Assembly (NCBI GenBank): GCA_038373885.1
Contig: JAWZYV010015837.1
Location: 1-64,000 of the forward strand
DNA: 64,000 nt
DNA from: Cheiracanthium punctorium
Lineage: Eukaryota; Arthropoda; Arachnida; Araneae; Cheiracanthiidae
Direction: 5' to 3'
Below, one piece after another: positions 1 to 64,000 of this stretch. Made by a program: the position numbers and the translations under genes. Each line of letters opens with the position of its first letter. Position 1 is the first letter of the stretch. The notes beneath the pieces are model-generated. The model was not told the DNA's origin. It did not search any database and was given only the letters and a program-made list of their open reading frames with translations.

Positions 1-442
1 AGACAGTAAAGTATTTTTTGTCGTGACACAGAACATACTTATATTAAATTATGGAAACAGAAAACAGAATCAGTACTTTTATGCCGGGGAAATGATTTGA
101 AATAAATAAATGATATAAACAATTTTCTCATACCTTAATGATTATGATGATGAGTGTGCTCATCATCATAACCGTTAGTGTAATTTGGTAGCATATGTTT
201 AGATTGTTTTAAATGCTCAGAAATTTAAATTAACCGAGACTGAAATAACGGAAGAAGTAACTAGGCAATATACGCCTGTTTCTTCCGATAGTAAACAAGT
301 AACGTAGCGTAAATAAAATAATAAATAAATAAAACAGCGTTCAGATTTCGAAAATTATTCCATATAGCTTACATTTGTAGTAATTAATGTAATTAATCAT
401 CGATTCACAGCATTAATAAACTGAAGCAAACCTGAACGAGTA
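1..442. other. AT-rich non-coding DNA
   Basis: I see no gene here. The one notable structure is a perfect hairpin at 142-171. The stretch ends at the Helitron junction after position 442. Confidence 0.6.
142..171. repeat. perfect 13-bp-stem hairpin
   Basis: The two arms (142-154 and 159-171) are exact reverse complements, built from TGA/TCA trinucleotides around a 4-nt TGTG loop. This is seen directly. It may be a short microsatellite palindrome. No function is assigned. Confidence 0.7.
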
Positions 443-561
443 TCTATATAAATAAAATTAGACTTTTGTCTGTACATTTCTTGGAATTCAAAAATTTTGC
501 GATTTCTATCCGTTTCAAGCACCCGGGAATCCGATGCGACCCTCAAAAAAAAGTTTGTCTG

Positions 562-592
<31 letters not shown>

Positions 593-1757
593 GTGACGCT
601 TTTTTTGTTTAAGCATCACGTAAAAACGGCTGAAGCGAATGATATGAAATTGGGTGTCATGATAGGTGGTCACTCAACTTAAAACATAGGCGTCGAATTT
701 TTTAAAAATCTTGATTAGATTTTGAGATTTTGCTAAAATCCTGTCAAACTGCGTAAATTTGTGTTCGAGCATCACGTAAAAACGACTGAAGCGAATGATA
801 TGAAATTGGGTGTCATGATAGGTGGTAACTCAACTTAAAACATAGGCGTCGAATTTTTAAAAATTTTCATTAGATTTTCAGATTTTGCGAAAATCGTTTC
901 AAACTGCGTAAATTTGTGTTCGCACATCACGTAATAACTGCAAAGGTGAAAAAATGATATTTGGTGAAATGATAGGTGGTCACTCACCTTAAACTATAAG
1001 CATCTAATTTTAAAAAATTGATCCGATTTCGAGATTTTGCGAAAATCGTTTAAAACTGAGTGAATCTTTGTTCCCGCATTACGTAATAACGACTAAAGCG
1101 AATGATATGAAATTTGGTCACATGATAGATGGTTGCTCAACATAAACTATAGGTATCCAATTTTTTAAACATTTTCATTAGATTTTGAGATTTTGTGAAA
1201 ATTCTCTCAAAATACGTTTATATTTCTTCAAACATCACGTAATAACAACTAATACGAATGATACGAAATTTAGTGATATGATAGGTAGTTGCTAATCTTA
1301 ATTTATAGGCGTTGAATTTTTAAAATATTTTGATTACATTTGGAGATTTTGCGAAAATCGTTTTAAAATGCTGAAATTTTGTTCCAGCATCACGAAATAA
1401 AGACTGCAGGGAATGAAACGAAATTGGGTGACATGATAGGTTGTCACTCAACTTAAGTTCTAGGCTTCCAATTTTTCAAAGATGTTGATTAGATTTTGAG
1501 ATTTGTCGAAAATTATTTCTATATTCGTAAATATTCGTTCGCGCATCACATAATTACGACTAAAGCGAATGAAATGATATTACTTAGTGACTCTTATAAC
1601 CTGTAATATTTTAACAATACATAAAAATTATAACTTCGCTTTCTTTACATTGGCAACATACTCCATCCATTCTGTGTACTCCTACAATGCTGATGAAAGT
1701 TCTTGCTTTTTGGAAATTTGCATTCACTAACCCGTCAAGGACGGGTATTTCAGCTAG
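443..1757 (+). mobile_element. non-autonomous Helitron
   Basis: The 5' end is TCTATATAAATAAAATTAG directly after an A. The 3' end is a perfect hairpin (CCCGTC-AAG-GACGGG, 1733-1747) followed a few bases later by CTAG and then a host T. A TC start, a subterminal hairpin, CTRR and insertion between A and T with no target duplication are the Helitron signature. At 1315 bp without Rep/helicase coding, it must rely on enzymes supplied elsewhere. The interior is mostly a ~155-bp tandem repeat, common in mini-Helitrons. Confidence 0.8.
600..1590 (+). repeat. ~155-bp tandem repeat inside the Helitron
   Basis: The phrase CATCACGTAA or a close variant recurs near 614, 772, 925, 1078, 1232, 1387 and 1543, a spacing of about 150-157 bp. 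Each copy is followed by CGAATGATA, GATAGGTGG and a run of T, then GATTTTGCGAAAAT. Similarity is highest between the first two copies and decays later. The 61-codon open frame at 497-682 lies across its start and is not a gene. Confidence 0.8.
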
Positions 1758-2910
1758 TTTTAAATAAAAGCAATTTTCAAAAGTTTAATAAAACTTTAGT
1801 TTAAATTTAAAAATAGTGGACATTTTAGATGTATTTAAAATCTTTTCTTGAACATTATTATACACTCCAAAAAAAAATTATATAGATTTAAAAATACATG
1901 TATTGGTAAAAATAAAAACGGTTCTAAATTATCAATATGCTTACATACTTTTGAGTGATAGGTTTCTAAGGCAAGGATAAAAGAACTTTTTCTACAAGCT
2001 AAAAATACTAAGATTTATCGTTTTACTAGAGTCGATAAACGAAAATTAAGAGAATATGTTACATTTATTGGTTATAAAGAAGAAATGAAACTATAATTAA
2101 AACGAAACAAATATAAAACTAGAGTCTTCAGAAATTTCTCTGTGTACTTTATAAATGAGCTTTTTAAATGGTATGTACGGCAGATTTTCAATAAAAATGA
2201 TTAATGAAATATAAAAAATAAAAGGTTTATTTCTAAGATTGAAAAAATATATTGATTCATTAATTAGGCACTTTGATGGAAGTCCGTGGTCAAATGTTTG
2301 CAAAGAAGCCTCATATGGTTATGTACACTCAGTCGGAGGAAGAATCAAAATATGTCGAAGTCACCTGGACAGACATGAGACCAGTAATGATGTGATAGAG
2401 AAAAAATAAGTTTTTTTTTAATTTTTGAGTTTTTTTTTTTTTTTTTTGTAAAGAATCTCAATAGATTCTGATAATTCTCCCGCTGGATTATCCTTTCATG
2501 AAATATTTCCTGCATTTTTTTACAGTGTAACGCTGCGCATATACTATACTTGTGCACAGAGACTTTTGGAAGAAATATTTAAGGGTAAATATCATTTCTC
2601 ACCTTTCTTTGTAGTTATTTTTTTTAAGTGTCTGATTAAAATTTAGAACAATCAGATTCGAATGCAATTCTCACTTCCATTTTTCAACATTTATTTCTTT
2701 ATTTGAGAAATTTCATATTCAAATGGAACAGATATATTTGGGGATGGGACTATTTGTTAAACATAATTAAGAAAGCAGTTTTTAAGTAAAATAATACTTT
2801 TATTTTTAATATGTGAAAAACTAAATACCATAAATAAATAAAATAAATATTTGAACATCTTTCAGATTTTATTGATGTATTAAATTGTATTTTTCTATGA
2901 TATAGAATCT
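1758..2910. other. AT-rich non-coding DNA
   Basis: Only short open frames full of low-complexity residues occur, and no domain or splice pattern is recognisable. A pure T run lies at 2431-2447. Confidence 0.5.
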
Positions 2911-3105
2911 GACCAATGGGCAAGAGGATAAGACGCTGAATACTTGTAAGTGAAGTGTGAAGGTCCAGGGTTCTGACCTACTGAGCAGCTGTTGATCTAA
3001 CGGTGTGGAGCTTTGGGCGATTTTCTCCGCGGTAAAGTCAATGCGCATAAAAAATCTTTAAAAAGTCCACAGCTCAAGGCGACCTTATAGAGAATGAAGT
3101 AAAAA
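2911..3105 (+). mobile_element. tRNA-derived SINE copy 1
   Basis: The head resembles a tRNA, with an A-box-like stretch (ATGGGCAAGAGGATAAGACG) and a decayed B box (GGTCCAGGGTTCTGACC). The body phrase TTGATCTAACGGTGTGGAG is shared with copies near 58,045 and 63,715. The tail has drifted and no clear target duplication is seen. Pol III promoter boxes and LINE-dependent retroposition are family knowledge. Confidence 0.65.
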
Positions 3106-4936
3106 TGCAATATATTAACAGTCTTCATGAAGTAACTATGGATTTTTCTTTTTTTTAAAATATAGGATTATGCTCGTCGATAACGATCCTATATAAATAA
3201 TTTTTTTGTTTTTCAGATCCGTTATGGGTTATAGCGTTTCTTCAAAACATGTTTTCGCGCGATTTACTCAGGAACCAGACCACATGCAAACAGAGAGGCA
3301 TTTAAAAATTCGGTAAAAATACAAAGATGCCAGTCAGCTGGTTTAAATTTCGAAATTCGATCTATTTTAGGAAATATTAACAAAAGTTGTAAAAAAATAA
3401 TCACTGCCGCCAATTTTCGAGTGCATAAAATGATTTAGGTTCTTAAATTTAAGCAATATACGGATATGCAATTTTTGAAAAATCAGAGAATAATCTTTAT
3501 TTTTAATCAAAATACCGTCTGCGGGCGAAATCAACGAGAAAATTAATTGTTTTAGCTAAAAGAGTAAGGATTAACAATATATCTAACTAGAAGATAAAGC
3601 ACGTGGTATAGACAATTACAACGGGCACGAGGAAAATCATTTGACAAAAATATGCTTGTACTCAATATATTCAATCTTCGCTTAAAATAAATGTATTCAA
3701 TTTTTATTCTATACCGAAATTGAATTTTATGCTCTTCTGGAAACGGGCGTAAGCTTTTCGTATTCGAACCATTTCGTTTTGCGGGGACAGCTTCAATGCT
3801 TCATGCAGAGGAAATAATTTTATTTGAGAAAAATTATTAAACGATACAATTTTAAACGAATTGGAATCGCAATTTCCTCTTCAAAACCTGATGACCGTGA
3901 CTTCAATATGCCGTCAATGTCAATAGCGACTGCTAATTTATTACGGAAACGATTAACCTTTTTTTACTCTCAGAAATAAAATAGAGCTGAAAATAGCGAA
4001 AAATAGCTTAAAAATTAAGGAACGGATGGATTTTCAGATTTTTAAAGCAGTGCAGATAGTTTCTTTATTTTTATTCATAATTATTGAACCACTTGAAGAT
4101 AACATTTTTACCTTCATTAATCCAAACAGATTAAAACATTGTTACCTAAAAACGTAATGAAATCTACGCTGTTTCGTTTGCACGATCCGCTTGAAATTTT
4201 TCGTAATTTTGCAAATTTTTTTTTTGTAAATACAGATCACACCTCTCAGAACTGGTGATCTGTATTAAAAACAGAAAAACATGCGCTATTAAAATTTAAA
4301 GTGAACATCGAAACAGTATGCTTTTACGGCACTAGATGGCAGTAAAAGCGTTTTCTTTGTGCATCGCTGGGGAGAGTGAAACATTCGAATGGCGGAAAGG
4401 AAATAATTTTATACAATGCATATTCATAAAATCTTAAGTGAATATCCGCTCATTCGTCAGGCGGTGCAATTTTTCTAAATAATTCTAAGTCAATTATGCA
4501 ATTTTGAATTTCATTTGAAGATTTAATGAAGTCATCTAATTGCATTCGAGCCCGTTTTGAAAAAAAAAGTGATGCTTTGCCAGATCATTGGAAACATGAG
4601 TAATTTGATTGGATTCATTAATACTCTCGCGGTGTAATTTAATTATTTTGTTTCGTAATTATTGATATTTGCTAATTTATAATTTAATTCTAACCAGCGA
4701 AATTTTTTATTAATAATAATAGAAAATTAGCATACAACACTAGCGAAATTGTGATTTTTTTCAAGAAAAATGAATTTTTTTGGAGAAAAGTTCTATACCG
4801 CAATTAAAGCGTGAACTTTTGCAAATCTGTGAGTGCGGAACTATATACTTTTACAAAAATACTTTTACAAAAGCCGAAGAATAAAACCAATACTAAAGAT
4901 TAAACATTCGTCTCTTAAAACTATTTTTCAAATTAA
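3106..4936. other. AT-rich non-coding DNA
   Basis: No gene is visible. Two small structures are listed separately or in the findings: a 12-bp-stem hairpin at 4229-4266 and a CTCF-like 14-mer at 4329-4342. Confidence 0.5.
4229..4266. repeat. 12-bp perfect hairpin
   Basis: AATACAGATCAC at 4229-4240 pairs exactly with 4255-4266 around a 14-nt loop. This is seen directly, with no function assigned. Confidence 0.7.
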
Positions 4937-4945
4937 TGATGACCT

Positions 4946-5138
4946 GTGGGCGCCCATAAAGGGGCCAAGGTAGGGCACTTGCCCCTCTCCCCTATGAGTT
5001 TTATGTTAATGTCTCATGATGTACACAAATGGCAAAACCAGAACTAAATTTGTTAAAAGTTTGAAATTTGCCCCCCTCTTGAAAACTTTTTTGAAGTTTG
5101 CCCCCCCCCCCCTTGAAAAGTTCCTATGGGCGCCCATG
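4946..5138. mobile_element. short MITE with ATGGGCGCCCAT-type ends
   Basis: The element is 193 bp. Its ends carry TGGGCGCCCATA in inverted orientation, and the end motif is itself palindromic. It is flanked by a perfect direct repeat TGATGACCT at 4937-4945 and 5139-5147, a target duplication of 8-9 bp as in hAT elements. The inside holds long C runs. No coding capacity. Confidence 0.65.
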
Positions 5139-5147
5139 TGATGACCT

Positions 5148-5612
5148 AAACTACCTACCAGCGGATGGGCTATATTGTATTTGAGGAGCAGATTATTGTC
5201 GTAATTTTTGCGACACTATAGTTTACATAAGCTGCATTGCTAAAAATGCAATAATGTTTTTAAATAACCAATGAGAGAAATTCTAGAAAACTAATATAAA
5301 TAATAAGCTAGAGTAAGAAAATCTAGGATAAATAATAGTAATACCTTTCTGAGCTTCTTACGTTTGTTCTGTTTATTTATCTTATTTCCCTGCCTTCCTG
5401 CCTGTATGTCTCGTAGCTGACGAAGAGTGAACCTTATGTACCCCCGTATCGTACCTACTGGCTATTTATAATTTATATCAGTTTCTAACAAAGTATTCTT
5501 ATTTCTATGTTGATCTTGTGATTACACTGACAGAACCATGACGGGAAACGATCAAATAGTATTTCTTTTCTTCTTTTGTCGTTGTTTCTGAATAGGTTTA
5601 CTTCCTGACTTC
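5148..5612. other. non-coding DNA
   Basis: No gene recognised. The stretch ends at the target duplication TTC (5610-5612) of the next element. Confidence 0.45.
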
Positions 5613-6002
5613 GGCTGCATTCGTAAACGCCAAACGAGTTACACTCGTGCAATGAGTTTCCATCTAAGGTGTTCGTAAAGGAAACTGAGTGCATACAGTT
5701 TTTAAACTAGAGCGTTCGTATACAAAACTGAGTGCGATTAGTTTCAAACAAAATAAACCGATCTCTGCTAAGGTTTCGTCAGTTGTTTAGAAGATACACT
5801 TGATGCACGTTGTTGTTATTTTCAAATGGCGTCCGTTGTTATGGAAAAGTTTGTTGTGAAAAGTATTTTACGTTTTCTAAAGCTGCAAATATTATTTTTT
5901 CGAGGAGGAAATTCATGCGTACGTTAGAAAATGCTGCGAAGGTACATAATTTTTCAAAGGTAATCATTTTCTTATATTTTCCCTTTTAGTCAATTCAAAA
6001 AT

Positions 6003-6175
6003 GGGTACTTACGTATTATCCCGGCGGTCATTCCCGCCAAACTGTTTTTTCGTCAAATGAGTTGCCAAACTGTTGCCAATCGTATTCAAAACCATTAATA
6101 ATTTCATGTGCCCGCATTTATTTCGGCAAGAAATCGCTTGTCTTGGCGGACCGCCGGGATAATACGTAAGTACCC
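6003..6175. mobile_element. 173-bp MITE nested in Harbinger-like copy A
   Basis: The terminal inverted repeats are perfect over 27 bp, beginning GGGTACTTACGTATTATCCC. The flanking duplication AAAAAT (5997-6002, 6176-6181) is confirmed by the uninterrupted sequence in copies B and C, where it occurs once. The superfamily is uncertain. Confidence 0.85.
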
Positions 6176-7019
6176 AAAAATGCATGTTTTAGAGTTGAGA
6201 TTGAAATTGATTTAATCCGTTATTAGCGAAATTTGAACTTCTCTTGCTAAATACTTTCGAAAAAATGCAGTTTAAGTTGAAATTTCTAAATTTTGATTTG
6301 TGCACTTGAATTATGGCCACGGTTTCTTTTAAAAATCCTGTTGATTTTATATTGAGTACTAGCAAACCCACGCGGCGTTGCCCGTGAACCCCTTAAATTA
6401 TGCGATTTACAAAATCTGACATGTAAACTGCAACTCCAGATTAGTACTCTAGGCCACAATTACATAACAGAATGTGCAGATAATGGTTCCAGAGTTTCAG
6501 GTACGTACTTACAAACGCACTACTAAAAACAACTCACTGCTGTGACGTCACACACTTCTCCCATTTGAAAAAACGGAAGGGGAGTTTCCTATAGTATTCG
6601 AAAGGCAGAACAATTTTTCACAAAATAATTTTTTAAACCACAGTTTTTACGTAATTTTTTTTAAAAATTGGCCAGGTATTGTAAAAGGAATAGATATAGA
6701 TGAAGAAAAATAAACATATAATTTGCTTTAAAATTGCTGGAGTTATTAAATATTTCAATCAATTAATCAAATTAGCTTGTAAAATCCAGGATTTTCGATT
6801 TAAATTTCTGAAAATTAGGAAATGTTAGGTCATTAAACGTTTTAAATACTATAAAAAAATTTCATGAAAAGGCCCCATTAGGAAAAACGCGCCAAATAAA
6901 GAAATATCGCCAAATTTGGCGCTAAAAATAAGTTCCCAAAATTAGGTTTTCGAAGACCTACGACCCATAGAACCCGAGATTTCCAGAACATTACATATCA
7001 ATGCAACAAAAAGCAAAAT

Positions 7020-7303
7020 TTAACCCATTTATGCCTAGTGTCCCTTTTTTGGGACGGCATTTTCGCTATTAGTCGTAAACGTTATTTATTTTTCCTAGCC
7101 TTTATTCATGAGTATTGAGCCTCAACTCTACAAAATATTTTAACATGACCAAGTAGGATGTTGATATTTCGATTTTTATGCTTAATGATTTTAAAAGAAA
7201 TCATCCCTTGTTCAAGAAGTTGACATCAGAAATTTATCTATCATTTCTGTTGTCAGTAAAAATCGAAGAAAGTCGCAAAAATATCCAGACACAAATGGAT
7301 TAA
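7020..7303 (+). mobile_element. piggyBac-type MITE, copy 1
   Basis: It has TTAA at both edges and imperfect inverted ends CCCATTTATGCCTAG and CCATTTGTGTCTGGATA. Length is 284 bp including both TTAA. Copies of nearly the same length lie at 25,324-25,607 (opposite orientation) and 46,153-46,432. TTAA targeting with CCC...GGG ends is the piggyBac hallmark. Confidence 0.8.
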
Positions 7304-7369
7304 CTATTTAACGCATAGAATACGAATTTTAAACTATTTTAAACCAAAGAACAGAGGGTTGCTCCCAAA

Positions 7370-8257
7370 ATTCGTAACACAGGGTAAGAAAATTTCCGTT
7401 TTAGAACGGTTTTTAATTAATAATTAAAAAAAGTAATTAAAATTTTAAAATTCTGATTCTCAGGTGCACATTATCGGCATTCATGGGCTTATATATTCAA
7501 ATTTTCAGAGTTCTGTGTGCAGTAGATTTGTCTGGAGACCGCACACAGACAGATTTACAAACATTCATTTTTATTATTATAGAGATAGATAGATTTGGCG
7601 TAAACCTGATGAAATTTTCGTGCCATTTCATGCTTCTCAAATGCAAACGATTTGTTTTATAGTAGCATTCGGGCGAAACTCGCCAAGCATGACAACGTAA
7701 AAAACGGTTTTTTACTTTTGCGGTTACCACTCACTTCAAGCATAAATCTTTTCATGAGGCCAAAGTTCGCCAAACATGACGATCTAAAACCGGTTTTTAA
7801 TTAATAATTTAAAAAGTAGTTAAAATTTCAAAATTCTGAGCCTCAGATGTACATTACCGAAGGAATGGGCTCATATGTTCGAATTTTCAGAGTTCTGCGT
7901 CCAGTAGTTTTTTCTGGACATCGCACGCATGCAGATTTTCAGACATTCATTTTTATTGATATAGATTGGCGCAAAACTGACTAAATTTCCGTGCCATTTC
8001 ATGTTTTCCAATGCATGCGATTTTGTTTCACAGTATCATGCTGGCGAAACTCGCCGAGCATGGCATCCTGAAAACGGTTTTTAATTAATAATTAAAAAAG
8101 TAATTAAAATTTTAAAATTCTGATTCCTAGGTGCACATTATCGGACTCATGGGCTTATATATTCAAATTTTCAGAGTTCTGCGTGCAGTAGGCTTGTCTG
8201 GAGACCGCACACATACAGACAGGCAGATTTACAAACATTCATTTTTATTATTATAGA
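7370..8257 (-). repeat. three tandem copies of the Helitron 5' end
   Basis: Units ending near 7577, 7968 and 8257 each carry an AACGGTTTTTAATTAATAAT-like stretch, GGGCTTATATATTC, CAGAGTTCTG and a terminal CATTCATTTTTATT. The spacings are about 390 and 290 bp. The outermost unit forms the actual 5' terminus. Confidence 0.7.
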
Positions 8258-8458
8258 TGTACTAAAAACTCTCCTCAGCAAAATTAACGCATACGCGAAT
8301 TGTAAACAAATACGTCTCCTAGGCGACGAAACTAAATAAACTGAAGTTGTTCGTAAAGTCAGAGGAAACTGATAACCACTGACAGCACTAAACACACGCA
8401 TTCCAGTTTTCTTACGAAAACTCGTGCAACGAATTTGTCGTTTACGAATGCAGCCTTC

Positions 8459-8960
8459 ATAACAGTAAAATTACTTTCTTATCATGGTTTTCGATTCGAC
8501 GAGCACTTCAAATGAATTCCCGGGAACAAGCACTCAGTCCGATGGATATATTTAATAGTAGAAAAATGCGTCGATATAGAAGAATAGCTGTATATACTTC
8601 TGCAATGACTCCAACGCCGAGAAAGTGCAACCATGGCTATCATTTGATTTAAGTAACAGTAACATCAGTGGCATGTTTATACCGTTGAGGCCCATGGAAA
8701 TTTATCTCATGGGGTTGTCTCTCAATAGATTAGATACTCCTCCCCCACATCTTTTTATTACTGCGCTTTCTAACTGGGCAATATTTTCTTTTCACTAATA
8801 CGTGCCATGTAATGTTCGTTATTTAATTTGTCTATGAATATCCGAAGGTAACTTAACTAATTGAATACAAAACTAAAAATAATACTAAATTTTGTAATAA
8901 AAAATGCGTTTCCGGCCGTCAAGGGCTGAGAGGCTTTCTGTTCGTGGGCCAGTGGCATCT
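8459..8960. other. non-coding DNA
   Basis: No gene is recognisable. The part after 8900 is GC-richer and leads into a fold-back element. Confidence 0.45.
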
Positions 8961-9170
8961 GACCGGGGCCATCGTGATTCTACCGGGCCTGCTTGTGCAC
9001 TCCGACGAGTCATCCAAAGAGGCCCTACAGATGCTCCCTGATTGGTTCCAGAACTTAGATAAGACATCTAACGGCCGAATGTGACCAATGAGAAACATCC
9101 GTAGGCCTCCTTGGATGACTCATCGGAGTCACAAGCAGGCCGGTAGAATCACGATGGCCCCGATTTGACC
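8961..9170. mobile_element. GC-rich fold-back (MITE-like) element
   Basis: The arms 8961-9047 and 9082-9170 are imperfect inverted repeats. For example, GGCCATCGTGATTCTACCGG pairs with its near-exact complement at 9140-9159. The spacer is about 35 bp. Target duplications could not be fixed. The 60-codon open frame here is a by-product. Confidence 0.65.
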
Positions 9171-9745
9171 GTTGTTGTTATTTGTTTGGTTTAAATATTC
9201 TCGAGGTTTTCGCTTGGCAAACGAGGTCTGCATTGATCCTTTATGGGATAAACACAATACACGAATATAGAGATTTTTAGCACAAGTGACTGTCTCAGTT
9301 ATTCCAGCACCTTAATGGAACAAAATAATAAGAAAGACTAAAGAAGAGATAGATAGAAAATAATGAGGAAGAAAGCTTAAGAAACTAATACAGTACAACT
9401 AAAATGAAAAACTTTGAACTTTGAAGACACAACACTGGGAGGGCGAGGTATCGGAGATTTATGGCGAAGAGCCATTTATCTCACTTGTTCGGGGGGAAAA
9501 GGAAAAAAAAATGGCGAAAGGAAAACCACGTGCAAACATGACGAAAACCCACGTTGTTCACTCTGTTCTGGGGCCAGTGGAATCTTACCCGTTGTTGTTG
9601 TATCTGGAATATTTATTTTTGATTTTGTGTGCTTGGTTCCAAGCACCGCTTATAAGTCGTCGTCGAATAAAGTGGACAACACACAGGTCTTAAAACAGCA
9701 CAGAAAAAGGAAATTTAGGAACAGCAGAAAGGAAAAAGGGAACAA
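9171..9745. other. non-coding DNA with a coincidental 114-codon open frame
   Basis: An open frame at 9414-9758 has a low-complexity Lys/Arg-rich tail that runs into the SINE at 9749. A second overlapping frame is equally long. No family was recognised and I do not call a gene. Confidence 0.4.
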
Positions 9746-9748
9746 CCA

Positions 9749-9855
9749 TGGGGATTGAGAGGGAATCGAACTCACGACTGTACACTTAGGCGACTATTGT
9801 GGAGTAGGACATGCCCTTAGCTTTCAAGTCGCGCGCCGGTACCTCCCATCTTGCT
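9749..9855 (-). mobile_element. tRNA-derived SINE-like sequence (second family)
   Basis: Read on the minus strand it has a GCGCGCGACTTGAAAGCTAA stretch and a clean B box in GAGTTCGATTCCC. The spacing between the boxes is lengthened, as if about 30 bp had been inserted. It is a retroposed tRNA-like sequence rather than a functional tRNA, since no acceptor stem forms. Confidence 0.5.
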
Positions 9856-10129
9856 CGTCCTGCCACCTTTTTATTACGCCCCTGAGCACCATGTCAATCG
9901 AACAAATCGCCAATCGCTTGCGACAAAGCCAAAGAACTTCTTCAAAGCTAGCTATGTGGCACGGGATTGGACACTTGAACTTCTATCACCATGTTGCTGC
10001 ACATAGGCTGCACTTTTTGAATATTGAACTGTCTGCCCAGTTATTCTTTTATAGCGATTAGTGAAAATAACAAGAAGAATATCAGTTTTAAATTGTTTCT
10101 TTCGAAACTTTCGATCGAGTGTTTAACTT

Positions 10130-10275
10130 TCGAACTTGTGAAACTTTCGATCGTATGTTTAACCATTCGAGTGATCGAGTGGTTAAACATACTCCGTAAA
10201 TCTCCTTCCAGCGTGAGGGTCTGGATTCAAATGACACAGCTACGGGCAAGTATCCCGTAGCTGTGATTTCTTTCT
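10130..10275 (+). mobile_element. tRNA-like SINE with a terminal hairpin
   Basis: An A-box-like GATCGAGTGGTTAAAC (10,163-10,178) and a B-box-like GTCTGGATTCAAAT (10,219-10,232) are spaced as in a tRNA with a long variable arm. Right after this comes a perfect 12-bp hairpin, CACAGCTACGGG with its complement (10,235-10,265), then a T-rich stretch. Confidence 0.5.
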
Positions 10276-10469
10276 TAGCTGTGATTCTGTACTAGCATGG
10301 GCGTCGGCAGCGTAGGGTAAGGGGATGCTTGCCCCTCCCTGGATTTTCGTATGCCGTTTTTTCCTGCCTCTTTCGTTCTTTCCAGCATGGTAACCGTATG
10401 AGTTATCTTGCCCCCACCCCTACTCCCCCCCTCCCTCCCCCCTCTTTCCCAGAGAAATTTTCTGCAACT

Positions 10470-10675
10470 TTTATTCGGGTTCGTACGGGTTCTTAATTTG
10501 CTAAAATTTCGAACTTTTGTAAAAATATTCTACTATTTGAGATACTCGAGAGAACATCTTTCCGCATATTATAAAAACAGGACCACATATAAAATATGAG
10601 ACCATTATACGACAATATTTCAGAAGTTCGGAATTTTTGCAAATTCAGGATCCGTACGAACTCTGGATATTGCGT
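10470..10675. mobile_element. imperfect fold-back element
   Basis: The arms around 10,472-10,540 and 10,610-10,672 are about 75% inverted complements: GGTTCGTACGGGTTCTTAAT against GAGTTCGTACGGATCCTGAA read from the other strand. This is MITE-like, with an undefined target site. The long C/T run at 10,410-10,447 just before it is simple sequence. Confidence 0.5.
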
Positions 10676-11060
10676 TGTCCTCTTTCTTCGATGAGGATTT
10701 GTAATGGGCTCTTCGAGATCAAACAAACTCATTACAAAATAGGCATTGCAAACAAACAGACAAATGTTTCAAATGTCAGTTGGTTATATTTTTAAAAATT
10801 AAGCCTGGAAAATTGTCCTGAATTTTAATATTTTTTACATTAGGAGGTTTATATGATGGTCTTTGGCTATCCTGGAATCCTCCCGAAATGAGTTGTGAAA
10901 TGAAGTGAAACTGCTATATAACTCTGGATAACTATAACTAACTGTGATCTGTTAACTGTGTGAGTCATCGTTCTGAGTACAAATACTTTAAAAAGAGTCC
11001 ATCCCAGACATAGTTTTGTGAAGTGTACTTGAGTAGGCAGAAAGATTTACGTACGTTACA
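10676..11060. other. 5' flank of the aquaglyceroporin gene
   Basis: This lies directly before the first coding exon and presumably holds its promoter or 5' UTR. I could not fix a transcription start. A TATATAAC stretch at 10,914-10,921 is the only TATA-like string nearby. Additional untranslated exons are possible. Confidence 0.35.
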
Positions 11061-14000
11061 ATGGAGGTAGAACTAAACTGCGCTGCACGTGCTAGTAATA
11101 GACTTTGCTACAGGATGGCGACGTCTCCAGTGAAAGAAGCATGTGCCGAGTTCTTGGCTACTTTTGTTTTAGTGGTGAGCAAATGTTAATATTTACGGTA
11201 ATTTTTGATGTTTCGATGCAAGTTAAGTGCGTTTCAAGTAATTCTTTCGGAATATTCTTCGCCTCTTCTGGCTCTATTAAATGAGTAAAATATACGACAT
11301 TTGCCCTGAATACATACACTCGACTTCCGATTGCGTGACAAGAAATTGCATTGATTAAAACTCTTAACGAAACCATTTACAAACTCGGTCTACGCATCTT
11401 AATCAATTCTCCTTAAGACTCAAGAAATAAAGTTGTATCTGAAAGCCGACAACTGTTTCAGCTAGCTTTACCCGTATGTTAACTTGAACACAAAATTCTG
11501 TATGAATGTACTCAACTGGTTGCGACATCTGACGTGCAAGAAACTTGTGCGTACTTTTAAAAGTTTACATGAAGTTTAAATTTTGTCTCTCAAAGTATAT
11601 AACTAGGTCTTGGACCTTTTTGAATTTACAGTTGAAACCGCTTAATGGAATACCTGTTAAATAAATATCCCACGTATTGTGATAAACTTTCAATGTACCA
11701 AACCGTAGTAATAAGTCGACGTGATTCCGGATAATGGAATAACCCTCTTATTGGAATGAGTTTTCATGGCAAATTAACTATTCCGTTAAGCGGGTTCAAA
11801 AGTTTGTACTATGTATTGCATTTGGAAATAAAATTTAATTATACTTTGGCATGTACAAATGTCAGTATTGAGCTTCGTTCCTGCACAATACCAAATTAGT
11901 CTCTTAAAAATATTTCGGGTAACTGTTACTTGATGCCCCCCCGTAAAAATCTAGACTGCGTTTAAAATGGATTTTTTTAAACGGATTTCTAAGGCCAGAG
12001 TTATATCTTGCAATATTTTATAAAACTTGCTAGCATGTTTTCTGAAAATCTTGGATTTGTAGTGTCTGACATTACCGGTATTTTGATGGTGACGTGCGTA
12101 TTCATTGCCAGTAACAGTAGTTTCGTTTGGACAGTGTATTCCTTCTTGCTAAATTCCAAAGCCGTAATTGTTCAGTCGTCGTTGGCAGGGCTGGAACAAC
12201 TCTGCAATTTGATTAGATTTGTAAATTGTACTTTGTAAATTGTTGGGGAAGACTCATTATGTAAAAATTAATTGAAGATTGGTCAAATTTTGGCATATAT
12301 TTTTCAGACATGCAGAGTCAAACGACTTTAAAGCACCTATTGATATTTGAGGTGAATTACCTGGGTAGCTTAAATATCTTGCATTGTTGTGTTTTTGCAC
12401 TGAACTTATCTAAATGTCTGCCTTAGGTACTAGGCGATGGAGTGATTGCAAGTTGCGTTTTGGGTAAACTTGGTATAAACTCTGTTATAGTTGGAGCTTT
12501 CGGATGGGGCTTTGCTTTGATGATTGCAGTAACGATCTCTGGAGGTGTGTCTGGTAAGTGATGAAACTCAAATATCTATCATGCTTATAATTTTGAGTGC
12601 ATATTAAAGTGCATTTTTCTTGGTTCATTTTAGGTGGCCATGTTAACCCTGCGGTGACAGTGTCATTGGCTACGGTTAAAAAATGTTCCTGGAGGAGTGT
12701 GGCGGCATACTTACTTGCTCAGTATCTTGCTAGCTTCCTGGCGGCGGCAGTAGTGTATTTTACGTATATTGGTGAGTATGTACTAACGTTTTGTTTGAAT
12801 GAATAGTGGAGTTTATGCATGTACGTTGTGTATTAATATTGGACTCCTTTTTATAAACTGGCTTAATTGAAAAACGTGTAGCATCAGATTTCAGTCTTTT
12901 AAATTCTCAGATTCTGGTATTTAGTTTCCGCTGTCAAAGACTTTAGAAGTATGTTACTTTGTCCAAAGCGACACTGAAAATTGAACATTACACAAGTATT
13001 TTGCGATAACAAAGACTGCAAAATTTTACCGAAATAAGTACTTTCTGAGCGATAAAAGTTGGCACTGAAACTAAACGGCAGAAGATGCGTATGAAACTCT
13101 TAAATGAGTATGGTAACTATTAAATTAATAGATTTATTAGTTTAAGTTAATTGCAAAAAACTTATCTTGTTGAAACAAATTTAATGTATTTAACGGTTTT
13201 ATTTGGATTTTTTAATCGTACTGTTTATTTTTCCGAATTAAGTTTTATTATTGTAGATGGCATTAAGACTAGCGACGCTAGTGACTGGAGGTAACCAAAT
13301 AATTGTTAAACCAAAGCTCACGGTGCTCTATGTAGTGTTACATTGGACAAACCTAAATTTTTTAAACTGCAGAATTGTTTCGTCGATATTTTAGACTAAT
13401 CGTACGGTTGAATTAGTCGTACGGCCTTTTGACTAATCATACGATTTTTAAAACTTTAAAATTTAAAGTTAAACGGCAAGTTTCTATAATGCCAAGAGAC
13501 AAATGGATGATCTTGAAGTTGATTAGGAAATAATAATCCAAAGAAGTGTTCAGCGATTGCGTGTTTTGTGGGTTATGGCAGTCCTAACTTTACTTCATAG
13601 TAAAACTAAAGATCGGATGTTTTGTGTGGAGGGTTTGATCTAGGTGTTTCGTTAGATAGCTTGTACAATAACTGGCCAATCTGCGACACTTTGATATAAT
13701 TATACAGTGAATTTAAACAAGTGAGTAGCAGCGATTCAAACTTACACCAACTAAAATAAATTTGTATTAAAATGTGTTGCTGTGAATCCGAGAATACTAC
13801 ATACACGATGTCGGACTTGTCATTTAGCTATCAATTTTAATTGTTAAATGTTCTAAATTTTTAGTTCTTGCTCACTGAATATTTTCACTTGTCAGCCAAG
13901 TTTTAAATATATTGGCTATTTGATATAAAATTTCAAAATACTTTTATGCACTTAAACCTTAATTTTCATGGCGGCAAACCCATTAAGGTGCTACTGTAGT

Positions 14001-17000
14001 ATTTAAAATGTCTTATGATTTCCTTTTAAAAGATCGTAATTCTTGTCATGCGTATATATCTACATTTAAAATAAACTTGTATTTCAGATGCCATTGAAAT
14101 GCTTGATGGTGGATTAAGGCAAGTGCCACCCTCTGTCAATGCTACTGCTCAAATATTTGCAACATATTCACAAGAACATGCTTCGATCTTTACGTGTTTT
14201 CTAGATCAGGTAATGGATAGTTTATGAGTGTATTTTAAATATAAACTAGTTTGTGATTTAAGGCTTTAACAAAATCTCTGATAAAATGTGAATCAATTCC
14301 CTCGAATGAGATTAAACTGAAGTTGGTGAGTGTTGCATAAATAAGTTAAAAACGGTACAGTTAAGTGATGTCTAGATTTAGCCAACTGAGCCTCCACTTC
14401 CGTTGAGGTGAGAGTAAACTTAAAAATACTTCTACTAGTGTAGCAACTAACTTAAATTTGCGGAGTAGCGTATGTATTGGAAGGGAGCTACTGAGCAAGA
14501 TTGCTGGATCCTTTGGTAGTATATAAATTTTAAGATAAACCACTTCATCGCAATCTAATTGAGCTCCTTAGCTAAACTGAACCTGGGTTTTATGGACTAA
14601 TGACACTTTAGTTTCATGCATGAGAATTTGGATTATTTTTTCTTTTGAAACTAAAGTCGAGCGGCTTGTGTTGATTCTTCACACTCTATTCAAATAAGAG
14701 TTGCGACTTTTTGCGCAGATACTTGCTGGAAGTCTCGTATAGATTTACTAAAATTCAGAACGATGAATGATAGCTTTATTCGGAGTTTAAACTCCTTGCT
14801 TTAGTGTATATTTACAATGTAATTTAGTTTAGACATGGATTGAAGTCGTAGCTGATAGCTAAGCAAATAAATTTCTTCACATATTCTTACTGCCCCCTCT
14901 TATTACAATGGTATTTGTTTACTAGTATTATATTGTCTTTCGCGTTGAAAGTGGTGCTTAAATTTTGCTCATGTAATAGTACTTTTAAAGGTTTATATCG
15001 GTAGATCTGGAAGCTGTTGAAAATGACTTGACTTTACGTTTAAATGTAAATAGTTTGGTTTTGAGTGCTGAGGCTGGCGCAAAAAATTTAATATTGAGTT
15101 AGTATAAAGTAACATAGCAACTTAACTTTCACACGTAACGCAGCGGTTCTCAACCTTTTAACGTCGCGCCCCCCGCAACAAAGGCTAACTCACGGTGGTG
15201 CCCCTCTCACTTTTCAGCATACATTCAGCTCTTTTAATCTTTAAAAATGAACATTCAGTCGAATTTTCTAAAATGTTATCAGTAAAGTTTGAATGGACAT
15301 TTTAAGTGAAAATGGATACATTTGAGTAAAAATGGGACTAAAGACTAACTTTCAAAAACAGGAATCGCTACTTCCTCTTTGGTTTTTCTCGCGCCCCCTT
15401 GGGGGGGGGGGGGTCGCCCACCAGATTGAGAAACGCCGACTTAACGTATTAGTTTAAAACTTCTATTATAGCTTATACAGCGTGTAACTTATAAAAGTAA
15501 AGCCCGTCCCGTGGAACTTGTTTATCCCAGATGGTCAAAGTGCCACACAATGTGAACTGAAAAGAATTTATTAATATTTGGTCTTTAATTTATTTTTAAT
15601 TTATAGGTAGTAGGCACTGCTTTACTACTTATGGTCATCTGTGCTGCCATAGACTTGAGAAACCTACGAGTACCTCCTCATACTCAGCCCATGATAATTG
15701 GTTTGGGATTAACTGCAATCATTCTGGCTTTTGGTCATAACTGTGGAGCTCCACTAAATCCTGCCAGAGATTTCTCTCCTCGATTGTTTACAGCATTATC
15801 TGGATGGGGAGTGAAAGTTTTTAGGTAATTTTTCTTGCATTTTATAGCCAAGCTAACAAACCTTTAAATGGTACCAAAAGTGCAGAACTTGGTAATAAAG
15901 ACCAAAAGGCATGCTTTACTTAAGTATTTTAAACAAGCAAAGTTGAATTACTAGGAATGAATGTTTAACTCCTGTACACGAAATTATTTTAATATGCACA
16001 TTTCTCAAATGTTTTTAGCTATAGAAGTTACGAGTGGTTTTGGATACCTGTTCTTGCTCCTCACCTTGGTGGAATCGTTGGGGTATGGTTATACAAAGCA
16101 CTAATAGACTTGCCATTTGAAAACTACAACCAAATATTGCAAGACACTGGTGAGTAACAAAGTGGGTCAAAATAAAACCAATAAACGGGAAAGTTGAATT
16201 TTTGTCTTGTACTGAATGTGCATCTTTAACATGAGACTTTTGCGTAAACTATGATGCTTCTAGGATAAAATTACAAAATCTTCTAAACGATTTCTTAGCC
16301 TTCATAAGATTGTGCTGAATTTGGGTCTTTGCTCATTCTTGGTATATTAAATGCATCGAAACAAATTAATGAAGTCGAACGTTTTCGGAACCATTTTTTA
16401 GTTGAGGCTTTCAAAATTTTAAATATGAATCTTCAGTTTTAACTGAACATTTTATGACATTCTCTTCAGAAGTAAGATTCACGCGATCGTCTACTGTGTA
16501 GTTAAGTAATATACACATGGTCTCAAAACTGAAAGTGTTTAATTTATAAATGGCCATGCTTTAGCACAAAGTGCCCCAAAATATGGCAATACGCTTTAAT
16601 TTTTTATCCATTAAATATTACTGGGCAGTAAAAGTAAATGTTCAAAATTGTGTACGATAGACTATTAAGAAATTCCTCGCGTTACTTTTCAAACTGAGTT
16701 CTGAACTTTGTGTAATGCTGCAGTGGTAAAAAATTTCCGAAATGGTAAAATGTTACCCATACAGATGACATCGAACATCTTTCATCAGAACATCGGTTTA
16801 AACAAAGATGCAAATTCATTCATTGCCCTTGACTAAATTTTTATTGTTAGTGGAAAAATTTTAATCGGAATTTCTACAAGACTCCTGAAACGCGATGAAC
16901 CGACGTCAATTCTTTCCCTTAAAGAGCCATTGACATATGTAGACTTGAACTAACTTTTCAATCTTCACATTTCCGACATCTTATCAAATTTTGTACATCC

Positions 17001-18532
17001 CCCCTCATTGGTATATAAGGCACATTGTACTATTTGTGATTTTGTACCGGTTAGCATACAAATTGAAGTCACTTTTTGAAAATAACTAGAATTAACGCAA
17101 CCCTTATTTTAAACACTTACGATCTTAGAGACCCTGTATATTGAATGTGTACGTGAAGTTTTACAAATGGCAAATTTTTGAAATGCTGAAGTATTGTGAC
17201 AATCTGGGTGTAGTCCTTGCATCTCATTCAGACATCCTTATTAAAATCAGACATGTGGTGGAAGGGGTCGCTAAAATGTTAACTTTAAATTCTAAGAACG
17301 ATATTCTTACATCGGGAATATTCACGCCAAAGTCTGGAGGATGGAAATTTTCTTTAAATCTGCAGGCTTTAATGCGCAAAATAATTGTAAGCTAGAATGA
17401 TTTATTACCACGGATACGTTATCTGGCTGTAATTGAAGTATTTTTGTTTTACAGAAAGCCCAGAGTACACGGAGGAAGATAGACGCCGCCTCTCAGGGTT
17501 GGACATAAACGTTCCAAGTAAGTCTCTCTTCACGGCTTGGTTTTTGCTACTCATAAACACCGCAAAATTTCTTGCTCAAATTTGAATGTTTGGAGAGAGA
17601 TAAAATTTCAGTTTGGTTTGCCTCGCAACGGCATGACCTGTATCCAAAACTATTTTGAAGGCTAGTTTCGAATTACTGTTAATGATATCAATCAAAATAA
17701 AGCTTCCACCGCCAGAATAACCAGTCAATTTAGACTAGAATGCTGTCAATTATCACAAAGCGGACATGAATATATTAAAGTCTTCCAAAATAAAACTATA
17801 AACTGACGTGACGTTCAGAAGAGAAGCTTGGTTCTCTATTAAGTGGTGAAATTTAGTTGGCTGTGAGCTGTCTAAATAAACATGAAGTGAAATAGCAAGT
17901 TGCTGTACTACGGCGAATTAAATTTGAAATTTTATTCGCTCCGTATCTTTATGAGCAGTTAAATTGTTACTTTTAACAGTTTTTTAAAATGTTGGGTATA
18001 TGTAACGTCTCTGTTGATTAAATGAGAGAAAATGGGGTACTCAAACACAATTATTGCTACCAAACAATACTAGTCTTAAACACTTTGCATCGTATCTTCA
18101 GATATTTTGTAGTTTCTTCAGCACGGATCCAATCTAAAATAAATTGGAGCTTTCATTACTTGAAATTATATCATCCCAAGGCATTTAAATTTCATGAGGT
18201 GAAAAACCGTTCAGCTGTACAAATGAAAGGGAGAAATTTGTGCCACCTTAACTCATCGGATATAAATTTAAAAGTAAATTCAGATTGGGTGGGAATATTT
18301 TCGACTAGGCGAGATAATGGTGAAACTGTACAAATTAGCAGCCGCCAACACTTCTGTATGAATGTTTCTGTAAAAATAACATGCTTAAAGAATGCTTTTC
18401 GTTCTAGAAAAACTTGACTCTCCCGAAGATGAAGTAGGTAAACGTGTACTCGAGAAAGTGGCAGAGCATAGTGCAAAAGTTGAAGTATCGCCACCAGAGC
18501 AAGCTGAGAAGGATATTGGCAACCTTGTTTAA
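11061..18532 (+). CDS. aquaglyceroporin (MIP channel), eight coding exons
   Basis: Coding exons: 11061-11174, 12427-12553, 12634-12771, 14088-14209, 15607-15824, 16019-16149, 17455-17517 and 18408-18532. All introns are GT...AG and phases agree, giving 1,038 nt and 345 aa. It is a plasma-membrane channel for water, glycerol and small neutral solutes. First half-helix motif SGGHVNPAVT (Asn about residue 85); second GAPLNPARDFSPR (about 215-227). The Asp after NPAR is the glycerol-channel mark. Loop C (ATAQIFATYSQEH) also matches AQP3/7/9-type proteins, and six hydrophobic segments are evident. A second Met at residue 19 could be used. The acidic Lys/Glu-rich cytoplasmic tail is encoded by the last two exons. 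Chelicerates keep such proteins whereas most holometabolous insects lack true Glps. High confidence in family, moderate in the exact start. Confidence 0.93.
11629..11804. mobile_element. Tigger/pogo-like MITE in aquaglyceroporin intron 1
   Basis: The ends are inverted: CAGTTGAAACCGCTTAATGG on the left and, from the other strand, TTGAACCCGCTTAACGGAAT. A TA precedes the left end; the right tip has decayed. pogo/Tigger elements target TA and begin CAG. Confidence 0.6.
15141..15438. mobile_element. hAT MITE in aquaglyceroporin intron 4
   Basis: The left end CAGCGGTTCTCAACC and right end (other strand) CGGCGTTTCTCAATC match the common hAT terminus. The flanks ACGTAACG and ACTTAACG agree at 7 of 8 positions. 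Inside, a long G run lies close to the right end. No coding. Confidence 0.8.
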
Positions 18533-18644
18533 AGATGGAAATTTGTTTTGAAGCGATTGTATTGCAGTTTTTAACACGAAAGTTACTTTTAATTGTTTTA
18601 AATCTTTGTTTATACTGAGTGCGTGTTGCACGGTTTATACATTA

Positions 18645-18650
18645 AATAAA
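18645..18650 (+). terminator. poly(A) signal of the aquaglyceroporin gene
   Basis: An AATAAA hexamer lies about 110 nt after the stop codon. It is the only canonical hexamer in the short AT-rich 3' UTR. Confidence 0.7.
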
Positions 18651-20393
18651 ATCTTTTTTAATTATTTGGTTTTCTTCACTTTTTTCAAACAAGTGAGAGT
18701 GCAATGTATTATCAAGCGATGCTGTTCAGAGCCGAAAATAATGGATATAACTGTCGGACAAGCTAACGCACTAAATGGCTGACGTGCTAAATAACTGCTA
18801 GTCTAACTTCAGCCTACTTTTCAATAGACAATGTACTTCGGTCAAATTCTTTTTACGTTCAAAAGTGTGTAATATTTACAATTTTATTTGGATTTCATCC
18901 AAATTTGCAAGTGCAACGGCACCCAGATTCAAAAATGGACAGTCCTGATCTTGCCCTTTATAATACTGAATTTATGCTTAAACTGTTGTATTTTACCAAA
19001 CCTAGAAAGATTAAATTCCCTCAGCAGAGCGTTCAAGGACCTGTAGATGAGAATATCGTAAATGGTGAGGAATCGTGGTTATTTTCCCAACAATGGGAGT
19101 GAACATGTTAAAGCTAGCAACAGTTGGTCGAACGAGACTACACCCAATAGTAGTGACTAATTTTGAGCTGCTTGAAAACCTAGTAGCTGGTTTTAAATGA
19201 CGTTTAGAAACGCCATTCTTGTTCAGATTTGCTATCACTATTACGAAGGATTATACTTGTATGGAATTGGCTGGAAGCTTTGAAAATAGTTACCCCCATT
19301 AAGGACTGAAATATAGAGTACTTTTCAGGATAATGGTTTTATAATTTCAGATATTAAATGGACATCAGTCGTGTGTGGCTAGGAAACTTTGTCGAGGTAA
19401 AAGTTATAGTAATCTTGACCTTGAAATAGTCAAATTTGAGATTGAAACTTTTGTCGTAATGAAGCTTAACTAGTCTCCAATTCGACCAATTTCATTGCAA
19501 TAAATTTAAGATGATAAAAATGTTGATTCTAAAATGATCACTGAAAGCAAAACTAGTGGCAGGGGTGAGTGGCATCGTATTGTAATCGTAAAAGCTTCAA
19601 AACAATCACGTTAGCAATGTTGCTGGTTTATAAATGGAACGAAACTTTAGGAAACAATATAACTGGCAGTAAACTCAGTTTTTAAATCTATTTAAAATTT
19701 AGGTACGTTCATCGAAAAGGTTAGATTTGTTATGGTAAATAGCTATGTTCGAATTTAAGCATTTAAAACAATTTAACTATTTTATAGCAATTTACTCCTT
19801 CAGCTCTACAAGTTGACACAACCTTGAGAATGCTTGAGTATTTCATAAAGCATAGGTATAGTTTAGAGGACAAATGGATACCATTATTGGTAGCATTTGA
19901 AATTGCTATGCATAACGTGCTCTTTTATTGCTGGAGATCATTGAATTAATTGCATGCAATAAAATTTAAGTTTTCGGAAATGGTTTTAAGCTAGGAGTGG
20001 TTAGCAGATTTCTATGAAGCTTCGGTTTCGTTGCATGTACGGTACTTTATACAGTATTTGCTTTATCTTCGCACATCTTTCGCATATTCTAGGCTCTAAA
20101 TTCTTACTGTCCGCTTTTGGTTTGCATTTAATAGTTCCCAGTTCCTTTGGACTTTAATCTTGTACTAAGCGAAATGTTCCTTTGATAGGAAAAACTTTAA
20201 CATTTAAACTATTAAAATACTAGGCTGTTGTAGTAGAACTTTCATGAAGGTAGGAATTTTTAAAATGTAGGAATACTGCGGTACGTGGTTAGATTGTGAA
20301 TGCTTTATTGTTAAACCTCTAACCAACCGGCATTTATATGAAGTCTCTAAAATAACGTCCCTCAGTTTTTCCAGAGCTATAAAATTTATTTTA
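18651..20393. other. non-coding DNA downstream of the aquaglyceroporin gene
   Basis: Short open frames only (for example 18,905-19,102), without domains, repeats or splice support. I see no gene. Confidence 0.5.
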
Positions 20394-20779
20394 TTAACCC
20401 TTTCGCTCCCAAGCTTTGATTTGGAATGCTTGCTCAAAATTCCGGAAACGCCCGAGAAATGTTTTTGAATGCTTTCCCCCCACGAAACACGTTTCTTTTG
20501 TACCTGTGTAGATATATCTCTGTCAAAACAGGAATGCAAAGAATCCGTGGGCGTGCCTCCCCGAAGCATTTCAAAAGCACCCATTCGTAAATGCAGCTTT
20601 TCACCCAAAGGAGGAAGGGGGTTACAATAGCAAACACGAGAAAGGGGTTTTTCACACTTGACACTCTTAAATGGATGTTGCAAAGCAGGGGGGGGGACGA
20701 AGCTTCGTCCTGGCGTCAGGCCGGTACTGGGAGCACGCATCTAAAGCCGGTACGGGCGGATTGAGAGTGAAAGGGTTAA
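20394..20779. mobile_element. piggyBac-type MITE (second family)
   Basis: TTAA at both edges, with inverted ends CCCTTTCGCTCCCAA and CCCTTTCACTCTCAAT. The element is 386 bp including target sites. The 178-codon open frame on the minus strand across it has no domain and is a by-product of the GC-richer interior. Confidence 0.8.
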
Positions 20780-21369
20780 TGGTGAAACAGTTATGAAAGA
20801 TTCTAGTTTTGTGATAACGACGGAATATTAATTCTGCTTTCAGTGAATTCTCTGAAGATTACTGGGCTACAAATAGTTATTGATCTTTAGAAGCGATTGA
20901 CGTTCGTTTACGAAACTGTCGAGGATTTCCCAACGTAATTCCGTAGTTTTCAAATTGCTTCCACTTGGCAGACGGTATTGAAATATTCGGACATCAGACG
21001 GCCCTGCGTCAAAACGGCAGAGAACCACCAGATTCTTCCAAATCTCATTTCGAAGCCACAACAAACCGGTAAGAGTCCTTGCAACTTGAAGTCAAACGCA
21101 GTGTTGCAGAAACTCATTCAGACGCACAGTCTTGAGCAGAGCTTGATTCAACGTCCGGTGTCTTGATCCTAGATAGCATATCAGGAACTTTTACTCTTGA
21201 TTGAGCAACACTAATTAATCTTGTTTTTCGCACATTCCCTGGAAAAATGGATAGTTAATTGAATAACAATAAATTTGAGCATGGGTACATATGGTCCTTG
21301 AGAGCAGGTGTCGTGCTAGAATGTTTTAAAGCAGTCGTATTTTACAATAGCTAACGGGGAAGAATCTTT
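20780..21369. other. non-coding DNA
   Basis: No gene recognised; the open frames are short and overlap on both strands. Confidence 0.45.
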
Positions 21370-22130
21370 GGCCGCATTCGTAAACGCCAAACGAGTTGCA
21401 CCCGTGCATCGAGTTTCCATCCAAGGTGTTCGTAAAGAAAATTGAGTGCATTCTGTTTAAAAACTAGAGCGTTCGTATAAAAAACTGAGTGCGATTAGTT
21501 TCAAACGAGGTAAACTGAAAGCGGATAAAGTTCGTTCCTTTGTTTAGAAGATACACTTGCTGCACGTTGTTGCTGTTTTCAAATGGCGTCCATTGTTATG
21601 GAAAATTACGTTGTGATGAAAAGCATTTAACGTTTGCTAAAGCTGCAAATATTATTTTTTTCGAGGAGGAAATTCATGTGTACGTTAGAAAGTGCTACGA
21701 AGGTACATAATTTTTCAAAGGTAATAATTTTCTTCTATTTTTCATTTTAGTAAATTCAAAAATGCATATTTTAGTGTTGAGACTGAAGTTGATTTAAACC
21801 GTTATTAGCGGAATTTGAACTTCTCTTGCTAAATACTTTTGAAAAAATGAAGTTAAAATTTCTAAATTTTGATCAGTGCACTTCAATTATGGCCACTCGT
21901 TCTTTTAAAAATCCTGTTGATTTTATATTGAGTATGTACTAAACTCTCCTCAGCAAAATTAACGCATTCGCGAATTGTAAACAAATACGTCTCCTAGGCG
22001 ACGAAACTAAATAAACTGAAGTTGTTCGTAAAGTCAAAAGAAACTGATAATCACAGACAGCACTAAACACACACATTTCGGTTTTCTTACGAAAACTCGT
22101 GCAACGAGTTTGTCGTTTACGAATGCAGCC
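21370..22130. mobile_element. Harbinger-like non-autonomous element, copy B
   Basis: 761 bp, uninterrupted. It has the same ends as copy A (GGCCGCATTCGTAAACG here) and a 3-bp duplication TTT at 21,367-21,369 and 22,131-22,133. It supplies the empty site for both nested insertions in copy A. Confidence 0.85.
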
Positions 22131-22243
22131 TTTAAGGAATTATGAGAATACAACGAACTGTATAAAAATACTAGCTTTGTTTTCTGAATAGGATATTGTT
22201 GTGAGTAAACAGGATAGCTTCTAAATGGCGCATTCGATTCGGT

Positions 22244-22385
22244 TTATCCCATTTGTGCCTAGTGTCCCTTTTTCGAGAAGCTCAAATTTTAGCATTTCCG
22301 CTGTCAGTCGAAAACTTTATTTACTTTTCATAGCCTTAATTCGCGTGTATTGAACCTCAAGTTCACAAAATATTTTAACAGGACA
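22244..22385 (+). mobile_element. piggyBac-type MITE, truncated copy
   Basis: It starts CCCATTTGTGCCTAGTGTCC as in copy 1 and follows it to TATTTTAACA, then similarity stops. The target reads TTAT, so the left TTAA is mutated. Only the left half survives. Confidence 0.65.
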
Positions 22386-22725
22386 GAAAATTCTTGTACA
22401 TTACGGTCTATGAATGCAGAGTGAACTAGTGTTTAAAGTGTATTAGTGTCTAAAGGGTGCATTCAAATGAGCGTAAACTGCGTATTTTTATTATAAGTAG
22501 TGGCCAGATGATCTGCTACATTTTGGTGAGTGTAGAACGGATAAGTTTGTCCACAGGATTGTGCAAAAGATTTCTGATACATTAATGTCTACTAACGCAA
22601 ATTCTTGAAAGTGCGCTAGCGACTATATGGTTCATTTGAAAAACTTCAAATTAGGTATGCATATTGTGGGTTACTGGTACACAATCTGCATAGATGTTGG
22701 GGTGTGTAAGGCTTACTCGTTTTGG

Positions 22726-22900
22726 CAGGGGCGTAGCCAAGGAGGTGTTAAGGGGGTCATAACCCCCCCCCATGAGGAATTTTTTGCCATACAAAATGTA
22801 TATTCTTCACTACATTGTCACACCCACGTATACATATATGAGTTGTAGTAGTCGTAACCCCCCCCCCCTCCCCCATGAAAAATTTCTGGCTACGCCCCTG
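22726..22900. mobile_element. hAT MITE
   Basis: The inverted ends begin CAGGGGCGTAGCC on both strands. The flanks CGTTTTGG and CATTTTGG match 7 of 8, consistent with an 8-bp duplication. C runs just inside both ends make it 175 bp of very skewed sequence. Confidence 0.8.
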
Positions 22901-22908
22901 CATTTTGG

Positions 22909-23470
22909 GCATAAAGGTACAAAAATTACACTAGGATCTATAGACGCAAGTTATCTGAAATGCGTCTGAACACTATAGTCGATTGAGTTGAATCAAATTT
23001 ACGCAAACCCTTGGTACAGATCATGTGACGTGGGTAAAGATTTTTTTTACCCATATCTACTCCAATCGAATTGTTTTCAAAATGCTTGCGCATTTTAAGT
23101 TTTTTGTCAGAAACAAATGAACTGGTTGCAAGCTGCATCCGAAAACAAACATGGTGATCATTGAAATCGCTAGTATTTTAAAAATATCCCGAACCTTGAC
23201 TAACGTTTTTCTTTCTTACGTCAAGATATATATTGCTATTTGATTGTATTTTTGTAAGAATCCTGAATCAATACTGACTGTAGTGAATAGAATCTAGGAT
23301 AGATTTTATTTCCGTGTTGTGACAGCAATAAACCATTTTGATTGATCTTGCTGTATATTGTTAATATAAAAAAAGGCAAGATGAAAGACTGTCTTTCTCT
23401 GAGCATTGGGTATGCACAGAGTAGGGATCACTTTAATTTTGTTTTCGATGACGTGTGTGTGTGTGTGCGA
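22909..23470. other. non-coding DNA with a (GT)n tract
   Basis: No gene seen. A GT dinucleotide tract at 23,453-23,467 sits just before the next element. Confidence 0.45.
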
Positions 23471-23473
23471 CTA

Positions 23474-23689
23474 GGCCTGTTTACATGGGAAAATGGAAAA
23501 TCTCGGGTAAAAGCAGAGTATAGGGAAAACGCGCGGTGCATCTTGGGAAAGCGAGGTCATCAATGCATTCACACTTCATTGGACTAGAAATTTTTCTACC
23601 CTGCATTTTTTTCCCTACGTAGGGAAAGTAGGGTAGAGAAAACGAAAGTTCCGGCATTCACCCCTCATTTTAGTGCATGTAAACGGGTC
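23474..23689. mobile_element. Harbinger-like MITE
   Basis: The ends GGCCTGTTTACATG and (other strand) GACCCGTTTACATG are flanked by CTA on both sides (23,471-23,473; 23,690-23,692). The right half contains a palindrome TTTCCCTACGTAGGGAAA inside a CTACCCT/AGGGTAG pair. 216 bp, no coding. Confidence 0.7.
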
Positions 23690-23949
23690 CTATGTGTGTA
23701 GCAGAAGAGGGAGGATGTTCCCCTTTTTCAATGAAAATTCCTTTCTTGAATGTAATGTACTCACCTTTAAATGCAAGAATTTTAAGACATTTGCTGCCGA
23801 TCACTCGATAGCCACGAGCGCAAGCTAAATTTCGAGTATCAGTTTTGTGAATGACTAATTAATATTTCCAAAATCACGCAGTTTGAAAGAAATATGTGAA
23901 ATTTTTTTCATGATATGAATCATTTACAGGTTAGTTTTACCCTACTGAT

Positions 23950-25020
23950 TAGCCCACTGTCAAGGGTTGCAAGAACTGAGAAATCGGTTCTGCCCGAAAT
24001 TGGATGCCTCGACATTCAATAACTACGTGCGGAGTGATAAAGGGCGCGAGGCCCTAACCCGCTTCCTCGATGCGCTAGGAGACTCACTAAGTTAACGGGC
24101 AACTTAGAGAAAAGAGCGAGCGCTCCCCCAACCCAGGGACAGCTGTCGGGGGATAGATACTTGGTGGTGCATGTATCGAAGTTAAAATACTGGTGGTGCA
24201 TGTATTTCCCGAGATGCTCGGCCAAAGGCCGGAGGGGCAGGCATCTCCTTATGGTGGTGCATAGTTCGAAATACTGGTAATGCATGTATTTCTGGAGAGA
24301 TGCTCGCCTCGAAAGCCGAGGCACGGGCATCCTCCTCTGGTGGTGTAAATAGTTCGAAATACTGGTGGTGCATGTATTTCATGGAGAAACCCTAGGGTTC
24401 TCCCCCAAATGGTGGTGCATAAAGTTCGAAATATTGGTGGTGCATGTGTTTCAGGGAAAAAAACCTTCGGGTTTCCTTCCCAATGGTGGTGCATGAAGTT
24501 CGAAATACTGGTGGTGCATGTATTTCAGGAAAACCGCGGTTCTCGCGGCTTTTCACTCTAAAGGGTTCTTGCAAGCCATGCATAAGCATGGAGCAAAGAA
24601 CTAACAGGTGAATCACGTTGAATGGAAGGCGAGTCCTTCCGACCGTGGTTGTGACCTCCTTCCTGTCAAATGACAGTGGAAACCTAAAGTGTCTATGCTG
24701 CACGAGTCTTCGTGCTAAAAGGTGTCCTGAGAATCTTCCATCGGTGCGACGGTTGTTGTAGTGACGACGGGAGGACAATGGGCCGGGTTCGTCCCGCCCC
24801 GTTGGTCTGGGTTCCTGCCACTGTGTCCCCTCATGTGGGGACGCAGGTACGGGTTACCGTTTATCACCCGCTAGGCCAAGCCCCGCGCAACCTGATGAGG
24901 TCCTCTACGAGATTCCTCGAGAGGGTTGCTTGAAGCAGCGACCTATTGTTTCTTCCTGGGGAGTATCCCCGTAGAGGCTACCAATCGTGTAATGCTCAAC
25001 ATAGAGCGGGTGCACGTATT
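23950..25020. other. GC-rich, hairpin-dense block (possible structured RNA)
   Basis: This kilobase stands out from the AT-rich surroundings and is an almost unbroken series of stem-loops. Besides the array at 24,156-24,545 these include GGAAGG-CGAG-TCCTTCC (24,627-24,643), CTGTC-AAAT-GACAG, GCACGA-GTCT-TCGTGC, a GTTCTTGC...GCAAAGAAC stem enclosing CCATGC-ATAA-GCATGG, GTCCCC...GGGGAC and GGGGAGTATCCCC. No long plausible reading frame exists on either strand. The density suggests a transcribed RNA whose fold is kept. No RNA family was recognised; a retroelement untranslated region is an alternative. Confidence 0.5.
24156..24545. repeat. array of hairpins with a conserved TGGTGGTGCAT motif
   Basis: Ten copies of TGGTGGTGCAT (or one to two changes) start at 24162, 24191, 24252, 24275, 24338, 24363, 24410, 24435, 24484 and 24509. 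From the second pair on they alternate between a linker and the loop of a hairpin with stem GAAATAC/GTATTTC. Between these constant parts lie five variable hairpins of different sequence but preserved pairing, for example GGAGAA-A-CCC-TA-GGG-TTCTCC and one with a TTCG tetraloop. The first unit uses GATAC/GTATC, a compensated stem. Open frames on the minus strand (His-Ala-Pro-Pro-Val-Phe repeats) are translations of this array. Confidence 0.75.
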
Positions 25021-25323
25021 GAAATAGTCTCCTTATTATTAAAAACCCACTTCAGTATATGAGATTCAAATCACTATAATTCATACTCGAAAGTGACGTA
25101 AGAAATTTCGCTTTTACTCTAAACCGGCAGTGAACGTGTTTTAAAAATACGGTGCAGATTTGCATCGGTATGCATTTAAGAGTTTAGTCTGAAGTACACA
25201 AAAGCAGAAATTAAAAGAATTTTTGCCAAACAGTCAACATGTTTTTCTTTTCTTTAGATTAACCTCTTCGTTCCAGAGGTCCACGTATGTGTACCTTTTT
25301 GTTTCCACTGTTAAAACGATTCT
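25021..25323. other. AT-rich non-coding DNA
   Basis: Sharp return to AT-rich composition after the structured block. No gene is seen. Confidence 0.45.
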
Positions 25324-25607
25324 TTAACCCATTTGTGCCTGGATATTTTTGCGACTTTCTTCGATTTTTACTGATAACAGAAATAATAGATAAATCTCTG
25401 ATGTCAACTTCTTGAACAAGGGATGATTTCTTTTAAAATCATTATGCATAAAAATCGAAATATCAACATCCTACTTGGTCATGTTAAAATATTTTGCAGA
25501 GTTGAGGCTCAATACTCATGAATAAAGCCTAGGAAAAATAAATAACGTTTTCGACTAATAGCGAAAATGCCGTCCCAAAAAAGGGACACTAGGCATAAAT
25601 GGGTTAA
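25324..25607 (-). mobile_element. piggyBac-type MITE, copy 3
   Basis: 284 bp with TTAA at both edges, the same family and length as 7020-7303 but in reverse orientation. The ends are well kept: CCCATTTGTGCCTGG and, from the other strand, CCCATTTATGCCTAG. Confidence 0.85.
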
Positions 25608-25645
25608 GACTTTTTTGTAGCTCTGATTTGACGTATTTTGTTAGT

Positions 25646-26411
25646 GGTCGCATTCGTAAACGCCAAACGAGTTGCACTCGTTCAACAAGTTTCTATCTAA
25701 GGCGTTCGTAAAGGAAACTGAGTGCATTCAGTTTAAAAACTAGAGCGTTCGTATACAAAAATGAGTGCGATTAGTTTCAAACGAAGTAAACTGAGCGTGG
25801 ATTAGGTTCATCGAGTTTGCTGAGAAGATTACTTTCTGCGCGTTGTTTTTGTTTAGAAATGGCGTCCGTTGTTATGGAAAACTATGTTGTTATGAAAACT
25901 ATTTTACGTTTGCTGAAGCTGCAAATATTATTTTTTCGCGGAGGAAATTCATTCATACGTTAGAAACTGCTACGAAAGTACACAATTTGTCAAAGGTAAT
26001 TATTTTTTTGTATTTTTCATTTTAGTAAATTCAAAAATGCATGTTTTAGTGTTGAAATTGAGGTTGATCTAAACCGCTATTAGCAAAGTTTGAACTTCTC
26101 TTGCTAAATACTTTTGGAAAAAATGAAATTTAAGTTGACATTTCTAAATTTTGATCTGTGCACTTCAATTAAGGCTACTCTTTCTTTTAAAAATCCTGTT
26201 GATTTTATGTTGAGTATGTACTAAAAACTCTCCTTGGCAAAATTAACGCATTCGCGCATGTAAAAAACACGTCTTCTAGGCAACGAAACTAAATAAACTG
26301 AAGTTGTTCGCAAAGTCGAAAGAAACTGATAACCACTGACAGCACTAAACACACGCATTCCAGTTGTCTTACGAAAATTCGTGAACGAGTTTGTCGTTTA
26401 CGAATGCACCC
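25646..26411. mobile_element. Harbinger-like non-autonomous element, copy C
   Basis: 766 bp, uninterrupted, flanked by AGT (25,643-25,645; 26,412-26,414). The inside keeps a short coding-like stretch beginning ATGGCGTCCGTTGTTATGG, followed by a GTAAT donor-like and TTTTAG acceptor-like pair, as in copies A and B. No transposase motif seen. Confidence 0.85.
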
Positions 26412-26463
26412 AGTGTTCTGGATTGAGACCGATAGACTGCACTTGGATCCCAAGCCTATAGGG

Positions 26464-27133
26464 CAGGGGTTCCCAAACTTTTTTCTCCCGCGGCACCCTT
26501 GTCAGTCTAAAAACACTTCGTGGCACCCTTGTCAGGCTAAAAACATTTCGGGGCACCCTTCTCAGGCTGAAAACATTTGACGAAACTGGTTAGCAATAAA
26601 GCAATATGAATATTAATGTTAGAATGAAACAGTTTGGATGCATTTTTCATTGTTTCTTTTATGTTTCTAGGGCGAACTATCAAACTCTCTTAGGAAAGGG
26701 ATACAGAATTTTGACCTCCCCCCCCCTTCCATCTCAGGGAGTTCCTGTAAAAGAGAGGCGACTGGATACTAAACTCTCTCGAACTTGACTAAATATGTTT
26801 GTTTAGCTCACTTGATTTTCGGCTCGGCAAACTATTTTGTGGGATATCGGTTCAGAGGAAATTTTTTTATTGTATTCACCCAAAACTAGGGATGGATGCG
26901 AGACGAGAAAGAGATTTACAGCTTTTTTGAGAGTTGAGACAAACATTTTTAACATTATGATATAGGGGTTTTGCGAGACGAGACAAAGCTTTTCGGCTGC
27001 TTTGCAAGACGCCTATTTTTCGTCCATCCCCACCCATAACTTAAACTTTTCTTGATTATCTCCACGGCACCCCTAGCATACGCTCGCGGCACCCTGGGGC
27101 ACACCAGTTGCGGACACAGTTTGGGAACCTCTG
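26464..27133. mobile_element. hAT element (non-autonomous, 670 bp)
   Basis: The inverted ends begin CAGGGGTTCCCAAACT on the left and CAGAGGTTCCCAAACT on the right. A perfect 8-bp duplication CTATAGGG flanks it (26,456-26,463; 27,134-27,141). It contains a second hAT MITE and no complete transposase frame. Confidence 0.9.
26887..27032. mobile_element. nested MITE inside the hAT element
   Basis: The ends TAGGGATGGA and TGGGGATGGA (other strand) are flanked by CCCAAAAC and CCCATAAC, an 8-bp duplication with one change. Two GCGAGACGAGA-like repeats are inside. Confidence 0.65.
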
Positions 27134-27141
27134 CTATAGGG

Positions 27142-27345
27142 GAAATGTCCTCCGTGGGAGACATTCTAAGGGATGTCTAGCCCGTATTTATGCGAGGTTT
27201 CCGTGAAAACCATGGGAAACTTCGAACGGCTTGTCGTCTGGCACTTCCTGCCTTCCAGTTTGGAGAGCAGGATCTCTCAGCCCCTGGTGGGGGCCATTGA
27301 CGTGCATGTGCGTCGATGCTTTAATTTCGAATAAATGATTTTAAT
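27142..27345. other. GC-rich, hairpin-containing segment
   Basis: The composition is unlike its flanks, with stem-loops such as GCCCC...GGGGC near 27,280 and GACG...CGTC near 27,299. It ends in an AATAAATG stretch. This could be the 3' end of a non-LTR retrotransposon; no coding part or target duplication was found. Confidence 0.35.
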
Positions 27346-27924
27346 TCGTGTGAGTGTGCAAAGTTGACACACTTACACACATATTTTGTTTTTGTTTGCC
27401 GTTACACAAAAGAATATTTGATTATTATTGAAATTTATTAAGTTCAATTTAAGAATATTTTTCGATTTTTTTTCGAAATTTACATAGCAGAGAAGAACTG
27501 GAGGGACATAATTTACCTTTAAAAGTGCCTTGACAGTTTTGATAACAGGCGATAGTAACTTTTTACTACTGTAACAGTAATTGAGAATTAGGTGTTTATT
27601 CAAAAATTATTTGAAAATAATCTTGCTACTTGTCGTTTTTAAGTGTAATATGTTTTTTAAAAACACTTATCAGATTCCTATTTAATTTTTTGGCGGATTT
27701 TAAGAGGTTATTTATTGTCTAAATACGAGGGCAAGTCGGGAGGGGTTCTGTTCTTTTGTGCAGGAATTAACAGGTGCAGTTCGTAAATTACATTTCACTA
27801 AAAAACTAGTCGTGCACTGAGACAATTTTATCATTTGATTCGGACTCTATGTTACATAAAGACATGTAATGATATAAAATAAAATCTGAAACACTTTCAT
27901 ATTATAATATGCACGAAAGTACTA
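27346..27924. other. AT-rich non-coding DNA
   Basis: No gene. A loose inverted pair of TGTGAGTGTG and CACACTTACACA at 27,350-27,382 is the only structure. Confidence 0.4.
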
Positions 27925-28153
27925 TTTATTAAAAGCGTATCATAATCCATGCTTCGTCCCAATTTTTCCTTATTCCATTAAGTTGGAAAGTATATCATTA
28001 TTTAAGAGTGTGCCGTTTTCTCTTCCTTGTTCCATAAAGTACCTCTTTGAAATCGAGATCTATATTAAAATCGCCTACTAAAACTGTTTTAAAATCTTTG
28101 CCAAACATATTCTCACTACACTTCACCATAATAAATATTGTTTGGAAGGTAAA
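27925..28153 (-). repeat. ~160-bp minisatellite with an endonuclease-like motif, left of the Polinton
   Basis: The phrase GAGTGTGCC (28,006) recurs on the right of the Polinton at 44,254 and 44,414. With the element removed the spacings are about 159 and 160 bp. On the minus strand this unit reads KTVLVGDFNIDLDF, which matches the GDFN-I-D motif of the exonuclease-endonuclease-phosphatase family. A partial older unit precedes it. The last six bases, GGTAAA, are the Polinton target. Confidence 0.7.
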
Positions 28154-28420
28154 AGTAGTAGATAAATAAGAGTTCTGCCCATGGGGTGCCATGTTAATTG
28201 TGGGGTGCATTGTATAACTGCGTTCCCTATGCTGAGCGGGGAAGGGGGCGTGGTCGGACCGGATGTGGGGAGCGGATGCTAAGACCGGATGTTCAAAGGG
28301 TTGATAAGAATTTTTCTAGAGAAGGGGAATTGGAATAATTTTTTCAAATAAGGGGACTTGTAATTTTTTCAGACTTTAAGATATTTCTCAAATAAGAGGA
28401 CTTGGAAAAAATTTTCAGAT
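28154..28420 (+). repeat. Polinton left terminal inverted repeat
   Basis: It pairs with 43,956-44,236. The outer 60 bp are well matched, and the GC-rich part (GAGCGGGGAAGGGGG, GGTCGGACCGGATGTGGGG) is nearly exact. A small internal duplication, CGGATG...CGGATG at about 28,274-28,294, is found only on this side. The inner part ends in AAATAAGGGGACTTG units. Confidence 0.9.
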
Positions 28421-28853
28421 TGCGATGCATTCTCTCATGAAAAATAAGGGACTTTAACATTTAGTATCAAAATAAGAGACTTTGACATAATTTTAAATAA
28501 GCTATACGAATTAAACCTGAAATAAAAAATATTATTATAAAATGAGGACCCACCAGCCGCCCGGTAGAACTCGTCTACCGCCTCATTTCAAATAAAAATT
28601 CTTACTGTGCCTTTCCCCATCACGCTAGCCTCGCATGAATGGAGACAGGGCGTAGCACAGAGGATGCGTTGTTGTTTTTGTTTCTTTAAATAATAATTAA
28701 CTATGTGGAGCAAAGAAATGAACAACATCCCCAGGAGGCCTACAAACAAAAGAAATCTCCACACAGTATACCACTGTTATTCACTTGTTAAAATGAATAT
28801 ATATATATTTTTTATCTTTTTTTATTTTTTATTTTTTTTATTATTTTTTTTTT
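28421..28853. other. Polinton left interior, non-coding
   Basis: AT-rich, between the left repeat and the 3' end of the polymerase gene. It contains a CGGTAGA-ACTCG-TCTACCG hairpin (28,560-28,578). T/A-rich tracts at 28,800-28,853 supply several AATAAA signals for the polymerase transcript on the minus strand. Confidence 0.6.
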
Positions 28854-31800
28854 TTACAAACACTCATAATGGCCATGAGCGAGTGTATGCACTCCATCCT
28901 CTAAAACATATCGCTTATCATCAAAAGCGCTTAGAGCTACCTTATTCTGACAAATACTGAATAGTTTGTGCTTCTCACTTTGGATTCGATAATTAAGTTC
29001 TTTTGTGCCGTCTAAAGATTGTAAGCATCTATAATATTGCTCATGTGTTAGGCGTTTGCGTATGACATGACGTGCAACCCCCTTTGCAGTCTTTTTTTCA
29101 CAGTCTTCAGTTAAGATGGAGTACATCTTTGCTCTTAACCCCACAAATTCAAGGATAGGTTTCCCATTCAACTCATCCTTGAAACATCCAATCTTCTTTT
29201 TGTTGATGCTGCTATAGAGAGGATGATCTTGCGGGTAATCTGAAGTATCATAGATGTGGGCATATTGCTGCATATCTTGATAAACATCCTCTGTGAAAAT
29301 TTCATAAGTGAGAGAGTCAGTATCCGTGAAGAGCAGATTTGCGTTACCCCCGTATTGCTTTTTTATGACATTATAGTGGAAATCATACATTATTAATTTG
29401 CTGAGTTCTAAGATGCAGAACCCAGCATAGATGGGACGATTTAATTTTAACGTTTTCTTGATGCGTTTCACTGCCACCAGATCTTCGTTAAATATTGTGA
29501 AACTTTGGAACGTTGGACAAGCCACTCGTTTTTCGGCAATTTTTTTGTTGTTCACCAATTCGAGATTTATTCTATTTCTTACGTTCTCCATGGTCTTGCC
29601 GTATACCGAATTGTTCATGAGTTTGAAAAAATCTTTTTCAAACGTTGAAGTGGCGTGCTTTCTTTTTTCAGTATTGAATTCTATATACTTCTTTAACCAT
29701 GGAGACTGGTCAAATTGCAACACTTTATGAATTTTAGTAATTTTTAAGCCTAGTTGAGTATACAGTTGCAAATTTCTATAATGTGTAATGTAATTTCTTT
29801 TATCTTTTAAATTTGGAATTAATTTGGTTGAATTAGTATATGCTATATCTTTTATCATGAATATTGATAACATTGAAAGATCCTTAAGGGTGACAGTTAA
29901 TTTCTCGGGAGCTAGGGGGTAGTCATTATGTGCATCATGCAGTTCTTGGGGGTACTCCAAGTCCACTTCTAGTATGCAGCCTTGCGGTCCGTCTGCAGGC
30001 ATCGATAAAATAGCTTCAATATCAATGTCTTCAGGTGATACCCACTTAAAATTACCATGTGGTAAGCTCTGTACCATACTTGCCCCGTATAAATTATTAC
30101 AATCTAAATATTGTATGTATGAGCTAGGCTTTGAAGGGTCATAACCCTCTAAATACTTATTATTGGCCTGCGCCCAGCGTTTGGTGATGGTGGATATACC
30201 TCCTCGAATGCCCCTCTCGATAAACAAATGCATGTCTATGTCCGTGAATAACTCTAGGGGTCGGTGTAACATTTTAAGGGAAGCTTGCCATGCAAGTCCC
30301 GGAGCGGTCATGAGATGTGCAGCATCCAAGTCGTAATACTGTTTGCACAGCTTCCTAAAGTTTTGGAACACATCTGCCAACTGAAGGACATCACTTTTAA
30401 CATACAAGTCGTGGTACTCTCCCAGATTTTGGATGTTGAAAGCTTGCCAAACAGTTTGTGCATGTGCGTACTCTTCATCAGAAATAGACTCCTGTGTCAA
30501 ACTACTAAAAAATGCTTCTTGAGGAGGTAGGCAGGTCTCATCGAATTTCTCAAAACAGGACATGTACTCATAGGGGTAGACACCTTTTCTTAGCAGCAAA
30601 TCTATATGTTGCGATATATTTTCCTTTAGAAGGGTGAACTTATCCTTGGGTAAATTGGAAACTAGCTTCTCTAAGGAGGTTGACATGAATTGGAAGCTAT
30701 CTATGAATTGCAGGGAGACTTTGATATTTTTATACTTTTTGGACAAGGAGAAGGAAATATATTTTTCTATGTTAGTTGGAATAACATCGATTTGGTGATC
30801 TTTAAATTTTCCTAGTCCTTGCATTATTATATGGCTGTCATAGTTCTTGCTATTATGCATGACCACGGGGATCTTCTTCTGTAAACGGTACTTTAAATTG
30901 CATTTATTATGCAAAGCCCCTCTGTAACGACCGGTAAGATGATCATGATCCCTTACACGATCATTACCTAACGACTTCTTACATAAAAAGCAGTTCACCG
31001 TCTTCTGAAAAGCCTGCTCATCTTGCGGGGACATCTGGATGGGAACGTTTGCTGTTAATTTAGCAGACAGTTCATCTTTTTCCTTAATCAAATTTGATAA
31101 AAAATGATCCACTGCATTGGGTCCTCTATAATATTGAATGGGCTTGTACGATTTACCATCTGGCCCTACAATGATATAAGCATATCCACATGCCATGTGC
31201 TGACTCTGCTTGTGGGTGAAGGACTGCCGAGGGTTCGGTTCTGCCGCGCTGATCGGGATAATTAAAGACTCAAAATCTGCATAAACGATATAGGGAAGAG
31301 GATGTTGATAGTGTTGTTTCTTAAAATATAACAAACTATCTTCTTCTGTGGGCATGTAAATTTTTTGTACTGCATGTTCCTTACAATACGGTATGTGTTC
31401 TTTTAAATTTTTTTCCTCCTTAAATCGATGCATGCATCGATAACAATAATACATGCGGCCATTGTATTGTGTTAAATCAGATAGCAGTCTCGAAAAACTT
31501 CTAATGAGACAATAATGTTGGGTTTCTTCATTGGCAATGAGTAATAAATTAATGCAGTCTTCATCCTCTCGGTTTGAAATAAACAAAGGGAAGACTTCCT
31601 TTTCGTATCCGTATACGTTAATCCGCAAATTGTTCAGTTTTTCAATGAGAGGCATTTTTGATATGGGTACCGGAAACTGTATATTTCCCATCTTGATTTC
31701 CTCTTCGAAGGCTTCATAATGATGCATTCGTTCAGGATAATCTTTTCGATCGATATTCATCATATGAGCAAGTAAACACCATACCAAACACTTTTGATCT

Positions 31801-34633
31801 TCATATTTGATATTAACTATTGCCTTCTTAGCTGCAAGTTGAGGGGGGAGGGGGATGTAACTGCTCGCCGCTAAAGGATGGTAGACTGCACAACAAAGTT
31901 CTAATTTTAAAATTTTGTGCAATACCCAACCGGAACCTCTCTGTGTGAACTCATCAAAAGTATTTTCAATTTTTTCTTGGGCCTCTTTGATATGCCCTTC
32001 GATGGTAAAGGGTGCAAGCTCAATTAGACTTTTGCACCGGAAGTGGCAAGTGATTATATCTTCCTCAACCTCTTGGCTTATGCGCGACATCTGAACTTTT
32101 AATACCGCGTACCACTTGATGGGATTATCTTCTAGTTCCTCTTGCAAATACTGATTTACTTTAGGTGAAGCTTCCTCGAAAAACAATTTTAAATCCGCTT
32201 CATTCTCTTCACTAGGCTCTATCTCGTGGGATGAAAAAACATCCAAAATTTTTTGTTTCTTCGCCCGCTTTGAATTAGAAGTGGATGGACCTGCCTTGCG
32301 TTTTTTATGGCTTACGCGGATATGCTCCTGGAGTTCAGTTTTTAGCGAAAATTGGAGGGGGCACTCGCTACACCTAAATCCTCTAGAGTGTATTTGTAAA
32401 TGCCGATTTAAATGATATTGCCTGGCAAAGGTCTTATTACAGACTTCACAAGTAAAGGGTTTAATGCCAGCATGGATCTTCATATGACGAATTAACGACC
32501 TCTTTTCTGTGAAGGATTTTCCACATTGGTCGCAGATCTATAAAAGATCCAAAAAATGCGACTTTAGAATACGTATTTAAACCCACATACAATAAACCTA
32601 CTAGAAAAATACCCTAACCTATGTATGGATTGTACCCTAGTAAATAAATACAAGTAACCTATTTCGTACCTTAGACTTACCATACTTTTTAACATAAAAT
32701 ACACAATAAAAAAACAATCATACCTTAGAATATATTCAATAAAAACCCAATCCTATCAACACCAAAATTTTTTTAAACCATAAACACATTTTTTAAAAGT
32801 AATCAACTTAGAAAAAACACATTTTTAAATAAACAACGCTAAATTTTTTAAAACCATAAACACATTTTTTAAAAGTAGAAAAAATATATTTTTAATTAAA
32901 TAAAGCTAAGCGTATCAACGCTAAATTTTTTAAAACCATAAACACATTTTTAAAATAAATAAACACACCAAAATTTTTTTTAAACCATAAACACATTTTT
33001 TAAAAGTAGAAAAAATACATCAACCCATTTTCAAATAAATAAACACAGCGTATCAACGCTAAATTTTTTAAAACTATGGTATGCATTTTTAAAATAAATA
33101 AACACAGCATATCAACGCTAAATTTTTTAAAGCATAAACACATTTTTTAAAAGTATAAAAAATATATCAATCCATTTTTAAATAAATAAACACACCAAAA
33201 TTTTTTTAAACCATAAACACATTTTTAAAAAGTAGAAAAAATACATCAATCGATTTTTAAAATAAGCGTATCAACGCTAAAAATTTAAAAGTATTCACAC
33301 CACATGAACCCTAAGTACTTTTTAATATAAACGTACCTTACTAAAAATATATTTGCAGCATGCACACATTTTTATCATTTGAAATAATTACCTAAACTTA
33401 AAAAGTGCAAGTGCACTAAACATACAAATTTTTAAATATCCCTTTACACTAGGTTCATATTAAAACATGAACTGGAAGTGATCCAAACACACATGTCTTT
33501 TACTTAACTCAAAATGTCTGCGTATATAAACATAGTACTAATTAAATATAAAAATACCGATTTCACTTAAACAGCATTACATAATAAAATTTCATTATTT
33601 ATTTACGGATTGAGCATAACGCTAAAAATCTGATGTATAGTAAAAGTGTTCTAAGTACTTTTTAATTTATGTCATTAATACACTCAATCTTACTGAGTAC
33701 TTATTATCAGAACATGAGACACACTTTGATAATCATCCTTCTAATAAAAGTATCAATTTTACTTCGCATCGTTTTTAAATAAATATTGAATAACCTCTTA
33801 TTTTTAAATACACTGATACGATGCTTTTCTTTAAAATATACTTTAAAATAACACTTACGTGACCAGTAGAGGGTCCCGCTTGTAAATCACTAGATGCCTC
33901 TTGAGCATCGGTGGATCCTGGTTGAGAATCCCAATTGATAGATTTATCCAAATCATTCGGGTTCTCTACAATGTCAAGAATTTGATGAAGATCCTCCAGG
34001 GGGATCCCGAATTCATTCAACTGAAAAATATAAAAAATAGAATTAGGTTATTGCAACATAATATTTTATTCATTAAACAAGCTTTTCATTACGCTAATAA
34101 ATACTACTTAATTATCTAAACAAACTTTTCATTACGCTAATAAATACTACTTAATTACCGAAACAAGCTTTTCATTACGCTAATAAATACTACTTAACTA
34201 CCTAAACAAACTTTTCATTACACTAATAAATACTACTTAATTAAATAAACAAGCTTTTCATTACGTTTATAAATACTACTTAATTACCTAAACAAGCTTT
34301 TAATTACGCTAATAAATACTACTTAATTAAATAAACAAACTTTTAATTATGTTATTACCTAAACATATTTTTATTTAACGAATTGCCTAAACACAAGTTT
34401 ACACGGAATAAAACTTATTAATAATAGCGTGCGTGAAATCTAAGCTTTAAACATATTAAATGTACTAGAAACATTCAACCTAACAACATAATCTCACTTT
34501 TAAAAATGAGTCTAAATAATACACCAAAATTTAAAATAGGCTCATTATATTGTTAAATAAAATAAAATAAAAAAAGAAATGTACTTACTTTCTCGTCTGA
34601 AAAATCCAAAGTGTTATTCACTGAAGAAGACAT
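28854..34633 (-). CDS. polB: Polinton DNA polymerase B, three exons, with zinc fingers and an HNH-like motif
   Basis: Exons on the minus strand: 34633-34589 (starts ATG), 34020-33859 and 32537-28854. Both introns are GT...AG and in phase 0, giving about 1,296 aa. It should copy the element from its ends. Order: acidic leader (1-69), C2H2 zinc fingers (about 70-147), basic bipartite nuclear-signal-like stretch (about 146-165), a further Cys/His cluster (about 434-457), exonuclease motif I with Asp-Phe-Glu (about 490), HNH/endonuclease-VII-like insert (CFLCKKS...DHDHLTGRYRG...HNKCN, about 585-617), Exo II (about 631-640), Exo III near YVKSDVLQLADVF, polymerase motif A DCNNLYG (about 881), motif B NNSVYGKTMEN (about 1044) and motif C DTDS (about 1141). 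All key acidic residues are present. The intact DFE exonuclease implies proofreading. It is transcribed divergently from the AlkB-PC4 gene. Splicing is inferred. Confidence 0.93.
32538..33858 (-). other. polB intron 2, AT-rich minisatellite
   Basis: Donor GTAAGT at 33,858-33,853, acceptor TTTTATAG ending at 32,538. From about 32,755 to 33,290 it contains degenerate tandem copies (about 60-120 bp apart) of AAACCATAAACACATTTTTT with AAATAAATAAACACA and GTATCAACGCTAAA. Confidence 0.75.
34021..34588 (-). other. polB intron 1 with ~43-bp tandem repeat
   Basis: Donor GTAAGT at 34,588-34,583, acceptor TTTTTCAG ending at 34,021. Between about 34,075 and 34,360 a ~43-bp unit (CTTTTCATTACGCTAATAAA plus TACTACTTAATTA) is repeated six to seven times. 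Confidence 0.8.
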
Positions 34634-35077
34634 TGTCGAATGCTAATGTGCTAGAAATAAAACACGTCTTGATAGTATGAGAGCTGAACAAAAATTCGTG
34701 CACACTTTTCGGTGAACAGAATAGAAATGATCTCCTTATCTCCTATCCTTATAGTAGTAGAGGGAGATAAGGAACCCTCCCGATGACTCAATAAACATTG
34801 GTCATCTTAGAACTGCCCACCTTTTCTGATAAGCCAATGTGTGAAGATTAGAACCTCCCGATGACTCAATAAACATTGGTCATCTTAGAACTGCCCACCT
34901 TTTCTGATAAGCCAACGATTCCCCCGCTTAATCGCTGATAAGCCAATGATACCCCCAATTACTCATGCACAGCATTGATAACTGGTAGGAACACTATAAG
35001 CCATTTCTAGTTTAAATTTCTATTCGTTCGGACGCAATTTTACTCGCTCTTGCTTTATAGTTTTTTAAAGTTCAAAA
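34634..35077. promoter_or_regulatory. divergent promoter between polB and the AlkB-PC4 gene
   Basis: 444 bp separate the two start codons. A 62-65-bp block is repeated 78 bp apart (34,773-34,838 and 34,852-34,914). Each copy has TGACTCA (AP-1 type; 34,784 and 34,862) and CTGATAAGCCAA (GATA site next to a CCAAT-like box); a third CTGATAAGCCAA follows at 34,941. Each direction has a TATAAG string (minus 34,753-34,747; plus 34,995-35,000). Site names rest on consensus matching only. Confidence 0.65.
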
Positions 35078-36538
35078 ATGACTTCTAATAAAGACAATCA
35101 ACTAAATTTTGATTATACTCCAGAGTTTTATACTCAAAGTGATGCAGATAAAATATTCAACGAGCTATTGGAGCTACCATTTCAAACGCTCACTCTGCAA
35201 ATTTCGGGTAAACAATATACCCCCAATCGCAAGGTGCTGGCTTTCGGTGATGATGGATTAAGCTATGAGTTTTCTGGAGCATCTGTTGAAACTCATCCCT
35301 GGTGCCCCCTTCTACAAAAGCTGCGTGATGATGTGCAAAAAGTGACGAGTCAACAGTTCAACTACGTGCTGCTGAATTATTACCCAGACGGGACTTCAAA
35401 AATTGGACATCATAAGGATAATGAAAGCAGTCTAGACCCTTCCGTGCCGATTTGTGTACTAAGTTTCGGTGCTCAAAGAAGCATCGAATTTAAAAGACCG
35501 AATTGCGATATGGTGTCTATTCAGCTTGCTCACGGTTCCCTCTACCAAATGAAACACCCAACGAATAAACTATTCACGCATGGAATACCCGCTGAACCTG
35601 ACGTTAAAGAATCCAGGATTAGCGTGACTTTTAGAAAATTAGTGCCTTCCACTCGTAAACGTAAATTAAACTCTATTACTACCCCTGCTCAGAAAAAGAG
35701 TAACGTGGAGGACTCTTTTATACCCAGCGGTGACTGGTTGGAGCAACTCTATGAAGAGAGGAACAGTCTTCTCAGCTGGTGGTCACTCGAATGGGGTATG
35801 TTTATATTGTTATACTGTGATAAAGAAAAAGGAATTCGTCTGCATATTCGCGAGTGTAACTACATAAACGAATATGAATGGTTTCCTACCAAAAGAGGGA
35901 TACTTATGCTGCCTCAAACTTGGGCTGAACTGAGTGAAAAACTCTGTGATTTCAATTTGCATTATTCTAATACCTCGTTTATTGCTAACAATCAGTTAGC
36001 TGTATTTAGACATGACGAGGAATATTGCGTGCTCCAACAAATTTTTCGAAATGAGGATGTGTATTCTTTAAAACCATCATGTGTTAAATTGTGTGAAAGC
36101 CAAATATTAAAATTAAATGAGATTTCACCAACAATAACGCAAATTCTTGTGGATATTCTTTTTACTGTGTACTTACCACAACTCTTATGTGTAAATTTGA
36201 CACCCTGTCAGCAAGACATGCATGACAGTGCTTCAGTGAGCAAAGAGAACATTTATAAAGAATGTATACAAGAACTTCGATTTATTGTAAATAAACTCTT
36301 TTCGTGTGAAGGGTGTAAGGTAAACTCACCCGGACAAAACAGACATTGCTGTTTACAGTTGTCCGATGCGGACAAATTTCATCGCGTTGGTAAAAAATGT
36401 TATCTTTACCTGAATATGCATACTATTGCAAAGACATTAAAAGATCAATATTGTAAATGCAACTTCAATAAGGAATTTTTCAACTCGCTGTGTGTAAAGG
36501 ATTATATGCAATTTATTGAAAGTGAGTTCAAATTATAG
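35078..36538 (+). CDS. AlkB-type 2OG-Fe(II) dioxygenase fused to a PC4-like domain
   Basis: 486 aa, the only plus-strand gene of the element. Residues about 10-190 match the ALKBH2/3-type fold: NYYPDG (100-105), iron ligands His112-x-Asp114 (HHKDNE) and His168 (FTHGIP), and Arg180/Arg186 (RISVTFR) for 2-oxoglutarate. All catalytic residues are kept, so oxidative removal of alkyl groups from nucleic acid is likely. After a basic linker (190-210), residues about 240-290 (KGIRLHIREC...WFPTKRGILMLPQTW) resemble PC4/Sub1 coactivator, a single-stranded-DNA-binding fold. The remainder is unrecognised apart from a Cys-rich patch (CEGC...HCC, 410-425). A repair or replication role on the element's own DNA is inference. 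The start is the first Met after the promoter. A poly(A) signal follows 8 nt after the stop. Confidence 0.9.
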   Translation: MTSNKDNQLNFDYTPEFYTQSDADKIFNELLELPFQTLTLQISGKQYTPNRKVLAFGDDGLSYEFSGASVETHPWCPLLQKLRDDVQKVTSQQFNYVLLNYYPDGTSKIGHHKDNESSLDPSVPICVLSFGAQRSIEFKRPNCDMVSIQLAHGSLYQMKHPTNKLFTHGIPAEPDVKESRISVTFRKLVPSTRKRKLNSITTPAQKKSNVEDSFIPSGDWLEQLYEERNSLLSWWSLEWGMFILLYCDKEKGIRLHIRECNYINEYEWFPTKRGILMLPQTWAELSEKLCDFNLHYSNTSFIANNQLAVFRHDEEYCVLQQIFRNEDVYSLKPSCVKLCESQILKLNEISPTITQILVDILFTVYLPQLLCVNLTPCQQDMHDSASVSKENIYKECIQELRFIVNKLFSCEGCKVNSPGQNRHCCLQLSDADKFHRVGKKCYLYLNMHTIAKTLKDQYCKCNFNKEFFNSLCVKDYMQFIESEFKL

Positions 36539-36546
36539 TATGTAAA

Positions 36547-36552
36547 AATAAA
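36547..36552 (+). terminator. poly(A) signal of the AlkB-PC4 gene
   Basis: AATAAA begins 9 nt past the stop, implying a very short 3' UTR as in compact viral genomes. Confidence 0.7.
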
Positions 36553-36639
36553 TGTGTTGATTTGTACCTAATTTGTTTTTATTTCTGTGTATATGTGTCT
36601 ATTTATTTTAAAATCTTTACTAAAATAATTTTTAATTCA

Positions 36640-37130
36640 TCTAAAAATAATGTTTAATAAGAAAAATATTTTAATTTATCAAGAAAAAAAATTAATCCAG
36701 TTTAAATATTTTCAAATGTTTTTATTTTTAAGTACTTAATTTTAAAGTGCATTTATTTTTAAAAGTGTTTTTAATTTATATCAAGAAAAAAAAAATTAAT
36801 ACAGTTTAAATATTTTAAAATGTTTTTATTTTTAAGTACTTAATTTTAAAGTGCATTTATTTTTAAAAGTGTTTTTAATTTATATCAAGAAAAAAAATTA
36901 ATCCAGTTTAAATATTTTAAAATGTTTTTATTTTTAAGTACTTAATTTTAAAGTGCATGTATTTTTAATCTATATCAAGAAAAAAAAATTAATCCAGTTT
37001 AAATATTTTCAAATGTTTTTATTTTTAAGTACTTAATTTTAAAGTGCATTTATTTTTAAAAGTGTTTTTAATTTATATCAAGGAAAAAAAATAATCCAAT
37101 GTTTTAAATTTATCAAGAAACAATGTTTGA
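36640..37130. repeat. ~100-bp tandem repeat between convergent genes
   Basis: About four copies of a unit with AATCCAGTTTAAATATTTT, TTTTTAAGTACTTAATTTTA and TTTATATCAAGAAAAAAA, spaced about 103, 103 and 92 bp. It lies between the 3' ends of the AlkB-PC4 gene and the minus-strand cluster, marking the boundary of the two transcription directions. Confidence 0.75.
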
Positions 37131-37857
37131 ATCCAGTGTTTTTAATTTATCAAGAAAAATAATTTTTTTTTTTAATCAGGAGCTGACTTAAACTAAAATA
37201 ATTTTAAAATATTTTTAATTTATCAAGAAAAATTTTTAAACTATTTTTTATTTTTTTTATTTTGAAACGTTTACTTATTTCTTTAATTGTAAAATAATTT
37301 CTAAAAGTGATTCATTTTTAACATATTCAGAATTATAAAGGGGATACCTTAAAACGTATAAGGTTTTATTCATGCATGTTGTATTTAAATGAGTGTCTTA
37401 GAACAAATAAGGTTTTATTCAAGAAATAATTTTTCTTGTGGGGGGTAAATATTATATCCCTCTTAATTTGAATATCTCTTTGCATTTAAAAAAATTACAA
37501 AGTAGCAATATCTTGCATCGCAGGAGATTGTGCTGTTTGATAATATTATCTATTACAGATCATTTCCTGTTTTAGCAAGTAAGATACACAAAGTTAGTTT
37601 ATCTCTCAATGCAAATCATTTCCTGTTTTACCAAGTAAGATACACAAAGTTAGTTTTTCTCTCAAGTAGATAAATATATTTTAATTTGTTCTACACTTAG
37701 TACATTTCCTGTGAAACAGGAGAAGTAAACTAGGATACATTATATCAATAGTTGGATTATCAGAGGATGTAGACACATGGGTTATTTACAGTTGATTACT
37801 ATTTCTGTGCTTTACGTGGGGAAAAAACGATAAACAATTTAGAAAGAATCAAATATT
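37131..37857. other. Polinton central non-coding spacer
   Basis: AT-rich. Two direct copies of a ~63-bp unit (CATTTCCTGTTTTA, AAGTAAGATACACAAAGTTA) lie at 37,559-37,675, with a third partial CATTTCCTGTGAAAC at 37,704. No frame of note. An origin-like or transcription-boundary role is possible but untested. Confidence 0.5.
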
Positions 37858-38547
37858 TTATTCAAAATCCCACTTTACACTTTCTGAAGACTTCCGCTTG
37901 GAAGGTTTCACATTTTCTAGTGTACGTGATTTTACAGGTGGATTGCGTTTTACAGGAGGCTCCGTTTTAATAAAAGCATGCTGATTTTTTATAAAATGTC
38001 TAGGAATATTCAGGTCTTCCATTGCTTTTAAAAATATGTCTCTGCCACTAATGTCCGTTTTCCTTCGTGTGGTGAAAATCATATTGAACAGGTCAGCCAC
38101 ATTGGATGAGGGAATGTTTTCATTTTTATACATGAGTTGTCCATTTTGATCCCAGTGTAGTACACTCGGATTTCTTTTTAACAATTCCAATAGAGTTGCT
38201 GCCTGTCTTTTCATTGAACCAGGTACAGAATTTAAAATAATGTCGTCATAGGGCTTTTTCTCTTGCTGTATAATTTCTTCTTGCGGTTGCGATGAAGCAG
38301 CTGGTTGTACACGCCATGATGAATCCGCTTCTACATTAAGTTGTACAGGTAATGATGAATTATAGTTTTCCATGTTTAGTTTTTTTCTTAAAAGGGCATA
38401 ATATAGTTTCACTTTGTCGTGCTCACTTTGACGACTATTCAATATTTTCATCATTTCTTTATCAAATTCACTCATTTGCTGTTCCGTTGGTACATGTCTG
38501 TTCAAAACCTCTTCTGGGACGAGAGCATACTTCTTTGCAAACTCCAT
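37858..38547 (-). CDS. Polinton conserved hypothetical protein
   Basis: 229 aa. I recognise the overall type as a conserved Polinton protein of unknown role: an N-terminal stretch with KYALVPEEVLNRH and an acidic/basic helical region (about 1-55), a low-complexity middle, a folded-looking segment (about 95-185; SVPGSMKRQAATLLELLKRN and IFLKAMEDLNIPRHFI), and a basic Lys/Pro tail. No enzyme motif, signal peptide or membrane segment is visible. It is the last gene of the minus-strand cluster, 6 nt after the 107-aa frame, and its stop TAA lies inside an AATAAA poly(A) signal (37,857-37,862). A structural or DNA-binding virion role is a guess from position and charge. Confidence 0.8.
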   Translation of the reverse strand: MEFAKKYALVPEEVLNRHVPTEQQMSEFDKEMMKILNSRQSEHDKVKLYYALLRKKLNMENYNSSLPVQLNVEADSSWRVQPAASSQPQEEIIQQEKKPYDDIILNSVPGSMKRQAATLLELLKRNPSVLHWDQNGQLMYKNENIPSSNVADLFNMIFTTRRKTDISGRDIFLKAMEDLNIPRHFIKNQHAFIKTEPPVKRNPPVKSRTLENVKPSKRKSSESVKWDFE

Positions 38548-38553
38548 TCAGAA

Positions 38554-38877
38554 TCATGAACGGGGTATGAGACTTGTAAGTACCGACAGGGCAGCAGGTA
38601 ATAAAATATTTAAAAATCCCCCTTTTTGAACAATTAGCTTACGTTTAACATATAATGGGGATTTAGTAGCAAGCTTTCGTAGAGTATTCTTGTGTTTTTT
38701 TAAAGAGGTCTTTTGCTTAGGGGAAAGCGGAATGTTTCCTTTTAATAAATTAAGACTACAGTTGCAGATTAATCGGATACAAGAGTTTGGGAGCTTTTTT
38801 AAAAGACTTTTTCGTAATTTGATAGGACAAATTTGTAAAAGTTGCAGGCGATTAAGATCCTTTTTGCATGGTGTCAT
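38554..38877 (-). CDS. small basic Polinton protein with hydrophobic C-terminus
   Basis: 107 aa, very Lys/Leu-rich. Residues 45-80 (LLKGNIPLSPKQKTSLKKHK and following) are strongly basic. The end, QKGGFLNILLPAALSVLTSL, is hydrophobic and probably amphipathic or membrane-active. The layout (basic helix-rich body, then K-G-G-F-L plus hydrophobic tail) recurs in small Polinton/adintovirus proteins as I know them; the function is not established. A TATAAATAG box (38,918-38,910) lies about 33 nt upstream of the start, overlapping the ATPase stop codon. Likely co-transcribed with the downstream 229-aa gene. Confidence 0.75.
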   Translation of the reverse strand: MTPCKKDLNRLQLLQICPIKLRKSLLKKLPNSCIRLICNCSLNLLKGNIPLSPKQKTSLKKHKNTLRKLATKSPLYVKRKLIVQKGGFLNILLPAALSVLTSLIPRS

Positions 38878-38909
38878 CTTGCAAACTAAATAAAAATTTC
38901 AGAATGTTT

Positions 38910-38918
38910 CTATTTATA
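38910..38918 (-). promoter_or_regulatory. TATA box upstream of the 107-aa gene
   Basis: TATAAATAG read on the minus strand. Its internal TAA is the stop codon of the ATPase gene. The same 9-mer occurs before the penton-like gene in the same relation to the integrase stop. Confidence 0.65.
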
Positions 38919-39564
38919 CATTTTTCAACTGATACACATATTGTATCTGATTGGGTAAAATGTTGGTGCGCAAACGCATTTTTTCATCAGTTTGAGAGTA
39001 TAAATCAATAAACAAGTATGAATAGGGTTTTTTAGTCGCGTCTTCGTAGACTTCTTGAAAAAATTTTAAATGTCTAGGGAACAATTGCCTTCCCAAATGT
39101 GTTATCTGAGACATATCTCTACGATTCTTAAAAAGTACAAGGTAATGTGCGTTCAAGGTTATCTCCCTCATTTGGGAACCTTGGTGAAAAAAGTTTTGTG
39201 TTATAAAAATAACACTTATATTTAAATGATGCGAACCTCTCGTAAAAAGTTGACATATGTTTTTACTGTTTCCGCATTCATGCATTAGATCATCTATTAT
39301 AAATAATGTATTATTTCCTATGTATTCTCGATAATCAGATGGAAGCCCTTCTACAAAAGTTACACCCTCTATCTCATCGAACAAGCTTTGATATATTCCA
39401 TAGAACCATACTATTTTATCCGGTACTTGTGAAAACATTTCCCGTTTGAAACTGAGTAATTGTTTCGTCCAAAAACTTTTACCACTTTGCGTGGCACCGC
39501 TGATAACCAAATTACACGGTGTTTGCAAGGCTGGAAAATCCATTGTGAATGAAGACAGACACAT
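38914..39564 (-). CDS. FtsK/HerA-type genome-packaging ATPase
   Basis: 216 aa, the usual size for a Polinton ATPase. Walker A is GATQSGKS (23-30), Walker B LFIIDD (87-92), a TQN sensor-like motif is at 122-124, and arginines at 148-149 could serve as finger residues. The family powers translocation of DNA into capsids (A32/FtsK-HerA group). It follows the protease gene with a 26-nt gap containing a TATTTAAA box and precedes the 107-aa gene. An in-frame Met at residue 8 is an alternative start and would remove a non-conserved leader. No break is seen. Confidence 0.93.
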   Translation of the reverse strand: MCLSSFTMDFPALQTPCNLVISGATQSGKSFWTKQLLSFKREMFSQVPDKIVWFYGIYQSLFDEIEGVTFVEGLPSDYREYIGNNTLFIIDDLMHECGNSKNICQLFTRGSHHLNISVIFITQNFFHQGSQMREITLNAHYLVLFKNRRDMSQITHLGRQLFPRHLKFFQEVYEDATKKPYSYLFIDLYSQTDEKMRLRTNILPNQIQYVYQLKNV

Positions 39565-39574
39565 GGTGAGTACT

Positions 39575-39584
39575 GTTTAAATAG
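39575..39584 (-). promoter_or_regulatory. TATA-like box upstream of the ATPase
   Basis: CTATTTAAAC on the minus strand, 11-20 nt before the start codon. It lies just after the protease stop, in the 26-nt intergenic gap. Confidence 0.5.
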
Positions 39585-39589
39585 TTTTT

Positions 39590-39595
39590 TTTATT
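39590..39595 (-). terminator. poly(A) signal overlapping the protease stop
   Basis: AATAAA on the minus strand includes the TAA stop of the protease gene. It would end a transcript covering penton-like, pVI-like, capsid and protease genes. Confidence 0.55.
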
Positions 39596-40079
39596 GATAA
39601 AAGTTCACATAAACATGAAATCGTTTGGCGACAAAATTATACACTAGTTTGTCATTACATATACTTTTTGGTACAAAAGTAGACACAATTTGATTTAATG
39701 TATGACCTTTGGATTTACAATAAAGATAATATGTACAGTATTGCCCACAAACAGCTGTAACATCACTTTGTAACTTGAGTCGGTTAAAGTTTATATTGGG
39801 ATATCTCGATGCAAAGTCTAGAATAGGTCCTTTAAAGGTTTCCGGTGCATTTCCGTAAGAATCAAAGAACTCAATCTGGATAGGCGAATGTAAATAAAAA
39901 GCAAGCCAGTGACTTCCTTGTTGAGTAGATCGATCAACATTCACCACGAGAGAGGCAGGGTACTTTGAAATTTTTTCGGGTAACTCGTCACTCGCATACA
40001 CATCCAAAAAGTGCTTTTTTGTAAAGGGATCCGTAGAAAGTACTTGTCGCAGCTGAAATGTATTCATTCTTCTTCTCAA
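39591..40079 (-). CDS. adenain-like cysteine protease
   Basis: 162 aa, compact C5/Ulp1-type protease. Candidate catalytic residues are His57 (GSHWLAFY), Asp73 or Glu70 (IEFFDSYGN), Gln104 (KLQSD) and Cys111 (VCGQYCTYY), in the order expected of adenain. It probably processes capsid precursors; a candidate site is seen in the pVI-like protein. Its start overlaps the last 4 nt of the major capsid gene. The neighbouring leader Met-Arg-Arg-Arg-Met gives a second possible start at residue 5. All catalytic positions look intact. Confidence 0.92.
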   Translation of the reverse strand: MRRRMNTFQLRQVLSTDPFTKKHFLDVYASDELPEKISKYPASLVVNVDRSTQQGSHWLAFYLHSPIQIEFFDSYGNAPETFKGPILDFASRYPNINFNRLKLQSDVTAVCGQYCTYYLYCKSKGHTLNQIVSTFVPKSICNDKLVYNFVAKRFHVYVNFYQ

Positions 40080-41383
40080 TTGGGGTAGTCACATAAGACG
40101 TGACGCGATTTTGAAATTTCAATCACGTTTTCAAATTCAGCATAAATAAATACGGAGATGGTCTTGTTCAAGGCTTTGGCAAATTTAATTTCTAATCGTA
40201 GATTACCTTGGTGTTGCAAGCTTAAATGAGGCCCATCACAGAGATCCGCGGTCAAGTCGAAAGCATAGAGGGTGTGGCCTTGTGCAAATTCTTCTCGGGT
40301 TAAAAATATACCCTTATCTTGATTAAAACTCGAAAATAGACGATGATAAGCACGTATGTAACTGTCGTTTTCAAAATTTAACTCTAGTGCTTTGCTGGGC
40401 AAGGGGTTCCCGTCTACAAATATGCTTAAATAGGTAACGTCACAGTCATCAAACAAAAACGGATTTAGGTTATATTGTCCGCTCACTGCAGCATTATCCA
40501 GACATCCCACAATCACACGTTTGGGCATGACTCCCAGAAACACATTGTCTTGTAAAAAGGACCAACTGCCTGCAGAGACAGAATACAACTTGCACATAAC
40601 TCGATCAATGGGATATTTAGCTGAAGTTTTCTCCAGAGCTTTTGCATGTCCGAGTGAAACACCGGGACTCACTTTCACTTTTCTAATAAACAATGATGCA
40701 TGCTCTAATATCACGTCATATTCATTAGCTGTAGCAGACATCAAACAAAAATTGGGCTTGCTGCGCGTCATTTTTATCTTTACATCCACCATGTTCAGTA
40801 AAAGTCTATTTTGCTGGAAAATATCGCAGTGCAATTGGCCAATCATATCTAAAGTTTTACTCTTAGAAGTTAGGTGATAGCGTTTCTTGAGTCCTTCGTT
40901 TGCATCGGTCGTAGCCGTGGGATCGGCTGTTGCCAGATTCGTATCCTTGTAAAAACAGGAACAGGAAAGTAAGCTTTTCTTGGCATCTTCCCCATAATTC
41001 ATTAAAGTTTCGATGTAGGCTCTGTACGGGTAAGTATTGCTCGATGTCGAAATCACTCGCTCATTCAAACTAACGTCTACTTGCGAAAAGAGGGCATGTA
41101 AAAATAAATTAACAGGGGCCACGGCATCCTTTTCGTCCAGGTCGGCACCACCCGACTTTACAATTTTTACTTTCACGTAGATGTGAGACGAAGAGAGGTC
41201 TAAATATTCTTCTCCGCTTCCAGATATGTTAAATTCTACAGGTCCTCCATTTTGTATGTTGGCAATAGGGTGATATTCAACAAACTGTCCTTTTTCGATA
41301 GCCGTTTGAGTAGGGGGCATCACAAATAAGTCCAACTCGGATTTAGCGCAGGCTACCGAGTCCTTGTGAATTAAACCGTACAT
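40076..41383 (-). CDS. Polinton major capsid protein (double jelly roll, hexon-like)
   Basis: 435 aa. The opening (DSVACAKSELDLFVMPPTQT, FVEYHPIANI) and the beta-rich body are typical of Polinton/adintovirus hexon-like proteins, often annotated in animal genomes as F54H12.2-like. The two jelly-roll domains probably span about 40-220 and 230-425, though strand boundaries cannot be fixed by eye. It would form trimeric capsomers of an icosahedral shell. It starts 3 nt after the end of the pVI-like gene and overlaps the protease start. No stop or frameshift. Confidence 0.9.
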   Translation of the reverse strand: MYGLIHKDSVACAKSELDLFVMPPTQTAIEKGQFVEYHPIANIQNGGPVEFNISGSGEEYLDLSSSHIYVKVKIVKSGGADLDEKDAVAPVNLFLHALFSQVDVSLNERVISTSSNTYPYRAYIETLMNYGEDAKKSLLSCSCFYKDTNLATADPTATTDANEGLKKRYHLTSKSKTLDMIGQLHCDIFQQNRLLLNMVDVKIKMTRSKPNFCLMSATANEYDVILEHASLFIRKVKVSPGVSLGHAKALEKTSAKYPIDRVMCKLYSVSAGSWSFLQDNVFLGVMPKRVIVGCLDNAAVSGQYNLNPFLFDDCDVTYLSIFVDGNPLPSKALELNFENDSYIRAYHRLFSSFNQDKGIFLTREEFAQGHTLYAFDLTADLCDGPHLSLQHQGNLRLEIKFAKALNKTISVFIYAEFENVIEISKSRHVLCDYPN

Positions 41384-41385
41384 GA

Positions 41386-41808
41386 TTAAGCAAAAATATC
41401 GTGACCTTTCACCTTCTTGGTTCGTCTACGACTGACGTTTTTCACACGTCGCTTCCTCTTTTTATTGCGTCCAGATCCAATCATCGATTTCACTTTAGCT
41501 GCTGCTTTGTCGGTGAGCTGCTTCCCTGCTTCTTTCATGCGTCGTCTTGCGGCTGTTTTAAGGTCCTCGCCCTTAGATACGTCATTCAAGATATCCACTC
41601 CGCTGTTAAATAAATGTCTACCAATAGTCTTTGCACCGCTCTTGAGCATCGGTACTGCTGCTCTAAAAAATGATCTAAAAAGACCGCCAAATCCGTATCC
41701 TTTTTGAAATGGTGCTCCTTGATAAAAATTAAGTCCATTGCCAGACTGATGCGTATAATAATCCTCAAAGGATTTTTGGCAACACTGATAAGGCACATAC
41801 ATTTTCAA
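41386..41808 (-). CDS. adenovirus pVI/core-like minor virion protein
   Basis: 140 aa. The front has FYQGAPFQKGYGFGGLF followed by an amphipathic helix region (about 44-75), and the end is strongly basic (about 106-136, Lys/Arg clusters). The pattern matches the pVI/pX-like proteins of Polintons, thought to link capsid and genome and to disturb membranes. Residues 109-113, MIGSG, fit the adenain cleavage consensus (M/I/L)-x-G-x-G and lie just before the basic tail. It starts within the last 4 nt of the penton-like gene, so translation of the two is coupled or the mRNAs are alternative. Confidence 0.8.
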   Translation of the reverse strand: MKMYVPYQCCQKSFEDYYTHQSGNGLNFYQGAPFQKGYGFGGLFRSFFRAAVPMLKSGAKTIGRHLFNSGVDILNDVSKGEDLKTAARRRMKEAGKQLTDKAAAKVKSMIGSGRNKKRKRRVKNVSRRRTKKVKGHDIFA

Positions 41809-42548
41809 GAGAGGTATTTTTGCCTAAAATGAAGTTTAACGTACGAGCGTCCGCGTTCAAATGGCACTAATTCACCAGTGTGGGTCCTTATAACGATTTC
41901 GATCGTCTGAAATTTTTTTCTCGAGAGCGGTATATAGTGGGGGCGATCAAACTGGGCACTGATTACTTCACCGTCCTTCCCAGTCACATTCACAATACGC
42001 AATAGCGGTGCTAATACATCGCCTACGATCTGCGATTCTATTATATCCGAATACACCATCAATGTCCTGTAATGAGCACACGGGTCTGCAACATATGGGC
42101 TTTCCGAAGTCGTTTCAGTGTTTTCTTCAAAACATTCAATTTCGCAAGGATCAAAACCCAACAGTTGAGATAAGCCAGGGTACAAAAAAACTCTAGCCTT
42201 GTTTTTCACTGAAATGCGCACGCGCTTTGTTACGTTGTTATATTCAAAAAATATTTTATTTTCAATATCTTTAATGCGAATGGCGTTTAAAATTTCGTAA
42301 ACAGAGTCATAAAATCCGGGGGGTACGCGTCTACCTATTATTTTTCCGTCGCCTAAATCAAATCCAATCAAATTATTTTGAGCATTCACATTATACCAGG
42401 TATGCGGATACATAAATTCCGCTAAACCTACCTCCCATTCGCCGTTTAATTCAATGGGGGTTGGTAAACGCGTGATAAAATGAGAAATTTTATTCTCGGG
42501 AAAGTAGTTCATAGAGCTATCGCTCGGTAGTGTTAGATAGAAATTCAT
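41805..42548 (-). CDS. penton-like minor capsid protein (single jelly roll)
   Basis: 247 aa. The front half (LPSDSSMNYFPENKISHF, GEWEVGLAEFMYPHTWYNV) is characteristic of the Polinton penton/minor capsid family, expected to occupy the vertices as a single jelly roll. The C-terminal half contains YSDIIESQIVGDVLAPLLRI, also typical. It lies 37 nt after the integrase gene, with a TATAAATAG box overlapping the integrase stop. It begins the virion-protein block penton-pVI-capsid-protease. No defects are seen. Confidence 0.88.
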   Translation of the reverse strand: MNFYLTLPSDSSMNYFPENKISHFITRLPTPIELNGEWEVGLAEFMYPHTWYNVNAQNNLIGFDLGDGKIIGRRVPPGFYDSVYEILNAIRIKDIENKIFFEYNNVTKRVRISVKNKARVFLYPGLSQLLGFDPCEIECFEENTETTSESPYVADPCAHYRTLMVYSDIIESQIVGDVLAPLLRIVNVTGKDGEVISAQFDRPHYIPLSRKKFQTIEIVIRTHTGELVPFERGRSYVKLHFRQKYLS

Positions 42549-42581
42549 CTTTACAAATGTCGTTTCGGCACTATGATTCCT

Positions 42582-42590
42582 CTATTTATA
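42582..42590 (-). promoter_or_regulatory. TATA box upstream of the penton-like gene
   Basis: TATAAATAG on the minus strand, about 34 nt before the start codon. Its TAA is the integrase stop codon. It is a likely start of the virion-protein transcript. Confidence 0.7.
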
Positions 42591-43629
42591 GTGCGAATAT
42601 ATTTTCGGAAGGTATCCATAAATTAAATTTTTGGGGGTAACCTCTGAATTTCACAAAGTATTCTACACGTCCTCGACGCGTTCGCTTTTTTAACACTTTT
42701 TCTATATCAAAGTTTTCCTTGGGGTGTACTTTTTGAAGTTCTTGAGCATAAAACGTTCCCAGAATAGGTTCGCCCATCAAGTCCTTGATCCGGTACACTG
42801 GGGGGTCTCTTGCCACACATTCCGTCACGGTAAACAGTTCTTCCGACCAGTTGGTTTCGTAACCTTTCTCAAAGGTCAATTTATGTTTGGATACGCGTAC
42901 TGTATCCCCCATTTTAAAAACGCAGGGCTTTTTTGGGATGTTTTCCATATCACCGTATAGGGTAAACCACACATCCTGCTCATTAGACTCTGTCACTTCT
43001 GCAGGCGCTCGTTTAATACTCGAGTGAAAGGTGTGATTGTAGCTGTGCACCAATTGGTCCAAAACGTCTATATAGCGGTAAGTTCGTTTACTCGTGAAAT
43101 ATTTCCACATTTTTGTTTTCAAAGTACGATTAAACCTCTCTACAACGGACGCCTTTGTATTATTGTACGTCGTGAAAAATCGCACGTTATGTTGCTTTAA
43201 AAAAGATTGGAACTTTGCATTTTTAAATTCGGTACCTTGATCCGTCTGTAAAAGTTTAGGTTTACGCTCCGAAAAGAAGGAACGGAAAGCATTCACAATA
43301 TCCTCTCCCCGCTTCGATTTAAGGGGGGCCACAAAACTATATTTTGATAGGACGTCTGTACATGTCAGGAGGTATCGGTATTGATCGTTGTACTGCCTTA
43401 AATTAGACAGATCCACTAGATCCGCTTGCCACTGATGGTCTTTCGCATAAACAATTACTCGATTTGTCGGGAATTTCCTGCGCGCCGGTCTGTGAAGAGT
43501 GTATGCGTCCACCCCTTGTAACCAATTCCGAATCTGCGGTTTGCTTACTCTTCCTCGAGCAGCACGGTATAAGGCATTTACACCACCAAAACTCGCCTCG
43601 TGAGCTGGGTCGTGATACGCTTTCTTCAT
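42586..43629 (-). CDS. int: retrovirus-type integrase with C-terminal chromodomain
   Basis: 347 aa. The catalytic core has Asp70 (QWQADLVDL), Asp130 (LQTDQGTEF) and Glu164 (SVVERFNRTL), the DDE triad. An SH3-like segment follows (about 235-300), then a chromodomain (about 305-345; FDIEKVLKKRT, VEYFVKFRGY, WIPSENI). It would join the element's ends to target DNA, producing the 6-bp duplication. The N-terminal zinc (HHCC) part is short or absent, as is usual in Polintons. It is the outermost gene next to the right repeat. No in-frame stop. An upstream coding exon cannot be excluded. Confidence 0.95.
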   Translation of the reverse strand: MKKAYHDPAHEASFGGVNALYRAARGRVSKPQIRNWLQGVDAYTLHRPARRKFPTNRVIVYAKDHQWQADLVDLSNLRQYNDQYRYLLTCTDVLSKYSFVAPLKSKRGEDIVNAFRSFFSERKPKLLQTDQGTEFKNAKFQSFLKQHNVRFFTTYNNTKASVVERFNRTLKTKMWKYFTSKRTYRYIDVLDQLVHSYNHTFHSSIKRAPAEVTESNEQDVWFTLYGDMENIPKKPCVFKMGDTVRVSKHKLTFEKGYETNWSEELFTVTECVARDPPVYRIKDLMGEPILGTFYAQELQKVHPKENFDIEKVLKKRTRRGRVEYFVKFRGYPQKFNLWIPSENIFAL

Positions 43630-43884
43630 TGCAGCATAAAATATGATTATTCGTTATATTAATCCTCAATCGCATATTCATCACAGAGAAAACGTTACGT
43701 TTCCCGTTTCATTTAAGTGTAAAACAAAATCAACCGCAAACTTATCACTTCCGGTAAAACTATAGATGAGCGTCAAAATTATACACATACACATATACAT
43801 GCATGTCACTCCTACAACTTCACTCGACCAATTCATTTTGAAAACTAAAGTATAACACAATACACCTACAATTTTATACCTGAA
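43630..43884. other. Polinton right interior, non-coding
   Basis: AT-rich leader of the integrase gene on the minus strand with a TATTTTAT string about 7 nt before the ATG. A CA/TA-rich tract lies at 43,785-43,806. No other gene is seen. Confidence 0.45.
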
Positions 43885-43958
43885 GGATTCTCGGCCTAAT
43901 GGTTTAAGCCAACAATCATTAGCCTATGAATTCTTTTGTAGGTTGCGCGTTCAAATCT
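43885..43958 (+). other. tRNA-like A/B-box sequence beside the right inverted repeat
   Basis: GGCCTAATGGTTTAAGCC resembles a D-arm/A box, and GCGCGTTCAAATCTG a B box, spaced about 45 nt. I could not build a proper acceptor stem or T-stem, so a functional tRNA is unlikely. It may be a SINE head or Pol III-type element. It touches the inner edge of the right repeat. Confidence 0.35.
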
Positions 43959-44236
43959 GAAATTTTTTTCCAAGTCCCCTTATTTGAAAAATATGTCACA
44001 ATCTGAAAAAAATTACAAGTACCCTTATTTGAAAAATATGTCACAATCTGAAAAAATTACAAGTCCCCTTATTTGAAAAAAAGGAAAAAATATTCTTATC
44101 AATCCTTCGAACATCCGCTCCCCACATCCGGTCCGACCACGCCCCCCTTCCCCGCTCAGCCTAGGGAAAGCACTTGTACGGCGTACCACGAATTAACATG
44201 GTACCGCATGGGCAGAACTCTTGATTATCTACTACT
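43956..44236 (-). repeat. Polinton right terminal inverted repeat
   Basis: Counterpart of 28,154-28,420. Its inner part contains two and a half copies of a ~45-bp unit (AAGTCCCCTTATTTGAAAAA plus TATGTCACAATCTG) at 43,972-44,085, where the left repeat has about one and a half. The two repeats differ by several substitutions and indels. Confidence 0.9.
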
Positions 44237-44540
44237 GGTAAATTATAATCCACGAGTGTGCCATCTTTGCCTTTCTTGTTCCGCAAAACGCTTCTTCAGA
44301 ACTGAAATCTATATTGAAATAACCTACCAAAACTATTTAAGAATCTTCGTCAGGCACATTCTAACTATACTTCACCCTTATAAATAAAGTATGGAAAGTG
44401 TATCATAATCCATGAGTGTGCCCCATTTTTCTTCTTTGTTCAATAAAACACTTCTTTGGAATTGAAATCTATAAATATTGACCCCGAAAACTGTTTTACA
44501 ATCTTTGCTAAGCACATTCTAACTATACCTTATTTTTTGG
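44237..44540 (-). repeat. ~160-bp minisatellite with endonuclease-like motif, right of the Polinton
   Basis: Two units (GAGTGTGCC at 44,254 and 44,414) continue the array interrupted by the Polinton. Their minus-strand reading gives the same motif with changes (VLVGYFNIDF; TVFGVNIYRF) and frame breaks, so these are decayed. The array then runs out in AT-rich DNA. Confidence 0.7.
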
Positions 44541-46005
44541 CGATAAACTTGGCGATAAATCATCAAAAATTGTAAACCTTGTGTACTTTCAAAATTATTC
44601 TTCTTCTACTCCCCCTCACCGCGCCAGCTCTGCACCCGCTCGCCGCTAGAAATCGTGTAGACCAGTTATATCGACGCTAAAAAAACTGATTCATTTTAAC
44701 AGAACTCAAGTGCTAAAATAAAAATACTGTTACCTATTAACCCTCTATGGTCGTATGTCAGCTCTCAGTCACGGCAGAGCATTTCGGTGAATCTAGGCTC
44801 TCTGCGACGGGTCCCCTTTCTGGGTGACAGCTTTGGATTTTCGTAATATATTTTAATGGGAAAACCCCGATTTTCAACATTCAAAAATCTGGTGTGACTC
44901 CACTCGACTTTCCGAAAACCCACGATCATTACCAAGCATTTAAATAAATTTTAATCAATGAATAATTCAGCAAAAATTCTTATTTTTTTTTCTATTTGAG
45001 CTCAATCAAATGTAACGTGTAAACGTTAGCGCACTTTCAAGAATTTCCCCCCATAGGCCATAATGTAAAAGAAATCTTTGTCGCAGCCCTGTAGAAAAAC
45101 TATAAGTCCTATACACACCAAAATCAATACCGTTCTTGCGACGGTGGCTTATGACATATATACCCAATTTGAGCACAATCGAATGCCCCGGTTAGGAGAA
45201 ATCGTGTTCACTCACTCACACACACACACACACACACACACACATCTCGTAAAAATAGCATAAATGATTTCAGAAGACCTCGAAACGTGTCAATACATCA
45301 AATTTTTTCATGATTACAATACTTTCCTTACGTGGTACAACTAAAAAAGGTATTAAATTCAAGTTTTTGGATGATTATAAAGCACTGAATTGATTAAACC
45401 TGTAATGCGTGTATTTTTCTCTTAATATAAATATTTAGTTCATCTACTTTTTATGAAGAACAACACTTTATGATGTAACCGACACAGGAAAATTGACTTG
45501 TATTCGAATAATTTTTGAAAGGGTGTATGGATATGCAGCTTTGCACAATTCTTCGCAAAACTGCGCACTAAATTCTTCAAAACTGCGTACTAAAGGATTA
45601 ATTTTTGCTTTTGATTTTCCAGTTCTTTGTAATAACATCACGAAAGCTGCTTGCTGTCGCTCAGGGTAGGGGGACCTGTCGCGGAAATGCCAGTCTCGTG
45701 GAATTCATTCCGACTAGTACGGCACCCATGTCCAAATTTAAACGACCGCGAAAGGTTAATATACTAAAGTGTCAAACAAGTTGACCTATATAAAAATTCA
45801 GTTTAAGTATGAGATATAAATTAGTTTAAGTAGCGGATGGGAACCCATTTGTCATTGACAGAGAAAAGTCCCTGAAGGATTTTTGAGGCTCATTCTATGT
45901 TATTATGAAAAGGCTACTCTTTTAAAAACATTAAAGTGTGAGTTATAAGCTTTAAATTTATTTACAAATTTATTTTTCTTTTTTGGTTCGATATATTGGG
46001 TAATC
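44541..46005. other. non-coding DNA
   Basis: No gene recognised. Sequence from 44,739 begins TTAACCCTCTATGG, like a piggyBac-type MITE end, but no matching right end was found. A CA microsatellite lies at 45,218-45,244. Confidence 0.45.
45218..45244. repeat. (CA)n microsatellite
   Basis: Uninterrupted CA dinucleotides following TCACTCA. The short open frame ending in His-Thr repeats is a translation of it. Confidence 0.85.
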
Positions 46006-46008
46006 TAA

Positions 46009-46145
46009 CGGCCGTATTCACACAAACATTTGACACGCGGATTAATCCTGAAACGCGTGTTATAGCATCGGTAAGATATCTTACCGATGCCTTTAACACG
46101 CGAGTTTGTTTAATCCGCGTGTCAAGTGTTTGGTAAATACGGCCA
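46009..46145. mobile_element. palindromic Harbinger-like MITE
   Basis: 137 bp flanked by TAA on both sides (46,006-46,008; 46,146-46,148). The ends GGCCGTATT and AATACGGCC are inverted; longer arms contain GACACGCGGATTAA and its complement. At its centre is a perfect 26-bp palindrome (46,067-46,092). Confidence 0.8.
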
Positions 46146-46152
46146 TAAGGTT

Positions 46153-46432
46153 TTAACCCATTTATGTTTAGTGCCCCTTTTTTGGGACGGCATTTTTGCT
46201 ATCAGTTGGACACGTTATTTATTTTTCCTACCCTTTATTCGCGAGTATTGAACCTCAACTCCACAAAATATTTTAACATGACCAAGTAGAATGTTGACAT
46301 TTCAGTTTTCATACATAATGATTTGAAAAGAAATCTCCCCTTGTTCAAGAAGTTGACATCAGAAATTTACCTATTATTGCTGGTATTGGCAAAAATCGAA
46401 GTCGCAAAAATATCTGGGCACGAATAAGCTAA
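46153..46432 (+). mobile_element. piggyBac-type MITE, copy 4
   Basis: Same family as 7020-7303. TTAA and CCCATTTATG on the left, a decayed right end (CGAATAAGCTAA in place of CAAATGGGTTAA). It begins 4 bp after the target duplication of the preceding MITE. Confidence 0.75.
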
Positions 46433-47056
46433 TTCCAGCATTTTTCCATTTTTGCTTCAACTCCTTTGTGGATATTCCTTGGTTATTACAAATACACAGG
46501 AAAAGTGCGTGTTGCTTTTTGCAGGATATCGACTAATTAACAAGAATTTTTAGAGATCTTTTTTATTTTTGAGGGAGGGGTGGGGGTGGATATATCAGAT
46601 TGCAGCCTTTTATATTTTAAGACAATCAATGATGGATATCATTAGATGCATTATCAAGTGTTATTCGTGTCAACTTTTAAGGGTATATTGAGCAACTTAC
46701 TTTAGTAGTTTGGCTGCTAGAAAAATTTGATGCTTCTAACCCTACGGAAATCGAATGCCATTATTAAAGAACATAATTTGCCACTTAAACAATACGAGAC
46801 ATTACCGTTCTCATAAAATGCTCATTTCACGAGAAATTGCATTTTACAATATTCAGGTAATTGTAGAATGTCACAGTAAATGGCCCGATCGGATTTTTAC
46901 GAAGGGAAAACATTAACACGCCTATGCCTTATTTATTTGGATTTCAGGTTCCTAAGTTCGTGTGGAAAACAGATAATTTTACCATTTATAGTCTGTGTGT
47001 TTTATTGTAAATTTCTAAAATCTTTCGATAATTGCATAATTACTTCAGTGTTAAAG
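46433..47056. other. non-coding DNA
   Basis: No gene recognised. Confidence 0.4.
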
Positions 47057-47158
47057 ATGGACAAGAAAACTGAAAAATTTCGACACATAATGCTTTTTTA
47101 TTTTAAAAGGCACAACAGAGCGCGTATGAAACGAAAAATAAAGCTTGTAGAGGTATAG
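47057..47158 (+). pseudogene. mariner transposase N-terminal fragment
   Basis: Translates to MDKKTEKFRHIMLFYFKRH and a basic continuation, resembling the first helix of mariner/SETMAR-type transposases (FRHI-LFYF pattern). It breaks off after about 34 residues; no DDD catalytic part or inverted ends were found nearby. A relic; the resemblance is short. Confidence 0.45.
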
Positions 47159-47290
47159 AGAAGTTGTTCTGACCATTTTAACTTGTCAGAAGTCGTTTAT
47201 AAAGTTTTGTAATGAAGATTTTCCAATGAAAAGAGAACCTTTTTTATAGATCAATAGAAGTTGAAAATGACGGAATCAAAAGATTAGCTA

Positions 47291-47466
47291 CAGGGTGTCC
47301 ATTAAATGAGTGACCCATTTTGAACGTAAATAAGAACATCACGGTTTGAGATAAAAATGCGCCGTCTGCAGAATTTTTATTAGAAAACCAATAAATTTAG
47401 AAAAATACGTTCTGTTCAAATATTTCCAAATATCACCACTAGATGGCGTATTTAATGGAAATCCTG
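47291..47466. mobile_element. Tc1/mariner-type MITE
   Basis: 176 bp between TA dinucleotides. The ends CAGGGTGTCCATTAAAT and (other strand) CAGGATTTCCATTAAAT are inverted. It contains CCACTAGATGGCG at 47,436-47,448 (see findings). Confidence 0.75.
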
Positions 47467-47468
47467 TA

Positions 47469-50400
47469 TAAATAATCAACGCTATACTGCACATAGGATA
47501 CAATATATCCAAATCAAGAGTTGAAAATAATGTACACTAGGCATTTGTAAAAAAAAAAAAAGAAAAAAAAAAGAACGAAATTTCGGGCAACCTAATATAA
47601 GGGAGTTAAATATAATGTCATTTTGAAACTTTTTAACTCAAAAGAATTGATATCTCAAGATTCGAATTCAAAGTATTTTTTTACGCACCATTAAACTAAA
47701 CGAGTCATTACTGTGGATAAAATATACACACTTCACAATAAATTGACTGCGTTTCATTCCCTTCAAGTAAGTCTTTTTTAAATGCATTAAGTTTGCATTC
47801 AGTTCTGCATTATTTACAATTACTCAATTTGCAATTGCATAGAATTAAAATATATTTAAATGTGGGTACGTGGATTCTTAATAATTTAATTACACTTCAT
47901 TTTCACCAAATGATATAAAACTTTAAATATACGTGGAGTTCTTAAATGACAGATAATTTAAATTCACTTCTTGCGTTCATCACAATTCCATGTGATGAAG
48001 CTCATGAATATTAAGGTACGTTTTGAATTTGCATAATGACTAGTCTAATGCTGCCATAAATATTGATCAAAAAGTATTTCTGGAGATATGCCGAAACTGA
48101 TAATCAGAACGTATAAGAAATATGCGCTATCTCTCCCCTACAGTTGTTGAAAAGACAAAGTTGTTTAACAGTTAAATGAAGACTATTTCTTTTGAAATTT
48201 CGTCTATATCTTTTGAAATTTTTAAAATTACTAATGTATGCATCTGTTATTTTAAGGAACTGTTTTTGAGGGCAGATAACAAGACTTACAAAATGACAAT
48301 AAGATTCATCGGAATTGCTGTTTGATTGATATTAGGCCTGTATGTTTTAGATTGGATTGGATTATGCAATAAGTCAAAACTACTCGGCGGATATCTGCCT
48401 AAGGATGGGTGCCTTGAGTGGAGGACATTTTAAGGTATTCTAACGCGTATTCAAGTTACTTCTGGAGAATATTGCCGAAAACTCCCGCTAGACCATTGCG
48501 CGATGCCCGCGCAATAAGCCCGAGACCGGGCACTCATACTTCAGCCATCTACCATCTACGATCTTTAACCCCTCTGCCATGGTGTTTGTCACTGCTATGG
48601 TGTTTGTCACTGCCATGGTGGTGTCACTTGTATGTTTTGCATGCTTATAGCCTTCATCGGTGTTCGGAAATTCAAATTCTTACGAGATGGAGAAGGCACC
48701 CTTCAGGATTTCGGAATTCTGAAATTTAAATTCTTACGAGATGTGAAAGTACTCTTCAGGATTTCGGTATTATTATAAATTTCTAACGCCAACCAAAAAG
48801 TTTTCCACCTTTACGGATTTAGTGGTGCTATGTTCAACCAAGATAGAAACTGGTGACCTCCAAATTAAAAATGAGATATTATTCATTGATGAAATAATTT
48901 TAATCACGGAGAATGTTAAAATTTAATAACATGAATTTATTAATAAAATTTTTTTTTGAAAATTCTTTTTTTTGGTGTAAAGATTCATTTGCAATCATAG
49001 TGAAAAATGTCCACTTTTGCAAAACTTGATAATTAAAAGATTTTGATATTTAAAGGAAAGCGTGCCTCTTTTTGCACTTGAGTGCGAATCAATGCTAGTA
49101 CTTCTTTTAGTTCAAAAGTTTGTTTGAAAAAATTAAAGATTTAATGTTTTTTTCAGCAAAAATATTGAAGTAAAAAAAAAGAATTACTTATTTAAAAAAT
49201 CACACCCACATTATAGCTCCATAACTATCGGTAATTTAAAGTTGTTGATACAAATTACTTTTATCGCTCAGATTCTAAAATATCACAAAAATTTTCACAT
49301 TGGTTTTACACATTTAAGTATTAATCAAGAACTAAAATATTAACAATTTATTACATATTCTTCTGAATAGGAGCTAATATTTATAAAATAATAGCTCGGG
49401 TTATGTATTCCAATTATCCATTCTTTACTTAACCAAAATACACGTGTTTAAAAATTAGAGGAAAGTAAAAAGTTTTTTAATTCTTCAAAGGGATTAACAC
49501 ATGCACTGAAAAGCCGAACGTATAGATCATCAAATGACAGAAACTTGTGTTTTGGTAAGCTTAATAGACACTGTAAAATATTTACATCATACGCAGTGGA
49601 ATAGAGTGTATGTAACTCATTATTTGACACATTTTTAATCGTATTATTTTCCGCATTAGTACACAATTTGATGCATATCATTATTATTCCATGTAGTATT
49701 TAAATGCTAATTCAAATGTCTGCTCTTAGAGTTCATAGTATACTATCGGAAAATTGACTATTTGTAAATTCTGTAATTTATGAATAGTTATAAAATATAA
49801 CTATATCATTGGTTAGTCGAACTTGCAAGTAAAGATTTAAAAATGAAAAGATGTGAATACCCCTTTCAAAGCAGCAAAGGGTAGTAATTAGTATGCATTT
49901 TAGTATTCTTAGGTAGGGATAAATCGGGTATTATTATCTGTATACTTAATGATGTGAAAGAAAATCATACAGCTTATGGGAGTCAGAAGTATTTTATTAA
50001 AAATATGGTTTCTTATTCTAATATAATCTTCAATTATTTCATACTTTAAATCATTGTTCAAAATTTCCAAAAAGAAGAAAATATCCCTGTATTTATGAAG
50101 GAATACAGCGAAGGATTAAATATGCAATTCATAAGAAAACAAATACATTATACAAATGAAATCTTAATTCTGATATAATCTTCCGTAATTTTGTATTTTC
50201 CGTCATTATTTGAAATTTTGGGAAAAGAACAAAACACTGCCGCAGTATTCATGAAGAAATAGGGCGAAGAGTTAAACTGCGAGCGTTACCTAATGTGCTT
50301 TAGAATCATTAGGAGTAGATTAAGTAGCGTAATTATCACCCTATATTCCATTTACAAACTGCCCAGAAGATGAGCCTCATAATTCCGCAAGTCCTAATTG

Positions 50401-51085
50401 CGGGAGCCACAGAGGACGAAGACAAAACTGTGAAGTTTCCAGTTCCACAATTTAAGAAAGTGCTAATACTCAGTGTCAGAAACACAAATTAGAGCCTTTC
50501 GATAACTTTACGAATGGACATAGCTTCAATTAAGTAACCCTAATTAACCCGTCAAAACTTACTATTTCAGAATTCCTGCGCGTTTGAAATACGCCCCTTG
50601 TTCGCCGATGATGCATTGATTTCGAGTATAATTAGGATGCTAATATGTTTACCCCGGCTCCGCATTCTGTGTTTGCGCTCCTGCTTCTGATTCGATTTGG
50701 TGCTCATGAGCTTATACGTCGACATGTTCTGCCCATAAGGATTATCTGGCTCGTGTTGTGGTTAAGAGAGGACGCTGCCCCGGTTCTCTCTTCTCATTAC
50801 GGAATGCAAGCAGCTGTAAAATTTGTTAGTACAACATTATCAAGTTCGATGGAGTTTTAGATTCGGTGTGCAATTGGATAGTTAAGTTACAGGCGCACTA
50901 AAATGTTTCCAATCAAATGAGTTGTAGAATCGCTTAAGAAGCGAGGTTATTAATCGCAAATATAGATTTAGTTTCTATGACGTTCAAAAGAAAATGAAAT
51001 TTAATATTTTTTTTTATCACTGCATTTAAAATGCTGCCGTTCAGAGTATCATGTCCATGCATACTCATAAAACAGAACATGTACG
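47469..51085. other. gene-poor AT-rich DNA
   Basis: I see no gene over 3.6 kb; open frames are short and AT-driven. Local structures: two hairpins TTGCGCG/CGCGCAA and GCCCG/CGGGC at 48,496-48,530, a small TGCCATGGTGTTTGTCAC repeat near 48,580-48,625, and a ~52-bp tandem duplication (ATTCTTACGAGATG, TTCAGGATTTCGG) at 48,668-48,767. Confidence 0.45.
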
Positions 51086-51559
51086 TTAACTCTTTATAAG
51101 GCGAGTTTATGTGCAGAGAGTCGAAAGTACTTGGGACTTTTCTGGCCTATTTTGTAGGATTAATTCATAATATTTTTCTTCTACTGTAATATCCCACGTG
51201 TAAATTGGAGAAGAAAGTATTAAACAAACATAGAAATTTCGCAGGAGAATACATTAATTATTCCCAAAATCAAAGTCGGAAAACTACCTGCTGCTTGTAC
51301 ACGGCATTAAATACAAAAATATATAGTTAAAAGCGATGATTCTGATGGTCAATTTTCGAGTAATTATCCGAGCTTTCTTTAAAATTACGAATGAAAGAAA
51401 AGTTCATAAGCCGAATATAATTTAGAATCTAGATGTATGGAAAAATATACATCCAATATAACTGAACAAAAATCAGTAAATTAATTAATGATAATGGATT
51501 TCTGTATTTGATAGACCGTAGGTGGTAAGTATTCATACCACGGCCTTATAAAGGGTTAA
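51086..51559. mobile_element. probable piggyBac-type MITE (third family)
   Basis: TTAA at both ends with inverted CTCTTTATAAGGC and (other strand) CCCTTTATAAGGC. 474 bp, AT-rich interior without coding. Confidence 0.65.
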
Positions 51560-54500
51560 CTGATAATATCAAAGCTTCCTAAAACTTAAATCTCATTCCA
51601 TCAGGGAAGAAATACAGTTTATTGCAAGGTCAGTAGAGGAATTCTAAAAAAACCACATTTATAAAAGCTTAAGCAACTTTCTGTAAGTCAGATTTCACTC
51701 GTCATTCAATACTTACAAGATTTTTCGTAAAAGTGAAATATGATAACTACTCTTACTGCTTTCAGATTTTCAAAAAAATAAACAAATATCATCAAAACTA
51801 AAATAGAAAATTTGGCTTATACTTCAATAGTTTTTTGAATGGGTGTAATTCAAACGCAAGTTTGTTAAGAACATGATTTTTCATTGTTGAACTTGTATTA
51901 GAAAAATGAAAATACGATACATTAAAAAAATCGGCTTTCCACACAATACAATATATATCACGTCTAATGAGCAGAAAAATGTCAAAAGACATGAAACAGG
52001 CAAAATTTGAAGTATCTGAAATGTAAACTTAACATCTCAAATACTTCTGCGCATACGTAACTAATGTAGTTAAGGTACTTTAAGTGATATGGTTTTTAAT
52101 TTGTGATTACGAAAATCACATAACTCACGATTCTTTTAAACACAGTCAAATATTTTTTTATTAATATATTTTCATAGAATTATTAATGCAATAAAAGCGT
52201 TGTACACATACTTTGAAGATAATGTAATAAAGCAAAACAAGTCATGTAAATTCAGTTGAGTCGCAATAATACGAGTTGATCGGATCAACTCAGATTATGC
52301 GGGCAACATAAAATCGCGAAAAAATTCAGTTTTGCACGTGCACGTAGGAGAGATGAAATAGAAAAAAAAAAAAAAAAAAAAAAAAGAGAGAGAGAGAGAG
52401 ACGAATAATTATACATTCTATACGACAGAATATGTGAAAATATATTTTAAACGCCACACTTACTTAATTTAATGCTTAAAAAAAGAATATTAAGTTGTTT
52501 TTGAGCAGAAAGTTTACCTCGGATTAGCAGACTCTCATTATCAGGGCTCTACTGCATACAAATTTTTGCGTCGTATGGTGCTTGAAAAATTTCTGAAAAG
52601 TTTTTACTTAAACAACAGTTTCTGCAATGACTAGTTAAATTGTATATAATACAAAATAAAAAAATATACAAAGGAATAATAGTTCTTAATATGCATACAC
52701 GTTCCCGTTCTTACACACATAAACATCTTTAAATTTGATTTATGCAATCCTTATTTTTAACTTCCCCGCTTTTCCACGCAGTATTAGATTGTTTGTCTTC
52801 AATTAATAGTATATACAAATAAACAGTTTGCCATTTAATGCGATAAAATAATTTTTAAATGGAATATTACTACATTTTATAAATCTGCCGTAGTGTTCCT
52901 TGCTTTTCTCAAAATCTGACAGCCATATTACAAAGTAAGACATGGTTCCATGTACAATCATATTTGAATAAATGTTCGTATGCCTTCCAGAAAAGTAGGT
53001 GAGATTTAAGGGACAGCTTTGTAGGGGAATTACAAACCTACACTTGTTCTTGAAACGAAGTGCATGAATACTTATCAGCAGAAGCTTATCGTTCGACGCG
53101 GCTGGACGTATAGTGCGACCAGAATTATGAGCCGACTGCATGCATAAATCATTTGCCATAATGTTTATTATTCATTTGCAGATTCCATTTGAATTTCATA
53201 CATGAAATCAATGTAAACATGCACGAGAGGAGCTCGGAAGTGTGCTGTGGAACTGAATGCTACCATTTTACTGCATCGGTTTTAAATGGACAAAATCTAA
53301 TAAGAACTTGAACTGAGACGGTGAATACATGAATTTGAGAGTAAGATTGTTGACGAGAAAGTGTGTGTATTCATATGTGTATATTGATAGCGATTGCCTT
53401 ATAAACTTGGTACTTTAAATTAAATACTGAAAAAAATATGTCCTGTTTCTAGCATGAACTGTATGTTATAGAAAACTGATTTTGTTTAAACAAAGAATGA
53501 AAAAGCATATGCACGATTTATTTTGTGAACTCAATTTGATAATCTGTGTTTCGTATCGAAAAGCTTGCTTAAAAACTTGCAAGATATTCTGACAAACATC
53601 TGTAAGGAAGACAGCAGCTTTTTAATATTGATTTAACTGAAGTACTCGTTCTTCACACGGAAATGCAGAAAACAAGCAGGAATTAAAACATCTAATTAAA
53701 TAATTTGATTATTTGATCAACTTTTTGTCTTGTAAATGGTTTATATCTTCGCAACTCATTTTATATTTCATATTTGTGAAATTATGCTGATAATGATGTA
53801 TTTTTTTTTCCGTTTTGGTCACCAATGCAACAGTATCCATTGTTATGTGTTATGTTGTTAAAAACTACAAACAAACAAAAATTATTGAAGTGATTTTTAA
53901 AACTGTTAAGATTCGGAAAATAAAAATACACGAATGTCAAACAATTAAAACATTAATCTTTAAAAACACTCTAATTGAAGGCTATTGTATATATTTTGCA
54001 TTTTACTTTTTTTAAAAAGCTGTAGAAAAATTCTTCCAAATTACCTAGGGCTATACGTGGCCCCTATGCGCTTTTCGATTACTAGATGCAGCGACATCTG
54101 GTACCGTTGGCAGAATCCGAGATGTTTTGAAAGTTTTCAACACAGAAAATAGCGTACATTGTTCACTTTAAATCCACGCATGGATAAACACTTAAAGATG
54201 GGAGTCTCCATAGTAAAAGAAAAAAAAATGGTTTTAAAAAACCCGACGGCAGAGATCTCTAATTAACACAGGGGGGCTAATGTAAGTTCGCATGTGCGGC
54301 TGCATTTTAAGATATAAATACATAATAAACAATTTTGTGGCAGAAAAATAATTCCTATTTGTATCAGTAAAAATTAACGCAAGATGCATTTAATTTTTAT
54401 CCACTTAAAATAAATAATTATATTCACATTCTATTTATCTCATCCGCAGTTAACACAGCCCGCAGTTGCCACTTAATTTGTTAGTTCAGTAATCCGATGA

Positions 54501-54654
54501 AACTTTCATTTCTGGAAAAAATGAAGAAAAAAACAGAAAAATAAAGAAAACCAATTTTTTTTTTATTTTTAAAATTAAAAATCTCGGTTCCTCCGATTTA
54601 CGGCTGTTTTTAATTAGATAAGAAATGTCTCGACAGTGTTTCTACAAGCTGTTT
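51560..54654. other. gene-poor AT-rich DNA
   Basis: No gene recognised; the 118-codon minus-strand frame at 52,803-53,159 has no domain. An A run followed by (GA)n lies at 52,362-52,401. Confidence 0.45.
52362..52401. repeat. poly(A)/(GA)n simple repeat
   Basis: About 24 A followed by eight GA dinucleotides. Confidence 0.85.
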
Positions 54655-54812
54655 GAGTTTTTTATCAGTTATAAAACTGGAGAATAAAAAAACATAAATA
54701 CACGTATTTAATTTAACATTTTATTTGTATATATTAATGTGTTAAAATAATTTCGTTTCCGATAAAAAGCATAGGTACTTCAGCTAATTACGTATAAGCA
54801 TAAAATTAAACT
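54655..54812. repeat. direct repeat, left copy
   Basis: About 150 bp (GAATAAAAAAACATAAATAC, TATATATTAATGTGTTAAAA, TAGGTACTTCAGCTAATT) repeated at 55,157-55,302 at roughly 85-90% identity. Confidence 0.7.
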
Positions 54813-54924
54813 GGTGAATAAAAAACATTTTTTTTATTTTATTTCCAATGGCAAGATAGGAAGACAAATACAGCAAAGGAATGTTAAAAATGAAGAAAAC
54901 ACACGAACAAAAAACTCAGCTGTA

Positions 54925-55145
54925 TCAGATAGTCTATGTATCCAGACGGACCCTGGCCTCCCGGTAGCGGTCTGCAAGTGAGGACTTAGATAAGGCTTGG
55001 CAAAAGGAGAGGTGGTCGGCATCCATGTCCTGGTCCAGGTAACAGAGACTACAGATAGGACTTGAAACAATACGAAGCCGAAGACAGTCATACGACGACA
55101 GTCATGGCCAGTGGCGAGCCTAAACTCAGCCACCATTTTATATCT
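54925..55145 (-). pseudogene. non-LTR retrotransposon C-terminal fragment
   Basis: The minus strand reads VAEFRLATGHDC in one frame and, after a frameshift, RLRIVSSPICSLCYLDQD and MDADHLSFCQAL in another. This is the Cys/His pattern (C-x2-C...H...C) after the reverse transcriptase in Jockey/R1-like ORF2 proteins. Reverse transcriptase itself is absent. The 121-codon open frame here mixes the frames and is not a gene. It lies between two direct repeats. Confidence 0.65.
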
Positions 55146-55156
55146 AGGCCATTTAG

Positions 55157-55302
55157 AGATACGGAAAAGTTTGAGAATAAAAAACATAAATACACGCATT
55201 TAATTTAATTTTTAATTTGTATATATTAATGTGTTAAAATAATACCCTTTCCTATAAAATGAATAGGTACTTCAGCTAATTGCGTATTAGCATAAAATTA
55301 AA
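55157..55302. repeat. direct repeat, right copy
   Basis: Partner of 54,655-54,812; the pair flanks the retrotransposon fragment. Confidence 0.7.
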
Positions 55303-56529
55303 AGTACTCCTAAAATTAAAAGCTATTTTAAAATTAAAATAGACCCTACATTCAATAAATTGTTATCTTTTAGTTCACGAGCAAGTACCAAAATGTGTGT
55401 CTTATATATAAAGAGCCTGAAACCCGACTATACAAGACAGCTTGAGAATTTCTGTGCTACTTAAATATGTAACAGTAATTTTGAAAGTTCAAAATATCCG
55501 CAGAAGAAGGGGTGGGGGAAAGGAAGTTGCGGGGGACTGAGATTAAAATAAAAAAAAATAGTTATGCCTATTTGTAGCAAATATTACAAATATTACAATT
55601 CTACAAACATTAAAATTATTAAAAAAATGTAATTAAAAAGAAATAAAATAAAACCAGCCAGAAAGCGAAATTTATTTTTTTTATCAAAACTTAACATATT
55701 TGAAAGTTTTATCAACTTCCCTTCTTTTGAAATCAAAATAAATGCTGATTGCTCAGATTTTAAATATGACTTTATAATTTTGCTCCGATAATGATAAGAA
55801 ACCTACAATGTATACGCGTGCAAAACATTTTAATATATCAGTTCCCCAGAAGTTTATTGTTAAGAGTTGTATTGAAATTCATCAGTAGGAAAGCTTAAAA
55901 ATAAGCACTGCAGCAGAGTTTGGCGACTGCTAACAGCGGAAATAGCCGTACACATGTAACATGCACTAATGATATATATTTGTTTGTGTTGTAGCACTCA
56001 TCCGTCATAAGTCATGGTACGATTATTCAGCGAGACAAGTAACTGACTAAATGCTTACACGATTCATCAGCTGTATGTTTACCGTTCATCCCTTGAGTTT
56101 CATACATCAAGTCAGCGTAAACAGACATGGGAATTCCGTAGTCTGTTGGTTAACAATATGCTTATGATTCTATTATTTCGACTGCATGGTTTCAATCTTC
56201 CATTTATATTTTAATGACCGTGCATGCAGACTGATACAGTAAAACACAATGGAGCAGCGTTTGTACGTTGCTCATACTGTCAGACCAAAAGCATATAACT
56301 GTTGATGTACAAATGACAGTTGTCTAGAGTTTACTGTTGACACGCAGATGTTTATAGCAAATAAATACAGTAGGGAAACGGGAATTTGTGAAATGAGTAG
56401 AATTGCATACAATAAGCTAAACACTTAGAACAAAAACAGTTCTATTTTTCTTCGTGTGTATAGATTTACATATACTTACATAGAACGCTGTAGTACAATT
56501 TTTCCCCAACAGACGTTCACAAGCCACAA
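55303..56529. other. AT-rich non-coding DNA
   Basis: No gene. A stretch near 56,098-56,140 (TTTCATACATCAAGTCAGCG) loosely resembles 53,192-53,220 and may be an old duplication. Confidence 0.4.
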
Positions 56530-56720
56530 GCTTTTGCCCCTACTAAGACCCAAAACATTGTCCATTTTATTGTGGGGGCACTCAATGGGCGGCTAGAGTT
56601 ACCCCCTATAAAGGGACGGACAGTTTGGCTCTTAAACCCAAGCCGGGAATCGAACCCAAATCTCAGGCATGATATAATGGTTCTTACCTTATTACAAAAC
56701 CTGCAAGGCACGCTGTAGCA
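56530..56720 (-). mobile_element. tRNA-derived SINE (third family)
   Basis: On the minus strand a good B box (GGGTTCGATTCCCGG) follows a degraded tRNA-like head. The body includes TATAGGGGGTAACTCTAGCC and GGACAATGTTTTGGGTCTTA. No poly(A) tail identified. Confidence 0.55.
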
Positions 56721-57463
56721 TATAACGTAAATTATATACAGGGTGTTTCCGAATTAATAAGCCAAACTTTAAGGAAAGATAAAATACATACAGATTGCCT
56801 AATAAAGCCCCTTGCTGCTTCAGAATGGCTGCTACTATAGTCATAAAAGTGGGGTCTAGGTATAGTACAGTTGTCGTTCACTACTCAAGAAAACCGCTTA
56901 CAGCTACACCTGGTGACTAAATTTAGAGCTAGCGTTCTTATTTTGAAAACGGTACGAGAGATGGAAAAAATCAATTATAAAGTTGTTCAGCATCATAGAT
57001 TTAGTAACCTTACGTAGACACCTTACGAAGACACCTTACGTAGAGTAATGTTAAAAGCAGAAAGTGTAAAATGCAAGGGCTAAATGCGCGTTACTTATGT
57101 CAGCTTGCCATCGGTCATGTTCAATGTGCAGCGGGAATTGCGGACCAGAGTCCAGATGTGTATTTTGTCAACACACTGGGAAATACTGAGAATGAAAGGT
57201 AGATGAATCTAATGTCAGGCAAGTGCAGTTTTGGAAAACTTGACCATTAAAATGTGCGTTTTATGCCTTTCATTCCTAGCGTCACTGTGCCCGTTATTGT
57301 GCACACTGATGCACGCAAGGAATCCCCCTTTCTATCTAAATCGATGATGCTGTACGTATCTCTTACCGTTTTTGAGAGAAGAACGCTGACCCCAAATTTA
57401 GCCATCAGGTTGCGTTGTAAGCGGTTTTCTTACGTAACACATGGCAACTTTACTATACCTATA

Positions 57464-57899
57464 CTCGGGGCAAACCTATCCTGATAGTGGAGGGGAAGGC
57501 TAGAGAGGCCATTTCACTACTCACCGCGTGTATCGCTTCAGTACTCGTTTCTCCTTCCAAGTATTTGGCTGTCAACGTCACAAAGCAACCCAATCATAAG
57601 GCAAATTCGCAGTACTAAATTTCCGCGAGCACAAAAGAGGTGAAGCTTAACCGATGATAATTGGTCAAGCGTCTGGGAAGGCGTTACATCTGATTTCTGA
57701 TTTAATCTCTTAATCCTTTAACTTACTCTTCAAGTAACACAAATAATGCAATTATTTTATTACGTACACATTATTTTAAAGCTTAATAAATGAAAAAATG
57801 TGTTAGTTCTGTAATAAGCTGGGCAAACGGAAAGAACTATTTGAGAGAATCACACTGTCTATAGCTTTACCTTCACAATCAGGTTAGGTTTGCCCCGAG
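57464..57899. mobile_element. TA-flanked MITE nested in the Tc1-like element
   Basis: The inverted ends CTCGGGGCAAACCTATCCTG and (other strand) CTCGGGGCAAACCTAACCTG lie between TA dinucleotides. 436 bp. Confidence 0.75.
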
Positions 57900-57959
57900 T
57901 ATACACCCCACTGCGTAGCGAACGAGCGCATTTGCTGCATTCTTAACTGAGAGAGGCCT

Positions 57960-58150
57960 CAGCATGGCACAGTGTTTATGCCACTGAAAATGGTAGATGG
58001 CCGAAGTGTGAAGGTCCCGGGTTCGGGTCCCATCGAGCGGCTGTTGATTTAACGGTCTGGAGTTTTGGTAGGTTTTCTCCCGATGTAACGTGAATACGCG
58101 TTAGAACCCCTTAGAAGGTCCTCCTACCAAGGCACCCCCTTCCCCCCTCC
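57960..58150 (+). mobile_element. tRNA-derived SINE copy 2
   Basis: Best copy of the family: B box GGGTTCGGGTCCC, then TTGATTTAACGGTCTGGAGT, GGTTTTCTCCCGATGTAACG and TTAGAACCCCTTAGAAGGTC. Shared with 2,911 and 63,660. Confidence 0.75.
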
Positions 58151-58199
58151 TTGACAGATCGCCCTAGTGTAGCGTTGCCATAATCACACACAACAACTT

Positions 58200-58340
58200 A
58201 ACTGAGAGAAGGAAGGTGACTGGTTCAAAACCAGGTAGCGTCCGTCGATCTAACCGCTCTCAGTTTTCTGTGGTTTACACCGAAACTTGGTGTAAATACT
58301 AGTAGAAAGCCTGCCATGGAAGGAAATACTCCCATTGGCC
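58200..58340 (+). mobile_element. SINE-like sequence related to the same family
   Basis: B-box-like ACTGGTTCAAAACCAGG followed by CGTCGATCTAACCGCTCTCA, paralleling copy 2 but diverging in the tail (TTACACCGAAACTTGGTGTA hairpin). Confidence 0.5.
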
Positions 58341-58879
58341 TAGATCCCTCGCGTAGATAATTAGCCATAATACAACATTTCACTTCATTTTATTTCCGAA
58401 GTTAAGAGGGTGGCAAGGGACTTTATTGAGCATAAAGAATCATCTTTTTGTATAGGAATGTGGGCTCAGAAATGAAAACTACCCTGTCGTTTTGCCATGA
58501 TGAGGATTCACCCATTTCTACAATAATGTACATAATTATCCCAGCCCTTCTTAATTTTCTGACAACGTTTTTGAAGAAGGAATCGGAAATTGTTAGTGTA
58601 TGCGGAAAAACTGTGCTGAAGTAATACCGTCCAGTCATGTGGAAATGGGGAAATGTGTGGACTCCCCCCAGTGTTTAAACCCCATATGGTACTTTTCCCT
58701 TTCCACCCATCATTGCCATACAAAAAATGCTTTATATGCACACTCACTTCTAAAAGTTAAGCACAAAGCGGTGAAATGCGAAAAAATGGACAAGTACTTA
58801 CAGTAATAGACTGACAGTAATAGAGTATGCGTGCACGTCTACCTTCGTACAAAATGTACAGCGAGTGATAATACTTGTT

Positions 58880-59870
58880 ACGAGGTGATCACAACCGCTG
58901 AGTCCCGTAATCACCATTCTTCCTGTGGGGCAGTTTCTATATTTCTACTGGAGGTGCTGATGGAGGAATGGTCGTAGGTGGGAAACGACTACATACAGCA
59001 CGATCGTCGTCAACGATGTCAGCTGTATGCGGGGACGCGCGTTATTGTCCATTACAACTAAAGAAGGACCAACAGCTGCAGTGTACAATTTCACAATGGG
59101 GTCTAGGATTTCATCTCGATACCGTACAGCCGTTACGGAACCTCGTCTGTAGATATGCAGGTCGGTGCGATATACCAATAAAATCTTTGATTAGAGCATG
59201 ATGCTTCCACCACGGAATGCGTGTTGCTCGGTGATGTTCTGGGGCCAGTTACGCGTGCCTTGTTCCCTCCAGACCCTTAAACGCTTATCAGCAGGTTACG
59301 GGGGTAAATCTAAACTCATCTGTGAACATATTGTTGCCCCAATCAGACACAGTCCAATTCACATGCTGGCGGCACCATTTTAATCTTGTTCCTCTGTATT
59401 TGACGGATAAAGGAACACAAACGCGTGGTACCAGGGCGTATAGACCATCCCTGTGTAACCTAAGACGAAGAGTAGTGGCGGATATCGTCTTACCAATGGC
59501 CGTTGTGGCCATAGATGTCACACATGTGAAGGTCGATCTTCGATTCCGCTTATCTGCGACAACAATACATTGATATATTACAATACTCCCCTTCCGCGGG
59601 CTTCGTAACTCTAGGACGACTGGCTACAAGTCTTTGTACAACTGTTTGGCTGGTTTAGTATTGTTTCCATAATCGTGAAATGACGAAATGATGACCGCCG
59701 AAGAAAACAGCAACATTTCTCATAGACTGGCCTGCTTCAATTCGTCCGACAACCGCCAAGTCTCAGAATCTTCCATCCGTCATCTGGAAGATGTCTAAAC
59801 ACGTCTAACTTGAAAACAAATTGTACGAATATTCTAAACACTTCATCAGCACTTACATGCAACTCCTGTA
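58880..59870 (-). pseudogene. broken Tc1-like transposase
   Basis: Pieces in different minus-strand frames: an N-terminal helix-turn-helix region (RMTDGRF, VGRIEAGQSMRNVAVFFG; 59,650-59,790); a middle part (STTLRLRLHRDGLYA-like, RGTRLKWCRQHVNWTVSDWG, FTDEFRF; 59,290-59,500) with the first catalytic Asp; and a third (VTAVRYRDEILDPIVKLY, VVMDNNARPR; 58,950-59,170) with the second Asp. The segment with the third catalytic residue (PDLNPIEH-like) is missing. Several stops and frameshifts; inactive. Confidence 0.8.
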
Positions 59871-60111
59871 ACCTTTCATAATGCCGGCTTCTTATACGAC
59901 TGCCTGCTTTGCATATTTCTCTGCGAAAAACCGTGATTGGCTGTTACCTAACATATTAAAATACTCCCTTTTACCTTTGCAGCAAATTTCAGCTTCTTTA
60001 ATTCAGATTGGCTTGCGCAAATTAATATTTTCCTCTCCGTGCTTAACTTTTGGAAGTGAGTGTATATTACTTGCACTTAATATTTGGTCCATAGATCGGA
60101 AACACCCTGTA

Positions 60112-61267
60112 TATGAATATATACAGAATACGCAGTTTTTTTACCCAATCACTTATTTCTTTCCTGGTGTTAGTGAAGTTTAAAACAGTTTCACATCTGG
60201 CATAAGTACAAAAGTATTCTTAGAGGATGATATTAAGTCTTTGACAATAAAGAGGAAATCAATGAATAAATTGGAAAATAAAACCAGAAGAATGAATATG
60301 AAGGTATTTATTTACATTAATTTTTTAAATAAGCAACTTATTTATGTAAAGATAATTAAAAACTTTGTTAAATAACACACACAAAAAAGTATACTTATGA
60401 AACTTCGGATGGTATAAAAAATCTACCCATTTTCAGGTATAAAAATCGTTCAACATCGCCATAAGCGGAGGGTTAGAACTAAAAAATAACACTTTTAATG
60501 CATACAATTTAAAAGTAAGACATTTGAACGTATCCATTCAAAACAAGACTGCAATAGGATATGCAAAAATAAAAAATTGTAGAATAACACCATAAAAGAT
60601 ACTATAAAAATATCATAAGTACCTCTTATGGTGCTATTCTACAAAGCATTTAATTGTTATTACTTTTTTAAGATCAGTTTTTTGTTGTGTATTCTTGTTA
60701 CAAAAAATGTAAAATGAAACAAAGTTTTAAAATCAAACGTTTTATTAAAACTAAAAAGTATAAAATAAATTTTTCAAAATTTTTAAAGCTTAAACACTTA
60801 TTGCAACGCATAAATACTTCTTTTGACTTCCTATAGAAGTAAGTGGTCAAGCGCCTAACACTTTTAAGAATTGTATATTATTTTACATTAAAAAAGTAAT
60901 ATTTAATAAATACTTCCGCATATAAACGAAAAGCTAGCATATATATGTGTGTTGCAATAAGTATTTGAGCGTGAAAAATTTCTCAAAAATGACTTAATAC
61001 TTTTTAATCCATCTTTGAAAAGAAAAGCTTGATTTAAAAAATATCTTATATTTATTTAATTCATTTTAGTCTGAAAGTTGCTTTTTATTGGTATTTCTGA
61101 CAAGGCTTTTCAAGACATCGCTTGCATAGTGTCGTTGTTTCTTTCATGTTCGTAATTTTTGTCTCTGGCGTTATCCACGAGTATCGCGCGAAGGGCAACA
61201 GAAAGCGTCGGAACTGATATACATAGGCTCAATGCCGCAACTGGCAATCACGTCCCTGAAGAAAACC
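60112..61267. other. AT-rich non-coding DNA
   Basis: No gene recognised. It contains the hairpin at 60,577-60,644. Confidence 0.4.
60577..60644. repeat. long-arm hairpin
   Basis: The 19-nt arms TTGTAGAATAACACCATAA and 60,626-60,644 pair with one mismatch around a ~30-nt loop. It is pre-miRNA-sized, but may be a small MITE remnant. Confidence 0.55.
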
Positions 61268-61762
61268 TAATGGCCTTATCTCACTAAAGGGAAAATCCGA
61301 GCAACTTCGCGCTGGACCAACTTTTCCGACGGACTTGAAGGCGTGGTTATCTTTAAGGGTTGCAAAAGTAAACAAACTCTCTCAGACGCCAAATAGTCAT
61401 CGCATCGCTGATTTGGCGTGCAGGTTCTTATTTTACTTATTGTGCGTTGGTATATTTACATCGGATCGGCAGCAATCTCTAATTCCAACGTCCACTTGAA
61501 CGCGGCCATAATTTTATTTACACGTGATTCTGACATCGAGCCAAGCTGCCAAGCTTCGAACATAGTCGCCATTGCTCGAAATTGTTTATGACGTAGCAGG
61601 AAGAAGTACTCTGATTGGCCGAAATTTCGTCCGACTCGGATTTTTTCTTTCGGAAAGGAAAAAGTTGGAGTTCGCGGTCATCAAGGTAACGACGGAGAAA
61701 ATCGGCCAGAAACTTGATTTGCAAGGAAAGTTGGTCGGATTTTTCTCAGTGTGATAGCCCTA
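61268..61762. mobile_element. possible MITE with ~30-bp imperfect inverted ends
   Basis: The left GGCCTTATCTCACTAAAGGG plus AAAATCCGA resembles the complement of the right TCGGATTTTTCTCAGTGTGA plus TAGCCC (about 70%). GC-richer than its flanks. Target duplication not fixed. Confidence 0.45.
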
Positions 61763-63655
61763 TTAATTTCCCGATTTTTAATTTTAACGGCACCCTTAGC
61801 ACGGCTTCAAGGGCGAGAGTCCCATTTGCCTTTCTCCCCGAGCTGAGCATACGCTTCTCAATGTCCGAGACTTCAGCTATATTAGTACCCACTGACTATG
61901 CTGAAGCATCGATCCTTTGCCTTTAAAATTCCTTTTCATATTTATTTTTAAATATGAATTTGAAATAATTTATTACATATTTAACATTCTATAAGAAAAT
62001 ATTAACTTGGCTCTACAAAAAAAGATTAACTTTCACTATCATTTAAAATATGAAGAAAATAATTTAATCAGAATCTGCAATTAAAAATTCGCTTGAAAAA
62101 AAAACATTCAAATATAAATACCTATTTTCACTTTTTCTTCCTTTCTTTTTTTTTGCACTCAACAGGTACCTACTAAATTTTTTTCTAGTGACCTACTAAA
62201 ATGATGACAATTACATGTTCATTAATAAGCTGAAAAATGAAAGTACATTTTTATAGAAAACATTTATGGGCCTTTTTTTACTGAGACTTTTTTTCAGTAA
62301 ACTGTTTATTGGTATTAAAAAAAGATATTTTTTAAAGATACGTAGTATCATTTTGATAGTTAATATTTGAACATTAATTACTTTTTTGTTTCGCTCTACG
62401 AGCACAATTTTCGGAGGACCGTTTGTAATTAATTCGCCTCTGGTTATGATAAGATATTTTTAAAAGTAAAATGCACTTAACGGGTATCTGTTTTAAAATA
62501 CAACAAATATGCATTAAGTAATCCGTGCAACAGTATGCCTACTAAGGAAAAAAAAAACTTTCATGCAGCAAACTCTTTAATAAATCTAATGGTGAAAATT
62601 CAAAGTTAAGTATCTTTTTTTAGGTTCTTTGATTTGGGATTGGGTAACGAAATGCTTTTTCTAGTAATTAATTTGAATAAGGTTTAAAATTCAGAAAAAT
62701 AAAGCGTTTTTTCATTTCTTTTTCTTGAAAATTGAACTACTTTTTATGTTATGTGCATGCAAAAATTATTTTTCCCCCCAGCTCATAATAAAAAAAAGGA
62801 ATTAAAAATGCATGTTTGAAGTGAGTTTGAGAAAAGTACCTAGCTTTTTTCTACTTTTAAGCCCATTTTAATCCAATTTGAATCATTAAAACATAGTTTC
62901 TGTCGATTTTTTAAAAACTGTTTGATAAAAGTTATCAAAACAAAATGAAAGAAATTCTGAAAAAAAAGTAATTACGCCGAATTGAATCTTCCTTATATAT
63001 ACTCATATAGCACAAAGTAATGCTTCTATATAAAAACTGGGCAATAGTCGAAAATCGAAATTACATTAAAATCTATTTTAATTGTGTTAACTAAGTAATT
63101 TTTATTTTAGATGGTTTACGTTTATTTAAACCTCTATGCCAGCTCACTGGCTTACAATTCGATATTCATAATATTTTTGAGTTAACTAAGAGTTAAAAAA
63201 TATTCGTATATTGAAGGAAAGATATGTGTTTTGATTTAGAATTTTTTTTTATTCAGTTCATAAATTATACCGTATTTACCCTCGTATAAGTCGACGCCCC
63301 ACTTTCCCGATAGAGAAATTAAATAAAAAAACATTTATTCAAAATTATCTGAAAATAAAAGAAAGTACTATATGTCTCCCTTATTTCGTTAATTATAACT
63401 CCCCTCTCCATACACACACACAAAACGTTTTGGAAATGGAACCTCTAATTCATGTATTTCCATTTTATTTAACATTAAATTCGAATGAGATGCGTAAAAA
63501 AGGGCACAGTCTGACTAAAAAAAGTGTGTACTTAAGCTGCTTATTAATTTATGCGAGTTTAATAATAATGTACAGAAGAGTATGATTCAACCAAAACGTG
63601 CTATATAATGGATTTAATTCAGATTATTTTATTTAGTGCTGAAGCATAAGACTTC
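61763..63655. other. AT-rich non-coding DNA
   Basis: No gene recognised. A GC-richer tract at 61,788-61,920 has a hairpin around CTTCAGC...GCTGAAG. 63,272-63,300 looks like one end of a DNA transposon without a partner. Confidence 0.4.
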
Positions 63656-63658
63656 TGA

Positions 63659-63825
63659 GGCCCACTATGGCCAAGTAGATAAGAAGGTCCAAGGTTCTGG
63701 CTTACCGCGCTGCTGTCGATCGAACGGTTTGGAGTTTGAAATATTTTCTCCAGATGTAACGTGAATACGTGTAAGATCTCCTTAAAATGTCCTCCGTCCA
63801 AAGCACCCCCGCCCTCTAGGCAGAT
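63659..63825 (+). mobile_element. tRNA-derived SINE copy 3
   Basis: A tRNA-like head ATGGCCAAGTAGATAAGA and a degenerate B box, then TCGATCGAACGGTTTGGAGT and CAGATGTAACGTGAATACGT in common with copy 2. Truncated or rearranged at its head. Confidence 0.65.
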
Positions 63826-64000
63826 ACCTCTCATGGAGGATTGTCTAAATACACAAAACATGCTATTGAAAGGCTCTTATTTAATAATACAAAGTGTCCT
63901 AGAAGTTTCGGTACTCATGTCATACATATTCGCAAAACAACAAAGCTTAAGAATATTTACTTTTATGCTAATGGTGAAAAGTCCTTTTAACATAAGGTAT

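Follow-up and report, generated by a model that had tools for sequence, protein, structure and literature searches.

Within the window, the 64,000-nucleotide stretch of Cheiracanthium punctorium DNA analysed here, a complete Polinton of 16,083 bp carries a gene whose product joins an AlkB-type dioxygenase domain to a PC4-like C-terminal half. We tentatively read this product, with confidence just short of even, as a two-function Polinton protein, in which the PC4-like part would hold single-stranded nucleic acid and the AlkB part would remove methyl adducts from bases. The gene recurs elsewhere in this genome, in one further Polinton family with catalytic residues intact in the copies checked and in a family of palindromic elements with those residues replaced.

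The length of the element follows from terminal inverted repeats (TIRs) running from 28154 to 44236 and bracketed by the direct repeat GGTAAA, a 6-bp target site duplication (TSD) present on both sides (Table 1). Its termini, AGTAGTAG...CTACTACT, are of the AGT type that characterizes Polintons. The fusion gene is the sole gene on the plus strand, with all other assigned Polinton genes on the minus strand. The 1209-aa frame that we take to be PolB, from its size, position and motifs, matches no Pfam polymerase family at E≤0.1; the label of the minor capsid protein is likewise our assumption, based on size and gene order. Three C2H2 zinc fingers occupy the start of the PolB-type frame (32300-32537, minus strand; PF00096, E 2e-12) and look to be part of this gene, because the alignment with its family B counterpart also begins at residue 1. 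Just upstream of the fusion gene, at 34780-34915, a repeat of ~60 bp containing TGACTCA is present in two copies, possibly as promoter elements, and A+T-rich tandem repeats of ~100 bp lie at 36660-37180 between the fusion gene and the convergent genes. Outside the Polinton, a 255-nt inverted repeat, 87% complementary, is found at 25359-25613 and 46147-46401; these bracketing segments are perhaps two copies of another repeat.

Table 1. Features of the Polinton in the window and of the AlkB-PC4 fusion gene that it carries.
Feature	Coordinates	Strand	Basis
TSD GGTAAA, left	28148..28153	.	same as 44237-44242
Left TIR, starts AGTAGTAGATAA	28154..28421	+	inverted repeat pairs, alignment
PolB-type frame (protein-primed), 3 N-terminal C2H2 zinc fingers, ATG 32483	28854..32537	-	Pfam zf-C2H2, Endonuclease_7
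AlkB-PC4 fusion gene, 486 aa	35078..36538	+	open frame
AlkB (ALKBH2-like) domain, residues 6-191, H112 D114 H168 R180 R186	35093..35650	+	
Linker, basic, disordered, residues 192-228	35651..35761	+	pLDDT <50
PC4-like unit 1, residues 229-290, bbbb-alpha	35762..35947	+	profile comparison and predicted structure
PC4-like unit 2, residues 300-371, bbbb-alpha	35975..36190	+	predicted structure; weak PC4 match 333-354
Helical tail, residues 385-483, C-X2-C-X9-H-X-C (C410, C413, H423, C425)	36230..36526	+	
229-aa frame, conserved in family B (42%)	37858..38547	-	
107-aa frame, conserved in family B	38554..38877	-	
Packaging ATPase	38914..39564	-	Pfam Pox_A32 E 5e-5, above cut-off
Adenain-like cysteine protease	39591..40079	-	Pfam Peptidase_C5 E 0.005, below cut-off; gene order
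Major capsid protein (MCP)	40076..41383	-	Pfam DJR-like E 0.014, below cut-off; gene order
140-aa basic frame	41386..41808	-	
Minor capsid protein	41805..42548	-	size and gene order; without Pfam match
rve integrase with chromodomain	42586..43629	-	Pfam rve E 1e-12, Chromo E 2e-8, above cut-off
Right TIR, ends CTACTACT	43954..44236	-	inverted repeats, alignment
TSD GGTAAA, right	44237..44242	.	

A preliminary description of the window had proposed a single intact frame encoding an AlkB fold with all of its iron and 2-oxoglutarate ligands, and both points hold. The frame comprises 486 codons and a stop without interruption, and the open run at this position is 489 codons long; when the 16,083-bp element was resampled 100 times under a Markov-1 model with the same dinucleotide make-up, the longest run reached 184 codons at most, with a median of 118. 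Residues 13-186 match Pfam PF13532 (E 2.2e-23; 83.9 bits against a curated cut-off of 31.2), a phmmer search of the PDB with the fusion protein finds ALKBH2 (E 1.2e-37) and ALKBH3 (E 5e-16), and His112, Asp114, His168, Arg180 and Arg186 align to H171, D173, H236, R248 and R254 of human ALKBH2. The fold, the Fe(II)/2OG ligands and the pocket are thus shared with ALKBH2 and ALKBH3, but the Polinton protein is fused to PC4-like units, is encoded by a mobile element, and differs in the parts surrounding the pocket: the ALKBH2 Phe finger (F102) and RKK loop are kept in none of the ten aligned sequences, and the long loop is shortened in all ten, and on this count we do not class the protein as ALKBH2 proper. 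Judged from these alignments, the AlkB half keeps an ALKBH2-type catalytic pocket without the elements that grip a duplex, which would make single-stranded DNA or RNA a likelier substrate than duplex DNA. Ligand changes occur among the database relatives, with P0008 having HxE and no R248 equivalent, and P0010 being partly changed.

The resemblance of the second half to PC4/Sub1, also noted in the preliminary description, is upheld, although only the first of two predicted units had been seen. As a single sequence the protein scores under the curated cut-off for Pfam PC4 (PF02229; E 0.06, 13.3 bits, cut-off 25), and we therefore call it PC4-like rather than a member of the PC4 family; when PF02229 was compared with eight sequences, five matched at E≤10, the best at 0.0013. 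A profile built from eight C-terminal parts, that of the window protein and those of seven relatives from the database, retrieves the human PC4 structure from the PDB with E values of 8.6e-6 to 1.2e-5. By hhalign the unit 1 region matches PC4 with a probability of 97, which none of 100 column shuffles equals, and a sliding comparison over 29 windows gives a second match at 333-354, in the same PC4 register and with a probability of up to 57, the best window in the AlkB half reaching 8. This second match covers 20-22 residues corresponding to the last strand and helix of PC4; none of 100 shuffles is as good, and its score of 22.2 compares with 13.8 for the highest of 60 shuffles. Structure prediction agrees, with the AlphaFold model (from a ten-sequence alignment; mean pLDDT 81.5, pTM 0.52) showing the PC4-like order of strands and helix at 229-290 and again at 300-371, preceded by a disordered linker at 192-228. 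A direct repeat between the two units was considered and dropped, as their profiles show no mutual similarity that would point to a common origin; the second unit thus rests on predicted structure and a short match.

PC4 is a homodimer, and the two PC4-like halves predicted in one chain may be an intramolecular counterpart of that dimer. Strand-helix order and the sequence of unit 1 are what the protein has in common with PC4/Sub1, from which it differs in having two units per chain, a Pfam score below the cut-off and a helical tail that contains a CCHC motif. The aromatic residues through which PC4 contacts single-stranded DNA are not obviously retained, and PC4 chains are absent from the 50 rows listed in each fold list, which the AlkB half fills. 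What had been described as an unassigned Cys-rich tail resolves into the second PC4-like unit followed by the helical tail, whose C-X2-C-X9-H-X-C motif is invariant in the window protein and six database fusions; in the alignment, family C has Arg in place of the second Cys. Neither the PDB nor Pfam yielded a convincing match to profiles of residues 298-410 and 402-486, and a saposin match to the C-terminal profiles (E 0.056) was judged to be due to chance. When residues 190-486 alone were compared with 5.8 billion proteins, none of 474 candidates reached E≤0.001. The C-terminal alignment, used as a query, retrieved three proteins, each of which has AlkB: P0013, and P0004 and P0006, which were part of that query. 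No stand-alone C-terminal half was therefore seen in this word-based search, which also missed P0002 and P0003.

The same fusion is present in related elements and proteins. Eleven database matches were found, among which the fusion recurs at 33-40% identity: six are full-length fusions (P0002, P0003, P0004, P0005, P0006 and P0008), P0007 from the spider Stegodyphus mimosarum is a partial fusion, P0009 (Uloborus) and P0010 (Oedothorax) are shorter spider proteins, and P0011 and P0012 are AlkB proteins of other domain make-up. P0012, a protein of 766 aa with 57 database members and an AlkB domain by Pfam, reads as having a Cys-rich N-terminal part that resembles a PHD and a tail that resembles GDSL, and may represent a further repeated AlkB gene. 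Searches of IMG/VR with four proteins and one alignment gave no confirmed relative. The 2.53-Gb genome of the spider itself contains at least 92 matches to the fusion, a lower bound because scoring covered the best 88 of 3535 candidates, and these fall by identity into three families. Family A has 43 full-length matches at ≥93% identity, 38 of them without stops and five with stops; family B has three matches, 48-49% identical to the window protein and all free of stops; and family C, 37% identical as a family, has ten matches on nine contigs at 38-41%, nine of them without stops. The remaining 36 are partial or decayed, with identities of 68-99%.

In families A and B the gene is, as proposed, an accessory gene of Polintons. 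Core genes lie downstream of it in all 12 sampled A copies and all three B copies, the three B copies also have a PolB frame upstream and divergent, as in the window, and the fusion gene has the same place and strand in both families. Identity between A and B is about 85% for the integrase, 81-83% for MCP, 78% for the 140-aa frame, 68-70% for the ATPase, 67.5% for the protease, 62% over the last two thirds of PolB and 47% over its first third, 51-54% for the minor capsid protein, 47% for the fusion protein and 42% for the 229-aa frame. Going by these sequences, the fusion gene has kept its position and changes fast, but not uniquely so. Silent sites are at or near saturation in A-B, A-C and B-C comparisons, and selection was gauged within families. 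Eight pairs with the window copy, from 14 open A copies fetched, have dN/dS values of 0.14-0.26, and two B pairs give 0.10 and 0.15; the gene thus appears to be retained in these families under selection against amino-acid change. In the AlkB half dN/dS is 0.10-0.27 for seven of the eight A pairs, the eighth having no nonsynonymous change, and in the C-terminal half it is 0.18-0.84, the two highest values being based on 1.5 and 2.5 silent changes; for L001-L024, the A pair with the greatest divergence, the values are 0.10 and 0.20, respectively. By this measure the AlkB half of family A is under tighter constraint than the C-terminal half. All five ligands are present in the A and B copies checked (L001, L024, L009 and L011), which, together with the low dN/dS of the AlkB half in A, points to catalysis being used in both families.

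Family C has lost the active site and kept the frame. In all ten open frames, from eight copies, the five ligands are replaced (H112G, D114N or Y, H168Y, R180H and R186V), and in the older relatives, L012 (with one stop) and the L047 copy, H168 is the sole ligand left. Since these frames stay open with every ligand lost, catalysis is dispensable in at least this one lineage, alkylation repair or counter-defence cannot be the whole function of the gene, and the fusion protein probably has a second role on the PC4 side; together with P0008, family C also indicates that repair is not universally needed. Comparisons of C copies with L013 give dN/dS values of 0.08-0.23 for the C-terminal half, with few changes in the AlkB half, mostly nonsynonymous. 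Among variable codons, 15 of 22 in the AlkB half (7 silent) and 16 of 39 in the C-terminal half change the residue, which is not a significant difference (Fisher p 0.06); for the AlkB half of A (L001-L024) against that of C (L013-L020), one chosen pair each, p is 0.008. Deeper comparisons give dN/dS of 0.50 for the AlkB half and 0.21 for the C-terminal half with the open part of L012, and 0.31 and 0.25, respectively, for L013-L047, and because the AlkB half is constrained here, the dead domain appears to be loosened but not free. The simplest reading of these sequences is that it serves as a pseudo-enzyme scaffold.

The elements that carry the family C gene are palindromic. Left ends start with AGTAG in six of eight loci, and the flanks differ from copy to copy. 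Both ends were read in five elements, on C8446, C6846, C9756, C2166 and C8728, and four of the five have Polinton-type ends and a 6-bp TSD. These four (C8446, C6846, C9756 and C2166) are 13,311-13,967 bp long, end in CTACT and lie between matching TSDs (TATAAA, TATAAT, AACTAC and ATGGTA); the one on C6846 spans 181511-194821. Arm-to-arm identity is 97.5-99.9% across 5.8-6.1 kb, with a fusion gene in either arm directed to the centre. On account of their distinct flanks and TSDs, we reject an assembly artefact for these four. In the fifth (C8728:1272481-1281585, 9,105 bp), unlike the others, the mirror symmetry runs on into the flanks, and this copy may therefore be an assembly fold-back. Among the eight copies, the arm fetched first always has an open frame; of the five pieces from second arms, L033 and L034 have full 493-codon frames, L030 has one of 478 codons, L031 is split into two frames, and L032 did not pass the filter. 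Using ten other window proteins as queries (PolB through integrase, 90-aa frame), tblastn, which misses strongly diverged proteins, found no other Polinton gene in any of 15 pieces (nine loci and six further), AlkB being the only match, and these pieces span the whole element for the four TSD-bearing copies. Family C was therefore dropped as a normal Polinton, and its TIRs show no convincing similarity to those of the window element past the terminal motif, with short matches of E 7e-4 at best.

Over one 3-kb core the two arms of the five copies are 98.8, 99.97, 99.2, 99.6 and 99.8% identical, and the identities with the nearest other copy are 98.3, 99.4, 98.3, 99.3 and 98.5%; in all five the arms are closer to each other than the copy is to its nearest relative, by margins that are small and one-sided. 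Across all 28 pairs of copies the core is 94.6-99.4% identical. A second lineage on C6745, whose protein is 74% identical and has an open frame, likewise forms a palindrome, 99.7% identical over 4,303 bp (L047 63-4365 with L052 3977-8279). It ends about 550 bp from the integrase of a B Polinton on C6745.

Defective genomes with a palindromic layout have been described for adenoviruses, another group with protein-primed replication. It is conceivable, though well short of an even chance, that family C persists as a lineage of non-autonomous Polintons that are palindromic and have a single gene. Replication would pass through a hairpin, with one arm serving as template for the other, and the arms of a copy should then be closer to each other than to the nearest other copy. 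The AlkB fold would have turned pseudo-enzyme, the dead AlkB-PC4 protein would be kept as a replication factor binding single strands or ends, and it could let the element exploit helper Polintons. On balance unlikely, in our estimate, is the alternative that the palindromes arose in assembly, or that they are passive defective copies and the gene was constrained only in an autonomous parent that we have not seen. A fold-back read would give the mirror that enters the flank in C8728, one of the five, and the AlkB half of young C copies, with its 15 residue-changing and 7 silent codons, looks relaxed. Against this stand the matching TSDs and distinct flanks of the other four copies, the likewise palindromic second lineage with its open frame, and the lack by tblastn of PolB or any other Polinton gene, in all nine C loci, from a region (~3 kb upstream and 2 kb downstream) that holds Polinton genes in A and B.

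Protein-primed replication displaces a long single strand, where 1meA and 3meC arise most readily, and ALKBH3-type enzymes act on single strands. In the two-function reading that we favour, the C-terminal half would form an internally paired PC4-like pseudo-dimer gripping a single strand of nucleic acid, most probably the one that this replication displaces, and the N-terminal half, derived from an ALKBH2-type enzyme, would strip 1meA and 3meC off it, the PC4-like units coating the strand while AlkB scans along. The pairing of the two units, the substrate, the binding of single-stranded DNA and the time of action are inferred. Alkylation repair on replication intermediates or counter-defence, the two roles suggested in the preliminary description, are both compatible with the loss of the duplex-binding elements. 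In family C, a coating, end-binding or transcription role would stand without catalysis; we infer that the PC4-side function may be the indispensable part and the AlkB chemistry a losable module.

The cytosine methyltransferases of the host, by acting on the element, could be the source of the adducts. According to the portions of PMC7343188 available, 3meC can be a product of host DNMTs and is repaired by ALKB2, and transposable elements are moderately methylated in the chelicerates tested. The same portions report at least five losses of ALKB2 in arthropods, only one of them accompanied by loss of DNMT1 and 3, and because ALKB2 has been lost in arthropods that have DNMTs the link is a loose one (PMC7343188).

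The main rival, which we consider fairly improbable, is an RNA eraser or counter-defence protein whose AlkB domain removes m1A, m6A or other marks from RNA of the element or the host, with the PC4-like units holding RNA or single-stranded DNA. The missing duplex-binding elements do not separate these two substrates, the AlkB protein of an orchid Gypsy retrotransposon demethylates RNA (PMC9289625, in part), and plant RNA viruses have AlkB domains (PMC544882, in part). The fusion protein, at 47% between A and B against 81-85% for MCP and integrase, also changes as fast as host-facing genes often do; however, the 229-aa frame (42%), the minor capsid protein (51-54%) and the N-terminal third of PolB (47%) are as fast or nearly so, and the nearest enzyme, ALKBH2, repairs DNA. 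Lower still we place a transcription regulator, in which the PC4-like units would coactivate late genes of the element, with the AlkB fold serving mainly as a scaffold binding nucleic acid or protein. PC4 itself is a transcriptional coactivator, the fusion gene is transcribed against all other assigned genes of the element, and family C retains a ligand-less AlkB-shaped domain with a dN/dS of 0.31 in L013-L047, but the ligands kept in the A and B copies checked and the low dN/dS of the AlkB half in the eight A pairs speak for catalysis. Very improbable, finally, is a captured host gene that is functionless in the element and merely undecayed so far: accessory genes come and go and five of the 43 full-length copies at ≥93% have stops, but dN/dS is far below 1 in A and B, position and strand are the same in two Polinton families, and database fusions recur at 33-40% identity.

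Other mobile elements and viruses have gained AlkB domains. The orchid Ty3/Gypsy element is likewise a mobile element with an AlkB-type demethylase, but it is a plant retrotransposon, its protein is similar to m6A RNA demethylases, and the portion of PMC9289625 available mentions no PC4. Virus-borne AlkB is found in plant RNA viruses and giant viruses (PMC544882 and PMC10598087, both in part, and structure matches), and in plant viruses has been proposed to protect the genome (PMC544882, in part); the viral proteins differ in that the 50 structure matches listed involve the AlkB half only, with no PC4 label among them. Vertebrate Polintons/Mavericks share the (AGT)n ends, 6-bp TSD, core genes and accessory regions, and the words 'PC4', 'dioxygenase' and 'alkylat' are absent from the text of that paper (PMC8097293). 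The available parts of PMC10598087 and PMC11258239 describe no Polinton AlkB gene, and in the open-licence literature we found no description of AlkB in Polintons or adintoviruses or of PC4 in Polintons. Among the open-licence matches listed, the broader Polinton and adintovirus literature shows no such gene by title, and no palindromic Polintons appear by title or start of abstract.

The AlkB-PC4 gene is a predicted candidate for a Polinton single-strand-binding protein with a partner activity. To our knowledge, no single-strand-binding protein has been assigned to Polintons. It may also tie a mobile element to the arthropod DNMT/ALKB2 story, as an element with its own eraser of the damage that host methyltransferases can cause. 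The lineage with the dead enzyme is a natural experiment parting the two functions, and from the palindromic elements one may learn how defective genomes arise and persist among protein-primed elements of animals.
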